DNA of 64,000 nt, taken from Barnesiella propionica (lineage in GTDB: Bacteria > Bacteroidota > Bacteroidia > Bacteroidales > Barnesiellaceae). The notes below the pieces were generated by a model. It did not search any database and was not told where the DNA came from. It was given only the letters and a program-made list of their open reading frames with translations. Location: NCBI RefSeq assembly GCF_025567045.1, contig NZ_JAOQJK010000003.1, forward strand, positions 342,205 to 406,204. Direction: 5' to 3'. A program made the position numbers and the translations under genes. Of this stretch, positions 1 through 64,000 are shown piece by piece; within the stretch, counting starts at the first letter, position 1; the number at the start of each line of letters is the position of its first letter.

Positions 1-2
1 AG

Positions 3-839
3 ATGGGCAAACATCGCACATCCGAAACTTATCGGGCTACGCTCAAAAGTTTCATGCAGTTCCGAGAGGATAAAGACCTTTTGTTGGATGAAATCAATTC
101 AGAAATGATGTTGATGTACGAGGCTTATTTACGGAACAAAGGAATCACAAAGAATAGTAGCTCATTCTATATGCGGATATTGAGAGCCGTATATAATAGA
201 GCCGTTGAAAAGGAACTGACAAAACAAAAGTTTCCGTTCAAACATGTATATACAGGGATTGACAAGACTGTAAAGAGAGCAGTATCGTTAAAGGTTGTCA
301 AAAGGATTAAAGAAATTGATTTGTCGCTTAATCAATCAGCCGACTTTGCAAGAGATATGTTTCTCTTTTCTTTCTACACTCGTGGAATGTCGTTCATTGA
401 TATGGCATACTTGAAAAAGAAAGACCTTACAAACGGCATACTCATATACCGTCGCCGAAAGACAGGACAGCAACTTTTCATCAAGTGGGAGAAATGTATG
501 CAGGAAATTGTAGATAAGTATGATACAATGGGTAATATCTATCTGCTTCCAATTATAAAAACCCCCAATGTGAATGAAAGAAAGCAGTATGAAAATACTC
601 TTCGTTTGGTTAATAATAAGCTGAAATTTATAGCAGATATTATTCACTTGCAGATACCATTATCAACCTATGTGGCTCGACATACATGGGCAAGTATAGC
701 CAAAAGCATGAACATTCCTATTTCGGTTATCAGTGAGGGAATGGGACATGATTCAGAAACAACAACTCAGATTTATTTATCTTCTTTGGATACTTCTGCT
801 ATTGATAAAGCAAATGAGTTGATATTAAAAGGGCTATAG
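3..839 (+). CDS. Tyrosine recombinase, DNA invertase type (5' end outside window)
   Basis: Tyrosine site-specific recombinase of the Bacteroides invertase type, which flips promoter segments. Counting from the first Met visible, an N-terminal SAM-like core-binding domain covers about residues 1-90 and the catalytic domain about 100-278. The visible catalytic residues are Arg127 (box I), Lys153, Arg226 in a YVAR-H motif (Tyr where most relatives have His), His249 in GMGHD, and the nucleophile Tyr258. Family members usually carry roughly 30-40 more residues before this point, so the gene very probably begins left of the window; the Met at base 3 may be internal. It stops 24 bp before a pair of perfect 19-bp inverted repeats (863-881 and 1034-1052), the classic arrangement of an invertase beside its own invertible promoter. 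The family is secure; that this enzyme acts on this segment is inference from position. Confidence 0.88.
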   Translation: MGKHRTSETYRATLKSFMQFREDKDLLLDEINSEMMLMYEAYLRNKGITKNSSSFYMRILRAVYNRAVEKELTKQKFPFKHVYTGIDKTVKRAVSLKVVKRIKEIDLSLNQSADFARDMFLFSFYTRGMSFIDMAYLKKKDLTNGILIYRRRKTGQQLFIKWEKCMQEIVDKYDTMGNIYLLPIIKTPNVNERKQYENTLRLVNNKLKFIADIIHLQIPLSTYVARHTWASIAKSMNIPISVISEGMGHDSETTTQIYLSSLDTSAIDKANELILKGL

Positions 840-862
840 AAAATGTTTAGCGACTATAGCTA

Positions 863-881
863 TCTCTTTGTAAGAGACGGA
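863..881 (+). repeat. Left inverted repeat of invertible segment
   Basis: TCTCTTTGTAAGAGACGGA, matched exactly in inverse orientation at 1034-1052. The repeat is itself a near-palindrome (TCTCTT-tgt-AAGAGA), as expected for two head-to-head recombinase core sites flanking a short crossover spacer. Confidence 0.9.
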
Positions 882-890
882 CTTACAAAA

Positions 891-920
891 GCAAAATTAT
901 GAAAAATATTTCATTACAAA
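891..920 (-). promoter_or_regulatory. Bacteroides-type promoter inside the invertible segment
   Basis: On the minus strand there is TTTG (917-920) and TAATTTTGC (891-899), a full match to the -33 TTTG / -7 TAnnTTTG consensus with 17 bp between. In the present orientation it reads leftward, antisense to the 3' end of the recombinase gene. Confidence 0.7.
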
Positions 921-1033
921 GAATATTTGGCAAAAAAAACTTTTGTATAGTCTGAAAATAATTTGAGAATGTTTACTTAATCCCCTATTTGCAACATCTA
1001 AATTCTTGATTATAAACAAACTTTTGAGAATAA

Positions 1034-1052
1034 TCCGTCTCTTACAAAGAGA
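1034..1052 (-). repeat. Right inverted repeat of invertible segment
   Basis: TCCGTCTCTTACAAAGAGA, the exact reverse complement of 863-881. With the next base it forms the palindrome GTCTCTT-aca-AAGAGAC, a likely strand-exchange site. Confidence 0.9.
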
Positions 1053-1115
1053 CAGATAGGAGATACCCGAAAATCCTATAAACAGAGTAGGGCTTAATCT
1101 ATTCAATATTTTATT

Positions 1116-1250
1116 ATGGAAGATTTATTTTCGTGTAAAATGGTTGGAAAGGGAATTTATGAAACCCTCGAAGAACAGTATGATGTTTACACCGTTGATG
1201 ATGATTGGTCACGGAAACATGATGCAAGTCCAAAAATCATCAATGATTAA
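1116..1250 (+). CDS. Candidate RiPP precursor peptide (44 aa)
   Basis: Small ORF that I translated by hand; it starts at ATG 1116 and ends with TAA 1248-1250. It lies between the invertible promoter and a radical SAM peptide maturase, the usual place for a precursor gene. Residues 1-25 resemble a leader (acidic, with GKGIYETLEEQYDVY). The C-terminal half carries VDDDWSRKHDASPK, with Trp31-Ser32-Arg33. An aromatic residue, any residue, then Arg/Lys/Asp/Asn is the pattern cross-linked by three-residue cyclophane-forming radical SAM enzymes (darobactin/triceptide-like), so a Trp31-Arg33 or Trp-Lys34 bridge is conceivable. There is no Gly-Gly cleavage motif. I do not recognise the peptide family. 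It could instead be a chance or unrelated small ORF; gene context is the main support. Confidence 0.45.
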   Translation: MEDLFSCKMVGKGIYETLEEQYDVYTVDDDWSRKHDASPKIIND

Positions 1251-1260
1251 GGTATCAGAA

Positions 1261-1292
1261 AGGCTGTCTTGAATTTGAGGCAGCCTCTTTTA
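1261..1292 (+). terminator. Hairpin with T-run between precursor and maturase
   Basis: AGGCTGTCTTG (1261-1271), loop AATT, and TGAGGCAGCCT (1276-1286) pair over 11 bp with a few G-T wobbles, followed by CTTTTAA. It is probably a leaky terminator that keeps precursor mRNA in excess over maturase mRNA, as is common in RiPP operons. Confidence 0.6.
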
Positions 1293-1338
1293 AGTACATT
1301 GATTTTAGATTTATAACTATATTATCAGATATTAAAGA

Positions 1339-2775
1339 ATGGAAGATTTTTCAACTTTGCTTAGAAACGACACCTTGATTCAATCTAATCCGTATAGAAT
1401 AATAACATATAATAATAAAAATATAATTGTTATACCTAATAGTGGAGCATGGATTATAGGAGGGCACATAGTATTATCGCTTCTTGATAAATGTAAAATT
1501 CCTATTCCATATATGGATATAAAAAATATTTTTCCTAATGCTAATATTCAAGATATTATAGAAACTTTGTATTATTCTGGAATTATTCTTCTAGATGATA
1601 AATGTAGTACAGATCAAATTGTAGCTGAAGAAAAATATAAATCTTTAGAGGTTGCACCGCGACTTTTAGTCTTAAAATATACAAATCATTGTAATTTAAG
1701 ATGTTCTTATTGTTATGCATATAAGGAAGAAACATTCAATGATAATCTTAACTATAAAGATATAGAAACTGCTGTAAAACTGATATCTGACTCTTATGGG
1801 AAAAATATAACTGTTGTATTTCATGGGGGAGAGCCACTTTTACGTTTTAAGGACATGAAACACGATGTAATATCATTGTTGGATAAATTCCCAGATATTC
1901 AATTTAGTATACAGACAAACGGAACTTTAATGAATGATGAAATATCTGTATTCTTGAAAAAACACAAAATTAGTATAGGTGTCAGTATAGATGGTATTGA
2001 TGAGATAAGTAATAGCCTTAGATGTTTTACTGGAGGATTGACTTCATGTAATAAAACATTAGACGGGATTAAATGCCTTTTTAAACATAATAATCAACCA
2101 AGTGCAAGTATTGTAATGACAAAGAAAAATAAGGATGATATCCTAATTACGATGCAGAGATTATTCGAAATAGGGATACGCCACTTTGTCGTACTCGATT
2201 ATTTTCCAGCGGGTAGAGGGAAAGAGGGGAAAGACCATCTTGCATTAAACTTAGAAGAAAATATTGCGGTTAGGAGAGATATATTATTATTCATTAATGA
2301 TCATAATGCGAAACAAACTGATAGTAAGAATTTAATAACAGAAAGGAGGTCTATTCAACTGATGAAGAAGATTGTATATTGGCGAAGCCTATATATGTGT
2401 TCAGAATCTCCATGTGGTGCAGGTAGAAGAATGTTGGCTTTAGGAGCAGATGGGAATTTGTATCCTTGCGATGAATTTATCTCTAACGATAAAGAATTTG
2501 TAATTGATCATGTTTCTAATATCACGAATCTAGCAGATAGTTTAAAAAATAGTAAAGTAGTACAAAAGTGTTACGCTCATAGAATTGAGAATATATCAAA
2601 ATGCTCTAAATGTGTTTGGAGAAATATATGTGAATTCCATTGCGCTGGCAACTCATTTTATTTCAATGGCTCGTTGAATCAGCCATCTTCACTTTGTGAA
2701 TATTTTCATAGAATGATTCCAATGACAATGGAGCTATTGTATGAAGAAAGAATAAATCCCAAAAATATTTTATAA
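1339..2775 (+). CDS. Radical SAM/SPASM peptide maturase
   Basis: A 478-aa radical SAM enzyme, expected to use an iron-sulfur cluster and S-adenosylmethionine to modify a ribosomally made peptide. The first ~100 residues form a separate domain, probably a PqqD-like peptide-recognition element (inferred from size and place, not from a clear motif). The radical SAM core has the cluster motif CNLRCSYC at Cys118, Cys122 and Cys125 and GGEP at 163-166. A C-terminal SPASM region has Cys354, 359, 377, 411, 422, 425, 431, 435 and 453, enough for two auxiliary clusters. It follows a small candidate precursor ORF and precedes an ABC exporter by only 3 nt, forming a compact RiPP operon. Base composition is markedly AT-rich compared with the flanking core genes, suggesting transfer. 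The exact chemistry (cyclophane, thioether or other) cannot be read from the sequence. Confidence 0.85.
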   Translation: MEDFSTLLRNDTLIQSNPYRIITYNNKNIIVIPNSGAWIIGGHIVLSLLDKCKIPIPYMDIKNIFPNANIQDIIETLYYSGIILLDDKCSTDQIVAEEKYKSLEVAPRLLVLKYTNHCNLRCSYCYAYKEETFNDNLNYKDIETAVKLISDSYGKNITVVFHGGEPLLRFKDMKHDVISLLDKFPDIQFSIQTNGTLMNDEISVFLKKHKISIGVSIDGIDEISNSLRCFTGGLTSCNKTLDGIKCLFKHNNQPSASIVMTKKNKDDILITMQRLFEIGIRHFVVLDYFPAGRGKEGKDHLALNLEENIAVRRDILLFINDHNAKQTDSKNLITERRSIQLMKKIVYWRSLYMCSESPCGAGRRMLALGADGNLYPCDEFISNDKEFVIDHVSNITNLADSLKNSKVVQKCYAHRIENISKCSKCVWRNICEFHCAGNSFYFNGSLNQPSSLCEYFHRMIPMTMELLYEERINPKNIL

Positions 2776-2778
2776 CAA

Positions 2779-4563
2779 TTGAAACATTTTCTCAAAATCC
2801 AGTCATGGAAAAATATTTGTCGATTTATATCTTATATATGGGGAATTGATAAGTATCATTTGCTTGGTAATATTGCTATCAGATTAGCATCAATTTTTGT
2901 TCCTATTATTTCTCTATATGTTGGTAAATTAATAATTGACGAGTTAGTATATTCTAAAGATTTTAATAAAATTATATTATACCTTGGCATAGAAGCAATA
3001 ATTGTAATATGCTCAAATATACTATCTCGCATATCTTCTTATCTAAATCAAAAATTAAATTATAATTATGAACTATATACATCAACAAAAATAATTAAGC
3101 AATTTAATATGTTGTCGTTACAGCAAATAGAGAATGCCGAAATAAAAAGTAAACTCTACTTGGCTAAAAATGAATCTCATGATGGGAGTTCATTAATCAA
3201 TGAACTATTGGGAGGGACAGAATGTGCGTGTTCCATAATTTCGTTGTCTATGGCAATTATCGCATATAATCATATTGCTATTTTATTTTTTATAATAACA
3301 GCGTTTATCATTTTTATTAGTGAAACACATTTCTATTCATATATATATAAACTTCAAAGAAAATGGATTCCGGAAAGAAGAAAAACCGACTACTATTATG
3401 ACTTATTAACAACTGATGAATATTATAAAGAAATTAAATTATTGAGATCCCTTTCATTCTTCTCAAAACTATTCTTCAAAAAGAAAAAGAAATTCCAAGA
3501 AGAAAATTTGCGTATTCAAAAGAAACGATTAATAGTAAATATATTGTTGTATACTATAAATCTCGCTGTCTACTATTATATCTATTTTATATTCATAAAT
3601 AATGTATTAATAGGATTGATTACAATAGGAACATTAACTTATATAAGTGGAATATTATTAACATTAAGGAATAGAATAAATACTTTCTTTAATAGTGTTG
3701 CATGGCTAAATGACCGTGCTTCATATTTAAATGATTTTTTTTCTTTTTTTTCATTACATTCAAGGGAAGAAATAATTACAACGAAGGTGGATTGTTGTAT
3801 AACCAATGCTGATGGACTTGTATTTTCACATGTCGGATACAAATATGAAAATCAAAATAATTGGGCTGTATATGACTTGTGTTTTCATATAAAAAAGGGA
3901 GAAAGAGTGCTTATTATGGGGCTAAATGGGTCCGGAAAAACTACCATAATCAAGCTTATTTGTAAATTGTATACTCCGACAGAAGGAAAAATATACTTAA
4001 ATGGAGAAAACATAGAGAACATAGAGAACAATTACTATTTTCAACAAATAGGTGCTATTTTTCAAGACTATATTAAATATGAAATGACTGTTGCAGAAAA
4101 TATTAGCTTAGGAGACCTAAACCATTTTAATGATCTTTCAAAGATTGAATTCTGTACAAATATGAGTAGAATCGATAATCTAATAGATTCTTTACCAAAT
4201 AAATATCAACAACAACTAGGAAAGCTATTTAAGGATGGCATTCAACTATCTGGAGGTGAATGGCAAAAAATAGCCATTGCGAGATTACTATATGGGGATC
4301 ATTCAATTTTATTATTAGATGAACCATCTTCTGCTTTAGATGTATTGTCTGAACGAAATTTATATCAAGAGCTATTAAGTAATCAAACAAAGAATGGCAA
4401 AACAGTCATCATTGTATCGCATAGAATTAGCAATTTACGAGATATTAATCATGTAATATTTCTAAAGAAGGGAATAATTATTAAAAATGAAATATTGGAA
4501 GAGCCTATAAAGAATGATAACTTCCATGATGACATATTTAATGCTTATAGTGAAGAACATTGA
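2779..4563 (+). CDS. ABC exporter, fused membrane and ATPase domains
   Basis: A 594-aa half-size ABC exporter of the peptide/lipid-exporter type, likely to carry the modified peptide out. Hydrophobic membrane segments lie within residues 30-325. The ATPase domain has Walker A GLNGSGKTT (381-389), Q-loop FQD (428-430), signature LSGGE (490-494), Walker B ILLLDEP (510-516) and the switch His548. There is no N-terminal C39 peptidase domain, so leader removal must be done by another protease. The start is TTG at 2779, three bases after the maturase stop; the codon group just upstream is an in-frame stop and the next Met is at residue 111, so TTG is the only start giving a complete protein. It is translationally close-coupled with the maturase and shares its AT-rich composition. 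Substrate assignment is inference from context. Confidence 0.85.
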   Translation: MKHFLKIQSWKNICRFISYIWGIDKYHLLGNIAIRLASIFVPIISLYVGKLIIDELVYSKDFNKIILYLGIEAIIVICSNILSRISSYLNQKLNYNYELYTSTKIIKQFNMLSLQQIENAEIKSKLYLAKNESHDGSSLINELLGGTECACSIISLSMAIIAYNHIAILFFIITAFIIFISETHFYSYIYKLQRKWIPERRKTDYYYDLLTTDEYYKEIKLLRSLSFFSKLFFKKKKKFQEENLRIQKKRLIVNILLYTINLAVYYYIYFIFINNVLIGLITIGTLTYISGILLTLRNRINTFFNSVAWLNDRASYLNDFFSFFSLHSREEIITTKVDCCITNADGLVFSHVGYKYENQNNWAVYDLCFHIKKGERVLIMGLNGSGKTTIIKLICKLYTPTEGKIYLNGENIENIENNYYFQQIGAIFQDYIKYEMTVAENISLGDLNHFNDLSKIEFCTNMSRIDNLIDSLPNKYQQQLGKLFKDGIQLSGGEWQKIAIARLLYGDHSILLLDEPSSALDVLSERNLYQELLSNQTKNGKTVIIVSHRISNLRDINHVIFLKKGIIIKNEILEEPIKNDNFHDDIFNAYSEEH

Positions 4564-4850
4564 TACTCTACATTAATTATATATATACTAACATATGATT
4601 CCCTCTCCAAGATATTGATTGTCAGTTTTAAAGCTGGTATTGTAGTTGTCGGATAACTTATGTTAACTATAGTTATGAAGATTCAATTATTGCAACAGTT
4701 GTAACAGTAATTGAATCTTCGTTGAAGTGCCTTGATGCTGTTACATCCTTTATACTCCAAAATCTATTTCTATACCTAAAAAGGTATAAAAGATTTTCAT
4801 TACTATCTCAAGTATATGAACTTTTATCTTTTTACTACCTCATTTTCTTC
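4564..4850. other. Non-coding gap with nested inverted repeats
   Basis: There is no gene here. The gap lies between the rightward ABC gene and the leftward integrase remnant. It contains a perfect 12-bp palindrome TAACTATAGTTA (4664-4675) and a perfect 13-bp inverted repeat (4677-4689 and 4708-4720). The 4720-4850 part shows nothing else I can name. Confidence 0.6.
4677..4720. repeat. Perfect 13-bp inverted repeat, 18-nt spacer
   Basis: GAAGATTCAATTA (4677-4689) and TAATTGAATCTTC (4708-4720) are exact reverse complements. The loop TTGCAACAGTTGTAACAG is itself nearly self-complementary. No T-run follows, so it is not a standard terminator; it could be a protein-binding site, a cruciform or an end-of-operon hairpin. 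Confidence 0.7.
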
Positions 4851-6072
4851 TTACATTGCCATTGAAATACCATTAAACGATTGATTAAGCTGATTGCCGA
4901 ATACCGTCAAATCCTTGTCAATCTTTTCGGTGGTTACTTTAGCATACTTCTGCGTGGTAACAATATTCGTATGACCTAAAATCTTGCTCACACTCTCAAT
5001 CGGCATACCCTTACTTTGTGCAAGGGTAGCGAATGAATGACGACTTGAATGGAATGATATGTCTTTCGTAATTCCGCACTCTTTTATCATAGTTTTCAAT
5101 GGCTTACAGATATTCCAATAGTTGAGATTGGGGAATATGAACTTATCCTCCTGGAATGGCTCATAACGCTTTATAATCTGCATAGGAATATCCAACAGCT
5201 TCACTTGAAACGGCACTTTCGTCTTATGTCGTTTCGACAATATCCATTTCTCGCCGTTCACATCCACAATGTCATCGGTAGTCAGTTCCTTAATATCCAC
5301 AAACGACAAGGCAGTAAAACTTGCGAAAACAAACAAATCACGGATATAAGCCAACTTGCTATTCGCAAACTCATGTGTCATTACAGTCTTGATTTCATCT
5401 TCCGTAAGGTATATACGGTCTTTTATATTCTGATTGACCCTATATTGTGCAAATGGGTTTCTCGGCGTTTGAACATTGTAATGAGCCTTTGAAACAATCG
5501 TTTTCAGCCACATACAGTTAGCCCATATACTGCCATTATGAAACCCTGCATCCGTTGATAGATAGATTTCATACTCCTTGATAAAATCGGGAGTAAGTTC
5601 GAGCATAGATATATCATTTCGCTTGTGATTCTTCTTGAAGAAGGATGCCAAATGATTTCTTGCCCTTACTCTGACCTGATAGGAACTCAAAGCACGGTCA
5701 ATACCGATACGCTTCTTGAAACTTTCGTTATCCTTATCAAATGCACCGAGCAGGGTTTCATACTCCGTTCCGATGCCCTGATAGGCGTTGCGACCATATC
5801 AGCCGTAACATACGCCTCCTGTCCGACAGGCGCTGATAGTGCTTGATGATTTGAGCCTTGATATCATCCAATGAGAGGTTAATGTCACGAGCCTCTTTAC
5901 TCTTGCCTTTGGCTAGATTGCCCTTTGCATCCCAAAGTTCTTTTAGGATAGAACATTTGCAACTGAATTGGGCTACAGAACCGTTGATTGTCACTCTTCC
6001 CATAATGGGGACAACGCCATTTTTCTCCTTGCTTCCGTTCACGTAGAACAGCACCTTAAATGTACTTCGCAT
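4851..6072 (-). pseudogene. CTnDOT-type tyrosine integrase, broken by two 1-nt deletions
   Basis: Remnant of an integrase of about 400 aa of the kind that inserts Bacteroides conjugative elements. The N-terminal arm-binding part (from ATG at 6072, beginning MRSTFKVLFY) reads in frame to about 5820. One base is then missing near 5816-5821 (expected AGG-GAG, found AGGAG) and another near 5791-5793 (expected GTC-CGC, found GTCGC). After both, the frame reads NAYQGIGTEYETLLGAFDKD and continues into an intact catalytic domain down to 4851. That domain keeps HSSR, LGH and the Tyr nucleophile in TTQKYA; box I has Ala where Arg is classical, which is normal for this subfamily. The unbroken C-terminal stretch alone would lack its arm-binding domain. 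It probably marks the right end of an integrated element that can no longer move by itself. A sequencing error could explain one shift but less easily two. Confidence 0.85.
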
Positions 6073-6415
6073 AATCTAATTATTTTTGGTTACAAAATTA
6101 GTTATCTACGAGTTACACACCGCTACGCAAAATAATGCAGAAAATAGAAACATTCTCTAACGACCAAGAAATTCACCCAATCATCGGGTAATAATTTGGC
6201 AACCGTTCCGCTTCATAACCTTGCGTTTCCTTGCATTTTTGACAAGGTGAGTTTGTCTGCGGTTTTCTTCATAAGTCATTGAACAGCAGTGTCGCCATCA
6301 TCATTTCTCCGTTTTCGTGAGATTTTTCCAGAGATAAATAGTATCTTTGCACTCCTAAATAAAAAAAGGATACTTTATTTAATGCTCATTTATCTCTATA
6401 CAATTCATCCTCACC
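6073..6415. other. Probable element/chromosome junction, non-coding
   Basis: There is no convincing gene. This is the stretch upstream of the integrase remnant, where CTnDOT-type elements carry their attachment site and arm sites, so the boundary with the chromosome probably lies here; I could not identify a repeat copy inside the window. A promoter for the EamA gene lies at 6342-6350. Confidence 0.5.
6342..6350 (+). promoter_or_regulatory. -7 promoter box for the EamA transporter
   Basis: TATCTTTGC fully matches TAnnTTTG(C). It would give a leader of about 60 nt before the ATG at 6416. Confidence 0.65.
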
Positions 6416-7318
6416 ATGTGGCTATCGCTTGCTTTTTTATCGGCATTATTGCTGGGTATCTACGAGATATTTAAAAAAACCGCACTGAACAATAACGCCG
6501 TAATCCCGGTATTGTTTCTCAACACTGTATTTTGCAGCCTTTTATTTCTTCCGGCCATCATATTATCTTACGGATTCCCTGAATATATAAAACATACTAT
6601 GTTTTATGTGCCGCATGTACCTTTAAGTACGCATTTCTATATTATCCTCAAATCGGCCATAGTCCTTTCCTCCTGGATATTCGCCTATTTTGCCACCAAA
6701 AATCTCCCTCTGACGATTGCCGGAACCATACGGGCATCTCAACCAATACTCACCTTATTGGGTGCATTACTCATATTCGGAGAACGCCTTAACCTATATC
6801 AATGGATAGGAGTAACTCTCGCCATTATATCTTTCTTTCTTCTTTCTTCTGCCGGTAAAAAAGAAGGAATACATTTCAAACACAACAAATGGATATTCTT
6901 TATTGTACTGGCCACTTTGTTCGGTGCGGCGAGCGGACTATATGATAAATACCTGATGACGCATATCGACCGCATGACCGTACAAGTATGGTACACTTGG
7001 TACCAAATACCTATCATGGGTGCTATCCTGCTGTTTATCTGGTATCCGAAACGGAAAAACAGCACTCCCTTTCGATGGAAATACAGTATTTTCTTTATTT
7101 CTTTTTTTCTGGTCATTGCAGATTTCATATATTTTTACGCCCTCAGTTTCCCCGATTCCATGATCTCGATCGTATCTATGGTGCGGCGGAGTAATGTAAT
7201 TATCAGTTTTATCGGTGGAGCTATCATTTTCAGGGAAAAGAATATTCGTAATAAAGCGATAGATTTACTGCTCGTGCTTTTGGGAATGTTCTTCCTGTAT
7301 TTAGGAACCCGAACATAG
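6416..7318 (+). CDS. EamA/DMT-family transporter
   Basis: A 300-aa inner-membrane protein of the drug/metabolite transporter superfamily with about ten hydrophobic segments arranged as two EamA halves (roughly residues 1-137 and 155-300). The first half ends with the conserved pattern in which an acidic GE-LxxxQW-G motif (FGERLNLYQWIG) precedes the last helix; the second half has the matching IIFREKNIRNKAID segment. Substrates in this family range from amino acids to nucleotide sugars and cannot be predicted here. It stands alone with its own promoter, at the point where the AT-rich accessory DNA gives way to core-like sequence. Confidence 0.85.
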   Translation: MWLSLAFLSALLLGIYEIFKKTALNNNAVIPVLFLNTVFCSLLFLPAIILSYGFPEYIKHTMFYVPHVPLSTHFYIILKSAIVLSSWIFAYFATKNLPLTIAGTIRASQPILTLLGALLIFGERLNLYQWIGVTLAIISFFLLSSAGKKEGIHFKHNKWIFFIVLATLFGAASGLYDKYLMTHIDRMTVQVWYTWYQIPIMGAILLFIWYPKRKNSTPFRWKYSIFFISFFLVIADFIYFYALSFPDSMISIVSMVRRSNVIISFIGGAIIFREKNIRNKAIDLLLVLLGMFFLYLGTRT

Positions 7319-7360
7319 TATAAAATATCCTACAACACTTGTGTACGGTCCAATAATATG

Positions 7361-7368
7361 TATATTTG
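7361..7368 (+). promoter_or_regulatory. -7 promoter box for the DUF3256 gene
   Basis: TATATTTG, with TTG at 7339-7341 as the -33 element; the start codon is 25 nt downstream. Confidence 0.6.
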
Positions 7369-7392
7369 TAAAAACATACAACGTATATAAAA

Positions 7393-8046
7393 ATGATGAA
7401 ACGACATATATTGATATTTATAACAGTCCTGTTAGCCTGCCCGGTTATGCCGGCAGCGATGGAAAAAGCGGCAACACTATTTGCTATTATGCCGGACGAA
7501 CTGTTAATGTCGGTTGAAGTAAACCGCCGTAAGGACATGATAGACCTGTTCCATTCGGGACAAAAGGCACAAGTAGAAAATAAGCTGAAAGGCAAAGCGA
7601 CACTAACCGCCCTGACAGAAAACTTTCTATCTGTCGATCTGTCCGATAACAGCAGCATGCAGATAAAATTATTTCAGGCAGCAGATTCAACCAATATCAT
7701 CGCTGTCATCAACACGGTTTGCGGACCGGCCTGCGACAGCCGCATCGATTTTTACGACCAGAACTGGAAAGCTTTAGAACAAAGATATTTCATTGAATTG
7801 CCCGACATTAACGATTTTATTACGTTACCGGAAAAATCTTCCGATGAACAAAAATACGATGCCGAAGTTATCGACATGATATTGATGCAATATTCATTCG
7901 ACCCGGAAAACGATACTCTCAGTATTTCTTTCCATCCTAATGAATATATGCTGGATGATATGTATAAGAAAGTGGAACCCTATCTGAACGATCAGCCTGT
8001 ACAATTCAGCTGGGACGGCAAGAAATTTATCCGCTTCAAGCCATGA
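7393..8046 (+). CDS. DUF3256 family protein
   Basis: A 217-aa exported protein that I place in DUF3256, a Bacteroidales-specific family of unknown function. A signal peptide covers about residues 1-21 (MMKRHILIFITVLLACPVMPA). The mature part begins with the family-typical run in which the protein refers to Met-Pro-Asp-Glu-Leu-Leu and an acidic Arg-Arg-Lys-Asp-Met-Ile-Asp-Leu segment, and has two Cys in CGPAC (about residues 114-118). The Met at 7396 is an equally good start. It has its own promoter and ends in a strong bidirectional terminator, so it is monocistronic and convergent with asnS. Confidence 0.75.
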   Translation: MMKRHILIFITVLLACPVMPAAMEKAATLFAIMPDELLMSVEVNRRKDMIDLFHSGQKAQVENKLKGKATLTALTENFLSVDLSDNSSMQIKLFQAADSTNIIAVINTVCGPACDSRIDFYDQNWKALEQRYFIELPDINDFITLPEKSSDEQKYDAEVIDMILMQYSFDPENDTLSISFHPNEYMLDDMYKKVEPYLNDQPVQFSWDGKKFIRFKP

Positions 8047-8067
8047 TAATCTATAATTCCTGAATAA

Positions 8068-8104
8068 AAAGACCGGGCTGCAAAAGTAATGCAGCCCGGT
8101 CTTT
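8068..8104. terminator. Bidirectional terminator between DUF3256 and asnS
   Basis: Perfect 15-bp stem AAAGACCGGGCTGCA / TGCAGCCCGGTCTTT with a 7-nt loop. There are T-runs in both directions, serving both convergent genes. Confidence 0.9.
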
Positions 8105-8125
8105 TTATATCTGATAAGCCGGTTA

Positions 8126-9523
8126 TCAGAACTCGGCATTTTTGGGTGTACGCGGGAAAGGTATCACATCGCGGATATTCGTCATACCAGTTACAAAAAG
8201 AACCAGACGTTCGAAGCCCAATCCGAAACCGGAATGAGGAGCTGAACCAAAACGACGTGTATCCAAATACCACCACATATCTTTCATAGGTATATGAAGC
8301 TCTTCAATGCGTTCCATCAGCTTATCATAATTTTCCTCACGCTGGGAACCGCCTATAATTTCTCCGATCTTCGGAAAAAGTACGTCCATGGCCCTTACAG
8401 TCTTACCGTCTTCGTTAAGTTTCATATAGAAAGCTTTAATTTCTTTCGGGTAATCGGTAAGGATAACCGGTTTTTTGAAATGTTCCTCTACCAGATAACG
8501 TTCATGTTCCGACTGCAAATCAGCACCCCAGTAAACCGGATATTCGAATTTATGGCCGGATTCCTCAAGTATCTTCACACCCTCGGTATAAGGCAACCGC
8601 ACAAAGTCGTTTTCAACAATGAATTTAAGACGGTCTATCAGGTCTTTATCATACATTTCGCAAAGGAATTCCAAATCATCCTTACAATGATCCAAAGCGT
8701 ATTGTATAAGGTATTTGAGAAAATCCTCCGCCAAATCCATATTTTCTTTTATTTCATTAAAAGCCACTTCAGGTTCGACCATCCAAAATTCAGCCAAATG
8801 ACGGGGAGTGTTGGAATTTTCCGCACGGAAAGTAGGCCCGAACGTGTAAATAGCTCCCAGAGCCATAGCCCCCAGTTCGCCTTCGAGCTGGCCCGATACG
8901 GTGAGACTGGCCTGTTTTCCGAAGAAATCTTGTGTATAATCTATAGCACCTTCCTCGGTACGCGGTAATTTGTTCATATCCAGAGTAGTTACCTGAAACA
9001 TTGCTCCGGCTCCTTCACAATCCGAAGCTGTAATCAGTGGCGTATTCAGATAAAAATATCCCCTGTCATTGAAATATTTATGAATAGCATACGCCATATT
9101 GTGGCGTATACGTAATACGGCTCCGAACGTATTGGTACGCGGGCGCAAATGAGCGATCTCACGGAGAAACTCCAGCGTATGACCTTTTTTCTGCAAAGGA
9201 TATACGGTAGGATCGGCTCCCCCATATATTTCGATAGCATCGGCCTGTATTTCAGCTTGCTGACCTTTTCCCTGAGATTCAACCAATGTTCCGGTCACGC
9301 TTAAGCATGCACCTGTGGTAACAGGTCTCAGAAAATCCTCATCGAATTTCTCAAGATCCACAACTATCTGTATGTTCTTAATGGTAGAACCGTCGTTCAA
9401 TGCTATGAAATTGACGTGTTTATTTCCCCTGCGGGTACGCACCCAACCTTTCACATTAATCTTTTTCCCATAAAGAGCGGCGTCAAACGCATCTACGACT
9501 TTAGTTCTGCTTATTGTTTCCAT
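8126..9523 (-). CDS. asnS: Asparagine-tRNA ligase
   Basis: A 465-aa class IIb aminoacyl-tRNA synthetase that charges tRNA-Asn in the cytoplasm. The N-terminal OB-fold anticodon-binding domain spans about residues 17-105. The catalytic core follows, with motif 2 in the [21 protein letters not shown] segment and motif 3 near the C-terminus ([16 protein letters not shown]). The length matches bacterial AsnRS, and the ending [17 protein letters not shown] is typical. It lies 81 bp downstream of the pseudouridine synthase gene on the same strand, with a 9-bp hairpin between them, so partial co-transcription is possible. Confidence 0.96.
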
Positions 9524-9558
9524 TGTTATATAATTTACTTATCACTTTATAACAGCAA

Positions 9559-9582
9559 TCTCTGCCGTAGAACCGGCAGAGA
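9559..9582 (-). promoter_or_regulatory. Hairpin between the pseudouridine synthase and asnS
   Basis: A perfect 9-bp stem TCTCTGCCG / CGGCAGAGA with a 6-nt loop. On the minus strand it is not followed by a T-run, so it looks more like an RNA-processing or attenuation hairpin than a full terminator. Confidence 0.5.
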
Positions 9583-9604
9583 CCGCGTGATGAATATTTC
9601 TCAA

Positions 9605-10966
9605 TTATTCGAAAGCCCCCATATGCAACATGTTCACCTCTTGTTGCGTGAGGTAGCGCCAGCGGCCCCGTTGCAGATTTTTCTTGGTAAGACCGGCAAA
9701 ATACACACGATCCAGTTTTACGACATGATAACCCATCGCCTCAAAAATACGGCGGACGATACGGTTACGCCCGGAATGGATCTCTATACCTATCTGATTT
9801 TTGTCGGTGTCGGTAGCATAACTTACCGCATCAGCATGTATAGGTCCGTCTTCCAACTCTATACCGTCGGCAATACGCTGCATATCTTCTTCGCTTACAT
9901 CCTTATCGGTCCATACATGATATATCTTTTTCTTCACAAACTTAGGATGGGTAAGCTTGGAAGCCAAGTCTCCGTCATTAGTAAGCAACAATACTCCGGT
10001 CGTATTCCTGTCAAGGCGTCCCACAGGGTATATACGCTCTGTACAGGCATTCCGTACGATATCCATAACCGTAAGACGCCCCTGAGGATCGTCCGAGGTA
10101 GTCACACAGTCTTTCGGCTTATTCAATAAAACATATATTTTACTTTCCAGCGTCACTACTTTATCCTGATAAGTTACCATATCATTCCGGGTAATCTTGG
10201 TTCCTAATTCCGTAACGACCTCGCCGTTCACCTTCACTAATCCCTGCTGTATATATTCGTCCGCTTCACGACGTGAACATATGCCTGCATTGGCCATATA
10301 TTTATTCAAACGGATCGGAGCATTCATATCCACTTCCGGTTGTTCATATTCTATGCGGCGGGGACGCGGAGTAAAACGGGTTTGTTCATTGTTCCTGTTA
10401 AATCCGCCCCGGTTATTATTATAACCATTACGGTTATTAAATCCTCCGCGGTTGTTATTATACCCGCCCCGGTTATTTCCGGACGGCCGGTTATTGTAAG
10501 GACGGGAACCGCCATTATTATTTCCATAAGAAGATCGGTTGGCAGTATTATAAGGACGGGGGGCATAAGGACGCTCTCCTCCTTCCGTATTACCGTACGG
10601 CCGGTCGTTATTATAACGTGGTTTATTATAATTCCCCCGGTTGTTGCTATAATCGTTACGGTTATTATTACCATAACTATTATTATTCCGGTTATTGTTA
10701 TAAGGACGGTTGGTGGTATTATAATTGCGTTCCCCAACTTCGTTATTATTGTTGTTATAACTGTTATAGTTATTCTGGTTATAGCGGGGCTTGTTATAAG
10801 AAGGACGTTCGCTATTGTAGTTCACATCTGGTTTCCCATCCATATCTGCTGCATTGTCGTCTCTCCTGTTATACTCTATTTTTTCGTATCTTCCGGTATT
10901 ACCTTCACGGCTGACACCCTTGTTCTCTCCAATACGGGGTCGTCTTACTTTTTTTTCGCTTTCCAT
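9605..10966 (-). CDS. RsuA/RluB-family rRNA pseudouridine synthase with Asn/Arg/Gly-rich tail
   Basis: A 453-aa enzyme. Residues 217-275 are an S4 RNA-binding domain (RLNKYMANAGICSRREADEYI). The catalytic domain from about 277 contains GRLDRNTTGVLLLTNDGDL with the catalytic Asp319, then HPKFVKKKIYHVW and the RNRIVRRIFEAMGY motif. This is the RsuA/RluB/RluE/RluF family, which isomerises a uridine in rRNA; in Bacteroidetes the usual annotation is rluB. About 200 residues before the S4 domain are low-complexity, dominated by Asn, Tyr, Arg and Gly, with RGG/RGGY/RGGF repeats (about 166-190). Such a disordered RGG-like extension probably binds RNA. Antisense ORFs over this tract are composition artefacts. 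The Bacteroidetes family often has some N-terminal low-complexity extension, but this one is long. Confidence 0.9.
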   Translation of the reverse strand: MESEKKVRRPRIGENKGVSREGNTGRYEKIEYNRRDDNAADMDGKPDVNYNSERPSYNKPRYNQNNYNSYNNNNNEVGERNYNTTNRPYNNNRNNNSYGNNNRNDYSNNRGNYNKPRYNNDRPYGNTEGGERPYAPRPYNTANRSSYGNNNGGSRPYNNRPSGNNRGGYNNNRGGFNNRNGYNNNRGGFNRNNEQTRFTPRPRRIEYEQPEVDMNAPIRLNKYMANAGICSRREADEYIQQGLVKVNGEVVTELGTKITRNDMVTYQDKVVTLESKIYVLLNKPKDCVTTSDDPQGRLTVMDIVRNACTERIYPVGRLDRNTTGVLLLTNDGDLASKLTHPKFVKKKIYHVWTDKDVSEEDMQRIADGIELEDGPIHADAVSYATDTDKNQIGIEIHSGRNRIVRRIFEAMGYHVVKLDRVYFAGLTKKNLQRGRWRYLTQQEVNMLHMGAFE

Positions 10967-11338
10967 AGGGAAAAAATTTTAATTGTAATTTACTATTTTA
11001 TATAGCCTCTCGGCTACACCTTAAAAAAATTAATACTCTAAGTATTCGATAATTATCTCGTTGCAAAGATGCTAATATTTTTTTGAATTCCGGCAAAAAA
11101 GAATAAAAAATATGCCATCCTGACAATAAATAAACGGAGATAATACCCATTTGTTTAATGCATACCGCCTTTTTTCCCGACTTTTTCATTCAGCAAAAGC
11201 TATTAGTTTAATTCCCAGCAATATCGGATCGCTCATAAAATATCCGGCACCCGTCGATAACCGTCTTTCCATTTTCAGGAATAAAGAAAAAACGGGCCCG
11301 AATTTACATCCAGACCCGTTCTTTAATATTTGCATCTT
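10967..11338. other. Non-coding gap upstream of the pseudouridine synthase
   Basis: It holds a likely minus-strand promoter for the pseudouridine synthase (-7-like CATCTTTGC, complement of 11063-11071, one mismatch to consensus) and the purB terminator. There is no gene. Confidence 0.55.
11291..11320 (-). terminator. purB terminator
   Basis: On the minus strand AACGGGTC pairs with GGCCCGTT (8 bp, one wobble), followed by a TTTTTTCTTT tract; it sits 19 bp beyond the purB stop. Confidence 0.75.
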
Positions 11339-12682
11339 TCAAAATCCGGTATAAGTATGGGGAGTCAGAGCTCTCAATTCCTCTTTTACCGATTCGGATA
11401 TATTCAATGTTTCGATAAACGCATGTATAGATTCGCGATTCACGACCGAATTGGTACGAGTGAGCTCTTTCAAAGTCTCATATGGCTTAGGGTAACCTTC
11501 CCGGCGCAAAATAGTCTGTATACCTTCGGCTACCACATTCCACATATTATCCAGATCGCTGTAAATAGCAGGCTCGTTCAATAATAATTTATGCAAACCT
11601 TTCAACGTGCTCTTAAAAGCAATAAGAGTATGAGCCAAAGGGACACCTACATTTCGCAGTACCGTAGAATCCGTAAGATCCCGCTGCAAACGAGAAATAG
11701 GCAACTTGCCCGACAGGTGCTCGAAAACCGCATTGGCAATACCCAGATTTCCTTCGGAATTTTCATAATCTATAGGATTCACCTTATGAGGCATTGCAGA
11801 GGACCCTATTTCTCCGGCTTTGATCTTCTGCTTAAAATATTCCATAGAAATATATTGCCAGAAATCCCGGTCCAGATCCATCACAATCGTATTGATACGA
11901 CGAAGGGCATCGAAAAGATCCGCCAGATTATCATAATTGGATATCTGGGTAGTCCACTCTTCCCTCTCGATTCCTAACCGTTTTTTCAAAAAACTGTTGG
12001 CAAATTCCCTCCAGTCGATAACAGGATATGCCAACCGATGCGCATTAAAATTGCCTGTAGCCCCACCGAATTTTCCACTGAGAGGAACTCTCTTCAGGTG
12101 TGCCAGCTGCTGTTCGAGACGATAACCGAAAACCCTCATCTCCTTCCCCAAGCGCGTAGGAGACGCCGGCTGCCCGTGTGTCTTCGCCAGCATAGGAATA
12201 TCTTTCCACTCTTCGGCATACCGGTTTATTAAATCGATAAGTTCATCCAATACAGGATAATACGTATTTTCCAACGCTTCCTTTATAGAAAGGGGAACCG
12301 CCGTATTATTAATATCCTGTGAAGTAAGCCCGAAGTGTATGAACTCTTTATAAGCTTCCAAATGCAACTCGTCAAATTTTTCTTTCAGGAAATATTCGAC
12401 AGCCTTCACATCATGATTGGTTATCGACTCTATCGACTTGATTTTTTCGGCATCGGCATCGGTAAAGTTCTTGTAGATATCCCGCAATACAGGAAATAAC
12501 GATCCGTCCACTCCTGCCAGCTGGGGTAAAGGCAGTTCACACAATGCGATAAAATATTCGATCTCTACCCGTACGCGGTAGCGTATCAAGGCAAATTCGG
12601 AAAAATAAGGGGCCAGATCTTCTACTTTGCTCCGGTAACGTCCGTCAATAGGAGAAATGGCGGTTAATGCGGTTAATTCCAT
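11339..12682 (-). CDS. purB: Adenylosuccinate lyase
   Basis: A 447-aa fumarase/aspartase-superfamily enzyme. It releases fumarate from SAICAR and from adenylosuccinate, acting twice in purine synthesis. Visible: GLTSQDINNTA (118-128), the catalytic His region AKTHGQPASPT (166-176), and the signature loop GSSAMPHKVNP (293-303) carrying the catalytic Ser. I start at the ATG at 12682 (MELTALTAISPIDGRY), which matches E. coli PurB. The in-frame ATG 15 nt upstream would lie almost on the transcription start predicted from a TATTTTTG box (complement of 12706-12713). It is probably monocistronic, with its own terminator. Confidence 0.95.
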   Translation of the reverse strand: MELTALTAISPIDGRYRSKVEDLAPYFSEFALIRYRVRVEIEYFIALCELPLPQLAGVDGSLFPVLRDIYKNFTDADAEKIKSIESITNHDVKAVEYFLKEKFDELHLEAYKEFIHFGLTSQDINNTAVPLSIKEALENTYYPVLDELIDLINRYAEEWKDIPMLAKTHGQPASPTRLGKEMRVFGYRLEQQLAHLKRVPLSGKFGGATGNFNAHRLAYPVIDWREFANSFLKKRLGIEREEWTTQISNYDNLADLFDALRRINTIVMDLDRDFWQYISMEYFKQKIKAGEIGSSAMPHKVNPIDYENSEGNLGIANAVFEHLSGKLPISRLQRDLTDSTVLRNVGVPLAHTLIAFKSTLKGLHKLLLNEPAIYSDLDNMWNVVAEGIQTILRREGYPKPYETLKELTRTNSVVNRESIHAFIETLNISESVKEELRALTPHTYTGF

Positions 12683-12705
12683 TGTAAAACGTTTCAATTT
12701 TCGTA

Positions 12706-12713
12706 CAAAAATA
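12706..12713 (-). promoter_or_regulatory. -7 promoter box for purB
   Basis: TATTTTTG on the minus strand, matching TAnnTTTG; the start codon at 12682 is 23 nt downstream. Confidence 0.6.
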
Positions 12714-12756
12714 ATGTTTCCTACGGGAATTCTTATACAAAATTTCGCTTTTTTAT

Positions 12757-12787
12757 TTTGAAGATAAAAAAATAGTATTACCTTTGC
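12757..12787 (+). promoter_or_regulatory. Promoter for the tRNA-Val cluster
   Basis: TTTG (12757-12760), an 18-bp spacer, then TACCTTTGC (12779-12787); full consensus match 25 bp before the first tRNA. Confidence 0.7.
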
Positions 12788-12812
12788 AACGCTTTATCGA
12801 AAAGATTCTTTC

Positions 12813-12887
12813 GGGCGTTTAGCTCAGCTGGTTCAGAGCATCTGCCTTACAAGCAGAGGGTCGGCGGTTCGAATCCGTCAACGCCCA
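12813..12887 (+). tRNA. tRNA-Val (UAC), copy 1
   Basis: A 75-nt cloverleaf: acceptor GGGCGTT/AACGCCC, D arm, anticodon stem TCTGC/GCAGA with loop CTTACAA (anticodon TAC), T arm GGCGG-TTCGAAT-CCGTC and discriminator A. The 3' CCA is not encoded. Confidence 0.97.
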
Positions 12888-12943
12888 CTTCCAAAAATTA
12901 CCGAGCGAGGTAATTGATATAGGACATAGAAAACTGATAAAGA

Positions 12944-13018
12944 GGGCGTTTAGCTCAGCTGGTTCAGAGCATCTGCCTTACAAGCAGAGGGTCGGCGGTT
13001 CGAATCCGTCAACGCCCA
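12944..13018 (+). tRNA. tRNA-Val (UAC), copy 2
   Basis: Identical in all 75 bases to the copy at 12813, 56 bp downstream; probably cut from the same primary transcript. Confidence 0.97.
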
Positions 13019-13071
13019 CTTCTTTATTTTAATCTATATATATTTCAGAGTATTTCGGTACTCCTCTTTTC

Positions 13072-13146
13072 GGGCGTTTAGCTCAGCTGGTTCAGAGCAT
13101 CTGCCTTACAAGCAGAGGGTCGGCGGTTCGAATCCGTCAACGCCCA
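13072..13146 (+). tRNA. tRNA-Val (UAC), copy 3
   Basis: Third identical 75-nt copy. The two spacers (56 and 53 bp) are unrelated in sequence, so the repeated unit is the tRNA alone. Confidence 0.97.
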
Positions 13147-13287
13147 CTTTCGAATGGCACTTGTGATTTTCCGCAGGTGTTTTTTAGTTTATCACCCCCT
13201 CCATTCGAGGCCAGAACCAAAATTACTTCGCTTTTCGCTTATATATAATTTTCTTCTTCGGTTCGGGATAATATTAACAAAGGAACT

Positions 13288-13295
13288 TATCTTTG
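13288..13295 (+). promoter_or_regulatory. -7 promoter box for the AsmA-like gene
   Basis: TATCTTTG, matching TAnnTTTG, 24 bp before the ATG at 13320. Confidence 0.6.
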
Positions 13296-13319
13296 TAATC
13301 CAATACATTTTTCCGCATT

Positions 13320-16300
13320 ATGACAGAACACAAATTACCTAAAAAGAAAAAACGCTTGCTCAGGATATTGGCTGGAATCCTCTTTGCCATCCTGACTTTA
13401 CTGATCATAGTATTACTTGCCGTGTATATCATACTGACACCCGCAAGACTTACCTCCATAGTGAACAAATGCGCAAATGAATATCTGGATGCACAGGTAA
13501 AACTGGAACATGTAGAACTATCTTTATTCAAAGACTGGCCTGCCGTCTCGCTGGACGTAGCAGGAGGTGAAATCATTTCCCATGCTTTCCACAACGACAG
13601 CAATCACATCCGGCTGGAAAGTAACGGAAGCGATTCTTTACTTCGGTTCGACAAATTGCATATTTCGGTAAATCTGCACCAAATATTGCAAAATAAACTG
13701 GTCATTAATTCCATACACATATCCCGGCCCTATATCCATGCCTTTGTTTCTTCATGCGGCAAAGTCAACTGGGATATATTTCCTTCGGATGGAAACGACA
13801 CCGTTCCGCCGTCCACTCCTCTTTTTATACCGGAAATACAGGTTAAAAAAATTATAATAGAGAAACCGGGAGAAGTCATTTATGAAAGCCGTCCCGACAG
13901 CTTGTGGGCAAAAATAGACCTGGGACGATTCGACTTTACGGGAAACAAATCTTCCTATACGATAGACATACTCACTTCCCTGTCTGCACGTATGGGAGAA
14001 CTGGTTTACTGCAGGAACCTTTCCCTGGGAATTCAGGGAGGAATAGACTGGAGCATGAAAAAGCCCGAAGAAATAACATTCAGAAACCTTGCCTTTTCGG
14101 TAGACAGCATGCCTGTAACTTTAGACGGTACACTTATCATGGGAGGCAAAGAGATAAAATCACAACTGGTCTGCCGGGCCGGACAATTATCGGTTCCGCG
14201 TCTCATCCGTCTCGTCCCCAAAGAAATGCTCCCGGCTCTACAAAAAATAAATACCGACTTGTCGGTCGATCTGAAAACGACTATAACCGGAAGCTACGAA
14301 TTTAACAAAGGAACGATCCCTGCCTTTACTATCGATTGCCGGGTCCCGAAAGGACACTTATATTACGGCGACACCAAACTTAAACTGGAAAATTTCGTCC
14401 TGGACGCCTCATTAAAATTCACTCCGCAATCTCCCGATTCCACCTATTTTATTCTACGCAAGCTGGATATACAAGGAACAGGTATAGCACTACAGACAAA
14501 TGGTTCCGTACACAACATTCCGGCAGATCCGGACGTAGAATATCAGGCATCCGGAAACATAGACCTGAATACCCTGTCGGCTTTATATCCCCCTCGCGAC
14601 AACATCGTAACCAGAGGAAAGATATCTTTAGACACCCGGGGGAAATTTCTTCTAAGTCAACTAAATATACAACATATCGGAAATACACGCATCCGTGGAA
14701 AAATAAGTTTAAACAAGCTATTTATCAGGATTCCGAACGACTCTCTGGCCCTTTTCGTAAACAACGGTGTCCTGCGTTTCGGTTCAACCGAAAATAGACG
14801 GGATACTACTATCGAAAAAGGACTTGAGATGTTACGTATGTCGGCCCGTATCGACACGGCTTATTTCTTCTATAAAAGAAGAATTATGATAAATACTTCC
14901 GATGCCCGCATACGGTTGCAATCGGCTGCAGAAGGACTGCAAAAAGACACGACACGCATACATCCGCTGTCGGGCTCCATATCGGCCGGATCTTTCGAGA
15001 TGAAAGGAATAGACTCGACACGCATTCGCATCCGGAAAGCACATTGCGGACTCCGGATATTACCGTCAAAAGAGAACGCCCGTATTCCGGTACTGGACCT
15101 GGATATAGAGGCTAAACGAATTATGGCAAGAAGTACGATAGACCGCTATTCCCTTACAGACGGAAGCATTCGCATAGAAGCGACACTCACTCCGAAAAGA
15201 GGAACAAACAGCCGTTTGGCACATTATCTGGATTCGCTGCAACAAATCTACCCGGGGATACCCCGGGATTCGTTATTACGGCATGCTCATCCCCGCAAAC
15301 GTAAAATAGTACAGGATGAACTGGCCGATTCGGATCTGGACCTGAAAGCCGACTCGCAGATAGCCGAATTCATCCGGAAATGGCAAATCCAGGCAACTGT
15401 AAAAGCCCGCTCGGGAAGATTCGTCACCCCTTATTTTCCACTACGGAACCGACTGGAAAATGTAAATTTCCATGCAGATATGAATGAAGTAGGAATCCAT
15501 AATACTACGCTGAAATCCGGTCGTTCCAACCTTACCCTCAACGGGCACATCTCCAACATAAGAAGGGTTTTACTGGACAGGGGAGCACTGAATATCGATA
15601 TCGACCTTAAATCGGACACCCTCGATGCCAACGAACTTATCCGGGCTTTAAATTCGGGCATGTCCTTTGCCGGAAGCTCGGAAGAGAAACAGCAGCAAAT
15701 GAAAGACGCGGCCGACGAAACCGAATTACAGGCTCTCATCGAAGAAAACAATACCGATACGGTTTCCCGAGCGCTGGTCATACCGAAAAATATTAATCTG
15801 CATATCGGGCTGAACGTGGACTACGGAGAATATGCCAACCTGAAACTGTTCGGGTTAAAAGGAGACCTTCTGGCACGTGACCGATGTTTGCAATTAAAGG
15901 AACTGACGGCAGAAACCGACGCCGGACGCATGTCCATGACTGCTTTGTACGCCAACCGCGGTCGGAACGATATTACGGCAGGATTTGATTTGGAAATGCA
16001 CGACATACAGGTAGAACGCCTTATTCAACTCGTTCCTTCGGTAGACTCCCTGATGCCTATGCTAAGATCCATGGAAGGAGAAATAAACTGCCAAATTGCA
16101 GCGACGACCGAAGTGGACTCTCTGATGAATCTTAAACTGCCGACTCTGCAAGCCGTATGCCGCATTAAAGGCGAAAACCTCGTATTGCTCGATGGAGAAA
16201 CCTTTACCGAGATATCCAAAATGCTGCATTTCAAGAACAAGAAACGCAACCTCATCGACAAAGTATCGGTAGAAATGATGGTACATGACAACGAACTCGA

Positions 16301-16811
16301 CATGTTCCCATTCATACTGGAGATGGACCGCTATAAAGTAGCCGTAGGAGGTGTACACAAACTGGATATGTCATTCAACTACCACATATCGGTACTTAAA
16401 TCTCCAATCCCGTTCAAACTGGGAATCAACATTTCGGGGACTATGGACAAAATGAAATTCCGTTTAGGTAAAGCAAAGTACAAAGAAAAGAACATACCCA
16501 GCTATGTAACCCTTATCGACACGACTCGTATCAACCTGAAACAAAGCATCCTGAATGCATTCCGAAGAGGAACCGCGGCAGCTTTAAAACAGGCAATACC
16601 TACCAAAGCCCTTCCCCGGGATACGTTGCTGCAGCAGGAAACGGAAATGTTATCCGCGTCGGACAGCATTCAACTGATACAAAGCGGAATTATCAGTACC
16701 CCCGAAATAATAGAGGAAAAAGAGATAAAAAAGAAAGAACCTGATAAAAAAGAAATGGTATCTGACCATAAAGCATCTGCCATATTAAGAGAGGAGAAAA
16801 ATAAAAAATAA
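13320..16811 (+). CDS. AsmA-like large membrane-anchored protein
   Basis: A 1163-aa protein of the AsmA/TamB-like class: one N-terminal membrane anchor (about residues 13-37, after a Lys-rich cytoplasmic start KLPKKKKR) followed by a very long periplasmic beta-rich chain. The AsmA signature region is VKLEHVELSLFKDWPAVSLD (about 60-80), with a second AsmA-like C-terminal portion about 900-1075 (LDMSFNYHISVLKSPIPFKLGINISG). AsmA-like proteins are thought to bridge inner and outer membranes and move phospholipids or control outer-membrane composition; the exact role here is unknown. The C-terminus (about 1110-1163) is charged and Lys/Glu-rich, with no recognisable domain. It is monocistronic with its own promoter and terminator. 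Confidence 0.85.
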   Translation: MTEHKLPKKKKRLLRILAGILFAILTLLIIVLLAVYIILTPARLTSIVNKCANEYLDAQVKLEHVELSLFKDWPAVSLDVAGGEIISHAFHNDSNHIRLESNGSDSLLRFDKLHISVNLHQILQNKLVINSIHISRPYIHAFVSSCGKVNWDIFPSDGNDTVPPSTPLFIPEIQVKKIIIEKPGEVIYESRPDSLWAKIDLGRFDFTGNKSSYTIDILTSLSARMGELVYCRNLSLGIQGGIDWSMKKPEEITFRNLAFSVDSMPVTLDGTLIMGGKEIKSQLVCRAGQLSVPRLIRLVPKEMLPALQKINTDLSVDLKTTITGSYEFNKGTIPAFTIDCRVPKGHLYYGDTKLKLENFVLDASLKFTPQSPDSTYFILRKLDIQGTGIALQTNGSVHNIPADPDVEYQASGNIDLNTLSALYPPRDNIVTRGKISLDTRGKFLLSQLNIQHIGNTRIRGKISLNKLFIRIPNDSLALFVNNGVLRFGSTENRRDTTIEKGLEMLRMSARIDTAYFFYKRRIMINTSDARIRLQSAAEGLQKDTTRIHPLSGSISAGSFEMKGIDSTRIRIRKAHCGLRILPSKENARIPVLDLDIEAKRIMARSTIDRYSLTDGSIRIEATLTPKRGTNSRLAHYLDSLQQIYPGIPRDSLLRHAHPRKRKIVQDELADSDLDLKADSQIAEFIRKWQIQATVKARSGRFVTPYFPLRNRLENVNFHADMNEVGIHNTTLKSGRSNLTLNGHISNIRRVLLDRGALNIDIDLKSDTLDANELIRALNSGMSFAGSSEEKQQQMKDAADETELQALIEENNTDTVSRALVIPKNINLHIGLNVDYGEYANLKLFGLKGDLLARDRCLQLKELTAETDAGRMSMTALYANRGRNDITAGFDLEMHDIQVERLIQLVPSVDSLMPMLRSMEGEINCQIAATTEVDSLMNLKLPTLQAVCRIKGENLVLLDGETFTEISKMLHFKNKKRNLIDKVSVEMMVHDNELDMFPFILEMDRYKVAVGGVHKLDMSFNYHISVLKSPIPFKLGINISGTMDKMKFRLGKAKYKEKNIPSYVTLIDTTRINLKQSILNAFRRGTAAALKQAIPTKALPRDTLLQQETEMLSASDSIQLIQSGIISTPEIIEEKEIKKKEPDKKEMVSDHKASAILREEKNKK

Positions 16812-16845
16812 TACAATTCAATTACTTCGCACTCATTTCAAATAT

Positions 16846-16878
16846 AAAGACGGGGATGCAGTTGACATCCCCGTCTTT
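16846..16878. terminator. Terminator between the AsmA-like gene and the T9SS protein
   Basis: Perfect 13-bp stem AAAGACGGGGATG / CATCCCCGTCTTT with a 7-nt loop, followed by TTATT on the plus strand. It is placed between convergent genes and probably serves both. Confidence 0.85.
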
Positions 16879-16905
16879 TATTAGAAAATATTCACCTGAC
16901 GTCCA

Positions 16906-19900
16906 TTACTTCCTGACCACAAACTTATGCAAGGCAATCCCTCCTTTATGAGTTATTTTTAACAGATATACACCCTCGTCCAGATTTTCCACATTAATAA
17001 CCGGTTGAGAAATATCATATACTCCAAGAGATGTTCCCGTAATGCTCAAAATTTCTGCTTGATCGTATATCCCCTCAATATGAAGTTTATTCTTTACCGG
17101 ATTAGGATACAAAGTGATATTATTTTCCAAGGGTGATTCCATGCCCAAAGTAGAAACCACAAAATCAATAGTTTCCATTTCCGATTTAGCAGACGAATAT
17201 ACCGATCTGACACCAGCCTGATATGTACCGTTTACCAACTCAGTAAATTTATATTCTGTCTCCTGAGTCGTAGTTATCATCTTTCCATTCAGGTAAACTT
17301 CATATTCAACAGGAATAGCGGGAACTCTTGCTGGCGCATTCCGCCCCGGGATATCAAGTCCTATATAAATATCATCCACCATAAATATGAAACGGTTTTT
17401 AGAAGTACAGTTAATCGTTACATATTTGGCTTCCGCAGGTATGTCGTAACGGAACTGGGTCCAGGCTCCAACCGGAACCTCTACATCATTCGTAAGCCAA
17501 ATAAAATCTTCAGCCGCTTTCCCTGTTAACGAATACCCTACGCGGAAGGTTTCCAGTCCGTCATCATCACTATACGTCTGCGCATAGAATGAAATAATAA
17601 AATCCTTTTTAAAGTTCAATTCTGGAGAAATCAAATAATCGTCATTAGCTCCGGTCCTCGAAACAAAGCTTGCCAGGAATTTGACACCGCTATGCGCCGG
17701 CATAGTACGTTCCAATTCTTCATGGGTAGCGGACGGATTAAACACTATGTATGCCATAGGTTCAAGCATTCCTGGAAACTCTATTCCACCGAAACCAAAA
17801 GTTCTTCCTTCATCTCCATCGATATAACTCCATCCCAAATCGCCCGCAGAATTAACAGCATAATCCGTATGTCCTTCAAAATCTTCAAATAGACCCGCAT
17901 TTTTATTCCAAGAGAACAATCGCTCTGAAGGTTCGCCTGTTTCTTGTATTGACAAGTCATAGGGAGGTGTTATAATCTCCTTCAATTCATAAACATCGCT
18001 GTTATATGAAGCGGCCGATGAGAAATCAACGTCATTCTTTATAAATACCTCATATCCCTCTAATTCTATTTTTATATCATAAATACCTTTCCATACTCCA
18101 TCAAACAAAACTTTATTATCAGTATTCACCGATGCTGTATAAATATGTTTATTATCTTTATGGACAAGAGTTACTATAGCCCCTTCTGCACTCAGACCGG
18201 TATTTACCGAAGTATTTATACAAACGGAGGTCAACATATCTTTCGCAACTGTATTGGAATAGGTTGCTTCAGAACTTAAATTCCCTGTATAAACTGCCCT
18301 CACGGCATATTTATATACTCCCTGGTTGGTAGTCCCCCATGAATTATCTACTAAATATCTTTCTTTTATCGGTGACGGTGTAAGTAATTCCCAAAGCTCA
18401 GGATTCTCTTCTTCTCCTTCTTTCAGTTTCCAGACATTATAAACAACGGAAGATAAAACATCCGATTTAGCAGAAGGCATGCGAGTCATTACCGGTGCGG
18501 ACAGAACACCTTTTTCCAGTGATATGCCATTTTGAGATTTAGGCATCAGCCCGTATTCCGGTAATATCTCTTTCGCAAATTTCATATGAACCGCATTCTC
18601 TTCTTTGGGAGTTCCTTTAGCACGTATCATAAGATTTCCCGTAACATTGCTATTTTCTATATAGTCATACTCACCCGTCGTATAATCTATAGAAAAACAA
18701 TGAGTATTTGTTACAAAAGGATATTCCGCATCGGTCCCCGTATCTATTCCTATCGAAAGGTATCCGGCTACACTCAAAGCGATCATAAATCCATTAGGAG
18801 CATCGACCGCATCAGGTAAAACATGATTGCACCATTCCATAGGAGTATTCGGAACATCCATAGCCGAATATAAAACCTTGGAAGTCGGTTTTCCGTTTTT
18901 GTCCAGATCCATAATAAACACATTGACTAACTTATTTCTCCTTTCGCTGGTAGTAAACCAACTTACTTCAGACAAAACAGCGGGAGTCTTGTGTATAGAC
19001 CCGATAATCGTATTTACCGTAACGCCTTTCGACAAACCAACCTGACCGGTAACAGTTCCGTCATCATAGCGGAATTCATAATCGCTATACGGAACTTCCC
19101 AAGTAATATTTACCTTTTGATCCTGAACTTCGGCCAAAGCCCATACCGGTGCGGTAATCTTATCTTTCATAGAAATAGTACCGCACGAATAATCCCCTGT
19201 TATATCAATTGTATGAGAAAAAGACTCAAGCCGAGCTTTCGATACTGTCATCGTATAACCTGCAGCCTCATATACATCAGGAATTTCAAATGTACCATCC
19301 GATGAGCTATGTCCTATATAACTATGATAGCCGCTCAAAACGATCTTTGCGCCGTCTACCGCTTCACCTCTCACATCTATTATTTGTCCCGATACTTTAT
19401 AAACGGCAAGTTTTGTCATTTCTATGTTCAAATCCAATGCCTCTTTCTCTGCGATGGTCACCTCCTTATTTATCAGGTGATAACCTAACTTCTCAACCTG
19501 GTAATTATATGTTCCCGCTTCTATATACGGAACACTGAAGTTTCCATCCTCATCGGACATAGCTTCTGCCACGATATTATCTCCCTGCAGAAAAACAACT
19601 CTGGCACTTTCCACAGCATTGCCACTTTCCGTTATTTTTCCATTTACTGCACCCGCTGTATTTACAGTTACGGCAACATTGGTCAATTGACAGAACTGCC
19701 CGATTCCCGTCGGCGTAACAATCTCAAATCCTATATTATAATCCCCTGATTCAACTTCGGGAATGATTAATATAAAATGCTCGAGATCGCTAATTGAAGC
19801 CGTAGTAATAGTTCCCAGTTTTATAGTTTGGTCATCTACCGTATTCCCTTTTCCCATCGTTATATTCAATATCTCAGGAAAACCTTTATACGCGATCATA

Positions 19901-21666
19901 TCGAACGTTAACTTATAAGGAATACCTTTCTCCAATGCTATGGGAGAAGATATCAGCCAATCATCAGCATCGGATATTGCAGCCCAGTATTCCGCACCGG
20001 TAACTACTATATCATAGAACATAGAACTTGTTCCTGTATTAAATTCCCAGGGATAGGTATCTTTATTCGCGTCAATCACGGTCCAAAGGCTTATCTCATC
20101 GTTATTTGCAAAAGAGCATGTATAAGGAACACTTAAGGAAGGCCCCAGCATTACGACGTTAGAGATCCCGATACCGCCTTTCCCGTCCTCATTGACCGCT
20201 TCTATCGTATAATAATATTGTTTTAACGTACTGATCGTATTATCGGTATATTCATTTCCGGGAACATTAACTGCAACCGCAACCTCATCGGGATAACGGG
20301 TGATATTATATTTCAGAGAATTAACATCTATCCATCCTCCGTTTAAACCTACGGCCGGAGCTTTCCAGCTCAACTTACCCGTATTGACTCCATCTTTTGT
20401 CAATACAATATCTGTCACGGCAGCAGGGATATCACGTCCCACAAATTTCATCGAGGACACAGGCATTCCTGCACCTTTGCCGTTTATTGCCAAGACTTTA
20501 TAGATATTAAAGCCGTTTACGGCATTGGCATCGGTCCAATTTTCCCGGGCACCCGCAACGGGAGAATTCACAGTGTGTACCAACAATCCGTTCCTGTATA
20601 TTTCAATTTTTGAAATATCCGAGAGAACATCTCCCTTCAGTGTTTTAGAAGGATTTGTCCAGCTGACAGACGCAGTCGTCGAACCGTTCTCTCCGCTCAA
20701 GACTGACATTTCTGTAGGCGCGGCAGGACTTCCATCATCCGGTAATGTGAAAGGAATATACAATCCTACTACTTCGCTATTCCCTCCTAAAGTTCCTATT
20801 TGAGCAGCTTCCCCGTTAGAAACATTTATCCTCATAAACATCGATTTCCCTTGCATATCGCATGCAGCCCAATATAATGTCCCATCGGTATGATCAAATT
20901 CCATCGACTGTAAATAACGGGGAACAAATCCCGTGTCACCGATTTTGGCAACCACACCTGAACTCTTGTCAAGGGCACACAAATATCCTTCTGCATTGAT
21001 TCCATACAACATACCACTATAATCAGCAGCCAAAGTTGCCAACGGTTCACTCATTTTAGCCACTTTCGTATAAGCACCGCTCACCAGGTCTACTTTTCCC
21101 AAAACAGGAGTAGTATTATCCAAAGCAATAACAAACATCGTATTTGTACTGTAATCATAACTCATATCCTGATACTGGGTACTCATATAAGTATAATCGG
21201 CTATCTCCGAGACAGCTCCCGTATTCAGATCGACTGAAACGAATTTATCAGGACGAGAACCGAACATTGTAACAGTCATCGTGTAAACATAGTATTTACC
21301 GTTTGCATAGGCTCCCGCACAAGCCGACTTATCATTTGGGAAAAGCAGCGATACGTTAGCAGGATTCGAAACATCAAAAGAAGCTAAACCAGATTCTTCT
21401 ATAATATCGTCATACACCAGAAAACCGTATGCGAGTTTACCATCTTGCATCGGGATTTTACTAATAGGATTAACTTTAGCAACTGATGTCCGCTCCTTAG
21501 ATATTAGCCCCAATTGTTTTCCCCAAACTTTGTTTTGAAAAGGGCTTTCCATAAATTCACGCACCATTTCAGGCGTTACTTTCCGCGCATTGTTTTCAAG
21601 TCCGAATACAGAAAATGTCAGGAAGAAAAACAGAAACACGAAATAGCATTTCAATGTTTTTTTCAT
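16906..21666 (-). CDS. T9SS-secreted adhesin-like protein with FN3 and carboxypeptidase-regulatory domains
   Basis: A 1586-aa exported protein. A signal peptide covers about 1-24. A beta-propeller-like N-terminal part follows (about 50-310), then fibronectin type III-like modules (about 330-510), a cleaved-adhesin-like jelly-roll domain (about 520-700, SVPYTCSFANNDEISLWTV), two carboxypeptidase regulatory-like domains in tandem (about 705-870), a second cleaved-adhesin-like domain (about 1290-1460, FEDFEGHTDYAVN... DDYLISPEL) and a type A T9SS sorting domain at the C-terminus (LYPNPVKNKLHIEG... GVYLLKITHKGG). The organisation recalls haemagglutinin/gingipain adhesin regions, but no protease domain is visible. 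I use the start at 21666 (MKKTLKCYFVF). The in-frame ATG 12 codons upstream overlaps a likely -7 box (TATCTTTA, complement of 21692-21699). It is probably surface-attached; its binding target is unknown. Confidence 0.85.
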   Translation of the reverse strand: MKKTLKCYFVFLFFFLTFSVFGLENNARKVTPEMVREFMESPFQNKVWGKQLGLISKERTSVAKVNPISKIPMQDGKLAYGFLVYDDIIEESGLASFDVSNPANVSLLFPNDKSACAGAYANGKYYVYTMTVTMFGSRPDKFVSVDLNTGAVSEIADYTYMSTQYQDMSYDYSTNTMFVIALDNTTPVLGKVDLVSGAYTKVAKMSEPLATLAADYSGMLYGINAEGYLCALDKSSGVVAKIGDTGFVPRYLQSMEFDHTDGTLYWAACDMQGKSMFMRINVSNGEAAQIGTLGGNSEVVGLYIPFTLPDDGSPAAPTEMSVLSGENGSTTASVSWTNPSKTLKGDVLSDISKIEIYRNGLLVHTVNSPVAGARENWTDANAVNGFNIYKVLAINGKGAGMPVSSMKFVGRDIPAAVTDIVLTKDGVNTGKLSWKAPAVGLNGGWIDVNSLKYNITRYPDEVAVAVNVPGNEYTDNTISTLKQYYYTIEAVNEDGKGGIGISNVVMLGPSLSVPYTCSFANNDEISLWTVIDANKDTYPWEFNTGTSSMFYDIVVTGAEYWAAISDADDWLISSPIALEKGIPYKLTFDMIAYKGFPEILNITMGKGNTVDDQTIKLGTITTASISDLEHFILIIPEVESGDYNIGFEIVTPTGIGQFCQLTNVAVTVNTAGAVNGKITESGNAVESARVVFLQGDNIVAEAMSDEDGNFSVPYIEAGTYNYQVEKLGYHLINKEVTIAEKEALDLNIEMTKLAVYKVSGQIIDVRGEAVDGAKIVLSGYHSYIGHSSSDGTFEIPDVYEAAGYTMTVSKARLESFSHTIDITGDYSCGTISMKDKITAPVWALAEVQDQKVNITWEVPYSDYEFRYDDGTVTGQVGLSKGVTVNTIIGSIHKTPAVLSEVSWFTTSERRNKLVNVFIMDLDKNGKPTSKVLYSAMDVPNTPMEWCNHVLPDAVDAPNGFMIALSVAGYLSIGIDTGTDAEYPFVTNTHCFSIDYTTGEYDYIENSNVTGNLMIRAKGTPKEENAVHMKFAKEILPEYGLMPKSQNGISLEKGVLSAPVMTRMPSAKSDVLSSVVYNVWKLKEGEEENPELWELLTPSPIKERYLVDNSWGTTNQGVYKYAVRAVYTGNLSSEATYSNTVAKDMLTSVCINTSVNTGLSAEGAIVTLVHKDNKHIYTASVNTDNKVLFDGVWKGIYDIKIELEGYEVFIKNDVDFSSAASYNSDVYELKEIITPPYDLSIQETGEPSERLFSWNKNAGLFEDFEGHTDYAVNSAGDLGWSYIDGDEGRTFGFGGIEFPGMLEPMAYIVFNPSATHEELERTMPAHSGVKFLASFVSRTGANDDYLISPELNFKKDFIISFYAQTYSDDDGLETFRVGYSLTGKAAEDFIWLTNDVEVPVGAWTQFRYDIPAEAKYVTINCTSKNRFIFMVDDIYIGLDIPGRNAPARVPAIPVEYEVYLNGKMITTTQETEYKFTELVNGTYQAGVRSVYSSAKSEMETIDFVVSTLGMESPLENNITLYPNPVKNKLHIEGIYDQAEILSITGTSLGVYDISQPVINVENLDEGVYLLKITHKGGIALHKFVVRK

Positions 21667-22007
21667 AAATATTATATTTAAAGGGTAAAAATAAAGATAC
21701 ATAGCATTAGATCTTCACTTAGCATAACATCAATACAATAAAAGCAAAAAGTAAAAACATTCAGCACTTCGGCCCCTAATATACATAAAATCTCATATAC
21801 ACAAAAAAAATAACACTAAAAATATCAATTTACAATCCTTTTGATAAAAAAATATTTTCATAGAACGTCCATATAGGAACTTGCAAGCGTGTTATTCCAA
21901 AATTCGGGAGACGACCAATATAGACAAATATCAACAATCTTTTCATCGCAATAAAAAATCCCTGTAGAAACTTATCTGCAGGGATTCAAAAAGATATAAA
22001 TAATATA
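21667..22007. other. Non-coding gap with promoter and terminator
   Basis: It contains the minus-strand promoter of the T9SS protein (near 21692-21699) and the terminator of the symporter gene (21957-21986). The rest is AT-rich with no gene. Confidence 0.6.
21957..21986 (-). terminator. Terminator of the sodium symporter gene
   Basis: AATCCCTGTAG / CTGCAGGGATT, an 11-bp stem with one wobble; on the minus strand it is followed by TTTTTTATT. Confidence 0.8.
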
Positions 22008-23462
22008 TTACTTTTCTTTTTTCGTTAACAAAAGCAAGCCTACGAATGTAAAGAATGCATTTAATATCAACAGTTCAAAACCGAACTGATAACCGTTAAG
22101 CCAGTCTTCCGATTTTTTTTGTAAAATAAAGCACAACACCGGAGACAAAATAGCAACAATAGGAATATAGCGGTCACGTACCTTATTCTTCATAAAGATA
22201 CCGAATACGAAGAGTCCCAGAATAGGACCGTAAGTATAACTGGCCAGCGCATATACCGCGTTAATGGCGCTGTCGTTACTCAACATATAGAAAGCAACGA
22301 TCACCAAACCCATGATCACGGCCATACCTACATGCACTTTCTTACGGATGCGCGACACCTCCGCTTCCTCTTTTTTACGGGTACTACCCAAAATATCTAC
22401 GGTAAAGGATGTAGTAAGGGCAGTCAATGCGGAACCGGCAGCCGAATATGCAGCAGCAACCAGTCCCAGTATGAACAATATCCCTACGATGGGAGGAAAA
22501 GAATGGTGCGTGGCGACCAGTGCAAACAACTCGTCTCCTTTTTCAGGTAAAGACAAATCGGGAGTATTTCTTACAAAATTATACATCAGTGTTCCCAGCA
22601 ACAGGAATAAAGCAATTACGAAAAATTGCAGGATACTGCTCGTTACCATATTCTTCTGGGAATCGCGGAAATTCTTACAGCTCAAGTTACGCTGCATCAT
22701 ATCCTGGTCGAGCCCGGTCGTAGCAATAACCATGAAAATTCCGGCGAGGAACTGCTTGAAGAAATAACGCTTGTCGTTCACATCGTCAAAGAAAAAGATA
22801 CGCGACGTATCGCTGTCGGATATGGAACGAACCATCCCTCCGAAATCAAGATGCAAATGAGCCGAGATATAATAAATACACAACCCTACCGAAAGGATAA
22901 GGCAAAAGGTCTTAAGCGTGTCGGTCCATACCAGCGACTTCACGCCTCCCTGGAACGTATAAAGCCATACCAGCCCCACCGTAAAAATAACATTCACCGA
23001 AAACGGTAAGCCCAACGGACCGAATACCAGTGGCTGTAAAACGACACATACCACGAAAAAACGCACGGCCGCTCCCAGCATCTTCGAAACGAAAAAGAAC
23101 CAAGCTCCGGTCTTATAGGACTTCATCCCGAAACGGTCTTCCAGATAACCGTATATCGAGACCAAGTTCATTTTATAAAACAAGGGAATAAGGACAAAAG
23201 CGACTAGTATCTGCCCTACGACAAATCCCAAAACCATTTGCAGATAAGAGTAAGCACTTCCTTCCACCATTCCGGGAACCGATATAAAAGTCACGCCCGA
23301 GATCGTGGAACCTATCATGGCAAAAGCCACCACATACCACGGAGATTCACGGTTTCCGACGAAAAAGCCCTGATTATCGGCCTTACGGCCCGCGATATAT
23401 GAAATTAGGAACAACAATATGAAATAACTGGCAATCGTGACCAGAACCAAATACGGACTCAT
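22008..23462 (-). CDS. Sodium:solute symporter (SSS family)
   Basis: A 484-aa inner-membrane transporter with about 13 hydrophobic helices and the SSS/SGLT pattern. The N-terminal GRKADNQGFFVGNRESPWYVVAFAMIGSTISGVTF stretch and the sodium-site helix VAAAYSAAGSALTALTTSFTVDIL (about 340-365) are clear. It starts 27 bp downstream of the NamZ-like muramidase gene on the same strand, so the two are an operon. In Tannerella forsythia a MurNAc transporter and a NamZ work together in cell-wall sugar recycling, so MurNAc or a muropeptide sugar is a sensible substrate guess. That is inference; sialic acid and other sugars are also carried by this family. Confidence 0.85.
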   Translation of the reverse strand: MSPYLVLVTIASYFILLFLISYIAGRKADNQGFFVGNRESPWYVVAFAMIGSTISGVTFISVPGMVEGSAYSYLQMVLGFVVGQILVAFVLIPLFYKMNLVSIYGYLEDRFGMKSYKTGAWFFFVSKMLGAAVRFFVVCVVLQPLVFGPLGLPFSVNVIFTVGLVWLYTFQGGVKSLVWTDTLKTFCLILSVGLCIYYISAHLHLDFGGMVRSISDSDTSRIFFFDDVNDKRYFFKQFLAGIFMVIATTGLDQDMMQRNLSCKNFRDSQKNMVTSSILQFFVIALFLLLGTLMYNFVRNTPDLSLPEKGDELFALVATHHSFPPIVGILFILGLVAAAYSAAGSALTALTTSFTVDILGSTRKKEEAEVSRIRKKVHVGMAVIMGLVIVAFYMLSNDSAINAVYALASYTYGPILGLFVFGIFMKNKVRDRYIPIVAILSPVLCFILQKKSEDWLNGYQFGFELLILNAFFTFVGLLLLTKKEK

Positions 23463-23489
23463 AGGTATTTCTAAATTTAAAGGTTATTA

Positions 23490-24656
23490 TTATTCAGCAT
23501 AAAGGAGATAAGGAGCCCGCTGTTTTTTAAATTTCTCCACGTCGTCTTTCCACATGGCTTTTATTTCATCGGCGCTTTTCCCTTCCTTTATCATACGGCG
23601 TACATAATCCACGCCGATAAGTTTCTCGAAGAACGGACGGAAGAAATGATCTCCCAGGTTAAGGTTCCTGTAAGCGTCTATCACATAGGAAAGATCAAGA
23701 CCTTTCTCCCATATTTCCTCATCGCTTTTGCCGCTTAGGTCTACCCCGTGACAAAGCTTATTCAGCAAAGGCGGATTTTTGGCGCCAGGGACACTACGGG
23801 GAGTGAACGAATAACTGTAACCTGTCATATTGGGATGACCGTACACCTTGAACGGCTTATCTGTTCCTCTTCCCAAGCTTACCGGGGTAGCTTCGAACAA
23901 ACAGGTGGAAGGATACAAATAAATAGATTTCATGTCGGGTAAGTTAGGCGACGGAGCGACAGGCAGCTCATACATTGTGCGATGTGTGTAATTTTTACAT
24001 TTAACAACCGTAACATCGCAGGTACGCGACGCCGTAAGCCAACGCTCCCCATTTACCATCATGGCAATCTCTCCCAGAGTCATACCATGCACAACCGGAA
24101 CAGGCAGCCACCCCACCCCCGATTTATATCGCATATCCAGTATCGGGCCGTCCACATAATGTCCGTTGGGATTGGGCCGGTCGAGAATCAGCACTTTTTT
24201 ATTGAACTCGGCGCAAGCATCCATCATCTTAACCATCGTTACATAATAAGTGTAGAAACGAAGGCCGACATCCTGTATGTCCACTATTAAAATATCGAAA
24301 GAACCCATTGCCTCGTTTCCCGGGCGGTTGAGTCCTCCTTCATACAAGGAACGAATAGGAATTCCGGTCTTTTCATCCACCGAACTTTTCACATGTTCGC
24401 CGGCATCCGCCGTTCCGCGAAATCCATGTTCAGGGGAAAATATAGCCGTAACGTTATACTTTTCCCGGTGCAACATATCCACCAGATGCTCATTCCCGAT
24501 CATACCGGTATGATTGGAAAGGACGGCGATACGTTTATTTTTTAAAATAGGCAAATACACGTTGGTCTGTTCGGCTCCAACAATTACTTTTCCGGTCTTA
24601 GCCTGGCAACAAAACGTTATTGCGAAGCATAAAATAAGGAGTCTTAGCACTTTCAT
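23490..24656 (-). CDS. namZ: DUF1343 protein, NamZ-type exo-beta-N-acetylmuramidase (GH171)
   Basis: A 388-aa exported protein of DUF1343, the family shown in Bacillus and Tannerella to release MurNAc from the non-reducing ends of peptidoglycan fragments. Conserved stretches: LSNHTGMI, IFSPEHGFRGTADAGE (with the conserved Glu of the family), PIRSLYEGG, DIQDVGLRFYTY, LDRPNPNG and GRGTDKPFKVYGHP. The start at 24656 (MKVLRLLILCFAITFCCQA) gives a clean signal peptide. The longer in-frame ORF, to 24713, would run through the predicted promoter (TATGTTTG, complement of 24680-24687). It lies upstream of a sodium symporter in the same operon, suggesting uptake of the released sugar. Confidence 0.85.
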   Translation of the reverse strand: MKVLRLLILCFAITFCCQAKTGKVIVGAEQTNVYLPILKNKRIAVLSNHTGMIGNEHLVDMLHREKYNVTAIFSPEHGFRGTADAGEHVKSSVDEKTGIPIRSLYEGGLNRPGNEAMGSFDILIVDIQDVGLRFYTYYVTMVKMMDACAEFNKKVLILDRPNPNGHYVDGPILDMRYKSGVGWLPVPVVHGMTLGEIAMMVNGERWLTASRTCDVTVVKCKNYTHRTMYELPVAPSPNLPDMKSIYLYPSTCLFEATPVSLGRGTDKPFKVYGHPNMTGYSYSFTPRSVPGAKNPPLLNKLCHGVDLSGKSDEEIWEKGLDLSYVIDAYRNLNLGDHFFRPFFEKLIGVDYVRRMIKEGKSADEIKAMWKDDVEKFKKQRAPYLLYAE

Positions 24657-24825
24657 TAGACAAGATTTGATGATTTTTACAAACATACGGAGAAAAACTA
24701 TAATTACAGTCATTATACTCTAAAAATAGTTTAATATATCTCAAAAAGATAATTTATATGCCACTGACAAATATTTTTATCATGAAAAGAAATACAAAGG
24801 GAAACCGTTTGTGCTGAATCATAAA

Positions 24826-24858
24826 AAGGGCGGATGCCGTTACCGGCACTCGCCCCTT
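24826..24858 (-). terminator. Orphan terminator-like hairpin
   Basis: GGGCG/CGCCC outer stem and TGCCG/CGGCA inner stem, with a five-T run on the minus-strand side. There is no gene upstream on that strand; it could end a short untranslated RNA from about 24860-25000. Confidence 0.45.
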
Positions 24859-24959
24859 CTACTTCTTAAAATCAAACTAAATAACAACACTATAACCTAT
24901 ATATTTTACAAACCACTTTCACCATATAGGTAGTAACCGGAGACAAATACCGTTACTCT

Positions 24960-24991
24960 TTTGCTATAAAACAAAATAACTTGTATTTTTG
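24960..24991 (+). promoter_or_regulatory. Promoter of the HpaII-like/rnhB operon
   Basis: TTTG (24960-24963), a 20-bp spacer, then TATTTTTG (24984-24991). The ATG is 26 bp downstream. Confidence 0.7.
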
Positions 24992-25017
24992 TTCTGCAAA
25001 CGCTAAAAAAACAATTC

Positions 25018-26091
25018 ATGGCACTATCGGGAAACAGTAATGATTGGTCAGGTGTCTACGCCCTTGTCGAGATTTTACATACCGGTTCTTTAATCCCCGG
25101 CGCGCCGAACCTTTCGGCACAAGATACGGAAATGCCTGTAAGCCGTGTTTACCGGGAAGATGTTCAGGGTATCGTAACATACCGGATACAGCCTGAAAAA
25201 ATAACGGTAAAATGCGGCGATGCCGAAACAGAGATATGCCGGGAAGAATTGGAACAAGCAGCCAATGTATTATTCAGCCATATCCGGAAAGGACTGCCGG
25301 AAGAAAACGAAATACCGGAAGCAGAAGACATGCTGGAGAAACTTCGGTTCTCGGAATTTCAATCCGTATCGGAAGACAGAAGTGACTTCACCGTTTTCTA
25401 TTTCAATACCGGAACCGGCTGCGAACAAAGCTCTCCGGTAACAGTAAAGTCCCTTCCGGCGGGAGTTTTCCTGCTCCCGGCCCACCGGGCCGCCAATCTG
25501 AAATACGACATCCTGCAGGTAAAATTCTCCAATCCCGAATCGAACAGGATCAACCGGATAGACGGTCCGCAGGAAGTACGAATGGGGCTCATAGAGATTA
25601 TGAGACTGGGAGCTAAATTAAAATATACGGCTCCGGAGAGCAAGATATTCCAAGACAACCTTTCCCTCGTCGACCTGCACTTCCCCAAATTACTGGCGGA
25701 GATCACACGGTTGTTCTTCACGACGGAACTAACTACCGTGGAAACAATCGTCGAAGAGATAAAAGTTACCAACCCGTACAAAATACGGGAAGAACTCATC
25801 ATAAAGAACGGTTTTTACGAATACAAAGTAAAACAATTCCTGCATGCCCTGACCGCAGGTATGAAACCGGCCAAGATATACCGGGGATACGGCCGTCCTC
25901 TTTCCCATCTGCTTGTTACCCGGAAAGGCGGATTGCGCTTCTACTCGGCGGACGATCCGGAACCCTTCGACAATTATCTTTTCCGTAACGCCCGTTTACA
26001 AGTAGCGGATTGTGAAAAGCATAAATTCGGTTTCATAGAGAAAGAGAACGGACAATGGCTTATCAAACTGAACACGACCATTTCATTATAA
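25018..26091 (+). CDS. HpaII-family restriction endonuclease homologue, orphan
   Basis: A 357-aa protein that by my reading aligns end to end with the HpaII restriction endonuclease family. Points of match: an N-terminal GNSNDWSGVYALVEIL (5-20, family GNKGEWSEIYV); SDFTVFYFNTGTG (122-134) followed by VTVKSLPAG (141-149), matching the family SDITxxIHDxxTG...FSIKSxLG with presumed catalytic Asp123 and Lys144; GFYEYKVKQFL (265-275); and a C-terminal HKFGFIEKENGQWLIKLNTTI. HpaII cuts CCGG. No methyltransferase lies anywhere in the window, and CCGG is common in the DNA here. The gene ends 6 bp before rnhB and has its own good promoter, so they form an operon. It could be a restriction enzyme with a distant methylase, or a domesticated nuclease acting with RNase HII in repair. 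Family assignment is from memory of the family pattern. Confidence 0.65.
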   Translation: MALSGNSNDWSGVYALVEILHTGSLIPGAPNLSAQDTEMPVSRVYREDVQGIVTYRIQPEKITVKCGDAETEICREELEQAANVLFSHIRKGLPEENEIPEAEDMLEKLRFSEFQSVSEDRSDFTVFYFNTGTGCEQSSPVTVKSLPAGVFLLPAHRAANLKYDILQVKFSNPESNRINRIDGPQEVRMGLIEIMRLGAKLKYTAPESKIFQDNLSLVDLHFPKLLAEITRLFFTTELTTVETIVEEIKVTNPYKIREELIIKNGFYEYKVKQFLHALTAGMKPAKIYRGYGRPLSHLLVTRKGGLRFYSADDPEPFDNYLFRNARLQVADCEKHKFGFIEKENGQWLIKLNTTISL

Positions 26092-26097
26092 CCGCTT

Positions 26098-26694
26098 ATG
26101 TTACTGCCTTATTTAGAAAAGAACCGTATAGAGGCCGGCTGTGACGAGGCCGGAAGAGGATGTCTCGCAGGAGCCGTTTTTGCGTCTGCCGTCATTCTGC
26201 CGCCGGATTTCCGAAACGAATTACTCAACGATTCCAAACAACTTTCCGAAAAACAACGTTACCGGCTCAGACCCGTCATAGAAAAAGAGGCGGTCGCCTG
26301 GGCCATCGGTATCGTCACCCCGGAAGAGATCGACAAAATAAATATCCTCAACGCCTCTTTCCTCGCCATGCACCGGGCGGTGGAACAGCTCGCACCAGAA
26401 CCTGAGCACCTGCTTATCGACGGCAACAGGTTCAAACCATACCCCGGTATAAAACATACCTGTGTGATCAAAGGCGACGGCAAATACCTCTCCATCGCCG
26501 CCGCCTCTGTCCTGGCAAAAACATACCGCGACGACTATATGCAGGAACTGCATAAGCAATTCCCGCAATACAGATGGGACAGGAATAAAGGATATCCTAC
26601 AAAAGCGCACCGTACTGCCATACAGGAGACCGGAGCCTCTCCCTACCACCGGATGACATTCCAGTTACTGGAACGCCAGCTTGCCATATTCTGA
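26098..26694 (+). CDS. rnhB: Ribonuclease HII
   Basis: A 198-aa cytoplasmic nuclease that nicks at ribonucleotides embedded in DNA and cuts RNA-DNA hybrids. Visible: [22 protein letters not shown] (13-34) with the catalytic Asp and Glu, [12 protein letters not shown] (43-54), LLIDGNRF with the third acidic residue, and [21 protein letters not shown]. Length is typical. It follows the HpaII-like gene by 6 nt, so translation is probably coupled; this pairing is unusual. Confidence 0.95.
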
Positions 26695-26787
26695 GGAATC
26701 CCTGAAAAATTCAGCGCACTGATAATAAAATATCTGCCCTAAGTTTTATTACTAATTGAAATAAGCATCACTACAGAAACTTGAAAT

Positions 26788-27003
26788 GTGATGGGATATG
26801 GTAACTTATATAACATCGTATCAAAACATTGCTGTCCCCGGATAAAAGAGGTGGATATCGACAGGGAAATACCGGAATGGGAACTCCGGGGATATAACAC
26901 AACACGACCGAAGATTTTCAGTCCCGCCTTAGAATATGAAAAAGCAGCCGTGAAAAAAATCCCGATCCGAGAAAAGAATATACAAGATATAGCAATATAT
27001 TAA
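26788..27003 (+). CDS. Doubtful small ORF (71 aa)
   Basis: I do not recognise this product. It is charged (KEVDIDREIPEWELRG, EYEKAAVKKIPIREKN), with no signal peptide or membrane helix and no clear promoter. It may be a real small gene, a decayed gene fragment or chance. Met2 at 26791 is an alternative start. Confidence 0.25.
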   Translation: MMGYGNLYNIVSKHCCPRIKEVDIDREIPEWELRGYNTTRPKIFSPALEYEKAAVKKIPIREKNIQDIAIY

Positions 27004-27106
27004 AATCATTTAAAAACACAAATATATTTCGATATATTTTTATTGAATATCAATAATTATTTATTGATTAAGCATCTAACAATCTTCTACGTCTTTCATC
27101 CTTCCC

Positions 27107-27160
27107 ATATAAGCGAAAGCAGGTTTTCCGTTACGGGAAACCTACTTTCGCTTATATTTT
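27107..27160 (+). terminator. Long-stem terminator
   Basis: ATATAAGCGAAAGCAGGTTTTCCG and CGGGAAACCTACTTTCGCTTATAT pair almost perfectly over about 23 bp, ending in TATTTTAC on the plus strand. It lies between rnhB and the convergent DUF4831 gene and probably terminates both. Confidence 0.75.
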
Positions 27161-27176
27161 ACTTCGTCTTATTAAT

Positions 27177-28241
27177 CTATTTCCCAATCTCACGGATAGC
27201 TCCTGTCTCCGGATAAAATATCACATAAGAAGGAGATTTCTTATCGGTGAAAAGAGAGGGGTCTAATCCGAATATCACCCCGAATTGAGCTACCTGTACC
27301 TGTGTTCTGCAATATACCTTATTATTATAAGTTACCGAAACTTCGGCTTTACCAGGAATACAATAAGCTACTCCGTCTTTCGGCATCTTTTTCTCTTTGC
27401 CTTTATTATCCACAGGCAATTCACCTTTCTGCGTTATCTCCACATTAAGATATACCGGAGCCCCACTCACATCTTCTTTACTCACAATGCCATAAAAATC
27501 GGATAAACGGAAAATCACGTCGTTCTTTACATCGCCTGTAGGAACGTATGTGAAATGCTTGACTACGGTTTCTGTCTGGGTAGTACCCATAAATAATGCC
27601 GTAAGGGCTGCCTCCTGCTCGTCCAGTTGAGTCATTACCAATTTGAACGATTCACCGTCAGCAGGCAGTTTATCCACTTCCCCTGTCACCAGATTGACCC
27701 GGCTTTCCCGGATACGATAAATCTGCTTGGCTGCGACTTCGGCCATTCGGGAAGTAGAACCGGACATCAGCAGTTCTTCGGACATCACCGAAGCATACTG
27801 GTTATTATCCAAGGGAGAGGATTTACGGGCCATAGGTTTGGTCACATTTACACTGTCCAGTACCGGATCGGCATTTATCGAGAGGGGCAATCCTTCTTTA
27901 CTCAGGAAAATAAACGGTGTCGTACCCACCTTGCACTGGATAAGATATTGCTCCTCTTTATTAGGTATACCGAAAGGATAAACTTTCACGGCAGTGAGTT
28001 CCCAGCTCTCGCTATTTTCCGTTATCGCTCCTTTCACGCCCATATACTTCTCGGCATATTTATAATAGGGTCCGGCTTTCCGGATGGTCTTCGTAGCGAC
28101 GACTTCAATATCCAGCGCCGTTGTCGGCAGAGAATAGATCAGTCCGTATTCATTGTGCTTACCTGCAGTCAGTTTCTGCGTTTCCTGAGCCGAAGCACAA
28201 AAAACGACCAACGCGCATATCGAAAGTATCCACTTTTTCAT
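27177..28241 (-). CDS. DUF4831 family protein
   Basis: A 354-aa exported protein of DUF4831, a Bacteroidales family of unknown function. The signal peptide is residues 1-18 (MKKWILSICALVVFCASA) and cleavage would leave Gln19 at the new N-terminus. The mature part begins with the family-like YGLIYSLPTTALDIEVVATKT and RKAGPYYKYAEKYMGV stretch and has no Cys suggesting a disulfide core. It has its own promoter: TATCTTTG, complement of 28286-28293. The protein is likely periplasmic or outer-membrane associated. Confidence 0.75.
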   Translation of the reverse strand: MKKWILSICALVVFCASAQETQKLTAGKHNEYGLIYSLPTTALDIEVVATKTIRKAGPYYKYAEKYMGVKGAITENSESWELTAVKVYPFGIPNKEEQYLIQCKVGTTPFIFLSKEGLPLSINADPVLDSVNVTKPMARKSSPLDNNQYASVMSEELLMSGSTSRMAEVAAKQIYRIRESRVNLVTGEVDKLPADGESFKLVMTQLDEQEAALTALFMGTTQTETVVKHFTYVPTGDVKNDVIFRLSDFYGIVSKEDVSGAPVYLNVEITQKGELPVDNKGKEKKMPKDGVAYCIPGKAEVSVTYNNKVYCRTQVQVAQFGVIFGLDPSLFTDKKSPSYVIFYPETGAIREIGK

Positions 28242-28285
28242 AAATCATATTTTTAAAAATGTAATTCTTTTACCGTCATTATACA

Positions 28286-28293
28286 CAAAGATA
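28286..28293 (-). promoter_or_regulatory. -7 promoter box for the DUF4831 gene
   Basis: TATCTTTG on the minus strand, a full TAnnTTTG match 44 bp upstream of the ATG. Confidence 0.6.
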
Positions 28294-28323
28294 TAAAAAG
28301 TTAACCAAAAACAGACCTCCGGT

Positions 28324-29838
28324 TTATTTTATCTGCCGGTATGCTTTGCCCAAGTAATTAATTATATCATTCGCCGTAATAAACTCTTCCGACTCATTTT
28401 CGGCTGCCAGGTCTCCGGCCATACCATGCAAAAACACCCCCGTAACAGCCGCCTGAGGAGCAGAAAGTCCCTGAGCCATCAATCCGGTAATCACCCCGGT
28501 AAGGACGTCACCGCTTCCCGCCGTAGCCATACCGGAATTGCCCGAACTATTGAAAAAGACATTTCCTTCCGGTAAAACGGTAGCTGTATAAGCTCCTTTG
28601 AGGACAACGACCAGTTTATAGCGGCGCGCTACCTCTACGGCTTCTTCCAGCCTCTGATAATCGGTCGCATGAATCCCGAACATACGGTCGAACTCTTTCA
28701 CATGAGGAGTTATAACAGAATAAGCCGGAAGCTGCGCCAGCAAGTCGGGTTTCTTAGCTATGCAATTAAGGGCATCGGCATCGAAAACAGCAGGATAACG
28801 TAACTGCCGGAGTAAATCGGCCAAGGCCTTTATGGATGCGTCGTTACAACCGATTCCCGGACCTACGGCAATAGCCTGGTATCTCCGCTTTATCAATATT
28901 TCAGTCAGTTGTGTCTCATTTTTATCCGGTTCAAAAAGAGCTTCGGGAACGGCCGTCTGCAGAATATCGTATCCGCAACGGGGCGCATGGACGGTGACCA
29001 GACCGGCTCCGGCATGCATCACCGCCCTGGCCGACAATACAGCAGCTCCCATCATCCCATATTGTCCGGCAATCAACAAGACATGCCCGTAATCCCGTTT
29101 ATCGGAGAAACGGGTGCGGACAGGGAGCAACTGGGACACGTCACAACGCTCCACCAGACTGTACGGGGAAGGCCGTTCTTCCAGAATATCGGGATGCAAA
29201 CCGGCGTCGATAATCTTAAATTCCCCTACGTACCGGGCGTTTTCGGACATCAGGAAAGCCAGCTTTGGAAATTGGATCGAAAGAGTAAGAACCGCACGTA
29301 TGATATCCCGGGGATTATTCTCCAAATTATTTTCTCCGAAAAGTCCCGAAGGTATATCGATAGAAACGACCTGGGCTCCCGAATCATTAATAAGCCGTAC
29401 CAGAGAAACGAATCCTCCCGAAAGAGGCTTATTGAGTCCGGCTCCGAACAATCCGTCTATAACCAAATCGCTGTCCGTTAACTGAGGGGGAATAAATTCG
29501 TCCTTAATCTCGGTAAACTGCAAGGACTCGCATTCCATCAACCGCTCTTTATTCGTCTGCGTACACGGCGATAATCCTTTTTCAGGACAGGTATTGAACA
29601 AATATACGATGGGGGCGTAACCATGGTCGCATAATATACGGGCTACGGCAAGAGCATCACCCCCGTTATTTCCGGGACCCGCGAACACGTACAGACGCGT
29701 ACTGCGGGGCCAGCGGGACAAGATCTCAAGGGACATAGCGGAAGCTACTCTTTCCATAAGATCTATATGAGATATGGGTTCATGTTCGATCGTATATTCA
29801 TCCAGCGTTCTTATATCATTCGTAGAAAAAATTTTCAT
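28324..29838 (-). CDS. nnrD/nnrE: Bifunctional NAD(P)H-hydrate epimerase / ADP-dependent dehydratase
   Basis: A 504-aa fusion that repairs hydrated NADH and NADPH. The N-terminal half (about 1-215) is the YjeF_N epimerase, with YVFAGPGNNGGDALAVARIL (49-68) and LVIDGLFGAGLNKPL. The C-terminal half (about 225-500) is the ribokinase-like dehydratase, with KRDYGHVLLIAGQYGMMGA, AVGPGIG, VFDADALN, VITPHVKEFDRMFG and the terminal NSGMATAGSGDVLTGVITGL. Two-domain fusion is the usual bacterial form. It stands alone. Confidence 0.95.
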   Translation of the reverse strand: MKIFSTNDIRTLDEYTIEHEPISHIDLMERVASAMSLEILSRWPRSTRLYVFAGPGNNGGDALAVARILCDHGYAPIVYLFNTCPEKGLSPCTQTNKERLMECESLQFTEIKDEFIPPQLTDSDLVIDGLFGAGLNKPLSGGFVSLVRLINDSGAQVVSIDIPSGLFGENNLENNPRDIIRAVLTLSIQFPKLAFLMSENARYVGEFKIIDAGLHPDILEERPSPYSLVERCDVSQLLPVRTRFSDKRDYGHVLLIAGQYGMMGAAVLSARAVMHAGAGLVTVHAPRCGYDILQTAVPEALFEPDKNETQLTEILIKRRYQAIAVGPGIGCNDASIKALADLLRQLRYPAVFDADALNCIAKKPDLLAQLPAYSVITPHVKEFDRMFGIHATDYQRLEEAVEVARRYKLVVVLKGAYTATVLPEGNVFFNSSGNSGMATAGSGDVLTGVITGLMAQGLSAPQAAVTGVFLHGMAGDLAAENESEEFITANDIINYLGKAYRQIK

Positions 29839-29962
29839 TTTATATCGTTCTGTCGGCTAAGTTATACCTAATATACGTAGAAAAACATAATATACTGCCT
29901 GTATAAAACAAGCGTTTTACTCCTTTTTTGTCAAGTCATCGTGATACAAAAATAATAGTTTT

Positions 29963-30112
29963 ATGGAGAACCGCATAAAAAAATATACAAAAGGATTATA
30001 TTTATTATTTTTCACCGGAATGCTGACAATCCCGGGATATATATCACTGTACCACAATAAACAACTGACAACTAAATTACATATAACCCGACAGGAATTC
30101 GCAAAATTCTAA
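29963..30112 (+). CDS. Possible 49-aa membrane peptide
   Basis: ATG at 29963 to TAA at 30110-30112. Translation: a Lys-rich start (MENRIKKYTKG), one hydrophobic stretch LYLLFFTGMLTIPGYISLY (about 12-30), then a polar tail. I do not recognise it; no strong promoter or ribosome site is visible. Confidence 0.25.
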   Translation: MENRIKKYTKGLYLLFFTGMLTIPGYISLYHNKQLTTKLHITRQEFAKF

Positions 30113-30143
30113 CCCACTATTTTTTCTTTATTCTTATTTATTG

Positions 30144-30152
30144 TAAATTTGC
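30144..30152 (+). promoter_or_regulatory. -7 promoter box for hpt-adk
   Basis: TAAATTTGC fully matches the Bacteroides consensus, 29 bp before the hpt ATG. Confidence 0.65.
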
Positions 30153-30181
30153 AGCTTAATTCAATTCATATACATTAGCCG

Positions 30182-30718
30182 ATGAGCACAATTCAGATCA
30201 AGGACCGTCTGTTTAAACCCTATATAGACCGTAGTAGTATTGATTCTGCCGTTAAACGTTTGGCTGCTCAGATGAACAAAGACCTGGCGGGGAAAAGGCC
30301 TCTCTTTCTTTGTGTACTGAACGGAGCTTTCATGTTCGCTGCCGATCTCTTCCGGGAAATAAACGTCGATGCCGAAATAACTTTCATCCGTATGAAATCT
30401 TATGAAGGCACACAGTCCACAGGTATTATCAAACAGATTTACGGATTGCAGGAAGATATTAAAGACCGCACCGTCGTTATCGTGGAAGACATCGTAGACA
30501 CAGGATTCACCATGCAGAACCTGAAAAAGCAACTGGAAGAGAAAAACCCCAAAGAAATAAAGGTAGCGACTCTGCTGTTCAAACCCGATTCGTTACAATG
30601 CGACGTGAAACTCGATTACGTGGCATTTGAAATTCCGAAAGCATTTATCGTAGGATACGGACTGGATTACGACGAGTTGGGACGTAATCTCAAAGACATA
30701 TATGTAGTTACCGAATAA
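30182..30718 (+). CDS. hpt: Hypoxanthine phosphoribosyltransferase
   Basis: A 178-aa purine salvage enzyme joining hypoxanthine or guanine to PRPP. The PRPP-binding motif VVIVEDIVDTGFTM lies at about 99-112 (the Glu-Asp pair binds ribose), and RPLFLCVLNGAFMFAADLF (about 39-57) is the substrate loop. The C-terminal KAFIVGYGLDYDELGRNL is characteristic. It is followed 42 bp later by adk on the same strand, so two nucleotide-metabolism genes share a promoter. Confidence 0.95.
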   Translation: MSTIQIKDRLFKPYIDRSSIDSAVKRLAAQMNKDLAGKRPLFLCVLNGAFMFAADLFREINVDAEITFIRMKSYEGTQSTGIIKQIYGLQEDIKDRTVVIVEDIVDTGFTMQNLKKQLEEKNPKEIKVATLLFKPDSLQCDVKLDYVAFEIPKAFIVGYGLDYDELGRNLKDIYVVTE

Positions 30719-30760
30719 GGTATTGCGGTATAAATGGTTATTAATTAAGGAAAAAAGAGG

Positions 30761-31333
30761 ATGTTTAATGTAGTGATTTTTGGTGCTCCGGGCTCCGGGA
30801 AAGGAACACAGAGCGAACGGATTATCTCGGAATATGGATTATTCCATATATCAACGGGTGACGTATTACGTGAGCAGATTGCCAAAGGAACAGAATTGGG
30901 AAAGATCGCCGATTCTTATATATCGAAAGGGCAGCTTATTCCGGACGAATTGATGATCGACATCTTATCACAGGTACTTGATGCCAACCCCCAAGCCGGG
31001 AAAGGTGTAATTTTTGACGGTTTTCCCCGCACCATCGAACAGGCTAAAGCTTTAAAAAAAATGCTGGCCTTACGCGAGGCCGAAGTAGACGTAGTTGTAG
31101 GACTTGAAGTGGAAGAGGAGGAACTGATCGAACGCTTACTGAAACGCGGACAGGTATCGGGCCGCTCCGACGACAATCTGGACACGATAAAAAAACGTCT
31201 GCATGTATATCACAACCAGACGAAACCTCTCAAAGATTACTATGTAAAAGAGGGAAAATATAAACAGATCAAAGGAACCGGAACAGTAGAGAATATCTTT
31301 AATTCAATTAAGGAAACGATTTCCAAACTATAA
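30761..31333 (+). CDS. adk: Adenylate kinase
   Basis: A 190-aa kinase interconverting AMP, ADP and ATP. The P-loop GAPGSGKGT lies at 7-15, followed by STGDVLR (AMP site), the GVIFDGFPRTIEQA segment and RLLKRGQVSGRSDDN, with the short LID loop of the compact adenylate kinases (no Cys4 zinc LID). It lies downstream of hpt and has its own strong terminator. Confidence 0.96.
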   Translation: MFNVVIFGAPGSGKGTQSERIISEYGLFHISTGDVLREQIAKGTELGKIADSYISKGQLIPDELMIDILSQVLDANPQAGKGVIFDGFPRTIEQAKALKKMLALREAEVDVVVGLEVEEEELIERLLKRGQVSGRSDDNLDTIKKRLHVYHNQTKPLKDYYVKEGKYKQIKGTGTVENIFNSIKETISKL

Positions 31334-31351
31334 CCGGAAAATCATAACAAG

Positions 31352-31394
31352 GTCGGAAATGCGAATGCCCCGGCATCCCGTTTCCGGCTTTTTT
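31352..31394 (+). terminator. Terminator of hpt-adk
   Basis: GTCGGAAATG pairs with CGTTTCCGGC (10 bp with wobbles) around an inner ATGCC/GGCAT stem, followed by TTTTTT (31389-31394). Confidence 0.85.
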
Positions 31395-31465
31395 GTCACA
31401 TAAGCGGGAACAAGTTACGAACATTCGTTTGTTATTTATTATATCATCATAAAAACAGCAATAAC

Positions 31466-32590
31466 ATGGCAGGCTCAAACTTTGTAGATTACGTAAAAAT
31501 TTATTGCCGATCGGGAAAAGGAGGCGCTGGCGCGATGCATTTATATCGGGCCAAGTATATCACCAAAGGGGGACCGGACGGCGGAGACGGGGGCCGGGGA
31601 GGAAATATCATCCTGCGTGCTAACCGCAATTTGTGGACTTTGCTCCACCTGAAATTCGCCCGCCATGTCTTCGCCGGCAACGGTGGTTCGGGAGGACAAA
31701 ACCGGAGTTTCGGTAAAGACGGGGAAGACCGCGTCATCGAAGTTCCTTGCGGAACAGCCGTATTCGACTCCGAAACCGGAGAGTTCCTGTGCGAAGCTAC
31801 CGAAGACGGAGAAGAAATAATTCTGTTGAAAGGAGGCCGGGGAGGACTAGGGAACTGGCATTTCCGCTCTGCTACCAATCAAACTCCCCGTTATGCACAG
31901 CCGGGAGAACCTGCCGTGGAACGTTCCGTTATTCTGGAACTCAAGTTACTGGCCGATGTAGGATTGGTAGGCTTTCCTAATGCAGGAAAATCTACTTTGT
32001 TATCTACCCTATCGGCGGCAAAACCTAAAATAGCCGACTACCCTTTCACGACCCTCGAACCGAACTTAGGGATTGTATCTTACCGTGACAACCGCTCTTT
32101 TGTCATGGCAGATATTCCGGGCATTATCGAAGGAGCGAGTGAAGGCAAAGGACTGGGGCTGCGTTTTCTCCGGCATATAGAACGGAACGCATTATTATTA
32201 TTTATGGTCCCGGCCGATTCTGACAATATCCGCAAAGAATACGAAATTCTTCTCAACGAAGTAGCAACATTCAATCCCGAACTGCTTGACAAACAACGCG
32301 TACTCGCCGTTACAAAATGCGATATGCTGGACGAAGAATTGCTAACCGCCATAAAAGAAGATCTGCCCGATATTCCTTCTGTTTTCATATCATCGGTCAC
32401 AGGTATGGGAATTACCGAATTAAAAGACCTCTTGTGGAAAGAACTAAACGACGAAAAGAACCGGGTACTAACCCTTACCCACAGGGACCTGGACGAAAGC
32501 CACAGGGTAAAAGAAGAAGATGATTTCGACCTGACCGGGGATAAGAATGAGGACGAAGAAGACAACTTCACAGAAGAAGACTGGGAATGA
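31466..32590 (+). CDS. obgE: Obg GTPase
   Basis: A 374-aa ribosome-assembly GTPase. The glycine-rich OBG fold spans about 1-158 ([35 protein letters not shown]). The G domain spans about 160-330, with [12 protein letters not shown] (G1), [12 protein letters not shown] (G2), [16 protein letters not shown] (G3) and [10 protein letters not shown] (G4). The last ~40 residues are an acidic tail, as in many Bacteroidetes Obg proteins. The stop overlaps the ATG of pgeF by 4 bases (ATGA), so the two are translationally coupled. Confidence 0.96.
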
Positions 32591-33405
32591 TAGTCCGCAA
32601 AGAAAAGAATATCGAACTATTATCATTTCCCCTATTCAGTACGTTCAAGGAAATAGAAAATTTTGTTACCACCCGAAATGGGATAACAGAGGGGGACAAC
32701 TATTCTGCATTCAATTTAAGTCCGTATTGTGGGGACAATCCCGCCAGAGTAAAAAAGAACCGGGAACAATTGGCTTCTGTACTGAATATAACGCCGGACA
32801 GATTAATAACACCTTTTCAGACTCACGGGAACCGGATATTTTGTTTGGATAGCAACTTTTTCCTTCTCAATTCGGAAAACAAAGAAAAACAATTACTGGG
32901 AATAGATTCTCTTATAACTTCTTGCCCGCGAACCGCCATTGCAGTATCCACGGCCGATTGTGTACCTGTTCTTTTATTTGATCCCGTCAACAAAGTTATC
33001 GCAGCCATCCATGCCGGATGGAGAGGAACCGTCTCCCACATTGTATCGAAGACTATCGAAGAAATGAAAATACGGTACAATACAACAACAGAAAATCTAT
33101 TTGCAGCAATAGGCCCGTCTATCGGTCCTGAATATTTCGAAGTAGGAGATGAAGTATTTGAAGCCTTCCGGAATGCCGGTTATAAAATGGAATATATTGC
33201 CGGAAAACGGATAGGTAATAAGAAATACCATATAGATTTATGGGGAGCCAATACGGAAGAATTACTCACGGCGGGGCTTTCTCCCGACCACATAAATGTC
33301 TCCGGTCTCTGTACTTATTCTCATAACGATAAATTCTTTTCCGCACGTAAACTCGGTATTTCGTCGGGCCGTATATTAACCGGCATTATGCTCAACAAAT
33401 CATAA
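32587..33405 (+). CDS. pgeF: PgeF/YfiH laccase-domain protein
   Basis: A 272-aa member of the YfiH/DUF152 family, linked to removing misincorporated Ser from peptidoglycan precursors (PgeF in E. coli) and to purine nucleoside cleavage. Conserved: the metal/active-site segments [12 protein letters not shown] (about 119-130), [15 protein letters not shown] (about 139-153) and a C-terminal [16 protein letters not shown]. The start codon overlaps the obgE stop. An alternative annotation is polyphenol oxidase, the older family name. Confidence 0.9.
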
Positions 33406-33696
33406 TACTCATTTTGCTATTATCTTTCCTGATATCCGTTACTTTTATTCCCGGCAAACATCCACTTTCGAAATCCGAATGTAATGAGTATTTAAACTGA
33501 AACTCATTAAAATAAAAATCCCGTGTTAAAAATAAAAAAAGGAGTAGGATCAATCATAAATATTAAATATATTAATATATTTGCCGATATATAGATTTTA
33601 AGAAATTACATGTTGGTCCCCTCCTCCCAACATTAGACTTCATCTGCTACAAAATAATAAAATATAGAACAATAGATATTGTTTTTAACAAGGAAC
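33406..33696. other. Non-coding gap before the sigma factor
   Basis: No gene, no clear TAnnTTTG promoter and no hairpin that I would call a terminator. It is AT-rich towards the right. Confidence 0.5.
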
Positions 33697-34347
33697 ATGA
33701 ATAAAGAGCTTGAAAATAAGAATAATGAATTGTCTATCGAAACAAACAAAAAACATTTTGTTGATAATATATTAGCAGAATCACAGCTATTAACCGATCT
33801 GCAGAATGACAAATCCAAAGCTTTCGATATCATTTTCAATAAATATTACAAAGACATGGTCCTGTTCGCCCAAAATTATATCGAAGCACGTACAGAAAGC
33901 GAAGATATAGTACAATCGGTATTTCTTAACTTATGGAATCACCGCAAAGATTTATATATCAACACATCTCTCAAATCTTATCTGTTAAAATCCGTTCGCA
34001 ATTTATGCCTCAACCAATTGAGACATTCCGATATACGCCGGGAATATCAAAAATATATGACCGAAGAAAATAATATTTTATCCGAACATAATACAGAAAA
34101 TTATCTCCTTTATTCGGAACTTCATGCCCATATTAATTCTGCAATGAAAAAACTGCCCGAGAACCAACAGGTGGTTTTTATTTTAAGCAGAATTAATGGC
34201 TTGAAATACAAAGAAATATCACAAAGGCTCAATATATCTGAAAGGACCGTTGAAGTGCGGATAAGTAAAGCGTTAAAAACCTTGCAACATTTACTTCAGG
34301 ATTTCCTCATTTCATCTCTTATATTTCTTTTTTTTAAAATTCTCTGA
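33697..34347 (+). CDS. ECF-type RNA polymerase sigma factor
   Basis: A 216-aa sigma-70 family factor of the ECF type that Bacteroidetes use to switch on glycan loci. The sigma-2 region is about 38-110 (KAFDIIFNKYYKDMVLFAQNYI, SEDIVQSVFLNLW). The sigma-4 helix-turn-helix is near 155-205 (LPENQQVVFILSRINGLKYKEISQRLNISERTVEVRISKAL). I start at ATG 33697, which is preceded by AAGGAAC; the longer reading begins with a TTG at 33679. A hydrophobic C-terminal tail (FLISSLIFLFFKIL) is odd for a sigma factor but seen in some relatives. It is followed by the FecR gene, its probable anti-sigma partner. Confidence 0.9.
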   Translation: MNKELENKNNELSIETNKKHFVDNILAESQLLTDLQNDKSKAFDIIFNKYYKDMVLFAQNYIEARTESEDIVQSVFLNLWNHRKDLYINTSLKSYLLKSVRNLCLNQLRHSDIRREYQKYMTEENNILSEHNTENYLLYSELHAHINSAMKKLPENQQVVFILSRINGLKYKEISQRLNISERTVEVRISKALKTLQHLLQDFLISSLIFLFFKIL

Positions 34348-34400
34348 AAAATATTGTGGTTTTTTTTTCGAGAAGTGTCTTATATACAGAACGTCAAAAA

Positions 34401-35435
34401 ATGGATTTATCAAAAGAAAATATTGACATCCTTATTATCCGGTATTTATCGGACGATATTTGCCCTGAAGAACGCAAAGTTTTAGAATCCTGGGTAAAAG
34501 AACAGGATACGAACCACACATATTTCCAACAAATGAAAAATATGTGGGAAATAACAAATCCGGCACTTGATCCGGATTCCATCTCTGTATCACAAGCCCT
34601 CAAACAAGTACACAAACTTGCAGGCATAAAATCCCCAAAAGAACAATTTTTCATTTACTGGCAACGTATTGCAGCGATTCTCATATTACCACTTATTGCC
34701 ACGTTTTTAATTATATTATTTTATACATCCGCCACCCAAGAATATAAGCAAATCGTATATCAGGAAATTTCCGCTCCGTATGGTTCCCGGCTTCATATAA
34801 ATTTACCGGACGGTTCCATCGTTTACCTGAATTCAGGCGGAAAACTTAAATTCCCTACTATATTCAAAGCCGGAGAACGTAATGTTTATTTAAACGGTGA
34901 AGCTTATTTTGAAGTTGAATCTGACAAATCAAATCCGTTTGTTGTACATACAAATGCCATAGACGTTAAAGCTACCGGAACCATATTTAATGTAGAAGGA
35001 TACGATAATGATACTCTTTATGCGGTTACTATGATGAGTGGCAAAGTACAAGTATCGATAGATAAAAAACACGAAACAATAGATATTACAAAAGGAGAAC
35101 GCGTCAGTTACAATGTAAAAAAACATAATTATACTGTAGAAGATGTAGATCCTTACAAATGGTGCGCCTGGAAAGACGGTAACCTTATTTTCAGGGACGA
35201 ACCACTCATCAATGTCCTCAAAAAAATAGGACAGGTTTATAATGCAGAAATAATTGTACAAGACACCGCTCTTTCGAAACATTTATACAGAGCCACTTTT
35301 AAAAATGAATCATTAGACGATATATTAAGGCTGATAAAAAAAACCGTACCTCTATCTTATATTGAGAAAGGAAACATACGAGGTAACGACGGAACTTTTA
35401 CCAAGCGATGTATCATCGTCGAAAGATTGAACTGA
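34401..35435 (+). CDS. FecR-family anti-sigma regulator
   Basis: A 344-aa inner-membrane anti-sigma factor. The N-terminal cytoplasmic part (about 1-80) holds the sigma factor; a membrane helix lies at about 86-110 (IAAILILPLIATFLIILFYT); the periplasmic FecR domain follows (about 125-245, SAPYGSRLHINLPDGSIVYLNSGGKL, NVYLNGEAYFEV); and the last part has the DUF4974-like ending (about 270-340, NLIFRDEPLINVLKKIGQVYNAEI). The start at 34401 removes 15 unlikely residues. By family logic it senses ligand-loaded SusC through the STN domain of that receptor and frees the sigma factor. Confidence 0.9.
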   Translation: MDLSKENIDILIIRYLSDDICPEERKVLESWVKEQDTNHTYFQQMKNMWEITNPALDPDSISVSQALKQVHKLAGIKSPKEQFFIYWQRIAAILILPLIATFLIILFYTSATQEYKQIVYQEISAPYGSRLHINLPDGSIVYLNSGGKLKFPTIFKAGERNVYLNGEAYFEVESDKSNPFVVHTNAIDVKATGTIFNVEGYDNDTLYAVTMMSGKVQVSIDKKHETIDITKGERVSYNVKKHNYTVEDVDPYKWCAWKDGNLIFRDEPLINVLKKIGQVYNAEIIVQDTALSKHLYRATFKNESLDDILRLIKKTVPLSYIEKGNIRGNDGTFTKRCIIVERLN

Positions 35436-35604
35436 CAATTAGATTAAAAAACCTTAAAAAATAACGCTTATGAAAATATAAATTAGAAAACACTATGAAA
35501 AAACAGAAGTGGAAATTCTCCCAAATCCCCACTTCCAAGTGCATGCTAGATAGCAATGAGATAAAAACCATTTAGTCTTTACTAAACTAACATATTACAA
35601 ATGT
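35436..35604. promoter_or_regulatory. Leader region of the SusC gene
   Basis: Between fecR and susC. It holds a possible 26-codon ORF (35495-35575, beginning MKKQKWKFSQIPTSKC) whose DNA includes an inverted repeat GAAGTGG/CCACTTC. No TAnnTTTG box is seen, consistent with use of the ECF sigma factor encoded just upstream. Function of the small ORF is unproven. Confidence 0.35.
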
Positions 35605-38600
35605 ATGAATTATATTTCTATTCACAAAAATAGGAGGCGATATAATATACCCTATCCTATTCCAGGACAAAAAGCCTTCATCTGCTTATTTTTACTCATT
35701 ATTTCAAGCACATTAGCCGCATTCGGTAATAATAATCCGTCACAAGACGGAACCTTAAGTCTGAACATGCAGAATGTTACCGTAGAGCGAGTGCTGAACC
35801 AAATCGAAACTGAAACGGACTACACATTTCTCTATAACAAACAGATGGTAGACGTTACCAGAAAAGTAAGTATAACCGTTAAAAACAAACCTATTAAAAT
35901 CGTCCTGGCAAGTCTGTTCGACGGTTCAGGAGTGTCTTATTCAATAGACGGAAAACAAATCGTCTTAAGCAAAGAAGAACAAAAGACACGGTCTCAAAAC
36001 AGCCATAGAATTTCAGGAACCGTAGTAGATGCAGTAGGCGAAGCAATTATCGGTGCGACTGTTATAGTAAAAGGAACCAGTAACGGTACAGCTACCGACA
36101 TCAATGGGGAATTTAAGTTAACAGCTCCGTCCGGCGGAACCTTATCTGTTTCATATATCGGATATGTTCCTCAGGAATTAAAAATCGGAAACAAAACGGT
36201 ATTCAACATCACATTAAACGAAGATACGAAAACATTGGAAGAAGTTGTAGTTGTCGGTTTCGGAAAACAAAAGAAAGAAAGCGTTATTGGAGCTATTCAA
36301 TCGGTAAAATCAGAAGACATTAAACTGCCGACTACGAATCTCTCCAACACTTTTGCAGGTCGTATAGCCGGTATAATCTCTGTCCAGAAATCCGGTGAAC
36401 CAGGAGCCGATGGGGCCAATTTCTGGATCCGCGGCGTAGGTACATTCGCATCGGCACAAAGCCCTTTGATACTTATTGATGGTACAGAATCAAGTTCTTA
36501 CGATTTAAATGCTCTTGCTCCTGAAGTTATTGAAAGCTTTTCGGTATTGAAAGATGCGACGGCCACGGCGTTATACGGTTCACGGGGCGCAAACGGCGTT
36601 ATGTTGGTAACAACGAAGTCCGGACAATTGGGGGGTAAACCTACCATCAATATCCGTATCGAAGGCCGTATGTCCATGCCCACTCAAATACCCAAAATAG
36701 CCGATGCTTATACATACATGAATATGTTTAACGAAGCTGTTGAAGCCCGCACTCCGGGAGCAGCCCCCATATTCTCGGACGATCAAATCAACGGAGTCAA
36801 GAATCATCTGGATCCTTATATGTATCCCAATATAGACTGGTATGGAGAAATGTTCAAAGATGTCACCTACGATCAGGCTGTTAACCTGAATGTTTCGGGA
36901 GGCGGAAACCGGATGGATTATTTCATCAGCGCCACCTTCAATAATGATATGGGTATGGTAAAAACATCTAATGATAACCCATTTAAGAACAATATATCTA
37001 ATTTACGATATTCATTCCAGTCTAACGTCAATGCTCATATCACAAAAACGACAAAAGTGGGCGTTAAACTGAATATGCAGATACAGGACTATAAAGGACC
37101 GTCCAATAGCATCAGTTATATATTTAACCGGGTTATGTGGGCTCCTCCCGCTTTATATCCCATCAAGTTCCCGAATATACCGGGAACGAACTACTCAGCT
37201 TATGGCAATAAGTCCGGAGGCCCGCAAAACGACCGTTATGCAAATCCTTATGCCGAGTTATCCGCTGGAATTGAAGAACGGTTCCGGACAACCGCCATGG
37301 CCGCATTTACGTTTGATCAGGATTTAAAATTCATCACACCAGGATTAAAAGTAAGCGCTCTTTTTTCTTTGAAAAACTTCAGTTCCACTACTTGCAGCCG
37401 TACTTTTGTCCCATCTTATTTCCAGATCGACCCGAACGCATTCGGTATAGAACAACCGGAAGGAGAATATCCATATGTACTCAAAGCCGTGAACGATAAT
37501 GGAACCAATGCTATTACGGCAAAAAATTCAAGCTCGGGAGACAGGTTACTGAATACGAATATTTCCATTAATTATGAACGAAAGTTTCTCAAAGTACATG
37601 ATGTAGCCGCCCAGTTGGTATATTTACAACGGGGTTATTACAAAAACACTCCGGGAAGTGCCAGTTATAACGACGCATTGGGAGAACGGAATCAAGGGTT
37701 GGCAGGACGTTTAACCTATGATTTTGACAAGCGTTATTTCTTTGAATTCAACTTCGGGTATAGCGGTAGCGACAATTTTGTAAAAGGTAAACAATTCGGA
37801 TTCTTCCCCTCTTACGCCCTTGGATATATTATTTCCAATGAAAATTTCTTCGCACCGTTAACCGACGTTGTAAGTTTGCTAAAGATCAGAGGTTCATACG
37901 GAACCGTAGGTAACTCCGCAAGTTCTATAAGATTCCCCGGTATCACCAATGTTACTATGAATGGAGCCGGATATGCATTCGGAGAAAACTTCCAGAAAAC
38001 GCCTAACGGAGCTATTGTATCGGCTTACGGAAATGAAAATGCGACATGGGAAGTTGCCAAGAAAACAAATGTAGGTATTGAATTAGGGTTATTCGATCAA
38101 AAAGTTTTGCTCATCGCAGACTATTTTTATGAAAACCGTAACAGTATCTTAATGCAACGGAAATCCGTAGCTGCTACCACCGGTATCGGTGGTGCCACAG
38201 CATTGGCTAATATCGGACGTGTAAAAAATCAGGGGATAGACATGTCTTTAGAATACAATCATGCATTCCGTAAAGATGTCATACTATCTGTAAAAGGAAA
38301 TCTTACTTATGCAGTCAATGAGCTGGTTGATAAAGACGAGCCATTTTATAAATGGGATTATCAATATGAGAAAGGCGGCCCGCTAAACAGAATCGGTCCC
38401 GCTTATATTGCCGACGGATTGTTCAAAGACGAGAATGATATCAAAACCAGCAAGGACCAATCGGCCGTTATGCCCAATATTAAACCCGGAGACATAAAAT
38501 ATAAAGACCTGAACAACGATGGAATAATCAATGAATACGACCGTAAATATATAGGAGATCCATATATTCCGCAAATAATTTACGGTTTCGGCGGCTCTCT

Positions 38601-39042
38601 TCAATACAAGAAATGGGATTTCTCCGTATTCTTCCAGGGAGCAGCTAAAGTATCTATTTATCTGGATAATATACATCCGTTCGGTACATATTATTCGAAC
38701 GTCCTCCAATTCGTAGCTGACGATTACTGGTCGGAATCCAACCCGAATCCCAATGCTTCTTATCCAAGGCTTGCACATACAGTCGGAGCCGAAAATACGA
38801 ACCAGAAATCAACATTCTGGTTAAGAAGCGGAGCTTTCTTACGCTTGAAAAACGCGGAAATAGGATTTAACCACAAATTTATGAGAATATATCTTTCAGG
38901 CTCCAACTTATTAACATTTACAGGCTTCAAATATTGGGATCCGGAAATTGGAGGAAGCAATAACGGAAGCGATAGCAACGGGAACGGTCTTGTGTATCCA
39001 TTGCAAAGAGTTATTAATCTCGGTATTCAATTTAAATTCTAA
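35605..39042 (+). CDS. susC-like: SusC/RagA TonB-dependent outer-membrane receptor with STN domain
   Basis: A 1145-aa outer-membrane importer for a glycan or similar ligand. A signal peptide is near 20-45. The STN signalling domain is at about 53-118 (LSLNMQNVTVERVLNQIE... KIVLASLFDGSGVSY), followed by a carboxypeptidase-like domain (about 134-205, ISGTVVDAVGEAIIGATVIVKG). The plug begins after EEVVVVGFGKQKKESVIGA and contains the SusC signature SFSVLKDATATALYGSRGANGVMLVTTK. The barrel runs to the terminal aromatic pattern (INLGIQFKF). The STN domain, absent from SusC proteins of hybrid two-component loci, matches the sigma/FecR pair upstream. SusD follows 5 bp later. Confidence 0.95.
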   Translation: MNYISIHKNRRRYNIPYPIPGQKAFICLFLLIISSTLAAFGNNNPSQDGTLSLNMQNVTVERVLNQIETETDYTFLYNKQMVDVTRKVSITVKNKPIKIVLASLFDGSGVSYSIDGKQIVLSKEEQKTRSQNSHRISGTVVDAVGEAIIGATVIVKGTSNGTATDINGEFKLTAPSGGTLSVSYIGYVPQELKIGNKTVFNITLNEDTKTLEEVVVVGFGKQKKESVIGAIQSVKSEDIKLPTTNLSNTFAGRIAGIISVQKSGEPGADGANFWIRGVGTFASAQSPLILIDGTESSSYDLNALAPEVIESFSVLKDATATALYGSRGANGVMLVTTKSGQLGGKPTINIRIEGRMSMPTQIPKIADAYTYMNMFNEAVEARTPGAAPIFSDDQINGVKNHLDPYMYPNIDWYGEMFKDVTYDQAVNLNVSGGGNRMDYFISATFNNDMGMVKTSNDNPFKNNISNLRYSFQSNVNAHITKTTKVGVKLNMQIQDYKGPSNSISYIFNRVMWAPPALYPIKFPNIPGTNYSAYGNKSGGPQNDRYANPYAELSAGIEERFRTTAMAAFTFDQDLKFITPGLKVSALFSLKNFSSTTCSRTFVPSYFQIDPNAFGIEQPEGEYPYVLKAVNDNGTNAITAKNSSSGDRLLNTNISINYERKFLKVHDVAAQLVYLQRGYYKNTPGSASYNDALGERNQGLAGRLTYDFDKRYFFEFNFGYSGSDNFVKGKQFGFFPSYALGYIISNENFFAPLTDVVSLLKIRGSYGTVGNSASSIRFPGITNVTMNGAGYAFGENFQKTPNGAIVSAYGNENATWEVAKKTNVGIELGLFDQKVLLIADYFYENRNSILMQRKSVAATTGIGGATALANIGRVKNQGIDMSLEYNHAFRKDVILSVKGNLTYAVNELVDKDEPFYKWDYQYEKGGPLNRIGPAYIADGLFKDENDIKTSKDQSAVMPNIKPGDIKYKDLNNDGIINEYDRKYIGDPYIPQIIYGFGGSLQYKKWDFSVFFQGAAKVSIYLDNIHPFGTYYSNVLQFVADDYWSESNPNPNASYPRLAHTVGAENTNQKSTFWLRSGAFLRLKNAEIGFNHKFMRIYLSGSNLLTFTGFKYWDPEIGGSNNGSDSNGNGLVYPLQRVINLGIQFKF

Positions 39043-39047
39043 GAACA

Positions 39048-40991
39048 ATGAAATTGATATATAAAATCATAACCATGCTTTTTTGTTCCGGTTTTTTATT
39101 AACCGGATGCAATTATCTGGATGTGGAACCCGAAAAGAAAGGTTCGTTGGAAGAAGCATTTTCTACCGTCACCAACGCCCGCAACTTTCTTTACGCTTGT
39201 TATTCTTACATGCCGCATTATTCATATTTGAACGATGCACCCGAATTGATCGGCGCAAGTGACGAACTCTGTCTCACTTCCCAATGGGCCACCACCTGGC
39301 ACTTTGGAAAAGTACCTAATATAGGAGGACAAACGGCTGCCGATCCGCTGTTTAATTACTGGTCTCACTTTAAAAGTGAAACCCAGCCCGATCGTTGTAT
39401 TGCATATAATTTATATGGTGCAATACGCCAATGTTATACTTTTTTAAACCGCATAAAAAGTGTTCCGCAGATATCGGATGACAATGTGAACATGTGGAGT
39501 GCAGAGGCTAAGTTCCTTATCGCCTACTACCATTATTGTTTGTTACGCCTATACGGACCTATCGTTATAATCGAAGAAGAAACTCCATTTGAAGGTCCGG
39601 AAGAAGTAATGTATCCCAAACGCCAGCCTTACGACAAATGTGTAGAATGGATAGCTAATCTGTTGGACGAAGTTGCATTTATATTGCCCCCCAGACAAGC
39701 ATCCAGTGAATTCGGGAAACCGACCAGTGTTGCTGCAAAAGGTATAAAAGCGCGTATGCTATTATATGCAGCCAGCCCTTTATTTAACGGTAATGCCGAA
39801 TATTACAGCAATTTCACCAACAAGGACGGAGAATCGTTGATGGATTTGGAGTATAAAAAATCGAAATGGCTGGCCGCTTTAACTGCTACAGAAGAAGCTA
39901 TTAATTTAGCCCACGATAATGGTTACAGTTTATTTGAATGTCCTAAAATACCACAGGGAGCTACCGATAAAGAAAAAGCATATTTAACAGCCCGGTATAT
40001 GATTGTGATGCAACCCAGTGAGGGAAATACAGATGTTATCTGGACTTACACCGGAAGTGCAACATCTCTACAACAATTCAATACGGCGAAAGGTATCTCT
40101 ACCGGATCTACAACCGTCCCTTACGGTGGCATATCGCCTTCGTTCCAAATGGTAGAAACCTATTATACCAAGAACGGATTACCCATTGACAAAGATCCGG
40201 AATATAACTATTCACGTCGATACGGTTCCGCCGTAGATCCTGAAACAGGAGAAACGACCGCACGATTGAACCTGGACAGGGAACCTCGTTTCTATGGACA
40301 AATTGCATACGACCGTTCCAAATTCGAATCCGATGGAATCGACGGCACGTCATCTGCCAAACCATTGAGACTGTACATGCGTATGGGTGAAGTAAATCCG
40401 GTCACCGGACTATCTAACGGTAACGATCCATTGAAAGACAACATAGCTCCGAATGGTTATATATTAAAGAAGCTATACCACCCTTCTACGAGTTTCAAAG
40501 ATAATAAGGTAGCTCAAAAGAACTATGGTATGCCTCTTTTAAGATTAACTGAACTTTACTTGAACTATGCTGAAGCTTATTACGAATATTATGAAAAACT
40601 GGATGGAATAGCCTTATTCTACTTCAATGAGATAAGACGCCGGGCCAATATTCCCGATGTAGACGATGCATGGCAAGGGATCGAAGGAAAAGACTACAGA
40701 GAAATTATTCGCCAGGAAAGAACTATCGAACTGATAGGAGAAGGACACCGTTTCTTCGATGCACGCCGCTGGAAAACAGCCCACCTCACTTTCTCTAAAG
40801 TACAGAAGCGCTGGAACTGCTTCGCTTCCGGTTTCTCATCCAGCAATGTGCAACCGGCCGCAGACTACCTCACGGTCAGGAATAGCAACGAACCACCAAA
40901 AGCCTTTGAAGTGCCTAAACACTATTTATATCCCATCGACTCCAGAGACGTAGATACGAATCCAAACATGGTACAAAATCCTGGCTGGTAA
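39048..40991 (+). CDS. susD-like: SusD/RagB-family surface glycan-binding lipoprotein
   Basis: A 647-aa lipoprotein lid of the SusC importer. Lipobox LLTGC gives Cys21 at the mature N-terminus (NYLDVEPEKKG is a typical SusD start). The TPR-rich body includes the typical WSAEAKFLIAYYHYCLLRLYGPIVI and the C-terminal ELYLNYAEAYYEY, FFDARRWKT and YPIDSRDVDTNPNMVQNPGW, all hallmarks of the RagB/SusD family. It lies 5 bp after susC and is followed by a long palindromic hairpin (41005-41038). Confidence 0.95.
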   Translation: MKLIYKIITMLFCSGFLLTGCNYLDVEPEKKGSLEEAFSTVTNARNFLYACYSYMPHYSYLNDAPELIGASDELCLTSQWATTWHFGKVPNIGGQTAADPLFNYWSHFKSETQPDRCIAYNLYGAIRQCYTFLNRIKSVPQISDDNVNMWSAEAKFLIAYYHYCLLRLYGPIVIIEEETPFEGPEEVMYPKRQPYDKCVEWIANLLDEVAFILPPRQASSEFGKPTSVAAKGIKARMLLYAASPLFNGNAEYYSNFTNKDGESLMDLEYKKSKWLAALTATEEAINLAHDNGYSLFECPKIPQGATDKEKAYLTARYMIVMQPSEGNTDVIWTYTGSATSLQQFNTAKGISTGSTTVPYGGISPSFQMVETYYTKNGLPIDKDPEYNYSRRYGSAVDPETGETTARLNLDREPRFYGQIAYDRSKFESDGIDGTSSAKPLRLYMRMGEVNPVTGLSNGNDPLKDNIAPNGYILKKLYHPSTSFKDNKVAQKNYGMPLLRLTELYLNYAEAYYEYYEKLDGIALFYFNEIRRRANIPDVDDAWQGIEGKDYREIIRQERTIELIGEGHRFFDARRWKTAHLTFSKVQKRWNCFASGFSSSNVQPAADYLTVRNSNEPPKAFEVPKHYLYPIDSRDVDTNPNMVQNPGW

Positions 40992-41004
40992 TAATATCAC
41001 CACA

Positions 41005-41038
41005 AATATATGTACGGAGATATCTCCGTACATATATT
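41005..41038. terminator. Perfect 34-bp palindrome after susD
   Basis: Each 17-base arm (41005-41021 / 41022-41038), built around GTACGGAGAT|ATCTCCGTAC, is an exact complement of the other, with no loop. No T-run follows. It is likely an mRNA-stabilising or attenuating hairpin that keeps SusC/SusD expression above that of the enzymes. Confidence 0.7.
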
Positions 41039-41118
41039 ACCCATTGAAACAAACAAAATCTTATCATACCAGCAAAGTTTTCCCGAGTAAATATAAAATG
41101 TCATAACTTCATCACAAT

Positions 41119-42279
41119 ATGAATAAATATATTATTCTCTCGCTCCTGATAGTTTTTCCTTTTCTGGCCCAGTCCGGAAATTTCAAAATTACCCACGGAC
41201 CGTATTTACAACACGTTTCAGAAAATGAAATAACTATAAAATGGACGACTAACAAACCTTGTAAGTCCTGGGTAGAATACGCTCCGCAAAAACAGGGTAG
41301 CTTCTACAAGACCGTTCCTCAGAGAGCCTATTCATCACACAATGGCCTTATAGATGTCGATACGGTACATTCGATTCATATACGCGGACTGGAACCCGGT
41401 ACTAAATATTTATACAGAGTACTCTCTCAGGAAATTGAAGATTTCCGTCCCTATCGTCCGAAATTAGGGGAAATAATATCTACCGATATCTATAAAAAAC
41501 CTTTAACATTTTCCACTTTAGATCCGGCAGAAAACGAAATACGGATGCTTATGATAAACGATATACACGGCAATAATGCCCTACTGTCGAAATTATTGAG
41601 CATTGGAAATATAAAAAAACAGAACCTTATTGTTTTTTGCGGAGACATGTGCAACTATGTAGGGAGTCAAAAAGACATTTTCAATGGTTTCCTGGATTGT
41701 TCCATCAATGAGTTCGCCTCCCAGCAACCGTTCATATATGCACGTGGTAACCATGAAATAAGAGGGGCATACGCCCGTAACTTCCCCCAATACCTGGCCA
41801 ACGAAACAGGGAAATTTTATTACTCTTTTATACGTGGTGATATTTTCTTTATCGTACTGGACGGCGGAGAAGACAAACCCGATTCAGACATAGAATATTC
41901 AGGCTTGGTCGATTTTGACAACTATATGAAAGAACAGGCAGAATGGTTAAGAGAAGAAGTGAATAGCGAAAAATATAGGAATAGCCGGTACCACATCGTC
42001 ATTTCACATATTCCGTTCACACAAAACGGCTGGGCAGGTGAAATACGGTTACGTAAAATGCTCAATCCCATATTGGAAAATGCAGGAATCGACCTTATGC
42101 TGAGCGGCCATTACCATTCATTTTCATTCTGGGAGAAAGGAAAAGCAACCAATTATCCGATAATTATTAACTCCAGCAAATCGGTTCTTAATCTGGTAAG
42201 CAACGGACAATCCCTGCAAGTAAAAATAGTTGACGAAAACGGAAAAACACTTATGAACCAACAAATAATAAAACCATAA
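41119..42279 (+). CDS. Purple-acid-phosphatase-like metallophosphoesterase, paralogue 1
   Basis: A 386-aa exported phosphoesterase. Signal peptide about 1-17, leaving Gln18 first. Then a fibronectin-like purple acid phosphatase N-domain (about 22-132, YLQHVSENEITIKWTTN). The calcineurin-like catalytic domain has all metal ligands: Asp148 and His150 (NDIHGN), Asp176 (CGDM), Asn211-His212 (GNHE), His297 (SHIP) and His331/His333 (GHYH). The reaction is presumably hydrolysis of a phosphate ester on an exported or captured molecule. Two homologous paralogues lie downstream (48269 and 49827). It has its own short leader after the SusD palindrome and is 16 bp upstream of the GH20 gene. Confidence 0.88.
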   Translation: MNKYIILSLLIVFPFLAQSGNFKITHGPYLQHVSENEITIKWTTNKPCKSWVEYAPQKQGSFYKTVPQRAYSSHNGLIDVDTVHSIHIRGLEPGTKYLYRVLSQEIEDFRPYRPKLGEIISTDIYKKPLTFSTLDPAENEIRMLMINDIHGNNALLSKLLSIGNIKKQNLIVFCGDMCNYVGSQKDIFNGFLDCSINEFASQQPFIYARGNHEIRGAYARNFPQYLANETGKFYYSFIRGDIFFIVLDGGEDKPDSDIEYSGLVDFDNYMKEQAEWLREEVNSEKYRNSRYHIVISHIPFTQNGWAGEIRLRKMLNPILENAGIDLMLSGHYHSFSFWEKGKATNYPIIINSSKSVLNLVSNGQSLQVKIVDENGKTLMNQQIIKP

Positions 42280-42295
42280 ACGATTTACATAAATT

Positions 42296-43948
42296 ATGAA
42301 AGCAAGATTGTATAATATACTCATTTTCTTTATTCTCATAACTTTCGCTCCATCTTGTCAGGTACAGTTATCGGAAGAGAAACTATCAGAACGGTATCCT
42401 ATCATCCCTAAACCGGTTCAGGTAACTTACCAAAAGGGGGATTTTATTTTCTCTGGAAACATTGCTGTAAAAGTAAGAACGATAAAACCCGATTATAAAA
42501 AAGCGGCGGATTTTTTAATTGATTATACTAATCGTACGGGAGCCGTAACTTTAGTATACGCTCCGGAAGACGCTAAAGGAAAAAGTATCGTTTTCGACAC
42601 AGACCAGAACATAAAACCCGAAGGTTATTCTTTGAATATTTCCCCGGAGCAGATAACCATCTTATCTTCCGATGAAGCAGGAGCTTTTTATGCTGTTCAG
42701 ACATTAAGACAATTGCTGCCCGTCGAATGTGAAAAGAAAATCTACAATAAAAACATACACATGAAAGTTCCGGCTGGAATAATCAAAGACGAACCGAGAT
42801 TTACCCACAGAGGTTTCATGATCGATGCCGGAAGATATTTCTTTCCCGCAGATTATGTAAAAAAACAAATAGACATTATGGCTCTGAACAAGCTGAATCG
42901 CCTTCAACTGCACTTGACCGATGACCAAGGCTGGCGCATCGAGATCAAATCGCATCCTGAACTGACAAAAATAGGAGCTTGGAGGAAAGAGACTCTTATC
43001 GGCCATAAAAATATAAAACCGCACCATTACGACGGCAAACCTCACGGAGGGTTCTATACACAAGAAGAACTAAAGGAGATAGTAAAATATGCCTCGGATC
43101 GCTTTATAGAAGTCATACCTGAAATTGAAATGCCGGGACATGCCCAAGCGGTACTGGCTACTTACCCTCAACTAGCCTGCAAACCCGATAAATATGAGGT
43201 ATCATGCATATGGGGGGTCCACAAAAATGTGCTTTGTACCAAAGAAGCTACCTTCAGATTTCTGGAAGATGTGCTGACCGAAGTATTTGCCATATTTCCC
43301 AGCAACTATATCCATATCGGCGGAGATGAATGTCCCAAAGATCGCTGGAAAGAATGCCCTACCTGTCAAAACAATATAAAAAAGTTAGGGCTTAAAGACG
43401 AACATGAGCTGCAGAGTTATTTCATATCCCGCATGGAAAAATTCATAAACTCTCATGGAAAAAAAATAATAGGCTGGGACGAGATCCTGGAAGGCGGATT
43501 GGCACCCAATGCAACAGTAATGTCATGGAGAGGGGAAGCCGGAGGAGTTAAAGCAGCAGAAATGGAACATCCCGTCATCATGACCCCCAGAAACATCTGT
43601 TATTTGGATTATTATCAGTCTCAGGATAAAGAGAATGAGCCTTTAGCGATAGGCGGATATGTTCCTTTGGACTCGGTATATCTTTATAATCCTGTTGCTG
43701 CCATCAAAAACGAATATCAAAAATATGTTATGGGCGTACAAGGTAATTTATGGACCGAATATATTTCCACATCGGAACATGCAGAATATATGACTTATCC
43801 CCGTCTCATTGCGCTGGCCGAAGTAAACTGGACCCCGATAGACCATAAAGACTACAACGACTTTCTAAAACGTCTTTCCAAACAGATAAAAAGGCTGGAT
43901 GAACTGGACGTAAATTATGCAAAACACTTTATTTCTTCAACTAAATAA
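42296..43948 (+). CDS. GH20 beta-hexosaminidase, lipoprotein
   Basis: A 550-aa glycoside hydrolase family 20 enzyme removing terminal beta-linked GlcNAc or GalNAc by substrate-assisted catalysis. Lipobox ending in Cys21 (FAPSC) suggests an outer-membrane or periplasmic anchor. The N-terminal GH20b domain spans about 35-165 (RYPIIPKPVQVTYQKG, SDEAGAFYAVQTLRQLL). The catalytic barrel starts at FTHRGFMIDAGRYFF and has HIGGDECPKDRW with catalytic Asp344-Glu345, plus the substrate-binding Trp in MSWRGEAGG and YYQSQDKE. It sits within the PUL; with GH110 downstream it points to animal glycans. Confidence 0.95.
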   Translation: MKARLYNILIFFILITFAPSCQVQLSEEKLSERYPIIPKPVQVTYQKGDFIFSGNIAVKVRTIKPDYKKAADFLIDYTNRTGAVTLVYAPEDAKGKSIVFDTDQNIKPEGYSLNISPEQITILSSDEAGAFYAVQTLRQLLPVECEKKIYNKNIHMKVPAGIIKDEPRFTHRGFMIDAGRYFFPADYVKKQIDIMALNKLNRLQLHLTDDQGWRIEIKSHPELTKIGAWRKETLIGHKNIKPHHYDGKPHGGFYTQEELKEIVKYASDRFIEVIPEIEMPGHAQAVLATYPQLACKPDKYEVSCIWGVHKNVLCTKEATFRFLEDVLTEVFAIFPSNYIHIGGDECPKDRWKECPTCQNNIKKLGLKDEHELQSYFISRMEKFINSHGKKIIGWDEILEGGLAPNATVMSWRGEAGGVKAAEMEHPVIMTPRNICYLDYYQSQDKENEPLAIGGYVPLDSVYLYNPVAAIKNEYQKYVMGVQGNLWTEYISTSEHAEYMTYPRLIALAEVNWTPIDHKDYNDFLKRLSKQIKRLDELDVNYAKHFISSTK

Positions 43949-43957
43949 AAAATACGT

Positions 43958-46900
43958 ATGAAAAAGACAACTCACAAAGTTAAATGCTTACCATCGCTTA
44001 TTATGGCATCGGTGATGGCCATGACAAGCGTTCTTAGCTACGGGCAACTGCTCAACTGGCGTACCATGAAAACCGATAAAGGGGCTGTTAGCGAACAAAA
44101 GGCTTTAACCATATCTCCTTCCGGGGAATTATTTTACGGGATCAACGCCAAAGGCCAATATCTCCTAAAAGAAGATGGAAGCTACGATGAAGTATTAAAC
44201 ACACAGACCGACGGAAGAGCCGGAATATTGATAAAGATCAATGCCGACGGTAGTTTCGCCTGGGGTAATTATGCCAGCAGTTCGGGAGAACCGACCAGCA
44301 CAAAAAATACACAAATCACAAGTGTTACTTACGGCCCGGACGGATATGTATACGCAGTTGGCGGTGTAACAACGAATGTAGGTTCAGAACACGCCGTTAC
44401 CTTATTCGGAAAAGATGCGGTAAGCAAAGGCTTTATGGACTATTATCTGGCAAAGATCGACCCTCAAACGGGAAATGCGGTTTGGGCCACGACTTTAGGT
44501 ACAGCAAAAGACTGGGATATGTTCAATGGAGTCTCGGCAGATAGAGACGGGAATGTATATGTTTTCCAGGAAGCATTTGATAATGCCAATAAATTTACCC
44601 TGGAGCTGGCAGATGGTACTTCCCTCAGCCTCGGAGTCAATGGAAACTGGGGAACCGACGCCCTGGTTATTAAGTTCAACGCAGAAGGAAAACCTGTATG
44701 GGCAAAAAATTTCGGTTCCATATTTAAAGATAAAGGAAACTCCATCATTGCAGATAATGAAGGTAATGTTTATCTGACAGGAGTATTGAACAGCGGCGGA
44801 GCAGATTTGACAAATGAATCGGAAAAAAGAAGAGAGGTAGTTTTCGGCAACAATACCTATTATATGACCCCTGAAGCGACAACCGATGCATTCCTGTTAA
44901 AATTATCCGGCAATGACGGTTCTGTACTATGGTCCAAATTACTGGATGGAACAGGTTCTCAAGAAGGAAGAAAATTGGCTCTCCTGAGCAACAACGGTAT
45001 TGCATTAATGGGTGTAGACCAAGGACAATTCTTTGTTTCGGCCTATAGCAGCACAGGTGAACAATTATGGCAAAAAATGCCCCAATGTAACGGTAGCTAT
45101 GAATATAAAAGCATGTCCTCCGATAATTCAGGCAATATCTTCATCTGCGGATTCTATAAAGCACCTATAACTATCGAAGGAATTACACTGCCTTTAGAAG
45201 AAGGGAACGAAGCCAACGGATTTATCGCCAAATTTACGCCTGAAGGTAATTGTTCTGAAATAGACTATTCAAAAGGCATGGGGTATGAAGGCATTAATCA
45301 CATTGCCGTTAACGGTTCTTATATAGGCATATGCGGTGACAGATATCGAGATATGATATTTCCTTTCGCCGATGAAATTTCAGGATTTTCTGCCCGTAAC
45401 GTAAATGGGGCAAATCACGATTTCATCTGTGCTGCTTATAAGGATCAACCCTCTATACCCGGGCCTTCATCTTTTACCGCAAAACGCCTGGTTTCTTTCT
45501 CATACCAGATTTACCCCGTATTTATGGCGGCTCCAGCCAACTATACTTTCGAGATAATCAACGGAGTTCTACCTAACGGATGGACACTTGACTCGAGCAA
45601 TGGTATTATTTCGGGACGGGCATCAAATACAGGTTCGGGAACTTTTACAGTTCAAGTCAGAAATACAACGGACAATGTAACACTGGAAAAAGAATATAGC
45701 TATACGATAGAAGCTAAACCTTGTGAAATATTAGAAATTACACCGGATGCTATCAGTGATGAAATGTTCACCGGATATTTCTCTCAAAAATTCACGTTGG
45801 AAAACAGCGACGGTATCGTAACATGGAGCGGAGATAATTTGCCTAAAGGATTATCTATCGATCCGGCTACCGGGGTACTGAGCGGCACATTACAACAAAC
45901 CGGCTCTATTACATTCTCCCTGACAGCTACCGAAGAAAGCGGATGTTCAAAAATTCAGGATTATACTATAAACGTATCGGAATTCAATTACCAGGCCGGA
46001 CCTCATGTTTCCTGGATAACTCCGATCTATGGTTCGGGATTCGACCATAGCAAATCAAGTGCAATAGACAAAGAAGGAAACATTTATTTTTCAACTACTT
46101 ACGGAGACATAACATTTAATGAATCCGCTTCGTTCCCTTACTCTTCCAATCCAGACGCTTTAGTAGCAAAATACAACGGAAGTAACGGAACTTTCATGTG
46201 GGGACGCCGGATAGGCGGAGCAGAGGTTTCGGGCCGCAATGAACAAGGACAGGCCGTTGCCACAGACCCTACGACCGGAGACATCGTATTTACCGGTATA
46301 GTAACTCCCGATGCATTAGTTGGCGATCTGACCAGTTCTGAACCGATTCCTACCAATGGCGGCCGGGATATGTTCTTGGTTCGATTCAATCCGCAGGGGA
46401 ACATCCTTTGGCATAAATCAATAGGCTCTACAGCCGACTGGGAAGCTGGTATCAACACCATATTCGACAAAAAAGGCAATATTTATGCTTTAGGATACAA
46501 AGCTGCCGGTCCAATAAACATTGAATTAGGAGACGGAACAACCGAAGTTATCGGAGACAATCGTCTGATGCTTATAAAATTTAACGGAGAAGGTAAAGCA
46601 ATATGGTCCAAAGGTTTCGGTTCATCAGGCGGAAGTCAGGAATCATACGGGCTCGTTGTCGATGAAGCCAACAACGTCTATATTTCAGGTGTAGTGAACG
46701 GCGGAACATTAGATTTCGGTAACGGAAAATCTGTCGATGCTAAAACCGACGTTTCCTTTATTGCCAAATACAATGAAAACGGAGTTTGTCAATGGGTAAG
46801 CCAGATAGGTAGTGCCAAAAGTGTGCTCCCCGGAAGAGGCCACGGTCTCGAAATAGATTCACAGGGCAATTTATATTACGCAACATTCAGCAGCGGAACC

Positions 46901-48184
46901 ATAGAAATTCCTAATGTAGGAACACTCACTTTAGCCGGAACGAATGCCGTCGTTTATAAATTCAATCCGAACGGAGAATGTATTTCTTATATTCAATTAC
47001 CAGCGTCCTCAGGCTCCGGAGCGACCTCCGTACATGTCGACAAAAATGACAATCTGTATGTCGTAGGATATTACAAGAGCGACATTATTTTGAAAGGAAG
47101 TGTCAAATTGCCCTTACCTCCGAATGCAGCAATCAGTTCGTTCGTAGCAAAATATAACAAAGAAGGCGATCTCATCTGGGCCATGCCGGCAGGAAACAAC
47201 ATCAGTTCAGGACAATCGCTTACCGGTATCGCATTAAGCATCGACAATCAAACAGACGATCTCATTCTTTCAGGCCCGTTCTCCGGTAAATTATATCCGC
47301 AGGGATATTCGGGAACCCAATCATTCATCGACGGCGGTGCATTTTTCGTAGCCCGTTATTCTCAATCAGCCGGAATATTTGCCGTATTGCCCGAAGGTAA
47401 ACTGAATGAAGATTATACAGGTCATGTCGAAATACAAGGTATTGCCAGTCCTTTATTATTAAAATTCAGTATTACGGGCGGTGCTCTCCCCGCAGGATTA
47501 ACAATGGACGACTCCGGAAAAATCACCGGTAAACCCACCGCAGTAGGAAAAAGCACATTTACCGTTAAAGGAACAGATGGTATAACTACTCTCGAAAAAG
47601 AATACTCTATTTCTATCATAGGTTCCGATTGCGATATAAGTATAGAAAATATCTACCTGGACGATGCTGAAAATGGCGTTCCATATACCGGATATGTATA
47701 TGTATTATCCGCCACGGGTAATGTAACCTGGTCATTCGAAGACCCCTCACAAGTACCGTACGGACTCTCCATTGCAACGCTTGATTCCGAAACAGGAGTA
47801 ATTTCCGGAACACCGAATTCGCCGGCCAAAGAATATGAATTTACTGTTGTCGCAGAAGATGAAGCAGGTTGTATAGCAACAGCTAAAGCATATCTTAACC
47901 TTACCGGCACTTTTGCAGTCAAAAGTATTTCTACCGGAAAGATATCAGTATATCCCAATCCTGTAACTGATAACAAAATCTTCATCGATGCCCAAGGTCT
48001 CGTATCCGGAACTTACCGTATCGATATCATCGATATGAAAGGGATTACAGTATATACCGCAAATACAGAGATTATCTCTTCCGAAAACAAAAGCATTTCG
48101 GTCGACAATCTCCCTGCCGGTCTATACACACTACTGATCAACGGGAATAATTCCCAAAGCTCGGTAAGAATAATCAAACGATAA
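43958..48184 (+). CDS. Giant T9SS-secreted beta-propeller/Ig-like protein
   Basis: A 1408-aa exported protein. The signal peptide is about 1-29, leaving Gln30 first. It is built from two similar halves: SBBP-type repeat blades (for example GNVYLTGVLNSGGADL and NNVYISGVVNGGTLDF) at about 40-500 and 690-1140, each followed by putative Ig/cadherin-like modules (about 505-680 and 1150-1325, such as SNGIISGRASNTGSGTFTVQ and DSGKITGKPTAVGKSTFTVK). The C-terminal ~75 residues are a type A T9SS sorting domain (ISVYPNPVTDNKIFI... PAGLYTLLING). It is likely displayed at the surface. Its place in the PUL suggests glycan or mucin binding, with no enzymatic domain recognised. It starts 10 bp after the GH20 gene. 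Confidence 0.82.
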   Translation: MKKTTHKVKCLPSLIMASVMAMTSVLSYGQLLNWRTMKTDKGAVSEQKALTISPSGELFYGINAKGQYLLKEDGSYDEVLNTQTDGRAGILIKINADGSFAWGNYASSSGEPTSTKNTQITSVTYGPDGYVYAVGGVTTNVGSEHAVTLFGKDAVSKGFMDYYLAKIDPQTGNAVWATTLGTAKDWDMFNGVSADRDGNVYVFQEAFDNANKFTLELADGTSLSLGVNGNWGTDALVIKFNAEGKPVWAKNFGSIFKDKGNSIIADNEGNVYLTGVLNSGGADLTNESEKRREVVFGNNTYYMTPEATTDAFLLKLSGNDGSVLWSKLLDGTGSQEGRKLALLSNNGIALMGVDQGQFFVSAYSSTGEQLWQKMPQCNGSYEYKSMSSDNSGNIFICGFYKAPITIEGITLPLEEGNEANGFIAKFTPEGNCSEIDYSKGMGYEGINHIAVNGSYIGICGDRYRDMIFPFADEISGFSARNVNGANHDFICAAYKDQPSIPGPSSFTAKRLVSFSYQIYPVFMAAPANYTFEIINGVLPNGWTLDSSNGIISGRASNTGSGTFTVQVRNTTDNVTLEKEYSYTIEAKPCEILEITPDAISDEMFTGYFSQKFTLENSDGIVTWSGDNLPKGLSIDPATGVLSGTLQQTGSITFSLTATEESGCSKIQDYTINVSEFNYQAGPHVSWITPIYGSGFDHSKSSAIDKEGNIYFSTTYGDITFNESASFPYSSNPDALVAKYNGSNGTFMWGRRIGGAEVSGRNEQGQAVATDPTTGDIVFTGIVTPDALVGDLTSSEPIPTNGGRDMFLVRFNPQGNILWHKSIGSTADWEAGINTIFDKKGNIYALGYKAAGPINIELGDGTTEVIGDNRLMLIKFNGEGKAIWSKGFGSSGGSQESYGLVVDEANNVYISGVVNGGTLDFGNGKSVDAKTDVSFIAKYNENGVCQWVSQIGSAKSVLPGRGHGLEIDSQGNLYYATFSSGTIEIPNVGTLTLAGTNAVVYKFNPNGECISYIQLPASSGSGATSVHVDKNDNLYVVGYYKSDIILKGSVKLPLPPNAAISSFVAKYNKEGDLIWAMPAGNNISSGQSLTGIALSIDNQTDDLILSGPFSGKLYPQGYSGTQSFIDGGAFFVARYSQSAGIFAVLPEGKLNEDYTGHVEIQGIASPLLLKFSITGGALPAGLTMDDSGKITGKPTAVGKSTFTVKGTDGITTLEKEYSISIIGSDCDISIENIYLDDAENGVPYTGYVYVLSATGNVTWSFEDPSQVPYGLSIATLDSETGVISGTPNSPAKEYEFTVVAEDEAGCIATAKAYLNLTGTFAVKSISTGKISVYPNPVTDNKIFIDAQGLVSGTYRIDIIDMKGITVYTANTEIISSENKSISVDNLPAGLYTLLINGNNSQSSVRIIKR

Positions 48185-48207
48185 CAAATCTTTCATTTAT
48201 TATTATA

Positions 48208-48236
48208 CCGGGAGTGACGAGAGCTGTCACTCCCGG
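48208..48236 (+). terminator. Hairpin after the T9SS protein
   Basis: CCGGGAGTGAC / GTCACTCCCGG, a perfect 11-bp stem with a 7-nt loop. It is followed by AT-rich sequence without a long T-run; probably a partial terminator inside the PUL. Confidence 0.65.
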
Positions 48237-48268
48237 ATAATTAATAAAATACGATAATAAGCTAGAAT

Positions 48269-49705
48269 ATGAAACAACACCCGATAAATCACAGTCGACG
48301 CAAATGGTTAAAACAGACGTCTTTGTTCTGTGCAGGAGCTATGATACTGCCGGTAACGGCAAAAGAACACAAACACTCAAAAACGACAGTGACAGACGGA
48401 TTTTCAACAGAACCATTCCTTCAAAATGTAACAGCAAACAGCATTACTATAACATGGATATGTAATACGAATAGTTACAGTTGGGTAGAATACGGCAGTT
48501 CGGCAACTTTAATGGGAGCAAAAGGCATTGCAAAATCCGGAGGGTTAGCGCTTGCAAACAGAAAAATCAATAAAGTGACATTGAAAAGCCTGTTTCCAGG
48601 AAAACAATATTTCTTCCGCATTGTATCGAAACCCATTCTTAAGCTGGCCGCATATGACAAAATTTACGGTGCGGAAAAATACAGTGAAACTTATTCCTTT
48701 GTCATGCCCGACATGGACAATTCTACCGTTACAGCTTTATTCTTAAATGATTTAAAAAGCAATTCCGAATCTCTTAAAAAATTAATTTCTTTAAATTCGG
48801 GGCAGAATTATGATTTCGTATGCCTGAATGGTAATATGATTAACAATGCAGAATCCGAATCTCAACTTATTAACGATATCATATCTCCTTGCTGCACGGC
48901 TTTTGCCACACATATCCCTCTTTTTTATAACCGGGGAAACCTCGAAACGCGCGGCCCATGGGCCCGTAACTTTTACGATTATTTTGAAACCGCTACTCAT
49001 GAAGCATATTTTTCACTTCGATGGGGCCCTGTATTTTTCATTTTTCTCGATTCCGGAGAAGATAAAGACGACTCGGACAGTTCGTACGCCGAATTATCCT
49101 ATTTTGACGAATACAGAGAACAGCAGTCCAGATGGCTGGAAGAACAGTTACAGTCAGATACTGCCAAAGACGCATCTTTTCGGATTGTAATCATGAATTA
49201 TCCTACACACCATGCCGATACGTGTCATGGCGTGGAACACTGCAATCAGCTATTCACGCCTCTTATGAACCGTTATCATGTAAATGTTCTCATTGCAGGG
49301 TACTCAGGAAATTCCCATATATATACACCCGACGATAACCATAAATACTCAATAGCCATAGGAGGCAATGCCGATGAGGGAAATCGCACAATCATTCAAA
49401 TGACTGCCAATAAAGATAAAATCTCATTGAAAATCATAGGTGAAAACGGAGAGTTAAAAAGTTCTTATGATGCAGATGTCGATGCCTTGGAAAATATAAA
49501 ATCGGGAACAAACGATATTTATGTTTCCGGAGACAAAATTTGTGTGAATACCACATCTACCGATGCAATCCAGGTATTCTCGGCTAATGGCATTCTATTG
49601 CGCACCATAACTCCGGATAGCAACATAACCTATATTTCGGGACTGGAAAAACAAACTATCTATATAGTAAAAGCAGGGAAATCAACAAAAAAAATCCTAT
49701 TATAA
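48269..49705 (+). CDS. Degenerate metallophosphoesterase paralogue 2 (pseudo-enzyme)
   Basis: A 478-aa paralogue of the proteins at 41119 and 49827, but the metal-binding positions are replaced: the DxH His becomes Lys163 (NDLK), GD becomes Gly-Asn189, GNHE becomes GNLE (Leu225), the HIP/HIPTHH His becomes Asn310, and GHTH becomes Gly-Tyr-Ser-Gly (344-347). The scaffold, including the N-terminal purple-acid-phosphatase domain (about 45-145) and PTHH at 312-315, is otherwise kept without stops or frameshifts. This suggests selection for a non-catalytic role such as ligand binding. An N-terminal twin-arginine pattern (SRRKWLKQ) suggests Tat or similar export. The last ~65 residues look like a T9SS-type terminal sorting domain (IQVFSANGILLRT... 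IYIVKAGKSTKKILL), which the paralogues lack. Confidence 0.75.
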   Translation: MKQHPINHSRRKWLKQTSLFCAGAMILPVTAKEHKHSKTTVTDGFSTEPFLQNVTANSITITWICNTNSYSWVEYGSSATLMGAKGIAKSGGLALANRKINKVTLKSLFPGKQYFFRIVSKPILKLAAYDKIYGAEKYSETYSFVMPDMDNSTVTALFLNDLKSNSESLKKLISLNSGQNYDFVCLNGNMINNAESESQLINDIISPCCTAFATHIPLFYNRGNLETRGPWARNFYDYFETATHEAYFSLRWGPVFFIFLDSGEDKDDSDSSYAELSYFDEYREQQSRWLEEQLQSDTAKDASFRIVIMNYPTHHADTCHGVEHCNQLFTPLMNRYHVNVLIAGYSGNSHIYTPDDNHKYSIAIGGNADEGNRTIIQMTANKDKISLKIIGENGELKSSYDADVDALENIKSGTNDIYVSGDKICVNTTSTDAIQVFSANGILLRTITPDSNITYISGLEKQTIYIVKAGKSTKKILL

Positions 49706-49826
49706 ACCGTCCTGTTTCTACAGCTTAAATACAAAATAAACTACACTACGATTACGAAAATCATAATATAATATGCAATTACTATACTTTGATTTTCATC
49801 TGTACTATTGAAATACTCTGAAAATT

Positions 49827-51041
49827 ATGGAAAAAGAAGAATTAAAGAATAGCCGTAGAGAAGCTCTGAGAAAAATGGCATTGTTTGGTACCGGAGCCAT
49901 ATTATTTCCATCTGTAAATCTGTTTGCCGGAACATCATCACTGTCTGCCGCTTCATTTAAAACCCGGCCTTACTTACAAAATCCATCTCCTACGGCTATG
50001 ACCATTTGCTGGATAGCTTCGACAAACAGTTTTAGCTGGGTAGAATATGGAGAAACAACCGAGTTGGGACAAAAGACAATCGGTAAAAAGCACGGCATGG
50101 CTGTAGCTAATAATACGGTGAATAAAATCCGGTTAACCGGACTGAAACCGGCTACCAAATATTATTACAGAGTATGTTCTAAAGAAATCATCAAACTGGA
50201 AGCGTATCAGAAAGAATTCGGTATGACCCTGAACAGTATTAAATTCGAATTTACGACTCCGGGAGAATCTCCTGAAAAAGTAAGGGCTTTGGTTTTTAAT
50301 GACCTGCATGAAAGACCCGCATCCATAAAAGCTTTATTAAATTACAATACGGGAATATATGATTTCGTATTCCTGAACGGCGACCTTATCAGTGAATTTG
50401 AAGACCAGACGCGAGCTATAAAATCGGTAATCGATCCATGTTGCGATAATTTCGCTACTCGTATACCTTTTTATTTCGGACGGGGAAACCATGAAACACG
50501 CGGGGCACACGCCTTCAATTTCAGTGATTATTTCGATTCTCCCTCCGAGAACCTATATTATTCATTTACCTGGGGACCTGTATATTTCATTGTTCTGGAC
50601 AGCGGCGAAGATAAAGAAGATTCTAACTTCGAAGCTTATGGAGGTCTGGCTTTCTTCGACGAATACCGGATAGAACAAAAAATATGGCTGGAAAAAGAAT
50701 TGAACTCCCCGGAACGAAAAGCAGCCAAATATACCGTGGTTTTGATGCACATACCCACCCATCACGCCGGGGACTGGCACGGTACGACACATTGCAGGCA
50801 ATTTATAGGAAACACGCTTAATAAATACGACATATCGGTTCTTATTGCAGGACATACGCACAGTGCATATTATTGTCCGGGATGCACAGAACACAATTAT
50901 CCCATCATGATAGGAGGGGGCCCTGCCGATGGCAAACGAACTCTTATACGGTTAGAAGCCGATTCACAGGAATTAAACGTTAGCATGCTGTCGGACAACG
51001 GAACAACCCTCAGTAAATTACAGGTCAATGCTAAAAAATAA
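49827..51041 (+). CDS. Purple-acid-phosphatase-like metallophosphoesterase, paralogue 3
   Basis: A 404-aa exported phosphoesterase, with about half its residues shared with the degenerate paralogue upstream. An N-terminal RREALRKMALFGTGAILF signal suggests Tat-like export. The PAP N-domain covers about 45-143. The catalytic ligands are all present: Asp159/His161 (NDLH), Asp186 (NGD), Asn221-His222 (GNHE), His308 (MHIPTHH) and His343/His345 (GHTH). It probably arose by tandem duplication with 48269, with only one copy keeping activity. Its TAA overlaps an ATG of the following reading frame, consistent with co-transcription with the GH110 gene. Confidence 0.88.
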   Translation: MEKEELKNSRREALRKMALFGTGAILFPSVNLFAGTSSLSAASFKTRPYLQNPSPTAMTICWIASTNSFSWVEYGETTELGQKTIGKKHGMAVANNTVNKIRLTGLKPATKYYYRVCSKEIIKLEAYQKEFGMTLNSIKFEFTTPGESPEKVRALVFNDLHERPASIKALLNYNTGIYDFVFLNGDLISEFEDQTRAIKSVIDPCCDNFATRIPFYFGRGNHETRGAHAFNFSDYFDSPSENLYYSFTWGPVYFIVLDSGEDKEDSNFEAYGGLAFFDEYRIEQKIWLEKELNSPERKAAKYTVVLMHIPTHHAGDWHGTTHCRQFIGNTLNKYDISVLIAGHTHSAYYCPGCTEHNYPIMIGGGPADGKRTLIRLEADSQELNVSMLSDNGTTLSKLQVNAKK

Positions 51042-51106
51042 TGACTGGAATGCCAGGAACAACCGTCTTTATTCTAATAAAACACAAACTTATTTATATA
51101 AACACG

Positions 51107-52918
51107 ATGCATATACTACATAAAACTCTCTGTATACTCCTCATATTATGCTTTATAAATACGGGAAATATAACCGCTCAAACCTCCATATCCGTATCAG
51201 ACTTCGGATTAAAGCCCGACACGCGGGAAAATGCTGTATTATATATCCAGAAGGCACTGGAAGCATGTAAAGATAAAGATAGCGTCATTTTATCTTTTCC
51301 CCGAGGCAGGTATGATTTCTGGCCGCAATATGCCAAAGAAAAAGATTATTATGAAACAAATACTTATGACGTTTTCCCTAAACGACTGGCTATACTACTG
51401 GAAGAAATAAATCATTTTACGCTGGACGGCAACGGCTCCGAATTTATCATGCACGACCGCATACAACCCCTGACAGTTGAAAGATGTAATCATATCACAC
51501 TGAAAAATTTCTCCATAGACTGGGATATTCCTTTAACCTCGCAGGCAGAAATCATATCGATCGGGGACGAATATATAGATCTCAAAATAAATACACTACA
51601 ATATCCGTATATTATTGAAAATGAAAAACTGGTATTCACAGGAGAAGGATGGAAAAGTGCGATAACCCTTGCTATGGAATTTAACCCGAATACCGGATTA
51701 ATAGAACCACAAACAGGAGGTCAGTATGCCTTAGGAAAAGGATGGAAGGAATACAAAGCCTCATCGTCCGTTTATGGAATAGTACGTATGAGAAGGGACG
51801 GAGGATTTAAAAGATATCCTGCCATAAGGAACGTTCTGGTCCTGAGACACAGTACGAGAGACCATGCAGGTATATTTATCTGTAACAGCAGCAACGTCAA
51901 CTTATCCGGCATTCAGTTACACCACGCTGCCGGATTAGGCATATTGGCGCAATATTCCGAAAACCTGAGTTTTAAACAGGTCAATGCTGTTCCTAATGCT
52001 CAAAAAGGAAGACTGTTCAGCGGACACGATGACGGTTTTCATCTTATGGGATGTAAAGGAAATATTAGTGTCGATAGTTGCCGGTGGGCCGGACTGATGG
52101 ACGACCCTATAAATATTCACGGTACTTGCGTAAAAATCGTCGATATTCTTTCGACGAATAAAATTAAATGCCGGTTTATGCACGAAATGAGCCGGGGCAT
52201 GATATGGGGTATGACTGGAGATAAAATCGGATTCATTGAAAACAAATCTATGGAAACATATGCCACAACAACAATAAAAAATTTAAAAATAATCGATATC
52301 AACGAATTTGAAATAGAATTATCGGCGCCAGCCCCCGAAAGTTTAAAAATAGGAGATGCTCTGGAAAATCTCACATGGACACCAGACGTAGATATACGCA
52401 ATTCTTTTTTCGGCTCCTGTAGGGCAAGAGGAATATTAGTTTCCACTCCGGGCAAAGTCGTTATAGAAAATAATATATTCGAATCGAGCGGCTCTGCCAT
52501 ATTAATTGCAGGTGATGCCAATAACTATTATGAATCAGGAGGCGTAAAAGACGTTCTTATTGCAGGAAACGAATTCCGGTATCCTTGCATGTCTTCATAT
52601 TATGAGTTTTGTGAAGCTGTCATAACCATTAAGCCGACCATTCCGGAACCTGATATAAACAAACCTTTCCATAGGAATATCAGAATATTGAATAATAAAT
52701 TCAATCCTTTCGATTATCCTATTATATATGCACTTAGCGTGGACGGCCTTCAATTCAAGAATAACACCATCGAAAGGAACCATACATTTAAGCCTTTTAA
52801 TCAAATAAAAGATGGAATAACATTGATAAAATGCCGGAACGAAGTCATTAAAAACAATATAATAACAGGTGATGTCTTGAGTAGTAAAAACGGAAAACTT
52901 ACTATCGTAAAGAAATAA
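51107..52918 (+). CDS. GH110 alpha-1,3-galactosidase
   Basis: A 603-aa beta-helix enzyme of glycoside hydrolase family 110, whose Bacteroides members (GalA/GalB type) remove terminal alpha-1,3-galactose from blood group B or linear alpha-Gal glycans. I match it by VSDFGLKPDTRENA (30-43), ILSFPRGRYDFWPQ, FTLDGNGSEFIMH, LKNFSIDWD, and above all SGHDDGFHLMGCKG (305-318) and MDDPINIHGT (331-340), which carry the conserved acidic residues. The start at 51107 gives the signal peptide MHILHKTLCILLILCFINTG, with likely cleavage before Gln25. The upstream in-frame ATG (51041) adds 22 residues unlike a signal. It is the last gene of the PUL, before a bidirectional terminator. Whether it accepts branched (fucosylated) substrates cannot be told. 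Confidence 0.82.
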   Translation: MHILHKTLCILLILCFINTGNITAQTSISVSDFGLKPDTRENAVLYIQKALEACKDKDSVILSFPRGRYDFWPQYAKEKDYYETNTYDVFPKRLAILLEEINHFTLDGNGSEFIMHDRIQPLTVERCNHITLKNFSIDWDIPLTSQAEIISIGDEYIDLKINTLQYPYIIENEKLVFTGEGWKSAITLAMEFNPNTGLIEPQTGGQYALGKGWKEYKASSSVYGIVRMRRDGGFKRYPAIRNVLVLRHSTRDHAGIFICNSSNVNLSGIQLHHAAGLGILAQYSENLSFKQVNAVPNAQKGRLFSGHDDGFHLMGCKGNISVDSCRWAGLMDDPINIHGTCVKIVDILSTNKIKCRFMHEMSRGMIWGMTGDKIGFIENKSMETYATTTIKNLKIIDINEFEIELSAPAPESLKIGDALENLTWTPDVDIRNSFFGSCRARGILVSTPGKVVIENNIFESSGSAILIAGDANNYYESGGVKDVLIAGNEFRYPCMSSYYEFCEAVITIKPTIPEPDINKPFHRNIRILNNKFNPFDYPIIYALSVDGLQFKNNTIERNHTFKPFNQIKDGITLIKCRNEVIKNNIITGDVLSSKNGKLTIVKK

Positions 52919-52937
52919 AAATTATTTCAAGCAGCAT

Positions 52938-52975
52938 AAAAAACGGAGGACTTGTTTTTTAGTCCTCCGTTTTTT
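52938..52975. terminator. Bidirectional terminator between the PUL and the POT transporter
   Basis: AAAAACGGAGGACT / AGTCCTCCGTTTTT, about 15 bp with a TGTTTTTT loop and T/A tracts on both sides; it serves both convergent genes. Confidence 0.9.
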
Positions 52976-52992
52976 ATTATTGCTTATAAATC

Positions 52993-54642
52993 TTATTTTG
53001 CAACTGCTTCAAGACGTTTCATCAAAGCAAAGATAATTAAAGCCGAAGCTAAACAACATCCAATAAAGATACTCCATAATTGCCACAACTCTAATCTTTC
53101 CCAGAAATAGCTTCCGACAAAAAGAAGCTTGTTTCCTATTGCCGTAGCACCTAACCAGCAACCCTGCATAAGACCTTTATACTGGGGAGGAGCAACCTTG
53201 GAAACAAAAGAAATACCCATAGGGCTCAAACATAATTCGGCCAATGTCAATGTAAAATATGTACTTATCAACCAATAAGGCGAAACCAAAGAAGAACCTT
53301 CGGACGCCAGTTCTTTCGGTGCTGTCAGCCCCATAGAAGCAAATACCATGATTGCAAAGCCTATAGCCGCTATTACCATACCATAACCTATTTTACGGGG
53401 AGTGGAAGGCTCACAGTTTTTCTTGTTCATCCACGCAAATGCACCTACTACAACCGGGGTAAGGAAAACAATAAAAACAGGATTAAACTGCTGGAATTTT
53501 GCAGGAGTAATAGGATTTTCCGCTCCGAAACTGGTATAGAACAAATAAGAACCGACCAATCCTGCGACAGCCAGAACAGCCCCCACAATTTTATTCTTAT
53601 TGCTGCCTTTTCGTATAGCAAGTATTAAACCGCCGACAAAGGCTATGACAGAAAGGAAGGCTCCTAAATTAAAAAACATATTAGTGAAAGGACCTACCTC
53701 GTTTACCGTGTAGTCTTTAGCAAACTGGTTTAACGTCAAACCATTCTGGTGGAAAGCCATCCAGAAGAAAATAACAACGAAAAATACCATACCCAGTGCG
53801 GTAAGACGTTTTTTTGTTTCAGCAGGAGAAATAGATTCGACTTTCATTCCCTGGGCGGCCGCACTCTTCGAATTAAAATCGCCTGGTGCTAAATATTTAC
53901 GGTAGCCAACATATACCAACATCGAAACCAGCATCGCAAAAGCAGCCACTGCGAAAGCATAATTATAACCTGTGGAAACTGCATTGATATATGAATGGGC
54001 AAAAGTACTGTAATCGGCAATCGGCGTCATGGAAGCCTTATCTGCCAACTCCTGGAAATAAGCGACATCCAGTCCTTTAGCTCCGTCCAGATACTGATGG
54101 CATAAAGAAGGAAGCTGCCCGTTATAAATAAAATGAGAACCTTTTAATACGTAATTCAACATTCCTTCGGCAGCAGACGGAGCAAAAAAAGCACCGATAT
54201 TAATACACATATAAAAAATACTGAAAGCGGAATCCCGAAGCTTTCCGTACTTTTCATTTTCATACAAGTTCCCGACCAATGCCTGAAGATTTCCTTTAAA
54301 AAGACCGTTACCCAATGCAATGATAACAAGACCTCCGTAAGTAATCATACGGTTATCCACAGGCACGGTAAGTACGATATACCCCAGTAACATGGTTACG
54401 ATACCTACCAGAATGGTACGTCCCAATCCGGTATATTTATCCGCCATTATACCGCCCAGCAAAGCCATAGCATATATTCCAAAATAGAACCAGCTATAAA
54501 CATCGCCCGACTCGGCAACGCTCATTCCGTAACGGGCCTGTAAAAAGAAAACGAGGATCGCCATCATGGTATAAAAACCAAAACGCTCTCCCATGTTGGC
54601 AATAGAGGCAATAATTAATCCTCTGGGTTGACCTTTAAACAT
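52993..54642 (-). CDS. POT-family proton-coupled peptide transporter
   Basis: A 549-aa inner-membrane major facilitator of the PTR/POT family, importing di- and tripeptides with protons. The N-terminal helix 1 motif ANMGERFGFYTMMAIL carries the ExxERFxYY-type proton-coupling Glu/Arg. GGIMADKYTGLGRTI is the loop 2-3 motif, and LAELCLSPMGISFVSKVAP (about 484-502) is the POT C-terminal signature. Length is typical for Bacteroidetes members, which carry an extra helix pair. It lies upstream of the shared terminator and 37 bp after sufE. Confidence 0.92.
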   Translation of the reverse strand: MFKGQPRGLIIASIANMGERFGFYTMMAILVFFLQARYGMSVAESGDVYSWFYFGIYAMALLGGIMADKYTGLGRTILVGIVTMLLGYIVLTVPVDNRMITYGGLVIIALGNGLFKGNLQALVGNLYENEKYGKLRDSAFSIFYMCINIGAFFAPSAAEGMLNYVLKGSHFIYNGQLPSLCHQYLDGAKGLDVAYFQELADKASMTPIADYSTFAHSYINAVSTGYNYAFAVAAFAMLVSMLVYVGYRKYLAPGDFNSKSAAAQGMKVESISPAETKKRLTALGMVFFVVIFFWMAFHQNGLTLNQFAKDYTVNEVGPFTNMFFNLGAFLSVIAFVGGLILAIRKGSNKNKIVGAVLAVAGLVGSYLFYTSFGAENPITPAKFQQFNPVFIVFLTPVVVGAFAWMNKKNCEPSTPRKIGYGMVIAAIGFAIMVFASMGLTAPKELASEGSSLVSPYWLISTYFTLTLAELCLSPMGISFVSKVAPPQYKGLMQGCWLGATAIGNKLLFVGSYFWERLELWQLWSIFIGCCLASALIIFALMKRLEAVAK

Positions 54643-54679
54643 AAGCTCAGATGTTTTTTAATAGTTTATATTAGATTTG

Positions 54680-55117
54680 TTACTTTATCTCCTGTTCGTT
54701 TTTTACTTTATATGCCAGGGCATACATATTCATCTGTTTTACCATAGCTACCAGTCCATTGGAACGGGTAGGAGACAAATGTTCTTTAAGCCCTATCTTT
54801 TCAATAAAATACAAGTCCGCATTTAATATCTCGTCCGGAGTATGTCCTGAAAGTACCTGTATAAGCAATGATACAATCCCTTTTACGATAATCGCATCGC
54901 TTTCGGCATGAAAATAGACTTTCCCGTCATGATAATCGGCTTGTAGCCATACCCGGCTCTGACAGCCTTCTATAAGATTCTCCGGCGTTTTATATTGTTC
55001 GTCCAGCGATTCCTGAGAATTACCGAGGTCGATAAGCAAAGCATACTTATCCATCCAATCCTCAAACTCTGAGAATTCATTTACGATCTCATCCTGTGTT
55101 TCATTTATTGTTTTCAT
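54680..55117 (-). CDS. sufE: Cysteine desulfuration protein SufE
   Basis: A 145-aa sulfur-acceptor protein that takes persulfide sulfur from the SufS desulfurase for iron-sulfur cluster assembly. Visible family patterns are the acidic start EDWMDKYALLIDLG, LIEGCQSRVWLQADY with the sulfur-accepting Cys (about 51), and PTRSNGLVAMVKQM near the end. I start at ATG 55117 (MKTINETQDEI); the longer in-frame reading to 55156 adds 13 residues absent from relatives. It lies 28 bp downstream of the M28 gene. No other suf gene is in the window. Confidence 0.92.
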   Translation of the reverse strand: MKTINETQDEIVNEFSEFEDWMDKYALLIDLGNSQESLDEQYKTPENLIEGCQSRVWLQADYHDGKVYFHAESDAIIVKGIVSLLIQVLSGHTPDEILNADLYFIEKIGLKEHLSPTRSNGLVAMVKQMNMYALAYKVKNEQEIK

Positions 55118-55145
55118 TTTTCTATCGTATAATTTTATAACCCTG

Positions 55146-56135
55146 CTACTCTTCATACAGTACAGTAAGGACCGTTTGTCCTACTGCCTTCAGAGTAACG
55201 GGATCTATATGTTCCATCGTATCGTCGACCGTATGCCATTGCGCCGGAAATCCCGTAGGAGTGTTAGGTTCAAAATGTATAATATCGACAGCAGGTATAC
55301 CTACTTTATTGACATATACATGATCATCGGTAATATAACCGCCATCCCGATTAATAAAATATTTTCCATAACCGATACGTTGTGCTGTACGCCATATACG
55401 GTTCACTATCCCGGCCGCATAGTGCATGGAAAATTGTTCTTTATAAAATGTAGCATAACTGTCGCCCACCATGTCCAATAATATCCCGTAACGGGCTTTA
55501 TATCCTGGCTGGTGAGGATGGTTTGCCCAGTATTGCGTACCTAATGCCCAGGAGTCCTCTGAATAGTCTCCGGTCCAAAACTCTGGTATTCCATAATCTT
55601 CCGCATCAAAAAAGATAATATCCACACCTACTTTCGGGAGATTCTTTCCCAGCTGCCGGGCTATTTCCAGCAACACGCCCACTCCGCTGGCTCCGTCGTT
55701 CGCCCCGGCTATAGGTTTCCGCCAGTTGGCTTCGATAACATCATGATCGGCATAAGGCCGCGTATCCCAATGTGCAAAAAGCAGAATACGGTCTTCCTTA
55801 TCCGGATTATAACTTCCTATTATATTACGTATATTCAGAATAGTACCGTCATATGCAGTAACTTGCCCTTCCTGAACCTGTACCTGTGCACCATGCCGGT
55901 TCAGTTCCGAAGAAAGGAATGCTGCTGTTGCCTCATGTTCCGGAGTATTGGGTACACGATAACCGAACTCGACTTGCCGTTCAACATAACTATACGCACT
56001 ATCTTCATCAAAAACCGGTATTTCTGTTATAGGGGTATCTTTCATTGAAGTTTGTAATTTCTTCTCCGACTTGACAGAACAACAGGACAATAATAAAAAT
56101 ATCCCGGCTAAGTAACAAATTCTACATTTCAACAT
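55146..56135 (-). CDS. M28-family lipoprotein, probable glutaminyl-peptide cyclotransferase
   Basis: A 329-aa lipoprotein (lipobox LLLSCC, Cys18/19). The zinc-binding motifs of the M28 fold are clear: LFAHWDTRPYADHD (about 121-134), GANDGASGVGVLLEIARQLG (about 144-163), FFDAEDYG (about 175-182) and a C-terminal HTVDDTMEHIDP. This set resembles the Bacteroidetes glutaminyl cyclases such as that of Porphyromonas gingivalis, which turn N-terminal Gln of exported proteins into pyroglutamate. M28 aminopeptidases share most motifs, so the assignment is likely rather than certain. At least four secreted proteins in this window have a predicted Gln directly after the signal peptide, consistent with having substrates. 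Confidence 0.75.
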   Translation of the reverse strand: MLKCRICYLAGIFLLLSCCSVKSEKKLQTSMKDTPITEIPVFDEDSAYSYVERQVEFGYRVPNTPEHEATAAFLSSELNRHGAQVQVQEGQVTAYDGTILNIRNIIGSYNPDKEDRILLFAHWDTRPYADHDVIEANWRKPIAGANDGASGVGVLLEIARQLGKNLPKVGVDIIFFDAEDYGIPEFWTGDYSEDSWALGTQYWANHPHQPGYKARYGILLDMVGDSYATFYKEQFSMHYAAGIVNRIWRTAQRIGYGKYFINRDGGYITDDHVYVNKVGIPAVDIIHFEPNTPTGFPAQWHTVDDTMEHIDPVTLKAVGQTVLTVLYEE

Positions 56136-56196
56136 CTTTACAGCGATATATCTGTCAAAAATAACTATTCTGCATCAAAATCACAAATCGTCATTA

Positions 56197-57120
56197 TCAT
56201 TTTCCTACAAAATTCAGCATCACACTTTTATTCGTAACCGAATAATTAACAAAGGCTCCTTCTATCAACGGATAATTGTTACAGACATGTCCGGCCGGAA
56301 AACCGAAACATACGGGATAATCATATTCCTTTACCATATCCGATATCATTTCATATACCGTATATCCCAATCCGGGATCTTCTTCATATTCGGTAAACTG
56401 ACCTACTATTAATCCTGATAGCTCTTTCAAAATCCCGCTTAATTTCAAATTATAAAACATCCGTTCCAGTTTATAGGGCTTTTCCGCTATATCCTCGACA
56501 AACAAAATCCTTCCCCGTTGAAATATATCGTAAGGAGTCCTTAACAACCCGCATAAAACTGCCAGATTTCCACCACATAAAACGCCTTCGGCCCCCCCCG
56601 GTCGGTTCAGTTGATGTCCTGGAACCACATAACCAGGCATGGCTCCAAACAAGATATCACGAATCAGACAAGTAACCGGATGGTCTACCGGTTCTTCAGT
56701 CAAATGTTTACACATGGATGCATGCAGCGACATAACACCGGCGGACAAAAAAGCAGCATGCAAAGCAGATATATCACTAAAGCCTATCATCCATTTCGGA
56801 TTGCGGTTTATCAACTCCGGGTCTATTAAAGATAATAGATGTACAGCTCCATAACCTCCCCGGCTGCATATTATAGCTTTAACTTCCGGATTCAATAATG
56901 CCTCCCGAAAATCATACAGCCGTTCTTCTATAGTCCCGCTGAAACTACCGCAATGGCCTTCGCAATACTTACCTCGCACGACTTTCAGGCCCCAACCGGC
57001 AAGTACGCGCTCGGCCCCTTCTATCAACGAAACATCTATCACACTCGCAGGCGATACGATCATGACAGTATCTCCTGACGTTAAAGCATCCGGTTTTTGC
57101 ATATCTTTCTTTTTATCCAT
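56197..57120 (-). CDS. ldcA: LD-carboxypeptidase (S66 family)
   Basis: A 307-aa peptidase that trims D-Ala from tetrapeptides during murein recycling. The S66 features are visible: GDTVMIVSPAS at the start, AIICSRGGYGAVHLLSLID (about 86-104), the nucleophile Ser in MIGFSDISALH (about 117-127) and a late GHVCNNYPLIEGA carrying the catalytic His. There is no signal peptide, so it is cytoplasmic, as expected. It fits with namZ as a second peptidoglycan-recycling gene in the window, though they are far apart. Confidence 0.88.
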   Translation of the reverse strand: MDKKKDMQKPDALTSGDTVMIVSPASVIDVSLIEGAERVLAGWGLKVVRGKYCEGHCGSFSGTIEERLYDFREALLNPEVKAIICSRGGYGAVHLLSLIDPELINRNPKWMIGFSDISALHAAFLSAGVMSLHASMCKHLTEEPVDHPVTCLIRDILFGAMPGYVVPGHQLNRPGGAEGVLCGGNLAVLCGLLRTPYDIFQRGRILFVEDIAEKPYKLERMFYNLKLSGILKELSGLIVGQFTEYEEDPGLGYTVYEMISDMVKEYDYPVCFGFPAGHVCNNYPLIEGAFVNYSVTNKSVMLNFVGK

Positions 57121-57162
57121 ACAAAGATAAGAAAACTATTTATAGGATTTTCCTATCGCTTT

Positions 57163-57202
57163 AAAAGACAAGAGCCGTCTTGAATGACGGCTCTTGTCTT
57201 TT
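57163..57202 (-). terminator. Terminator of der
   Basis: Perfect 17-bp stem AAAAGACAAGAGCCGTC / GACGGCTCTTGTCTTTT with a 6-nt loop. It lies just beyond the der stop, with a T-tract on the minus strand. Confidence 0.9.
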
Positions 57203-57203
57203 G

Positions 57204-58517
57204 TTATTTCTCTCTCATGAAAATATTGACGGGAGTACCGGAAAAATTCCAGTTACTACGTATCTTATTCTCCAAATAACGTTTATACGGTTCTTTCACC
57301 CATTGCGGCAGATTACAGAAGAATATAAACGTAGGGACATATGCCCCCTTGAGCATAGTCACATATTTTATTTTTACATATTTACCTTTATGTGCCGGTG
57401 GCGGATAGCTTTCGATAGCGGCAAGCATTACTTCGTTCAGCTTAGAAGTAGGAACATGATTCCTGCGGTTTTTATATACCTGAGCTGCCGTCTCCAGAAC
57501 TTTGAATATTCTCTGCTTGGTCAACGCCGAAGCAAAAATAATAGGAAAATCCACAAACGGAGCAAACCGTTCCCGAATAGCTTCTTCAAATACTTTTATA
57601 GCTTTTGTCGATTTATCTTCTACCAGATCCCATTTATTCACACAGACAACCAAACCCTTTTTGTTTTTCTGGATAAGGGAAAAAATATTCAGGTCTTGTC
57701 CTTCGATTCCCCGTGTAGCATCGATCATCAAGATACATACATCGGAATTTTCTATGGCCCGAATAGAACGGATTACCGAATAATATTCCAGATCTTCGGT
57801 GACTTTGCCTTTTTTACGTATCCCCGCCGTATCTACCAGATAAAAATCAAATCCGAATTTGTCATAACGAGTATAAATAGAATCCCGTGTCGTTCCGGCT
57901 ATATCGGTCACAATATGACGATCTTCACCAATAAATGCATTTACTATAGAAGATTTTCCGGCATTAGGACGCCCGACCACGGCAATACGGGGAATCTCTT
58001 CGATAACTTCCTCTTCAACCTTTTTACTGAAAGATCTTATCACCTCATCAAGCAGATCGCCTGTACCTGAACCATTTACTGCAGAAATACAGAAAGGCTC
58101 GCCCAATCCGAATTTATAAAACTCGGCGGCGTAATATTGCAAATCATTGGAATCTACTTTATTGGCAATAAGAACGACCGGTTTTTTATTCTTACGTAAA
58201 ATGGAAGCTACATGTTCATCCAGATCCGTTATCCCGTTTCTCACATCTACCACAAATAAAATCACGTCCGCTTCTTCAATAGCGATAGCTACCTGCTTGT
58301 TTATCTCTTCTTCAAATATATCTTCAGAGTTTACGACCCAACCGCCTGTATCTATAATCGAGAACTCCTGGCCACCCCATTCAACTTTTCCATATTGGCG
58401 GTCACGGGTCGTACCCGACATTTCATTTACGATAGCCTGGCGAGTCCGGGTCAGCCGGTTAAAGAGAGTCGATTTTCCCACATTGGGCCGGCCTACAATT
58501 GCTACTATATTTCCCAT
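57204..58517 (-). CDS. der: GTPase Der
   Basis: A 437-aa ribosome-biogenesis GTPase with two tandem G domains. Domain 1 has [14 protein letters not shown] (8-21), DTGGW and NKVD; domain 2 has [14 protein letters not shown] (about 183-196), [11 protein letters not shown] and NKWDLV. A C-terminal KH-like domain covers about 355-437. It is 41 bp downstream of era on the same strand; the pair is co-transcribed. Confidence 0.97.
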
Positions 58518-58558
58518 AAATTCTTTTTTTATTGTCCGACTATCACAGCCGGAATCGG

Positions 58559-59443
58559 TTATTCGGGAATATACCCGAAACTTTTAAGTTTATTATCACG
58601 ATTCCTCCAGTCTTTTTCTACCTTGACAAACAATTCCAGATATACTTTTTTCTGGAAAAATGCTTCTATATCCTTGCGGGCCAGAGTTCCGACCTTTTTT
58701 AAGGCCGATCCGCCTTTGCCTATTACGATGCCTTTCTGAGAGTCCCGCTCCACATATATCACAGCCATGATATTTATCTGAATTTCATTTTCCTTGAATT
58801 CCTCAACCACTACTTCGCAGGAGTATGGGATTTCCTTATCATAAGTAAGCAATATCTTTTCGCGGATTATTTCCGTTACGAAAAAACGAGCCGGTTTATC
58901 GGTAAGTGCATCTTTATCGAAGAAAGGAGGTGAAGGCGGCAACAAATCCTGAATACGCTTCAACAGATAATCCAGATTGAACTTATACTGAGCCGATACC
59001 GGAATGATTTCAGCCTTCGGCAACAAGTTAGTCCATTCCGCCACCAATTTCTCCAGGTCTTGCTGATTTTTCAACAAATCAATCTTATTAATGACCAGCA
59101 GAACCGGTACCGTCTCCTTAGATACCTTCTCCAGAAAATTTTTGTTCTTCGTAGGTGTCTCCACTACATCCGTAACATAAAGCAACACATCGGCATCCAT
59201 CAATGCAGATTGAGAAAAATTCAGCATTGCTTCTTGCATCTTATAATTCGGGGATAACACACCGGGAGTATCTGAATAAATTATTTGCATATCCTCCGTA
59301 TTCACAATACCCATAATGCGATGCCGTGTCGTCTGAGCCTTAGAAGTAATAATAGAGATACGCTCTCCTACCAAAGAGTTCATCAAAGTAGATTTACCTA
59401 CATTCGGATTACCCACAATATTTACAAATCCCGCTTTATGCAT
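58559..59443 (-). CDS. era: GTPase Era
   Basis: A 294-aa GTPase for 30S subunit maturation. It has [14 protein letters not shown] (11-24), TTRHRIMGI (G2), SDTPGVLSP (G3) and INKIDLLK (G4), then the KH domain with [21 protein letters not shown] (about 245-265). Starts 185 bp downstream of the fabH stop, past a terminator, so it likely has its own promoter. Confidence 0.97.
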
Positions 59444-59579
59444 ATCTTTTCTATTAAATTATTTATCAACAGGCTAAGACTACTTTATCGCTACAAAATT
59501 AAATAAATTTTCTCAGTTATGAAAATATAGCGGTCTACACCTGATTATGAATCACATCCTTTATTATAATGCAACAAAA

Positions 59580-59604
59580 AAACGCATCATATGATGATGC
59601 GTTT
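59580..59604 (-). terminator. fabH terminator
   Basis: AAACGCATCAT / ATGATGCGTTT, 11-bp stem; on the minus strand it continues into TTTTTTTGTTGC. Confidence 0.85.
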
Positions 59605-59628
59605 CAATATAAAGAATGCTTATGTTTC

Positions 59629-60621
59629 TTATTTTGAGTTATATCCCCATTTGAGATACAATGCTCCCCACGTAAATCCGGCTCCAAAAGCAGTCAATAT
59701 AATCTTGTCTCCTTTTTTAAGTTCATGCTCGAATTCATCAAGGCACAAAGGAATAGAAGCCGCACTCGTATTACCGTATTTCTGAATATTTACAAGTAAC
59801 TTTTCAGGAGCTATTTTGGCACGGTCGGCTATCGCTTCGATAATACGAAGATTCGCCTGATGAGGAACAAACCAATCTATAGTATCTACAGTCAAGTTAT
59901 TACGTTTCATTACACTTAATGAAGACTCCAGCATATCGGTAACGGCATGCTTATAAACAGCACGTCCCTCCTGATATACATAATGTTCATCATTATTGAC
60001 CGTTTCATGTGTGGCAGGATGCACCGAACCACCTGCTTTCATCAACAAATGAGGTAAACCTACACCGTCAGTCTTCAAGACTGCATCCATAACGCCTTCT
60101 TCCTCGTCTGTCGGAACCAGCAAAACGCCGGCAGCAGCATCACCGAATAAAGGACAGGTAGAACGATCTTTATAATTCGTCATCGAAGACATTTTTTCGG
60201 CAGCCAAAACTATTACTTTCTTATACAAACCGGATTGGATATATGCTGCACCAGCCTGCAATGCCACTAAAAAACCGGCACATGCTGCCTGGATATCGTA
60301 GCCGAAAGCATTATGAAGACCTGACTTCTCTGCAATAATGGATGCGGTAGAAGGAAACCGATAATCGGGATTGGACGTCGCACATATCAACAAATCTATC
60401 TCTTCAGGCTTTGTTGCAGTTTTGTCCAACAATTTATCTACGGCTCTGTAACCTAAATCGGACGAACCGGTTTCCTCTCCTTTCAGTATTCTTCTTTCCT
60501 TTATACCCACTCGAGTAGTGATCCACTCGTCATTAGTATCAACCATACGTGACAGTTCATCGTTGGTGAGTACATAATCAGGTACGTAAGAAGCAATACC
60601 TACAATCTTAGCATGTTGCAT
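59629..60621 (-). CDS. fabH: Beta-ketoacyl-ACP synthase III
   Basis: A 330-aa enzyme starting fatty-acid chains from acetyl-CoA (or branched acyl-CoA) and malonyl-ACP. The catalytic triad is visible: Cys114 in [11 protein letters not shown], His254 in VPHQAN, and Asn284 in KYGNTSAAS. Lies downstream of rpmF in the standard DUF177-rpmF-fabH arrangement, separated by a small terminator hairpin. Confidence 0.97.
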
Positions 60622-60650
60622 ATCAGCTTAATTTAAATGCATGGAAAAAA

Positions 60651-60670
60651 GCCCTAAATTTCTTTAGGGC
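60651..60670 (-). terminator. Terminator between rpmF and fabH
   Basis: GCCCTAAA / TTTAGGGC, 8-bp stem with a 4-nt loop, followed on the minus strand by TTTTTTCC. Probably leaky, since fabH follows. Confidence 0.75.
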
Positions 60671-60696
60671 CAGAAATTTGTTTGCGTATTCTGCAA

Positions 60697-60882
60697 TTAT
60701 ACGGCAGCTTCTTTTTCAATAGCTAATTTACCTCTGTAGTATCCACATTCTCCACACACAGTATGATATACGTGCCATGCGCCGCAATTAGGACATAATG
60801 CCAATGTAGGTGCTACAGCCTTGTCATGAGTTCTTCTTTTGGCTGTTCTCGTTTTCGATTGTTTTCTTTTAGGATGTGCCAT
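60697..60882 (-). CDS. rpmF: 50S ribosomal protein L32
   Basis: A 61-aa ribosomal protein. It starts MAHPKRKQSKTRTAKRRTHD, with zinc-type Cys pairs CPNC (31-34) and CGEC (46-49... in VCGECGYY). It is 13 bp downstream of the DUF177 gene, a partnership found across bacteria. Confidence 0.97.
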   Translation of the reverse strand: MAHPKRKQSKTRTAKRRTHDKAVAPTLALCPNCGAWHVYHTVCGECGYYRGKLAIEKEAAV

Positions 60883-60895
60883 TTTCTTATTACTT

Positions 60896-61483
60896 TTAAT
60901 TATTATCTATTAATTTCTTCAATTCGTCCCATCGCGGGTCCGTCGTCTCATCATCTGGCTCAGATACAATATCGTCTTCTACATCAAATTCCTCCGATGT
61001 TTCTTCATTTTCGCCTCCGTCATCAGTACTCTGCGCAGTATGTTTACGCAATTTCGCACTCATACTTTTATTGCATTTTCCGGCCGGATGTACATGCTTT
61101 AAAGGAATAGTCAATGCTATGAATTCATACAGAAACCAGGCAATATTAATCTCGCCCTCTGCTTCAGGAACGATAACGACGTTATCATTCTCATCACTAT
61201 ATTCCGCTCCAAATTTGACATACAGTTTCTCCTTGGTATCCACTTCCAGATCCAAATCGTCCAGACATCGGTCACAAGGAACCTGAATAACTCCGTTTAT
61301 CACGAAATCCAACTCAAATACATCTGCCGTACGCTTTACAGATAAAGTTACACTCACCTTTCCTTTTTGTACTTCCGGACCATCGATATTCCTAAAAAAT
61401 TCGTTATCCAATAAATACTCATAATGATGAGTACCTACCGGCAGACTTTTAAGTGGCAATTTGTATAAAGTAAACTTTCCCAC
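60896..61483 (-). CDS. DUF177 (YceD) family protein
   Basis: A 195-aa protein of DUF177, nearly always next to rpmF and linked to 23S rRNA accumulation or processing. Conserved: VPCDRCLDDLDLEVDTKEKLYVKF (about 80-103) with the Cys-x-x-Cys-like CDRC. I start at GTG 61483 (VGKFTLYKLPLKS), which matches relatives beginning MGKF. The longer ATG reading (61537) would run through the predicted promoter TACCTTTGC (complement of 61505-61513). The C-terminus is a very acidic tail. Confidence 0.9.
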   Translation of the reverse strand: MGKFTLYKLPLKSLPVGTHHYEYLLDNEFFRNIDGPEVQKGKVSVTLSVKRTADVFELDFVINGVIQVPCDRCLDDLDLEVDTKEKLYVKFGAEYSDENDNVVIVPEAEGEINIAWFLYEFIALTIPLKHVHPAGKCNKSMSAKLRKHTAQSTDDGGENEETSEEFDVEDDIVSEPDDETTDPRWDELKKLIDNN

Positions 61484-61504
61484 GGTTGCTGTCGTTAAAA
61501 CTCC

Positions 61505-61513
61505 GCAAAGGTA
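61505..61513 (-). promoter_or_regulatory. -7 promoter box for DUF177-rpmF
   Basis: TACCTTTGC on the minus strand fully matches TAnnTTTG(C); it is 22 bp from the GTG start and rules out the longer ORF. Confidence 0.7.
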
Positions 61514-61715
61514 TAAAAAATAATCCTTATTAATCAACCTTTTCGTAGCTTTTTATTTCTTCTTCACAAAATTAGAGAAAGGAATTACATCACTCACACA
61601 GAAGCGCGGGTAAATATTTCATAATTGTAAAGCCTTATGAAGAATCTTAAACGCCTTACTTTGCCACGGAAAAAGCAACATAAACATTTCTCTATCGTTT
61701 GTCGGGAAACAGGCA

Positions 61716-62870
61716 TCAACCTATGCGTTTCAATTCAATTCGGAAAGTAGTACCTTTTCCTATTTCCGATTCCTTAACATAGATTTTCCCGTTATGATAT
61801 TCTTCGATAATACGTTTTACAAGAGCCAGCCCGAGCCCCCATCCCCGTTTCTTAGTCGTATATCCCGGATTAAAGACCGTTTTAAAATTCTTCCGGGCGA
61901 TTCCTTTTCCCGTATCTTTCACATCAATATAAATAACCTGACGTTCCGTTGTAAGCGAAACGTCGATACTCCCAACTCCTTCCATAGCATCTACCGCATT
62001 TTTGCACAAATTCTCTATCACCCATTCGAAAAGAGGAAGACACAACATAGTACCTTCCGCATCATTCGGCATATAAGTTGTAATAATGACTTTATCACTC
62101 ACCCGTCTGCGCATATATTCGGTAGCATTCTGGAGAGCTTCATTGACATATACTAACTCTTTCTCAGGCTCCGAACCGATTTTAGAAAAACGGTCGGCGA
62201 TAACTGACAAACGTTTTACATCTTTATTCATATCGGTCAATAACTCTTTGTCCACTCCATTCAACTCCAGCAAATCCATCCAAGCCATCAAAGAAGATAT
62301 GGGAGTACCCAACTGATGCGCCGTCTCTTTAGACAACCCAACCCATACTTTGTTCTGCTCCGCTTTCTTGGTACTTATCAATGCAAAATAAGCAATAACG
62401 ATAAAAAGCAGCATCACTCCTAATTGTATATATGGATAATAAGAAAGACGCTTTAACAATATTGAATCATCATAATATAAATATTGCATAGCATCACCGC
62501 TCAAATATATTTCAATCAGATTTCCATTTTCTTTGAACTGTTTTAATTTTTTATAAAGAAACTGTTCTTCATTTTCTTCAGGTAATTGTATATTCAGATA
62601 TTGATTAATACTGTCACGTTCATCCGCGATTATAACAGGAATAGAAGTATTACTTTGAATAACCTTTAAGATAAGGTCCATATTCATATCCATATTTTCA
62701 CTGGCAAGCTCCCGTGTAGCTTCCGCCCATATCTCCATTTTGTTTCTTTCTTCAACAGAAAGAGCCTTCACCAAATCATTGGAAATATAAACGAATACAG
62801 CAACTAATACGACCGAAACGATCAGGAATGTTAATTTTACCCGTTGACGGGCATCATATATATTCTGCAT
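61716..62870 (-). CDS. Membrane sensor histidine kinase, orphan
   Basis: A 384-aa kinase. Two membrane helices (about 12-32 and 146-166) flank a ~115-residue extracytoplasmic sensor with no recognised domain. The H-box KETAHQLGTPISSLMAW has the phospho-acceptor His185 (HQLGTPIS is unlike the usual HELRTPL, as in several Bacteroidetes kinases). The ATPase domain has the N-box ENLCKNAVDAM, the G1 box DTGKGI and the G2 box GWGLGLALVKRI. No response regulator lies beside it, so its partner is elsewhere. The signal is unknown. Confidence 0.9.
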   Translation of the reverse strand: MQNIYDARQRVKLTFLIVSVVLVAVFVYISNDLVKALSVEERNKMEIWAEATRELASENMDMNMDLILKVIQSNTSIPVIIADERDSINQYLNIQLPEENEEQFLYKKLKQFKENGNLIEIYLSGDAMQYLYYDDSILLKRLSYYPYIQLGVMLLFIVIAYFALISTKKAEQNKVWVGLSKETAHQLGTPISSLMAWMDLLELNGVDKELLTDMNKDVKRLSVIADRFSKIGSEPEKELVYVNEALQNATEYMRRRVSDKVIITTYMPNDAEGTMLCLPLFEWVIENLCKNAVDAMEGVGSIDVSLTTERQVIYIDVKDTGKGIARKNFKTVFNPGYTTKKRGWGLGLALVKRIIEEYHNGKIYVKESEIGKGTTFRIELKRIG

Positions 62871-62977
62871 GTGTAAACCGATATATTAAGTAAACGCACT
62901 TTTATATCGAATATTGCGACATAAAGTATAGTTCAAATTTAAAAAAGAAAAAGGAATAATCAGGAATTTATTTTTAT

Positions 62978-62985
62978 TATATTTG
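62978..62985 (+). promoter_or_regulatory. -7 promoter box for the TPR gene
   Basis: TATATTTG, full consensus match 29 bp before the ATG at 63015. Confidence 0.6.
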
Positions 62986-63014
62986 AAAAATCAACCGTTC
63001 AAATTACTTATTCT

Positions 63015-63926
63015 ATGAAAACGCACCTTCTTTTTTCCGTCTTATTATCCAGCATATTTTCTCTAAATACATTGTTAGCTAACGACCACTGGCCACAATT
63101 CCAAAATTCATTCAATAAAAAAGATACGATTGCCCAGAAAAATATTTTAGATTCCTGGAAAAAATCCGGTAATAGAAGCCCCGAATATTATATTGCATGG
63201 TTCAACTATTATATTTCTGCTGCGAAAGAAGAAATATTAATATTAGATACGGAACTGCCGGTCGAAAAAGAACACATAGAACTGCAAGAAGAAGATACCC
63301 TCAAAGAAAAAGCTTCAAAATATATATATAGTGATATACATTATAAAAAAAGTTCAATCAATAAGGCTATAGCCTATATAGACGAAGGAATACAAAAATA
63401 TCCTTCGCGCCTAGACCTGAGACTCGGAAAGATTTACATCTTGCAGGAAATAAAAGAATACGATGAAATGAGCGATGAAATAATAAATACAATAAAATAT
63501 TCAAAACAAATTAATCATAAATGGTCAGGCGAAGCCGACAATCAAATGCCAGATAATAAAGAAGAGCTGATAAACATTATGCAAGACTATATTCAAAACC
63601 TATTCCATAATAACGAATACAAATACATAGAAAAAGTCGCACGTTCCATATTAGCTATCTATCCTAATGATATAATCAATTTATCAAATATATCTATTAT
63701 ATATATTATTAACAAAAAATATGATATAGCCATTAAAACATTACTAAAAGCTCATGATTTATCACCTGAAGATTATATCATTTTGCAAAATCTGGCTTAT
63801 TCCTATCAACAAAAAGGAGATAAAAATAATGCGATCAAATATTACAAACTAGCATCCTTGTATGGAACCGAAGAAATTAAAACATTTACAGACGCCGCCA
63901 TACGTGAGTTAGAGGAAAAACAATAG
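63015..63926 (+). CDS. TPR-repeat exported protein
   Basis: A 303-aa protein with a signal peptide (about 1-22, MKTHLLFSVLLSSIFSLNTLLA) and a C-terminal tetratricopeptide array (about 205-300; for example ILKNLAYSYQQKGDKNNAIKYYKLAS and the preceding KYDIAIKTLLKAHDLSPED). The N-terminal half has further weak helical repeats (ALAYIDEGIQKYPSRLDLRLGKIYILQE). It is probably a periplasmic scaffold for protein contacts. The partner is unknown, and it lies convergent to nothing inside the window. Richer in AT than its neighbours. Confidence 0.75.
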   Translation: MKTHLLFSVLLSSIFSLNTLLANDHWPQFQNSFNKKDTIAQKNILDSWKKSGNRSPEYYIAWFNYYISAAKEEILILDTELPVEKEHIELQEEDTLKEKASKYIYSDIHYKKSSINKAIAYIDEGIQKYPSRLDLRLGKIYILQEIKEYDEMSDEIINTIKYSKQINHKWSGEADNQMPDNKEELINIMQDYIQNLFHNNEYKYIEKVARSILAIYPNDIINLSNISIIYIINKKYDIAIKTLLKAHDLSPEDYIILQNLAYSYQQKGDKNNAIKYYKLASLYGTEEIKTFTDAAIRELEEKQ

Positions 63927-64000
63927 TATTATTTGGATTCTTAATGAATAAAGGGTATATATTTTCTTAGGAATATAACTGATTATATCTGACTGGCATT

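Follow-up and report, generated by a model that had tools for sequence, protein, structure and literature searches.

A tyrosine recombinase gene, a short segment bounded by perfect inverted repeats and an operon encoding a small peptide, a radical SAM enzyme and an ABC exporter follow one another at the start of a 64,000-nucleotide stretch of Barnesiella propionica DNA (the window). This arrangement probably constitutes a phase-variation cassette, in which the recombinase flips the promoter-bearing segment and so switches the peptide–radical SAM–ABC operon on and off. On sequence comparison the switch is well supported, and its cargo is unusual. The switch type itself is already known; a modified-peptide cargo behind it is something that we did not find described.

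Architecture of the proposed switch

The 19-bp arm TCTCTTTGTAAGAGACGGA occupies positions 863–881 on the plus strand and its exact reverse complement lies at 1034–1052 (minus strand), leaving a putative invertible segment of 152 nt between the arms (882–1033); a related locus with an equal layout has been seen inverted (see below). The arm is built around a palindromic core, TCTCTT-TGT-AAGAGA, that is kept in relatives. When the arms are widened to 857–881 and 1034–1058, they are 92% complementary and the 152 nt between them are unchanged. With up to three mismatches allowed, the 19-bp arm occurs in the 64 kb only at 863–881 and 1034–1052, compared to a mean chance expectation of 0.02 matches, and two copies were obtained in 0 of 100–200 shuffles. 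The core, with one mismatch allowed, is likewise found in the 64 kb only at the two arm sites. The inverted repeats flank the segment beyond chance, scoring 19 at the window locus against at most 15 in 198 mononucleotide shuffles. The perfect 19-bp repeats described by the first-pass annotation are therefore exact, unique in the window and beyond chance expectation.

Within the segment, a Bacteroidales-type promoter is present on the minus strand (891–920), composed of a −7 box, TAATTTTGC (899–891), and a −33 box, TTTG (920–917), separated by 17 nt. The boxes and spacing of the consensus promoter reported earlier (TTTG-17-TAATTTTGC) are thus as described; its direction, which had been left out, is that of the minus strand, facing the recombinase. 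No TAnnTTTG box was found on the plus strand between 840 and 1339. Because the minus-strand promoter faces the recombinase and the plus strand of 840–1339 has no such box, the promoter looks to be OFF for the downstream operon in the assembled orientation.

The recombinase gene (3–839, plus strand) encodes the C-terminal 278 residues of a tyrosine recombinase (invertase), with its 5′ part outside the window, and its frame is open across all 278 residues. The protein matches PF13102 at 65.4 bits and PF00589 at 24.1 bits, the latter under the gathering score of 27.1. Residues R127, K153, R226, H249 and Y258, which we take to be catalytic, are invariant across seven aligned sequences including that of the window, and the protein shares 63% identity with the pMMCAT recombinase of the L189 record. 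The left arm begins 24 nt beyond the last base of the stop codon, which bears out the placement of the repeats directly after a DNA invertase gene; the gene order downstream was also as first annotated.

Similar switches have been reported. Bacteroidales invertible promoters adjacent to an invertase are found at IP-ARG and glycan loci (PMC8748976), and they share with the window an invertase directly upstream, inverted repeats, −33 TTTG and −7 TANNTTTGY boxes and a mostly OFF state; the invertase tree of that study includes a pMMCAT invertase. The published switches differ from the window in their cargo, glycan synthesis and resistance genes in place of a peptide–radical SAM–ABC operon, and in that sequencing reads show both orientations, whereas the window gives one orientation from the assembled sequence alone. 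In Bacteroides fragilis, Tsr19 (BF2766) is a tyrosine recombinase that inverts a promoter immediately downstream with a −7 TAnnTTTG box, as in the window; it drives an exopolysaccharide operon and also acts on a distant promoter, and is likened to the window by its description (PMC4747536). Recombinase groups have also been linked to repeat groups (PMC11892184).

Conservation and natural inversion of the module in related loci

Relatives of the recombinase were collected from 12 viral loci, from Bacteroidales genomes (41 matches in 29 of 393 genomes at 1e-85, 40 regions taken), from the nearest genus found (12 matches in 5 of 9 genomes, 7 more regions taken) from plasmid records (28 with matches, 10 regions taken) and from phage records (12 with matches, 6 regions taken), with five plasmid regions that are near copies of L189 excluded. 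This first pool held 71 loci including the window, 5 of which were too short, leaving 66 to be scored. A second pool was drawn from 251 genomes, 70 of which gave matches at 1e-95; 60 of the 108 matches were taken and 56 were long enough. In the first pool, 45 of the 66 loci have an inverted repeat with a score of at least 11, and in the second pool, 32 of the 56; these rows are related, some closely, so that the counts of 45 and 32 are not independent. Of 198 mononucleotide shuffles of the 560-nt stretches following the recombinases, 5 reached a score of 11, with a maximum of 15. One locus with a short GC-rich spacer (L144) was removed by hand from the repeat set of the first pool.

The repeats share the core of the window arms. 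At the best offset, CTCTT-N3-AAGAG is matched at 8 or more of 10 positions in 42 of the 45 first-pool loci (23 of 2250 shuffled arms) and in 29 of the 32 second-pool loci (12 of 1600 shuffled arms); the score by which repeats were picked is blind to sequence. The middle three bases are of 24 kinds, and the two arms of a locus agree in all 45 cases, an agreement that is partly built into the selection. Two of the 32 second-pool loci, L253 and L271, have cores unlike CTCTT-N3-AAGAG, and their repeats are probably due to chance. No repeat was scored in 21 of 66 and 24 of 56 related loci, whose recombinases may do something else. The exact window repeat was not found in viral contigs.

The orientation of the segments, judged from the −7 box alone, is biased toward OFF. 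In the 45 first-pool rows, the box near the segment edge points toward the recombinase in 31 and toward the cargo in 7, three of which are one locus, with 7 uncallable; in the 32 second-pool loci, 22 are OFF, 5 are ON, 1 is both and 4 are uncallable. Shuffled segments yield any orientation call in 12% (first pool) and 10% (second pool) of cases. The OFF excess in both pools agrees with published switches, 4 of 96 of which are predominantly ON (PMC8748976).

Natural inversions were observed in two sets of related loci. The pMMCAT plasmids carry two tandem segments between one recombinase and a capsule operon. In NZ_CP072238 (L204), the second segment is reversed with respect to L189 over 216 bp at 100% identity, and by eye its −7 box faces the capsule operon after inversion. 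Of 20 records matching the pMMCAT query, 17, including the one from which L189 was taken, cover at least 80% in one piece; in two further matching records, from one species, the ends fall inside the repeats of the first segment. The second case, L229, is a restriction-modification locus with the layout of the window: the recombinase is followed after 29 nt by the repeat and a segment of 145 nt. Its segment is the reverse complement of that in six other genomes (L131, L134, L135, L231, L232 and L235), the 91–94% identity being obtained in reversed orientation only. In the flanks, the 300 nt downstream are 92–97% and the recombinase ends 96–98% identical. The same reversed relation is seen for the segment of L136 at 90%, but with other cargo. 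Of 47 cases, 5 have a contig end no more than 160 nt beyond the recombinase match, and none has one in the 400 nt ahead of it; mixed orientations would explain breaks just after the recombinase. The reading of the segment as an invertible promoter is thus backed by relatives that carry a like repeat and, in the equivalent position, a promoter box in either orientation and by these two naturally inverted loci (L204 with respect to L189, and L229 with respect to six genomes), relatives being where the first-pass annotation had proposed to seek both orientations.

The peptide, radical SAM enzyme and exporter

Beyond the right arm, a 44-residue ORF (1116–1250, plus strand) encodes a candidate precursor peptide. 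It is conserved: its cluster holds three member sequences on 16 contigs, the window's own perhaps among them, and a further homologue shares 82% identity along the length of the peptide; the radical SAM enzyme and its best homologue share a similar 81%. A family search with the peptide matched no family, and the peptide contains only one Cys and lacks any known core motif. Between this ORF and the enzyme gene lies a terminator-like hairpin with a T tail (1261–1286, plus strand; z = −3.8), one of three terminator-like sites in 800–4900, where 1.1 are expected.

The enzyme (1339–2775, plus strand) is a 478-residue radical SAM/SPASM protein with a putative RRE-like domain at its N terminus. The CX3CX2C cysteines (C118, C122 and C125) and nine SPASM-type cysteines (C354, C359, C377, C411, C422, C425, C431, C435 and C453) are invariant in 16 aligned sequences. 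The enzyme passes no cutoff among the 25 NCBIfam models listed: it scores 155 of 340 for PapB, 102 of 425 for SCIFF, 157 of 375 for CbpB and 120 of 349 for the sulfatase maturase model. A PADLOC assignment as viperin (63.8 bits) was rejected, as NCBIfam peptide-maturase models score higher (157 bits) and the alignments with CteB and TigE cover the N terminus.

The AlphaFold model of the enzyme has a mean pLDDT of 81, with low values at the SPASM cysteines. Its N-terminal part folds into four strands followed by three helices, and residue blocks within 11–90 have mean pLDDT values of 81–95. The best Foldseek match is CteB (5wgg, E 1.5e-20), a SCIFF maturase, and the part of CteB that matches the N terminus of the enzyme is what we take to be its RRE. 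CteB and TigE (8vpo) share the radical SAM/SPASM fold and align with model residues 17–471 and 7–470, respectively, N-terminal domain included, although the aligner barely tested the parts outside 99–457; they differ from the window enzyme in sequence (approximately 17–21% identity) and in their precursors. VIA-align, in contrast, ranks a sulfatase maturase above CteB: the top Z, 31.8 over 349 residues, belongs to anSMEcpe (PDB 4k38 and kin), aligned only from residue 106, and the sulfatase-maturase alignments lack the N-terminal domain of the enzyme. The modeled fold thus resembles both peptide maturases (CteB, TigE) and sulfatase maturases. Both the match to sulfatase maturases and the slight testing of the N-terminal domain make the peptide-maturase step less certain. 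The suggestion of a peptide-maturation locus gains backing from the conserved small ORF, the terminator-like hairpin before the enzyme gene and the maturase-like fold.

The third gene (2779–4563, plus strand) encodes an ABC exporter of the permease-ATPase type (PF00005, 105.7 bits) with no N-terminal peptidase domain. No peptidase was present among its Pfam matches, and it matches TIGR01193 and TIGR03796 only from profile positions 156 and 159 onward; the N-terminal part of these models is presumably the C39 peptidase. As the exporter has no peptidase domain, leader removal must come from elsewhere.

The cassette is probably a rare accessory island. The GC contents of the enzyme and exporter genes are 0.30 and 0.27, respectively, compared to 0.40. 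Searches with the enzyme, run without a positive control so that an empty result carries no weight, gave 0 matches in 393 Bacteroidales genomes (1e-30) and 0 in the nearest family (9 genomes, 1e-25), and the enzyme's own patterns detected no relative in genome contigs or viral contigs. In an alignment-based scan of genome contigs, the best 80 of 348 loci were all below 40% identity (best 34%) and showed no recombinase match at 1e-8, many of them being cut by contig ends; among the first 15 of these loci, an exporter match at 1e-20 was observed only in L003. Viral contigs yielded three distant loci and plasmid records only distant radical SAM matches (below 60% identity). The nearest genomes are at 78% identity, as judged by a gene taken for asnS.

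At the far end of the cassette lies a second, different tyrosine integrase (4851–6072, minus strand), recognized by its domains in two frames (5758–6072 and 4851–5690), which we infer to belong to the cassette. It is an apparent pseudogene, 80% identical at the DNA level to OY726017, a plasmid record of Phocaeicola massiliensis. An unbroken 406-residue integrase closes the cassette of L151, and by eye its start is like that of the second integrase of the window; a search for attachment sites of the L151 element gave no clear answer. Elsewhere in the window, positions 12813–13147 hold a tandem array of three tRNA-Val(tac) genes, and 33679–43948 hold, by eye, a series of genes for a sigma factor, an anti-sigma factor and SusC-like, SusD-like, metallophosphatase-like and hexosaminidase-like proteins.

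Cargo of the switches and interpretation of the cassette

Four other loci also have radical SAM genes no more than 7 kb behind a switch of this type. L083 has two such genes and a piece of a third, with a 28-residue Cys-rich ORF right before the first. L142 has three by profile and a fourth by motif, together with a 75-residue ORF that ends in a Trp/Asn-rich stretch and belongs to no family. L151 encodes a FibroRumin-like maturase (345 bits of a cutoff of 400) and a 74-residue Cys-rich ORF (17.5 of 45), so that a system resembling FibroRumin (TIGR04136/TIGR04135), a Cys-rich peptide ORF followed by a maturase, is found behind the same switch type; no FibroRumin model is among the 25 NCBIfam models listed for the window enzyme. 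The radical SAM gene is the first gene only in L084; other genes precede it in L083, L142 and L151, where the transcript from the switch would presumably reach it. L083 is in the ON orientation, the window, L084 and L142 are OFF, and L151 gave no call. When the radical SAM label is mapped onto a tree built from 73 recombinases, five gains or losses are required, four or more being forced by supported branches, and randomly shuffled labels need a mean of 4.9. The label therefore changes as often as random labels do, which indicates that cargo changes hands; clustering of the label on the tree, no greater than for random labels, was rejected. An enrichment of radical SAM cargo was also dropped, with 6 of 45 rows (five distinct loci) and 0 of 32, a count in which some regions are shortened by contig ends, against 0 of 45 repeat-less loci (21 + 24).

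Other cargo includes capsule genes (by annotation) and surface proteins (by eye). A defence scan covered 13 proteins from 10 loci. In L086, positions 7285–9575 encode ZorA (788 bits) and ZorB (269 bits) behind the same kind of switch, making these Zorya genes, on sequence, a candidate phase-variable anti-phage defence; a 48-residue ORF adjoins the repeat there and does not align with the 44-residue peptide of the window. Type II/IIG restriction-modification genes lie directly behind the switch in L131, L133, L217 and L236, L229 being the inverted counterpart of the L131 locus, and Snf2-type helicases are found in L136, L221 and L227. L199 gave a weak type III restriction match and L214 gave none.

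In the literature listings searched, we found none that places radical SAM or RiPP genes behind a switch of this type; the main catalogue of gut invertible promoters (PMC6543533) could list such cases. The main text of a survey of Bacteroidales RiPP clusters (PMC10352776) does not contain inversion, phase variation, integrase or recombinase, and peptide terms are absent from the main texts of PMC11892184 and PMC10939037. A phage radical SAM gene is named and the invertible-promoter catalogue is cited in PMC10773633, the two being unlinked, and in PMC9360105 the terms “phase variation” and “ripp” occur once each.

In the proposed mechanism, the tyrosine recombinase would recombine the two repeats at their CTCTT-N3-AAGAG cores and invert the intervening segment. 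As assembled, the sole recognized promoter is directed back at the 3′ terminus of the recombinase gene, and the operon would be silent; once flipped, the promoter would drive transcription across the right repeat and into the 44-residue peptide ORF. With a leaky terminator, peptide message would then be abundant, and message for the radical SAM maturase and ABC exporter scarcer. The maturase may bind the peptide via its N-terminal domain and introduce a cross-link, and release of the product would fall to the exporter; the role of the product is probably antagonism or signaling toward other bacteria. The flipping of 882–1033, the control of the operon and the pairing of enzyme and peptide are the steps that we infer.

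The cargo could be read differently: the switch may be real and the radical SAM enzyme may act on another substrate, the small ORF being a regulator or unrelated. The lack of a family, the single Cys and the lack of a known core motif in the peptide are compatible with this, as are the sulfatase maturases in the top rows by Z and the 48-residue ORF that precedes the Zorya operon of L086 beside the repeat, so that a short ORF in first position is not necessarily a precursor. The similar conservation of peptide and enzyme (82% and 81%), the hairpin between their genes and an N-terminal domain that aligns with CteB and TigE and is absent from the sulfatase-maturase alignments argue against it, and we consider this reading unlikely, if a serious one.

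Doubts about the switch itself take three forms. There is a small chance that it is locked, with repeats and promoter as relics and an operon that is silent or driven from elsewhere: one orientation is known at the window locus, the 5′ end of the recombinase gene lies outside the window and the second integrase is split between two frames, but the perfect 19-bp arms, both promoter boxes, the conserved catalytic residues and the open 278-residue frame speak against it. That a recombinase encoded elsewhere flips the segment, the neighbor not being the enzyme, has a slim chance of being correct; master invertases of B. fragilis do act on distant sites (PMC4747536), yet 45 of 66 first-pool and 32 of 56 second-pool loci have a like repeat directly downstream of the related recombinase. 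Finally, the repeats could be attachment or terminator sequences of a mobile element with no regulatory role, as might be suspected from low-GC genes (0.27–0.30 compared to 0.40) between two integrases. This is very improbable, since relatives of either orientation have the promoter box at the segment's inner edge and natural inversions are seen in L204 with respect to L189 and in L229.

With the window read as a phase-variation cassette, a broader picture is suggested for the Bacteroidales, toward which the evidence leans slightly: one portable invertase-promoter module may be swapped between costly conflict systems as their ON/OFF head, with radical SAM peptide (RiPP) systems as a recurrent cargo, acquired more than once, beside restriction-modification and Zorya-like operons. 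If this is true, modified-peptide production would be under stochastic DNA inversion, and only a fraction of the cells in a clonal population would make peptide weapons or signals. Such mostly OFF clusters would look silent in culture, and their products would be missed unless the switch were locked ON. The switch would then offer a direct handle on whether subpopulations of gut Bacteroidales make antagonistic or signaling peptides.
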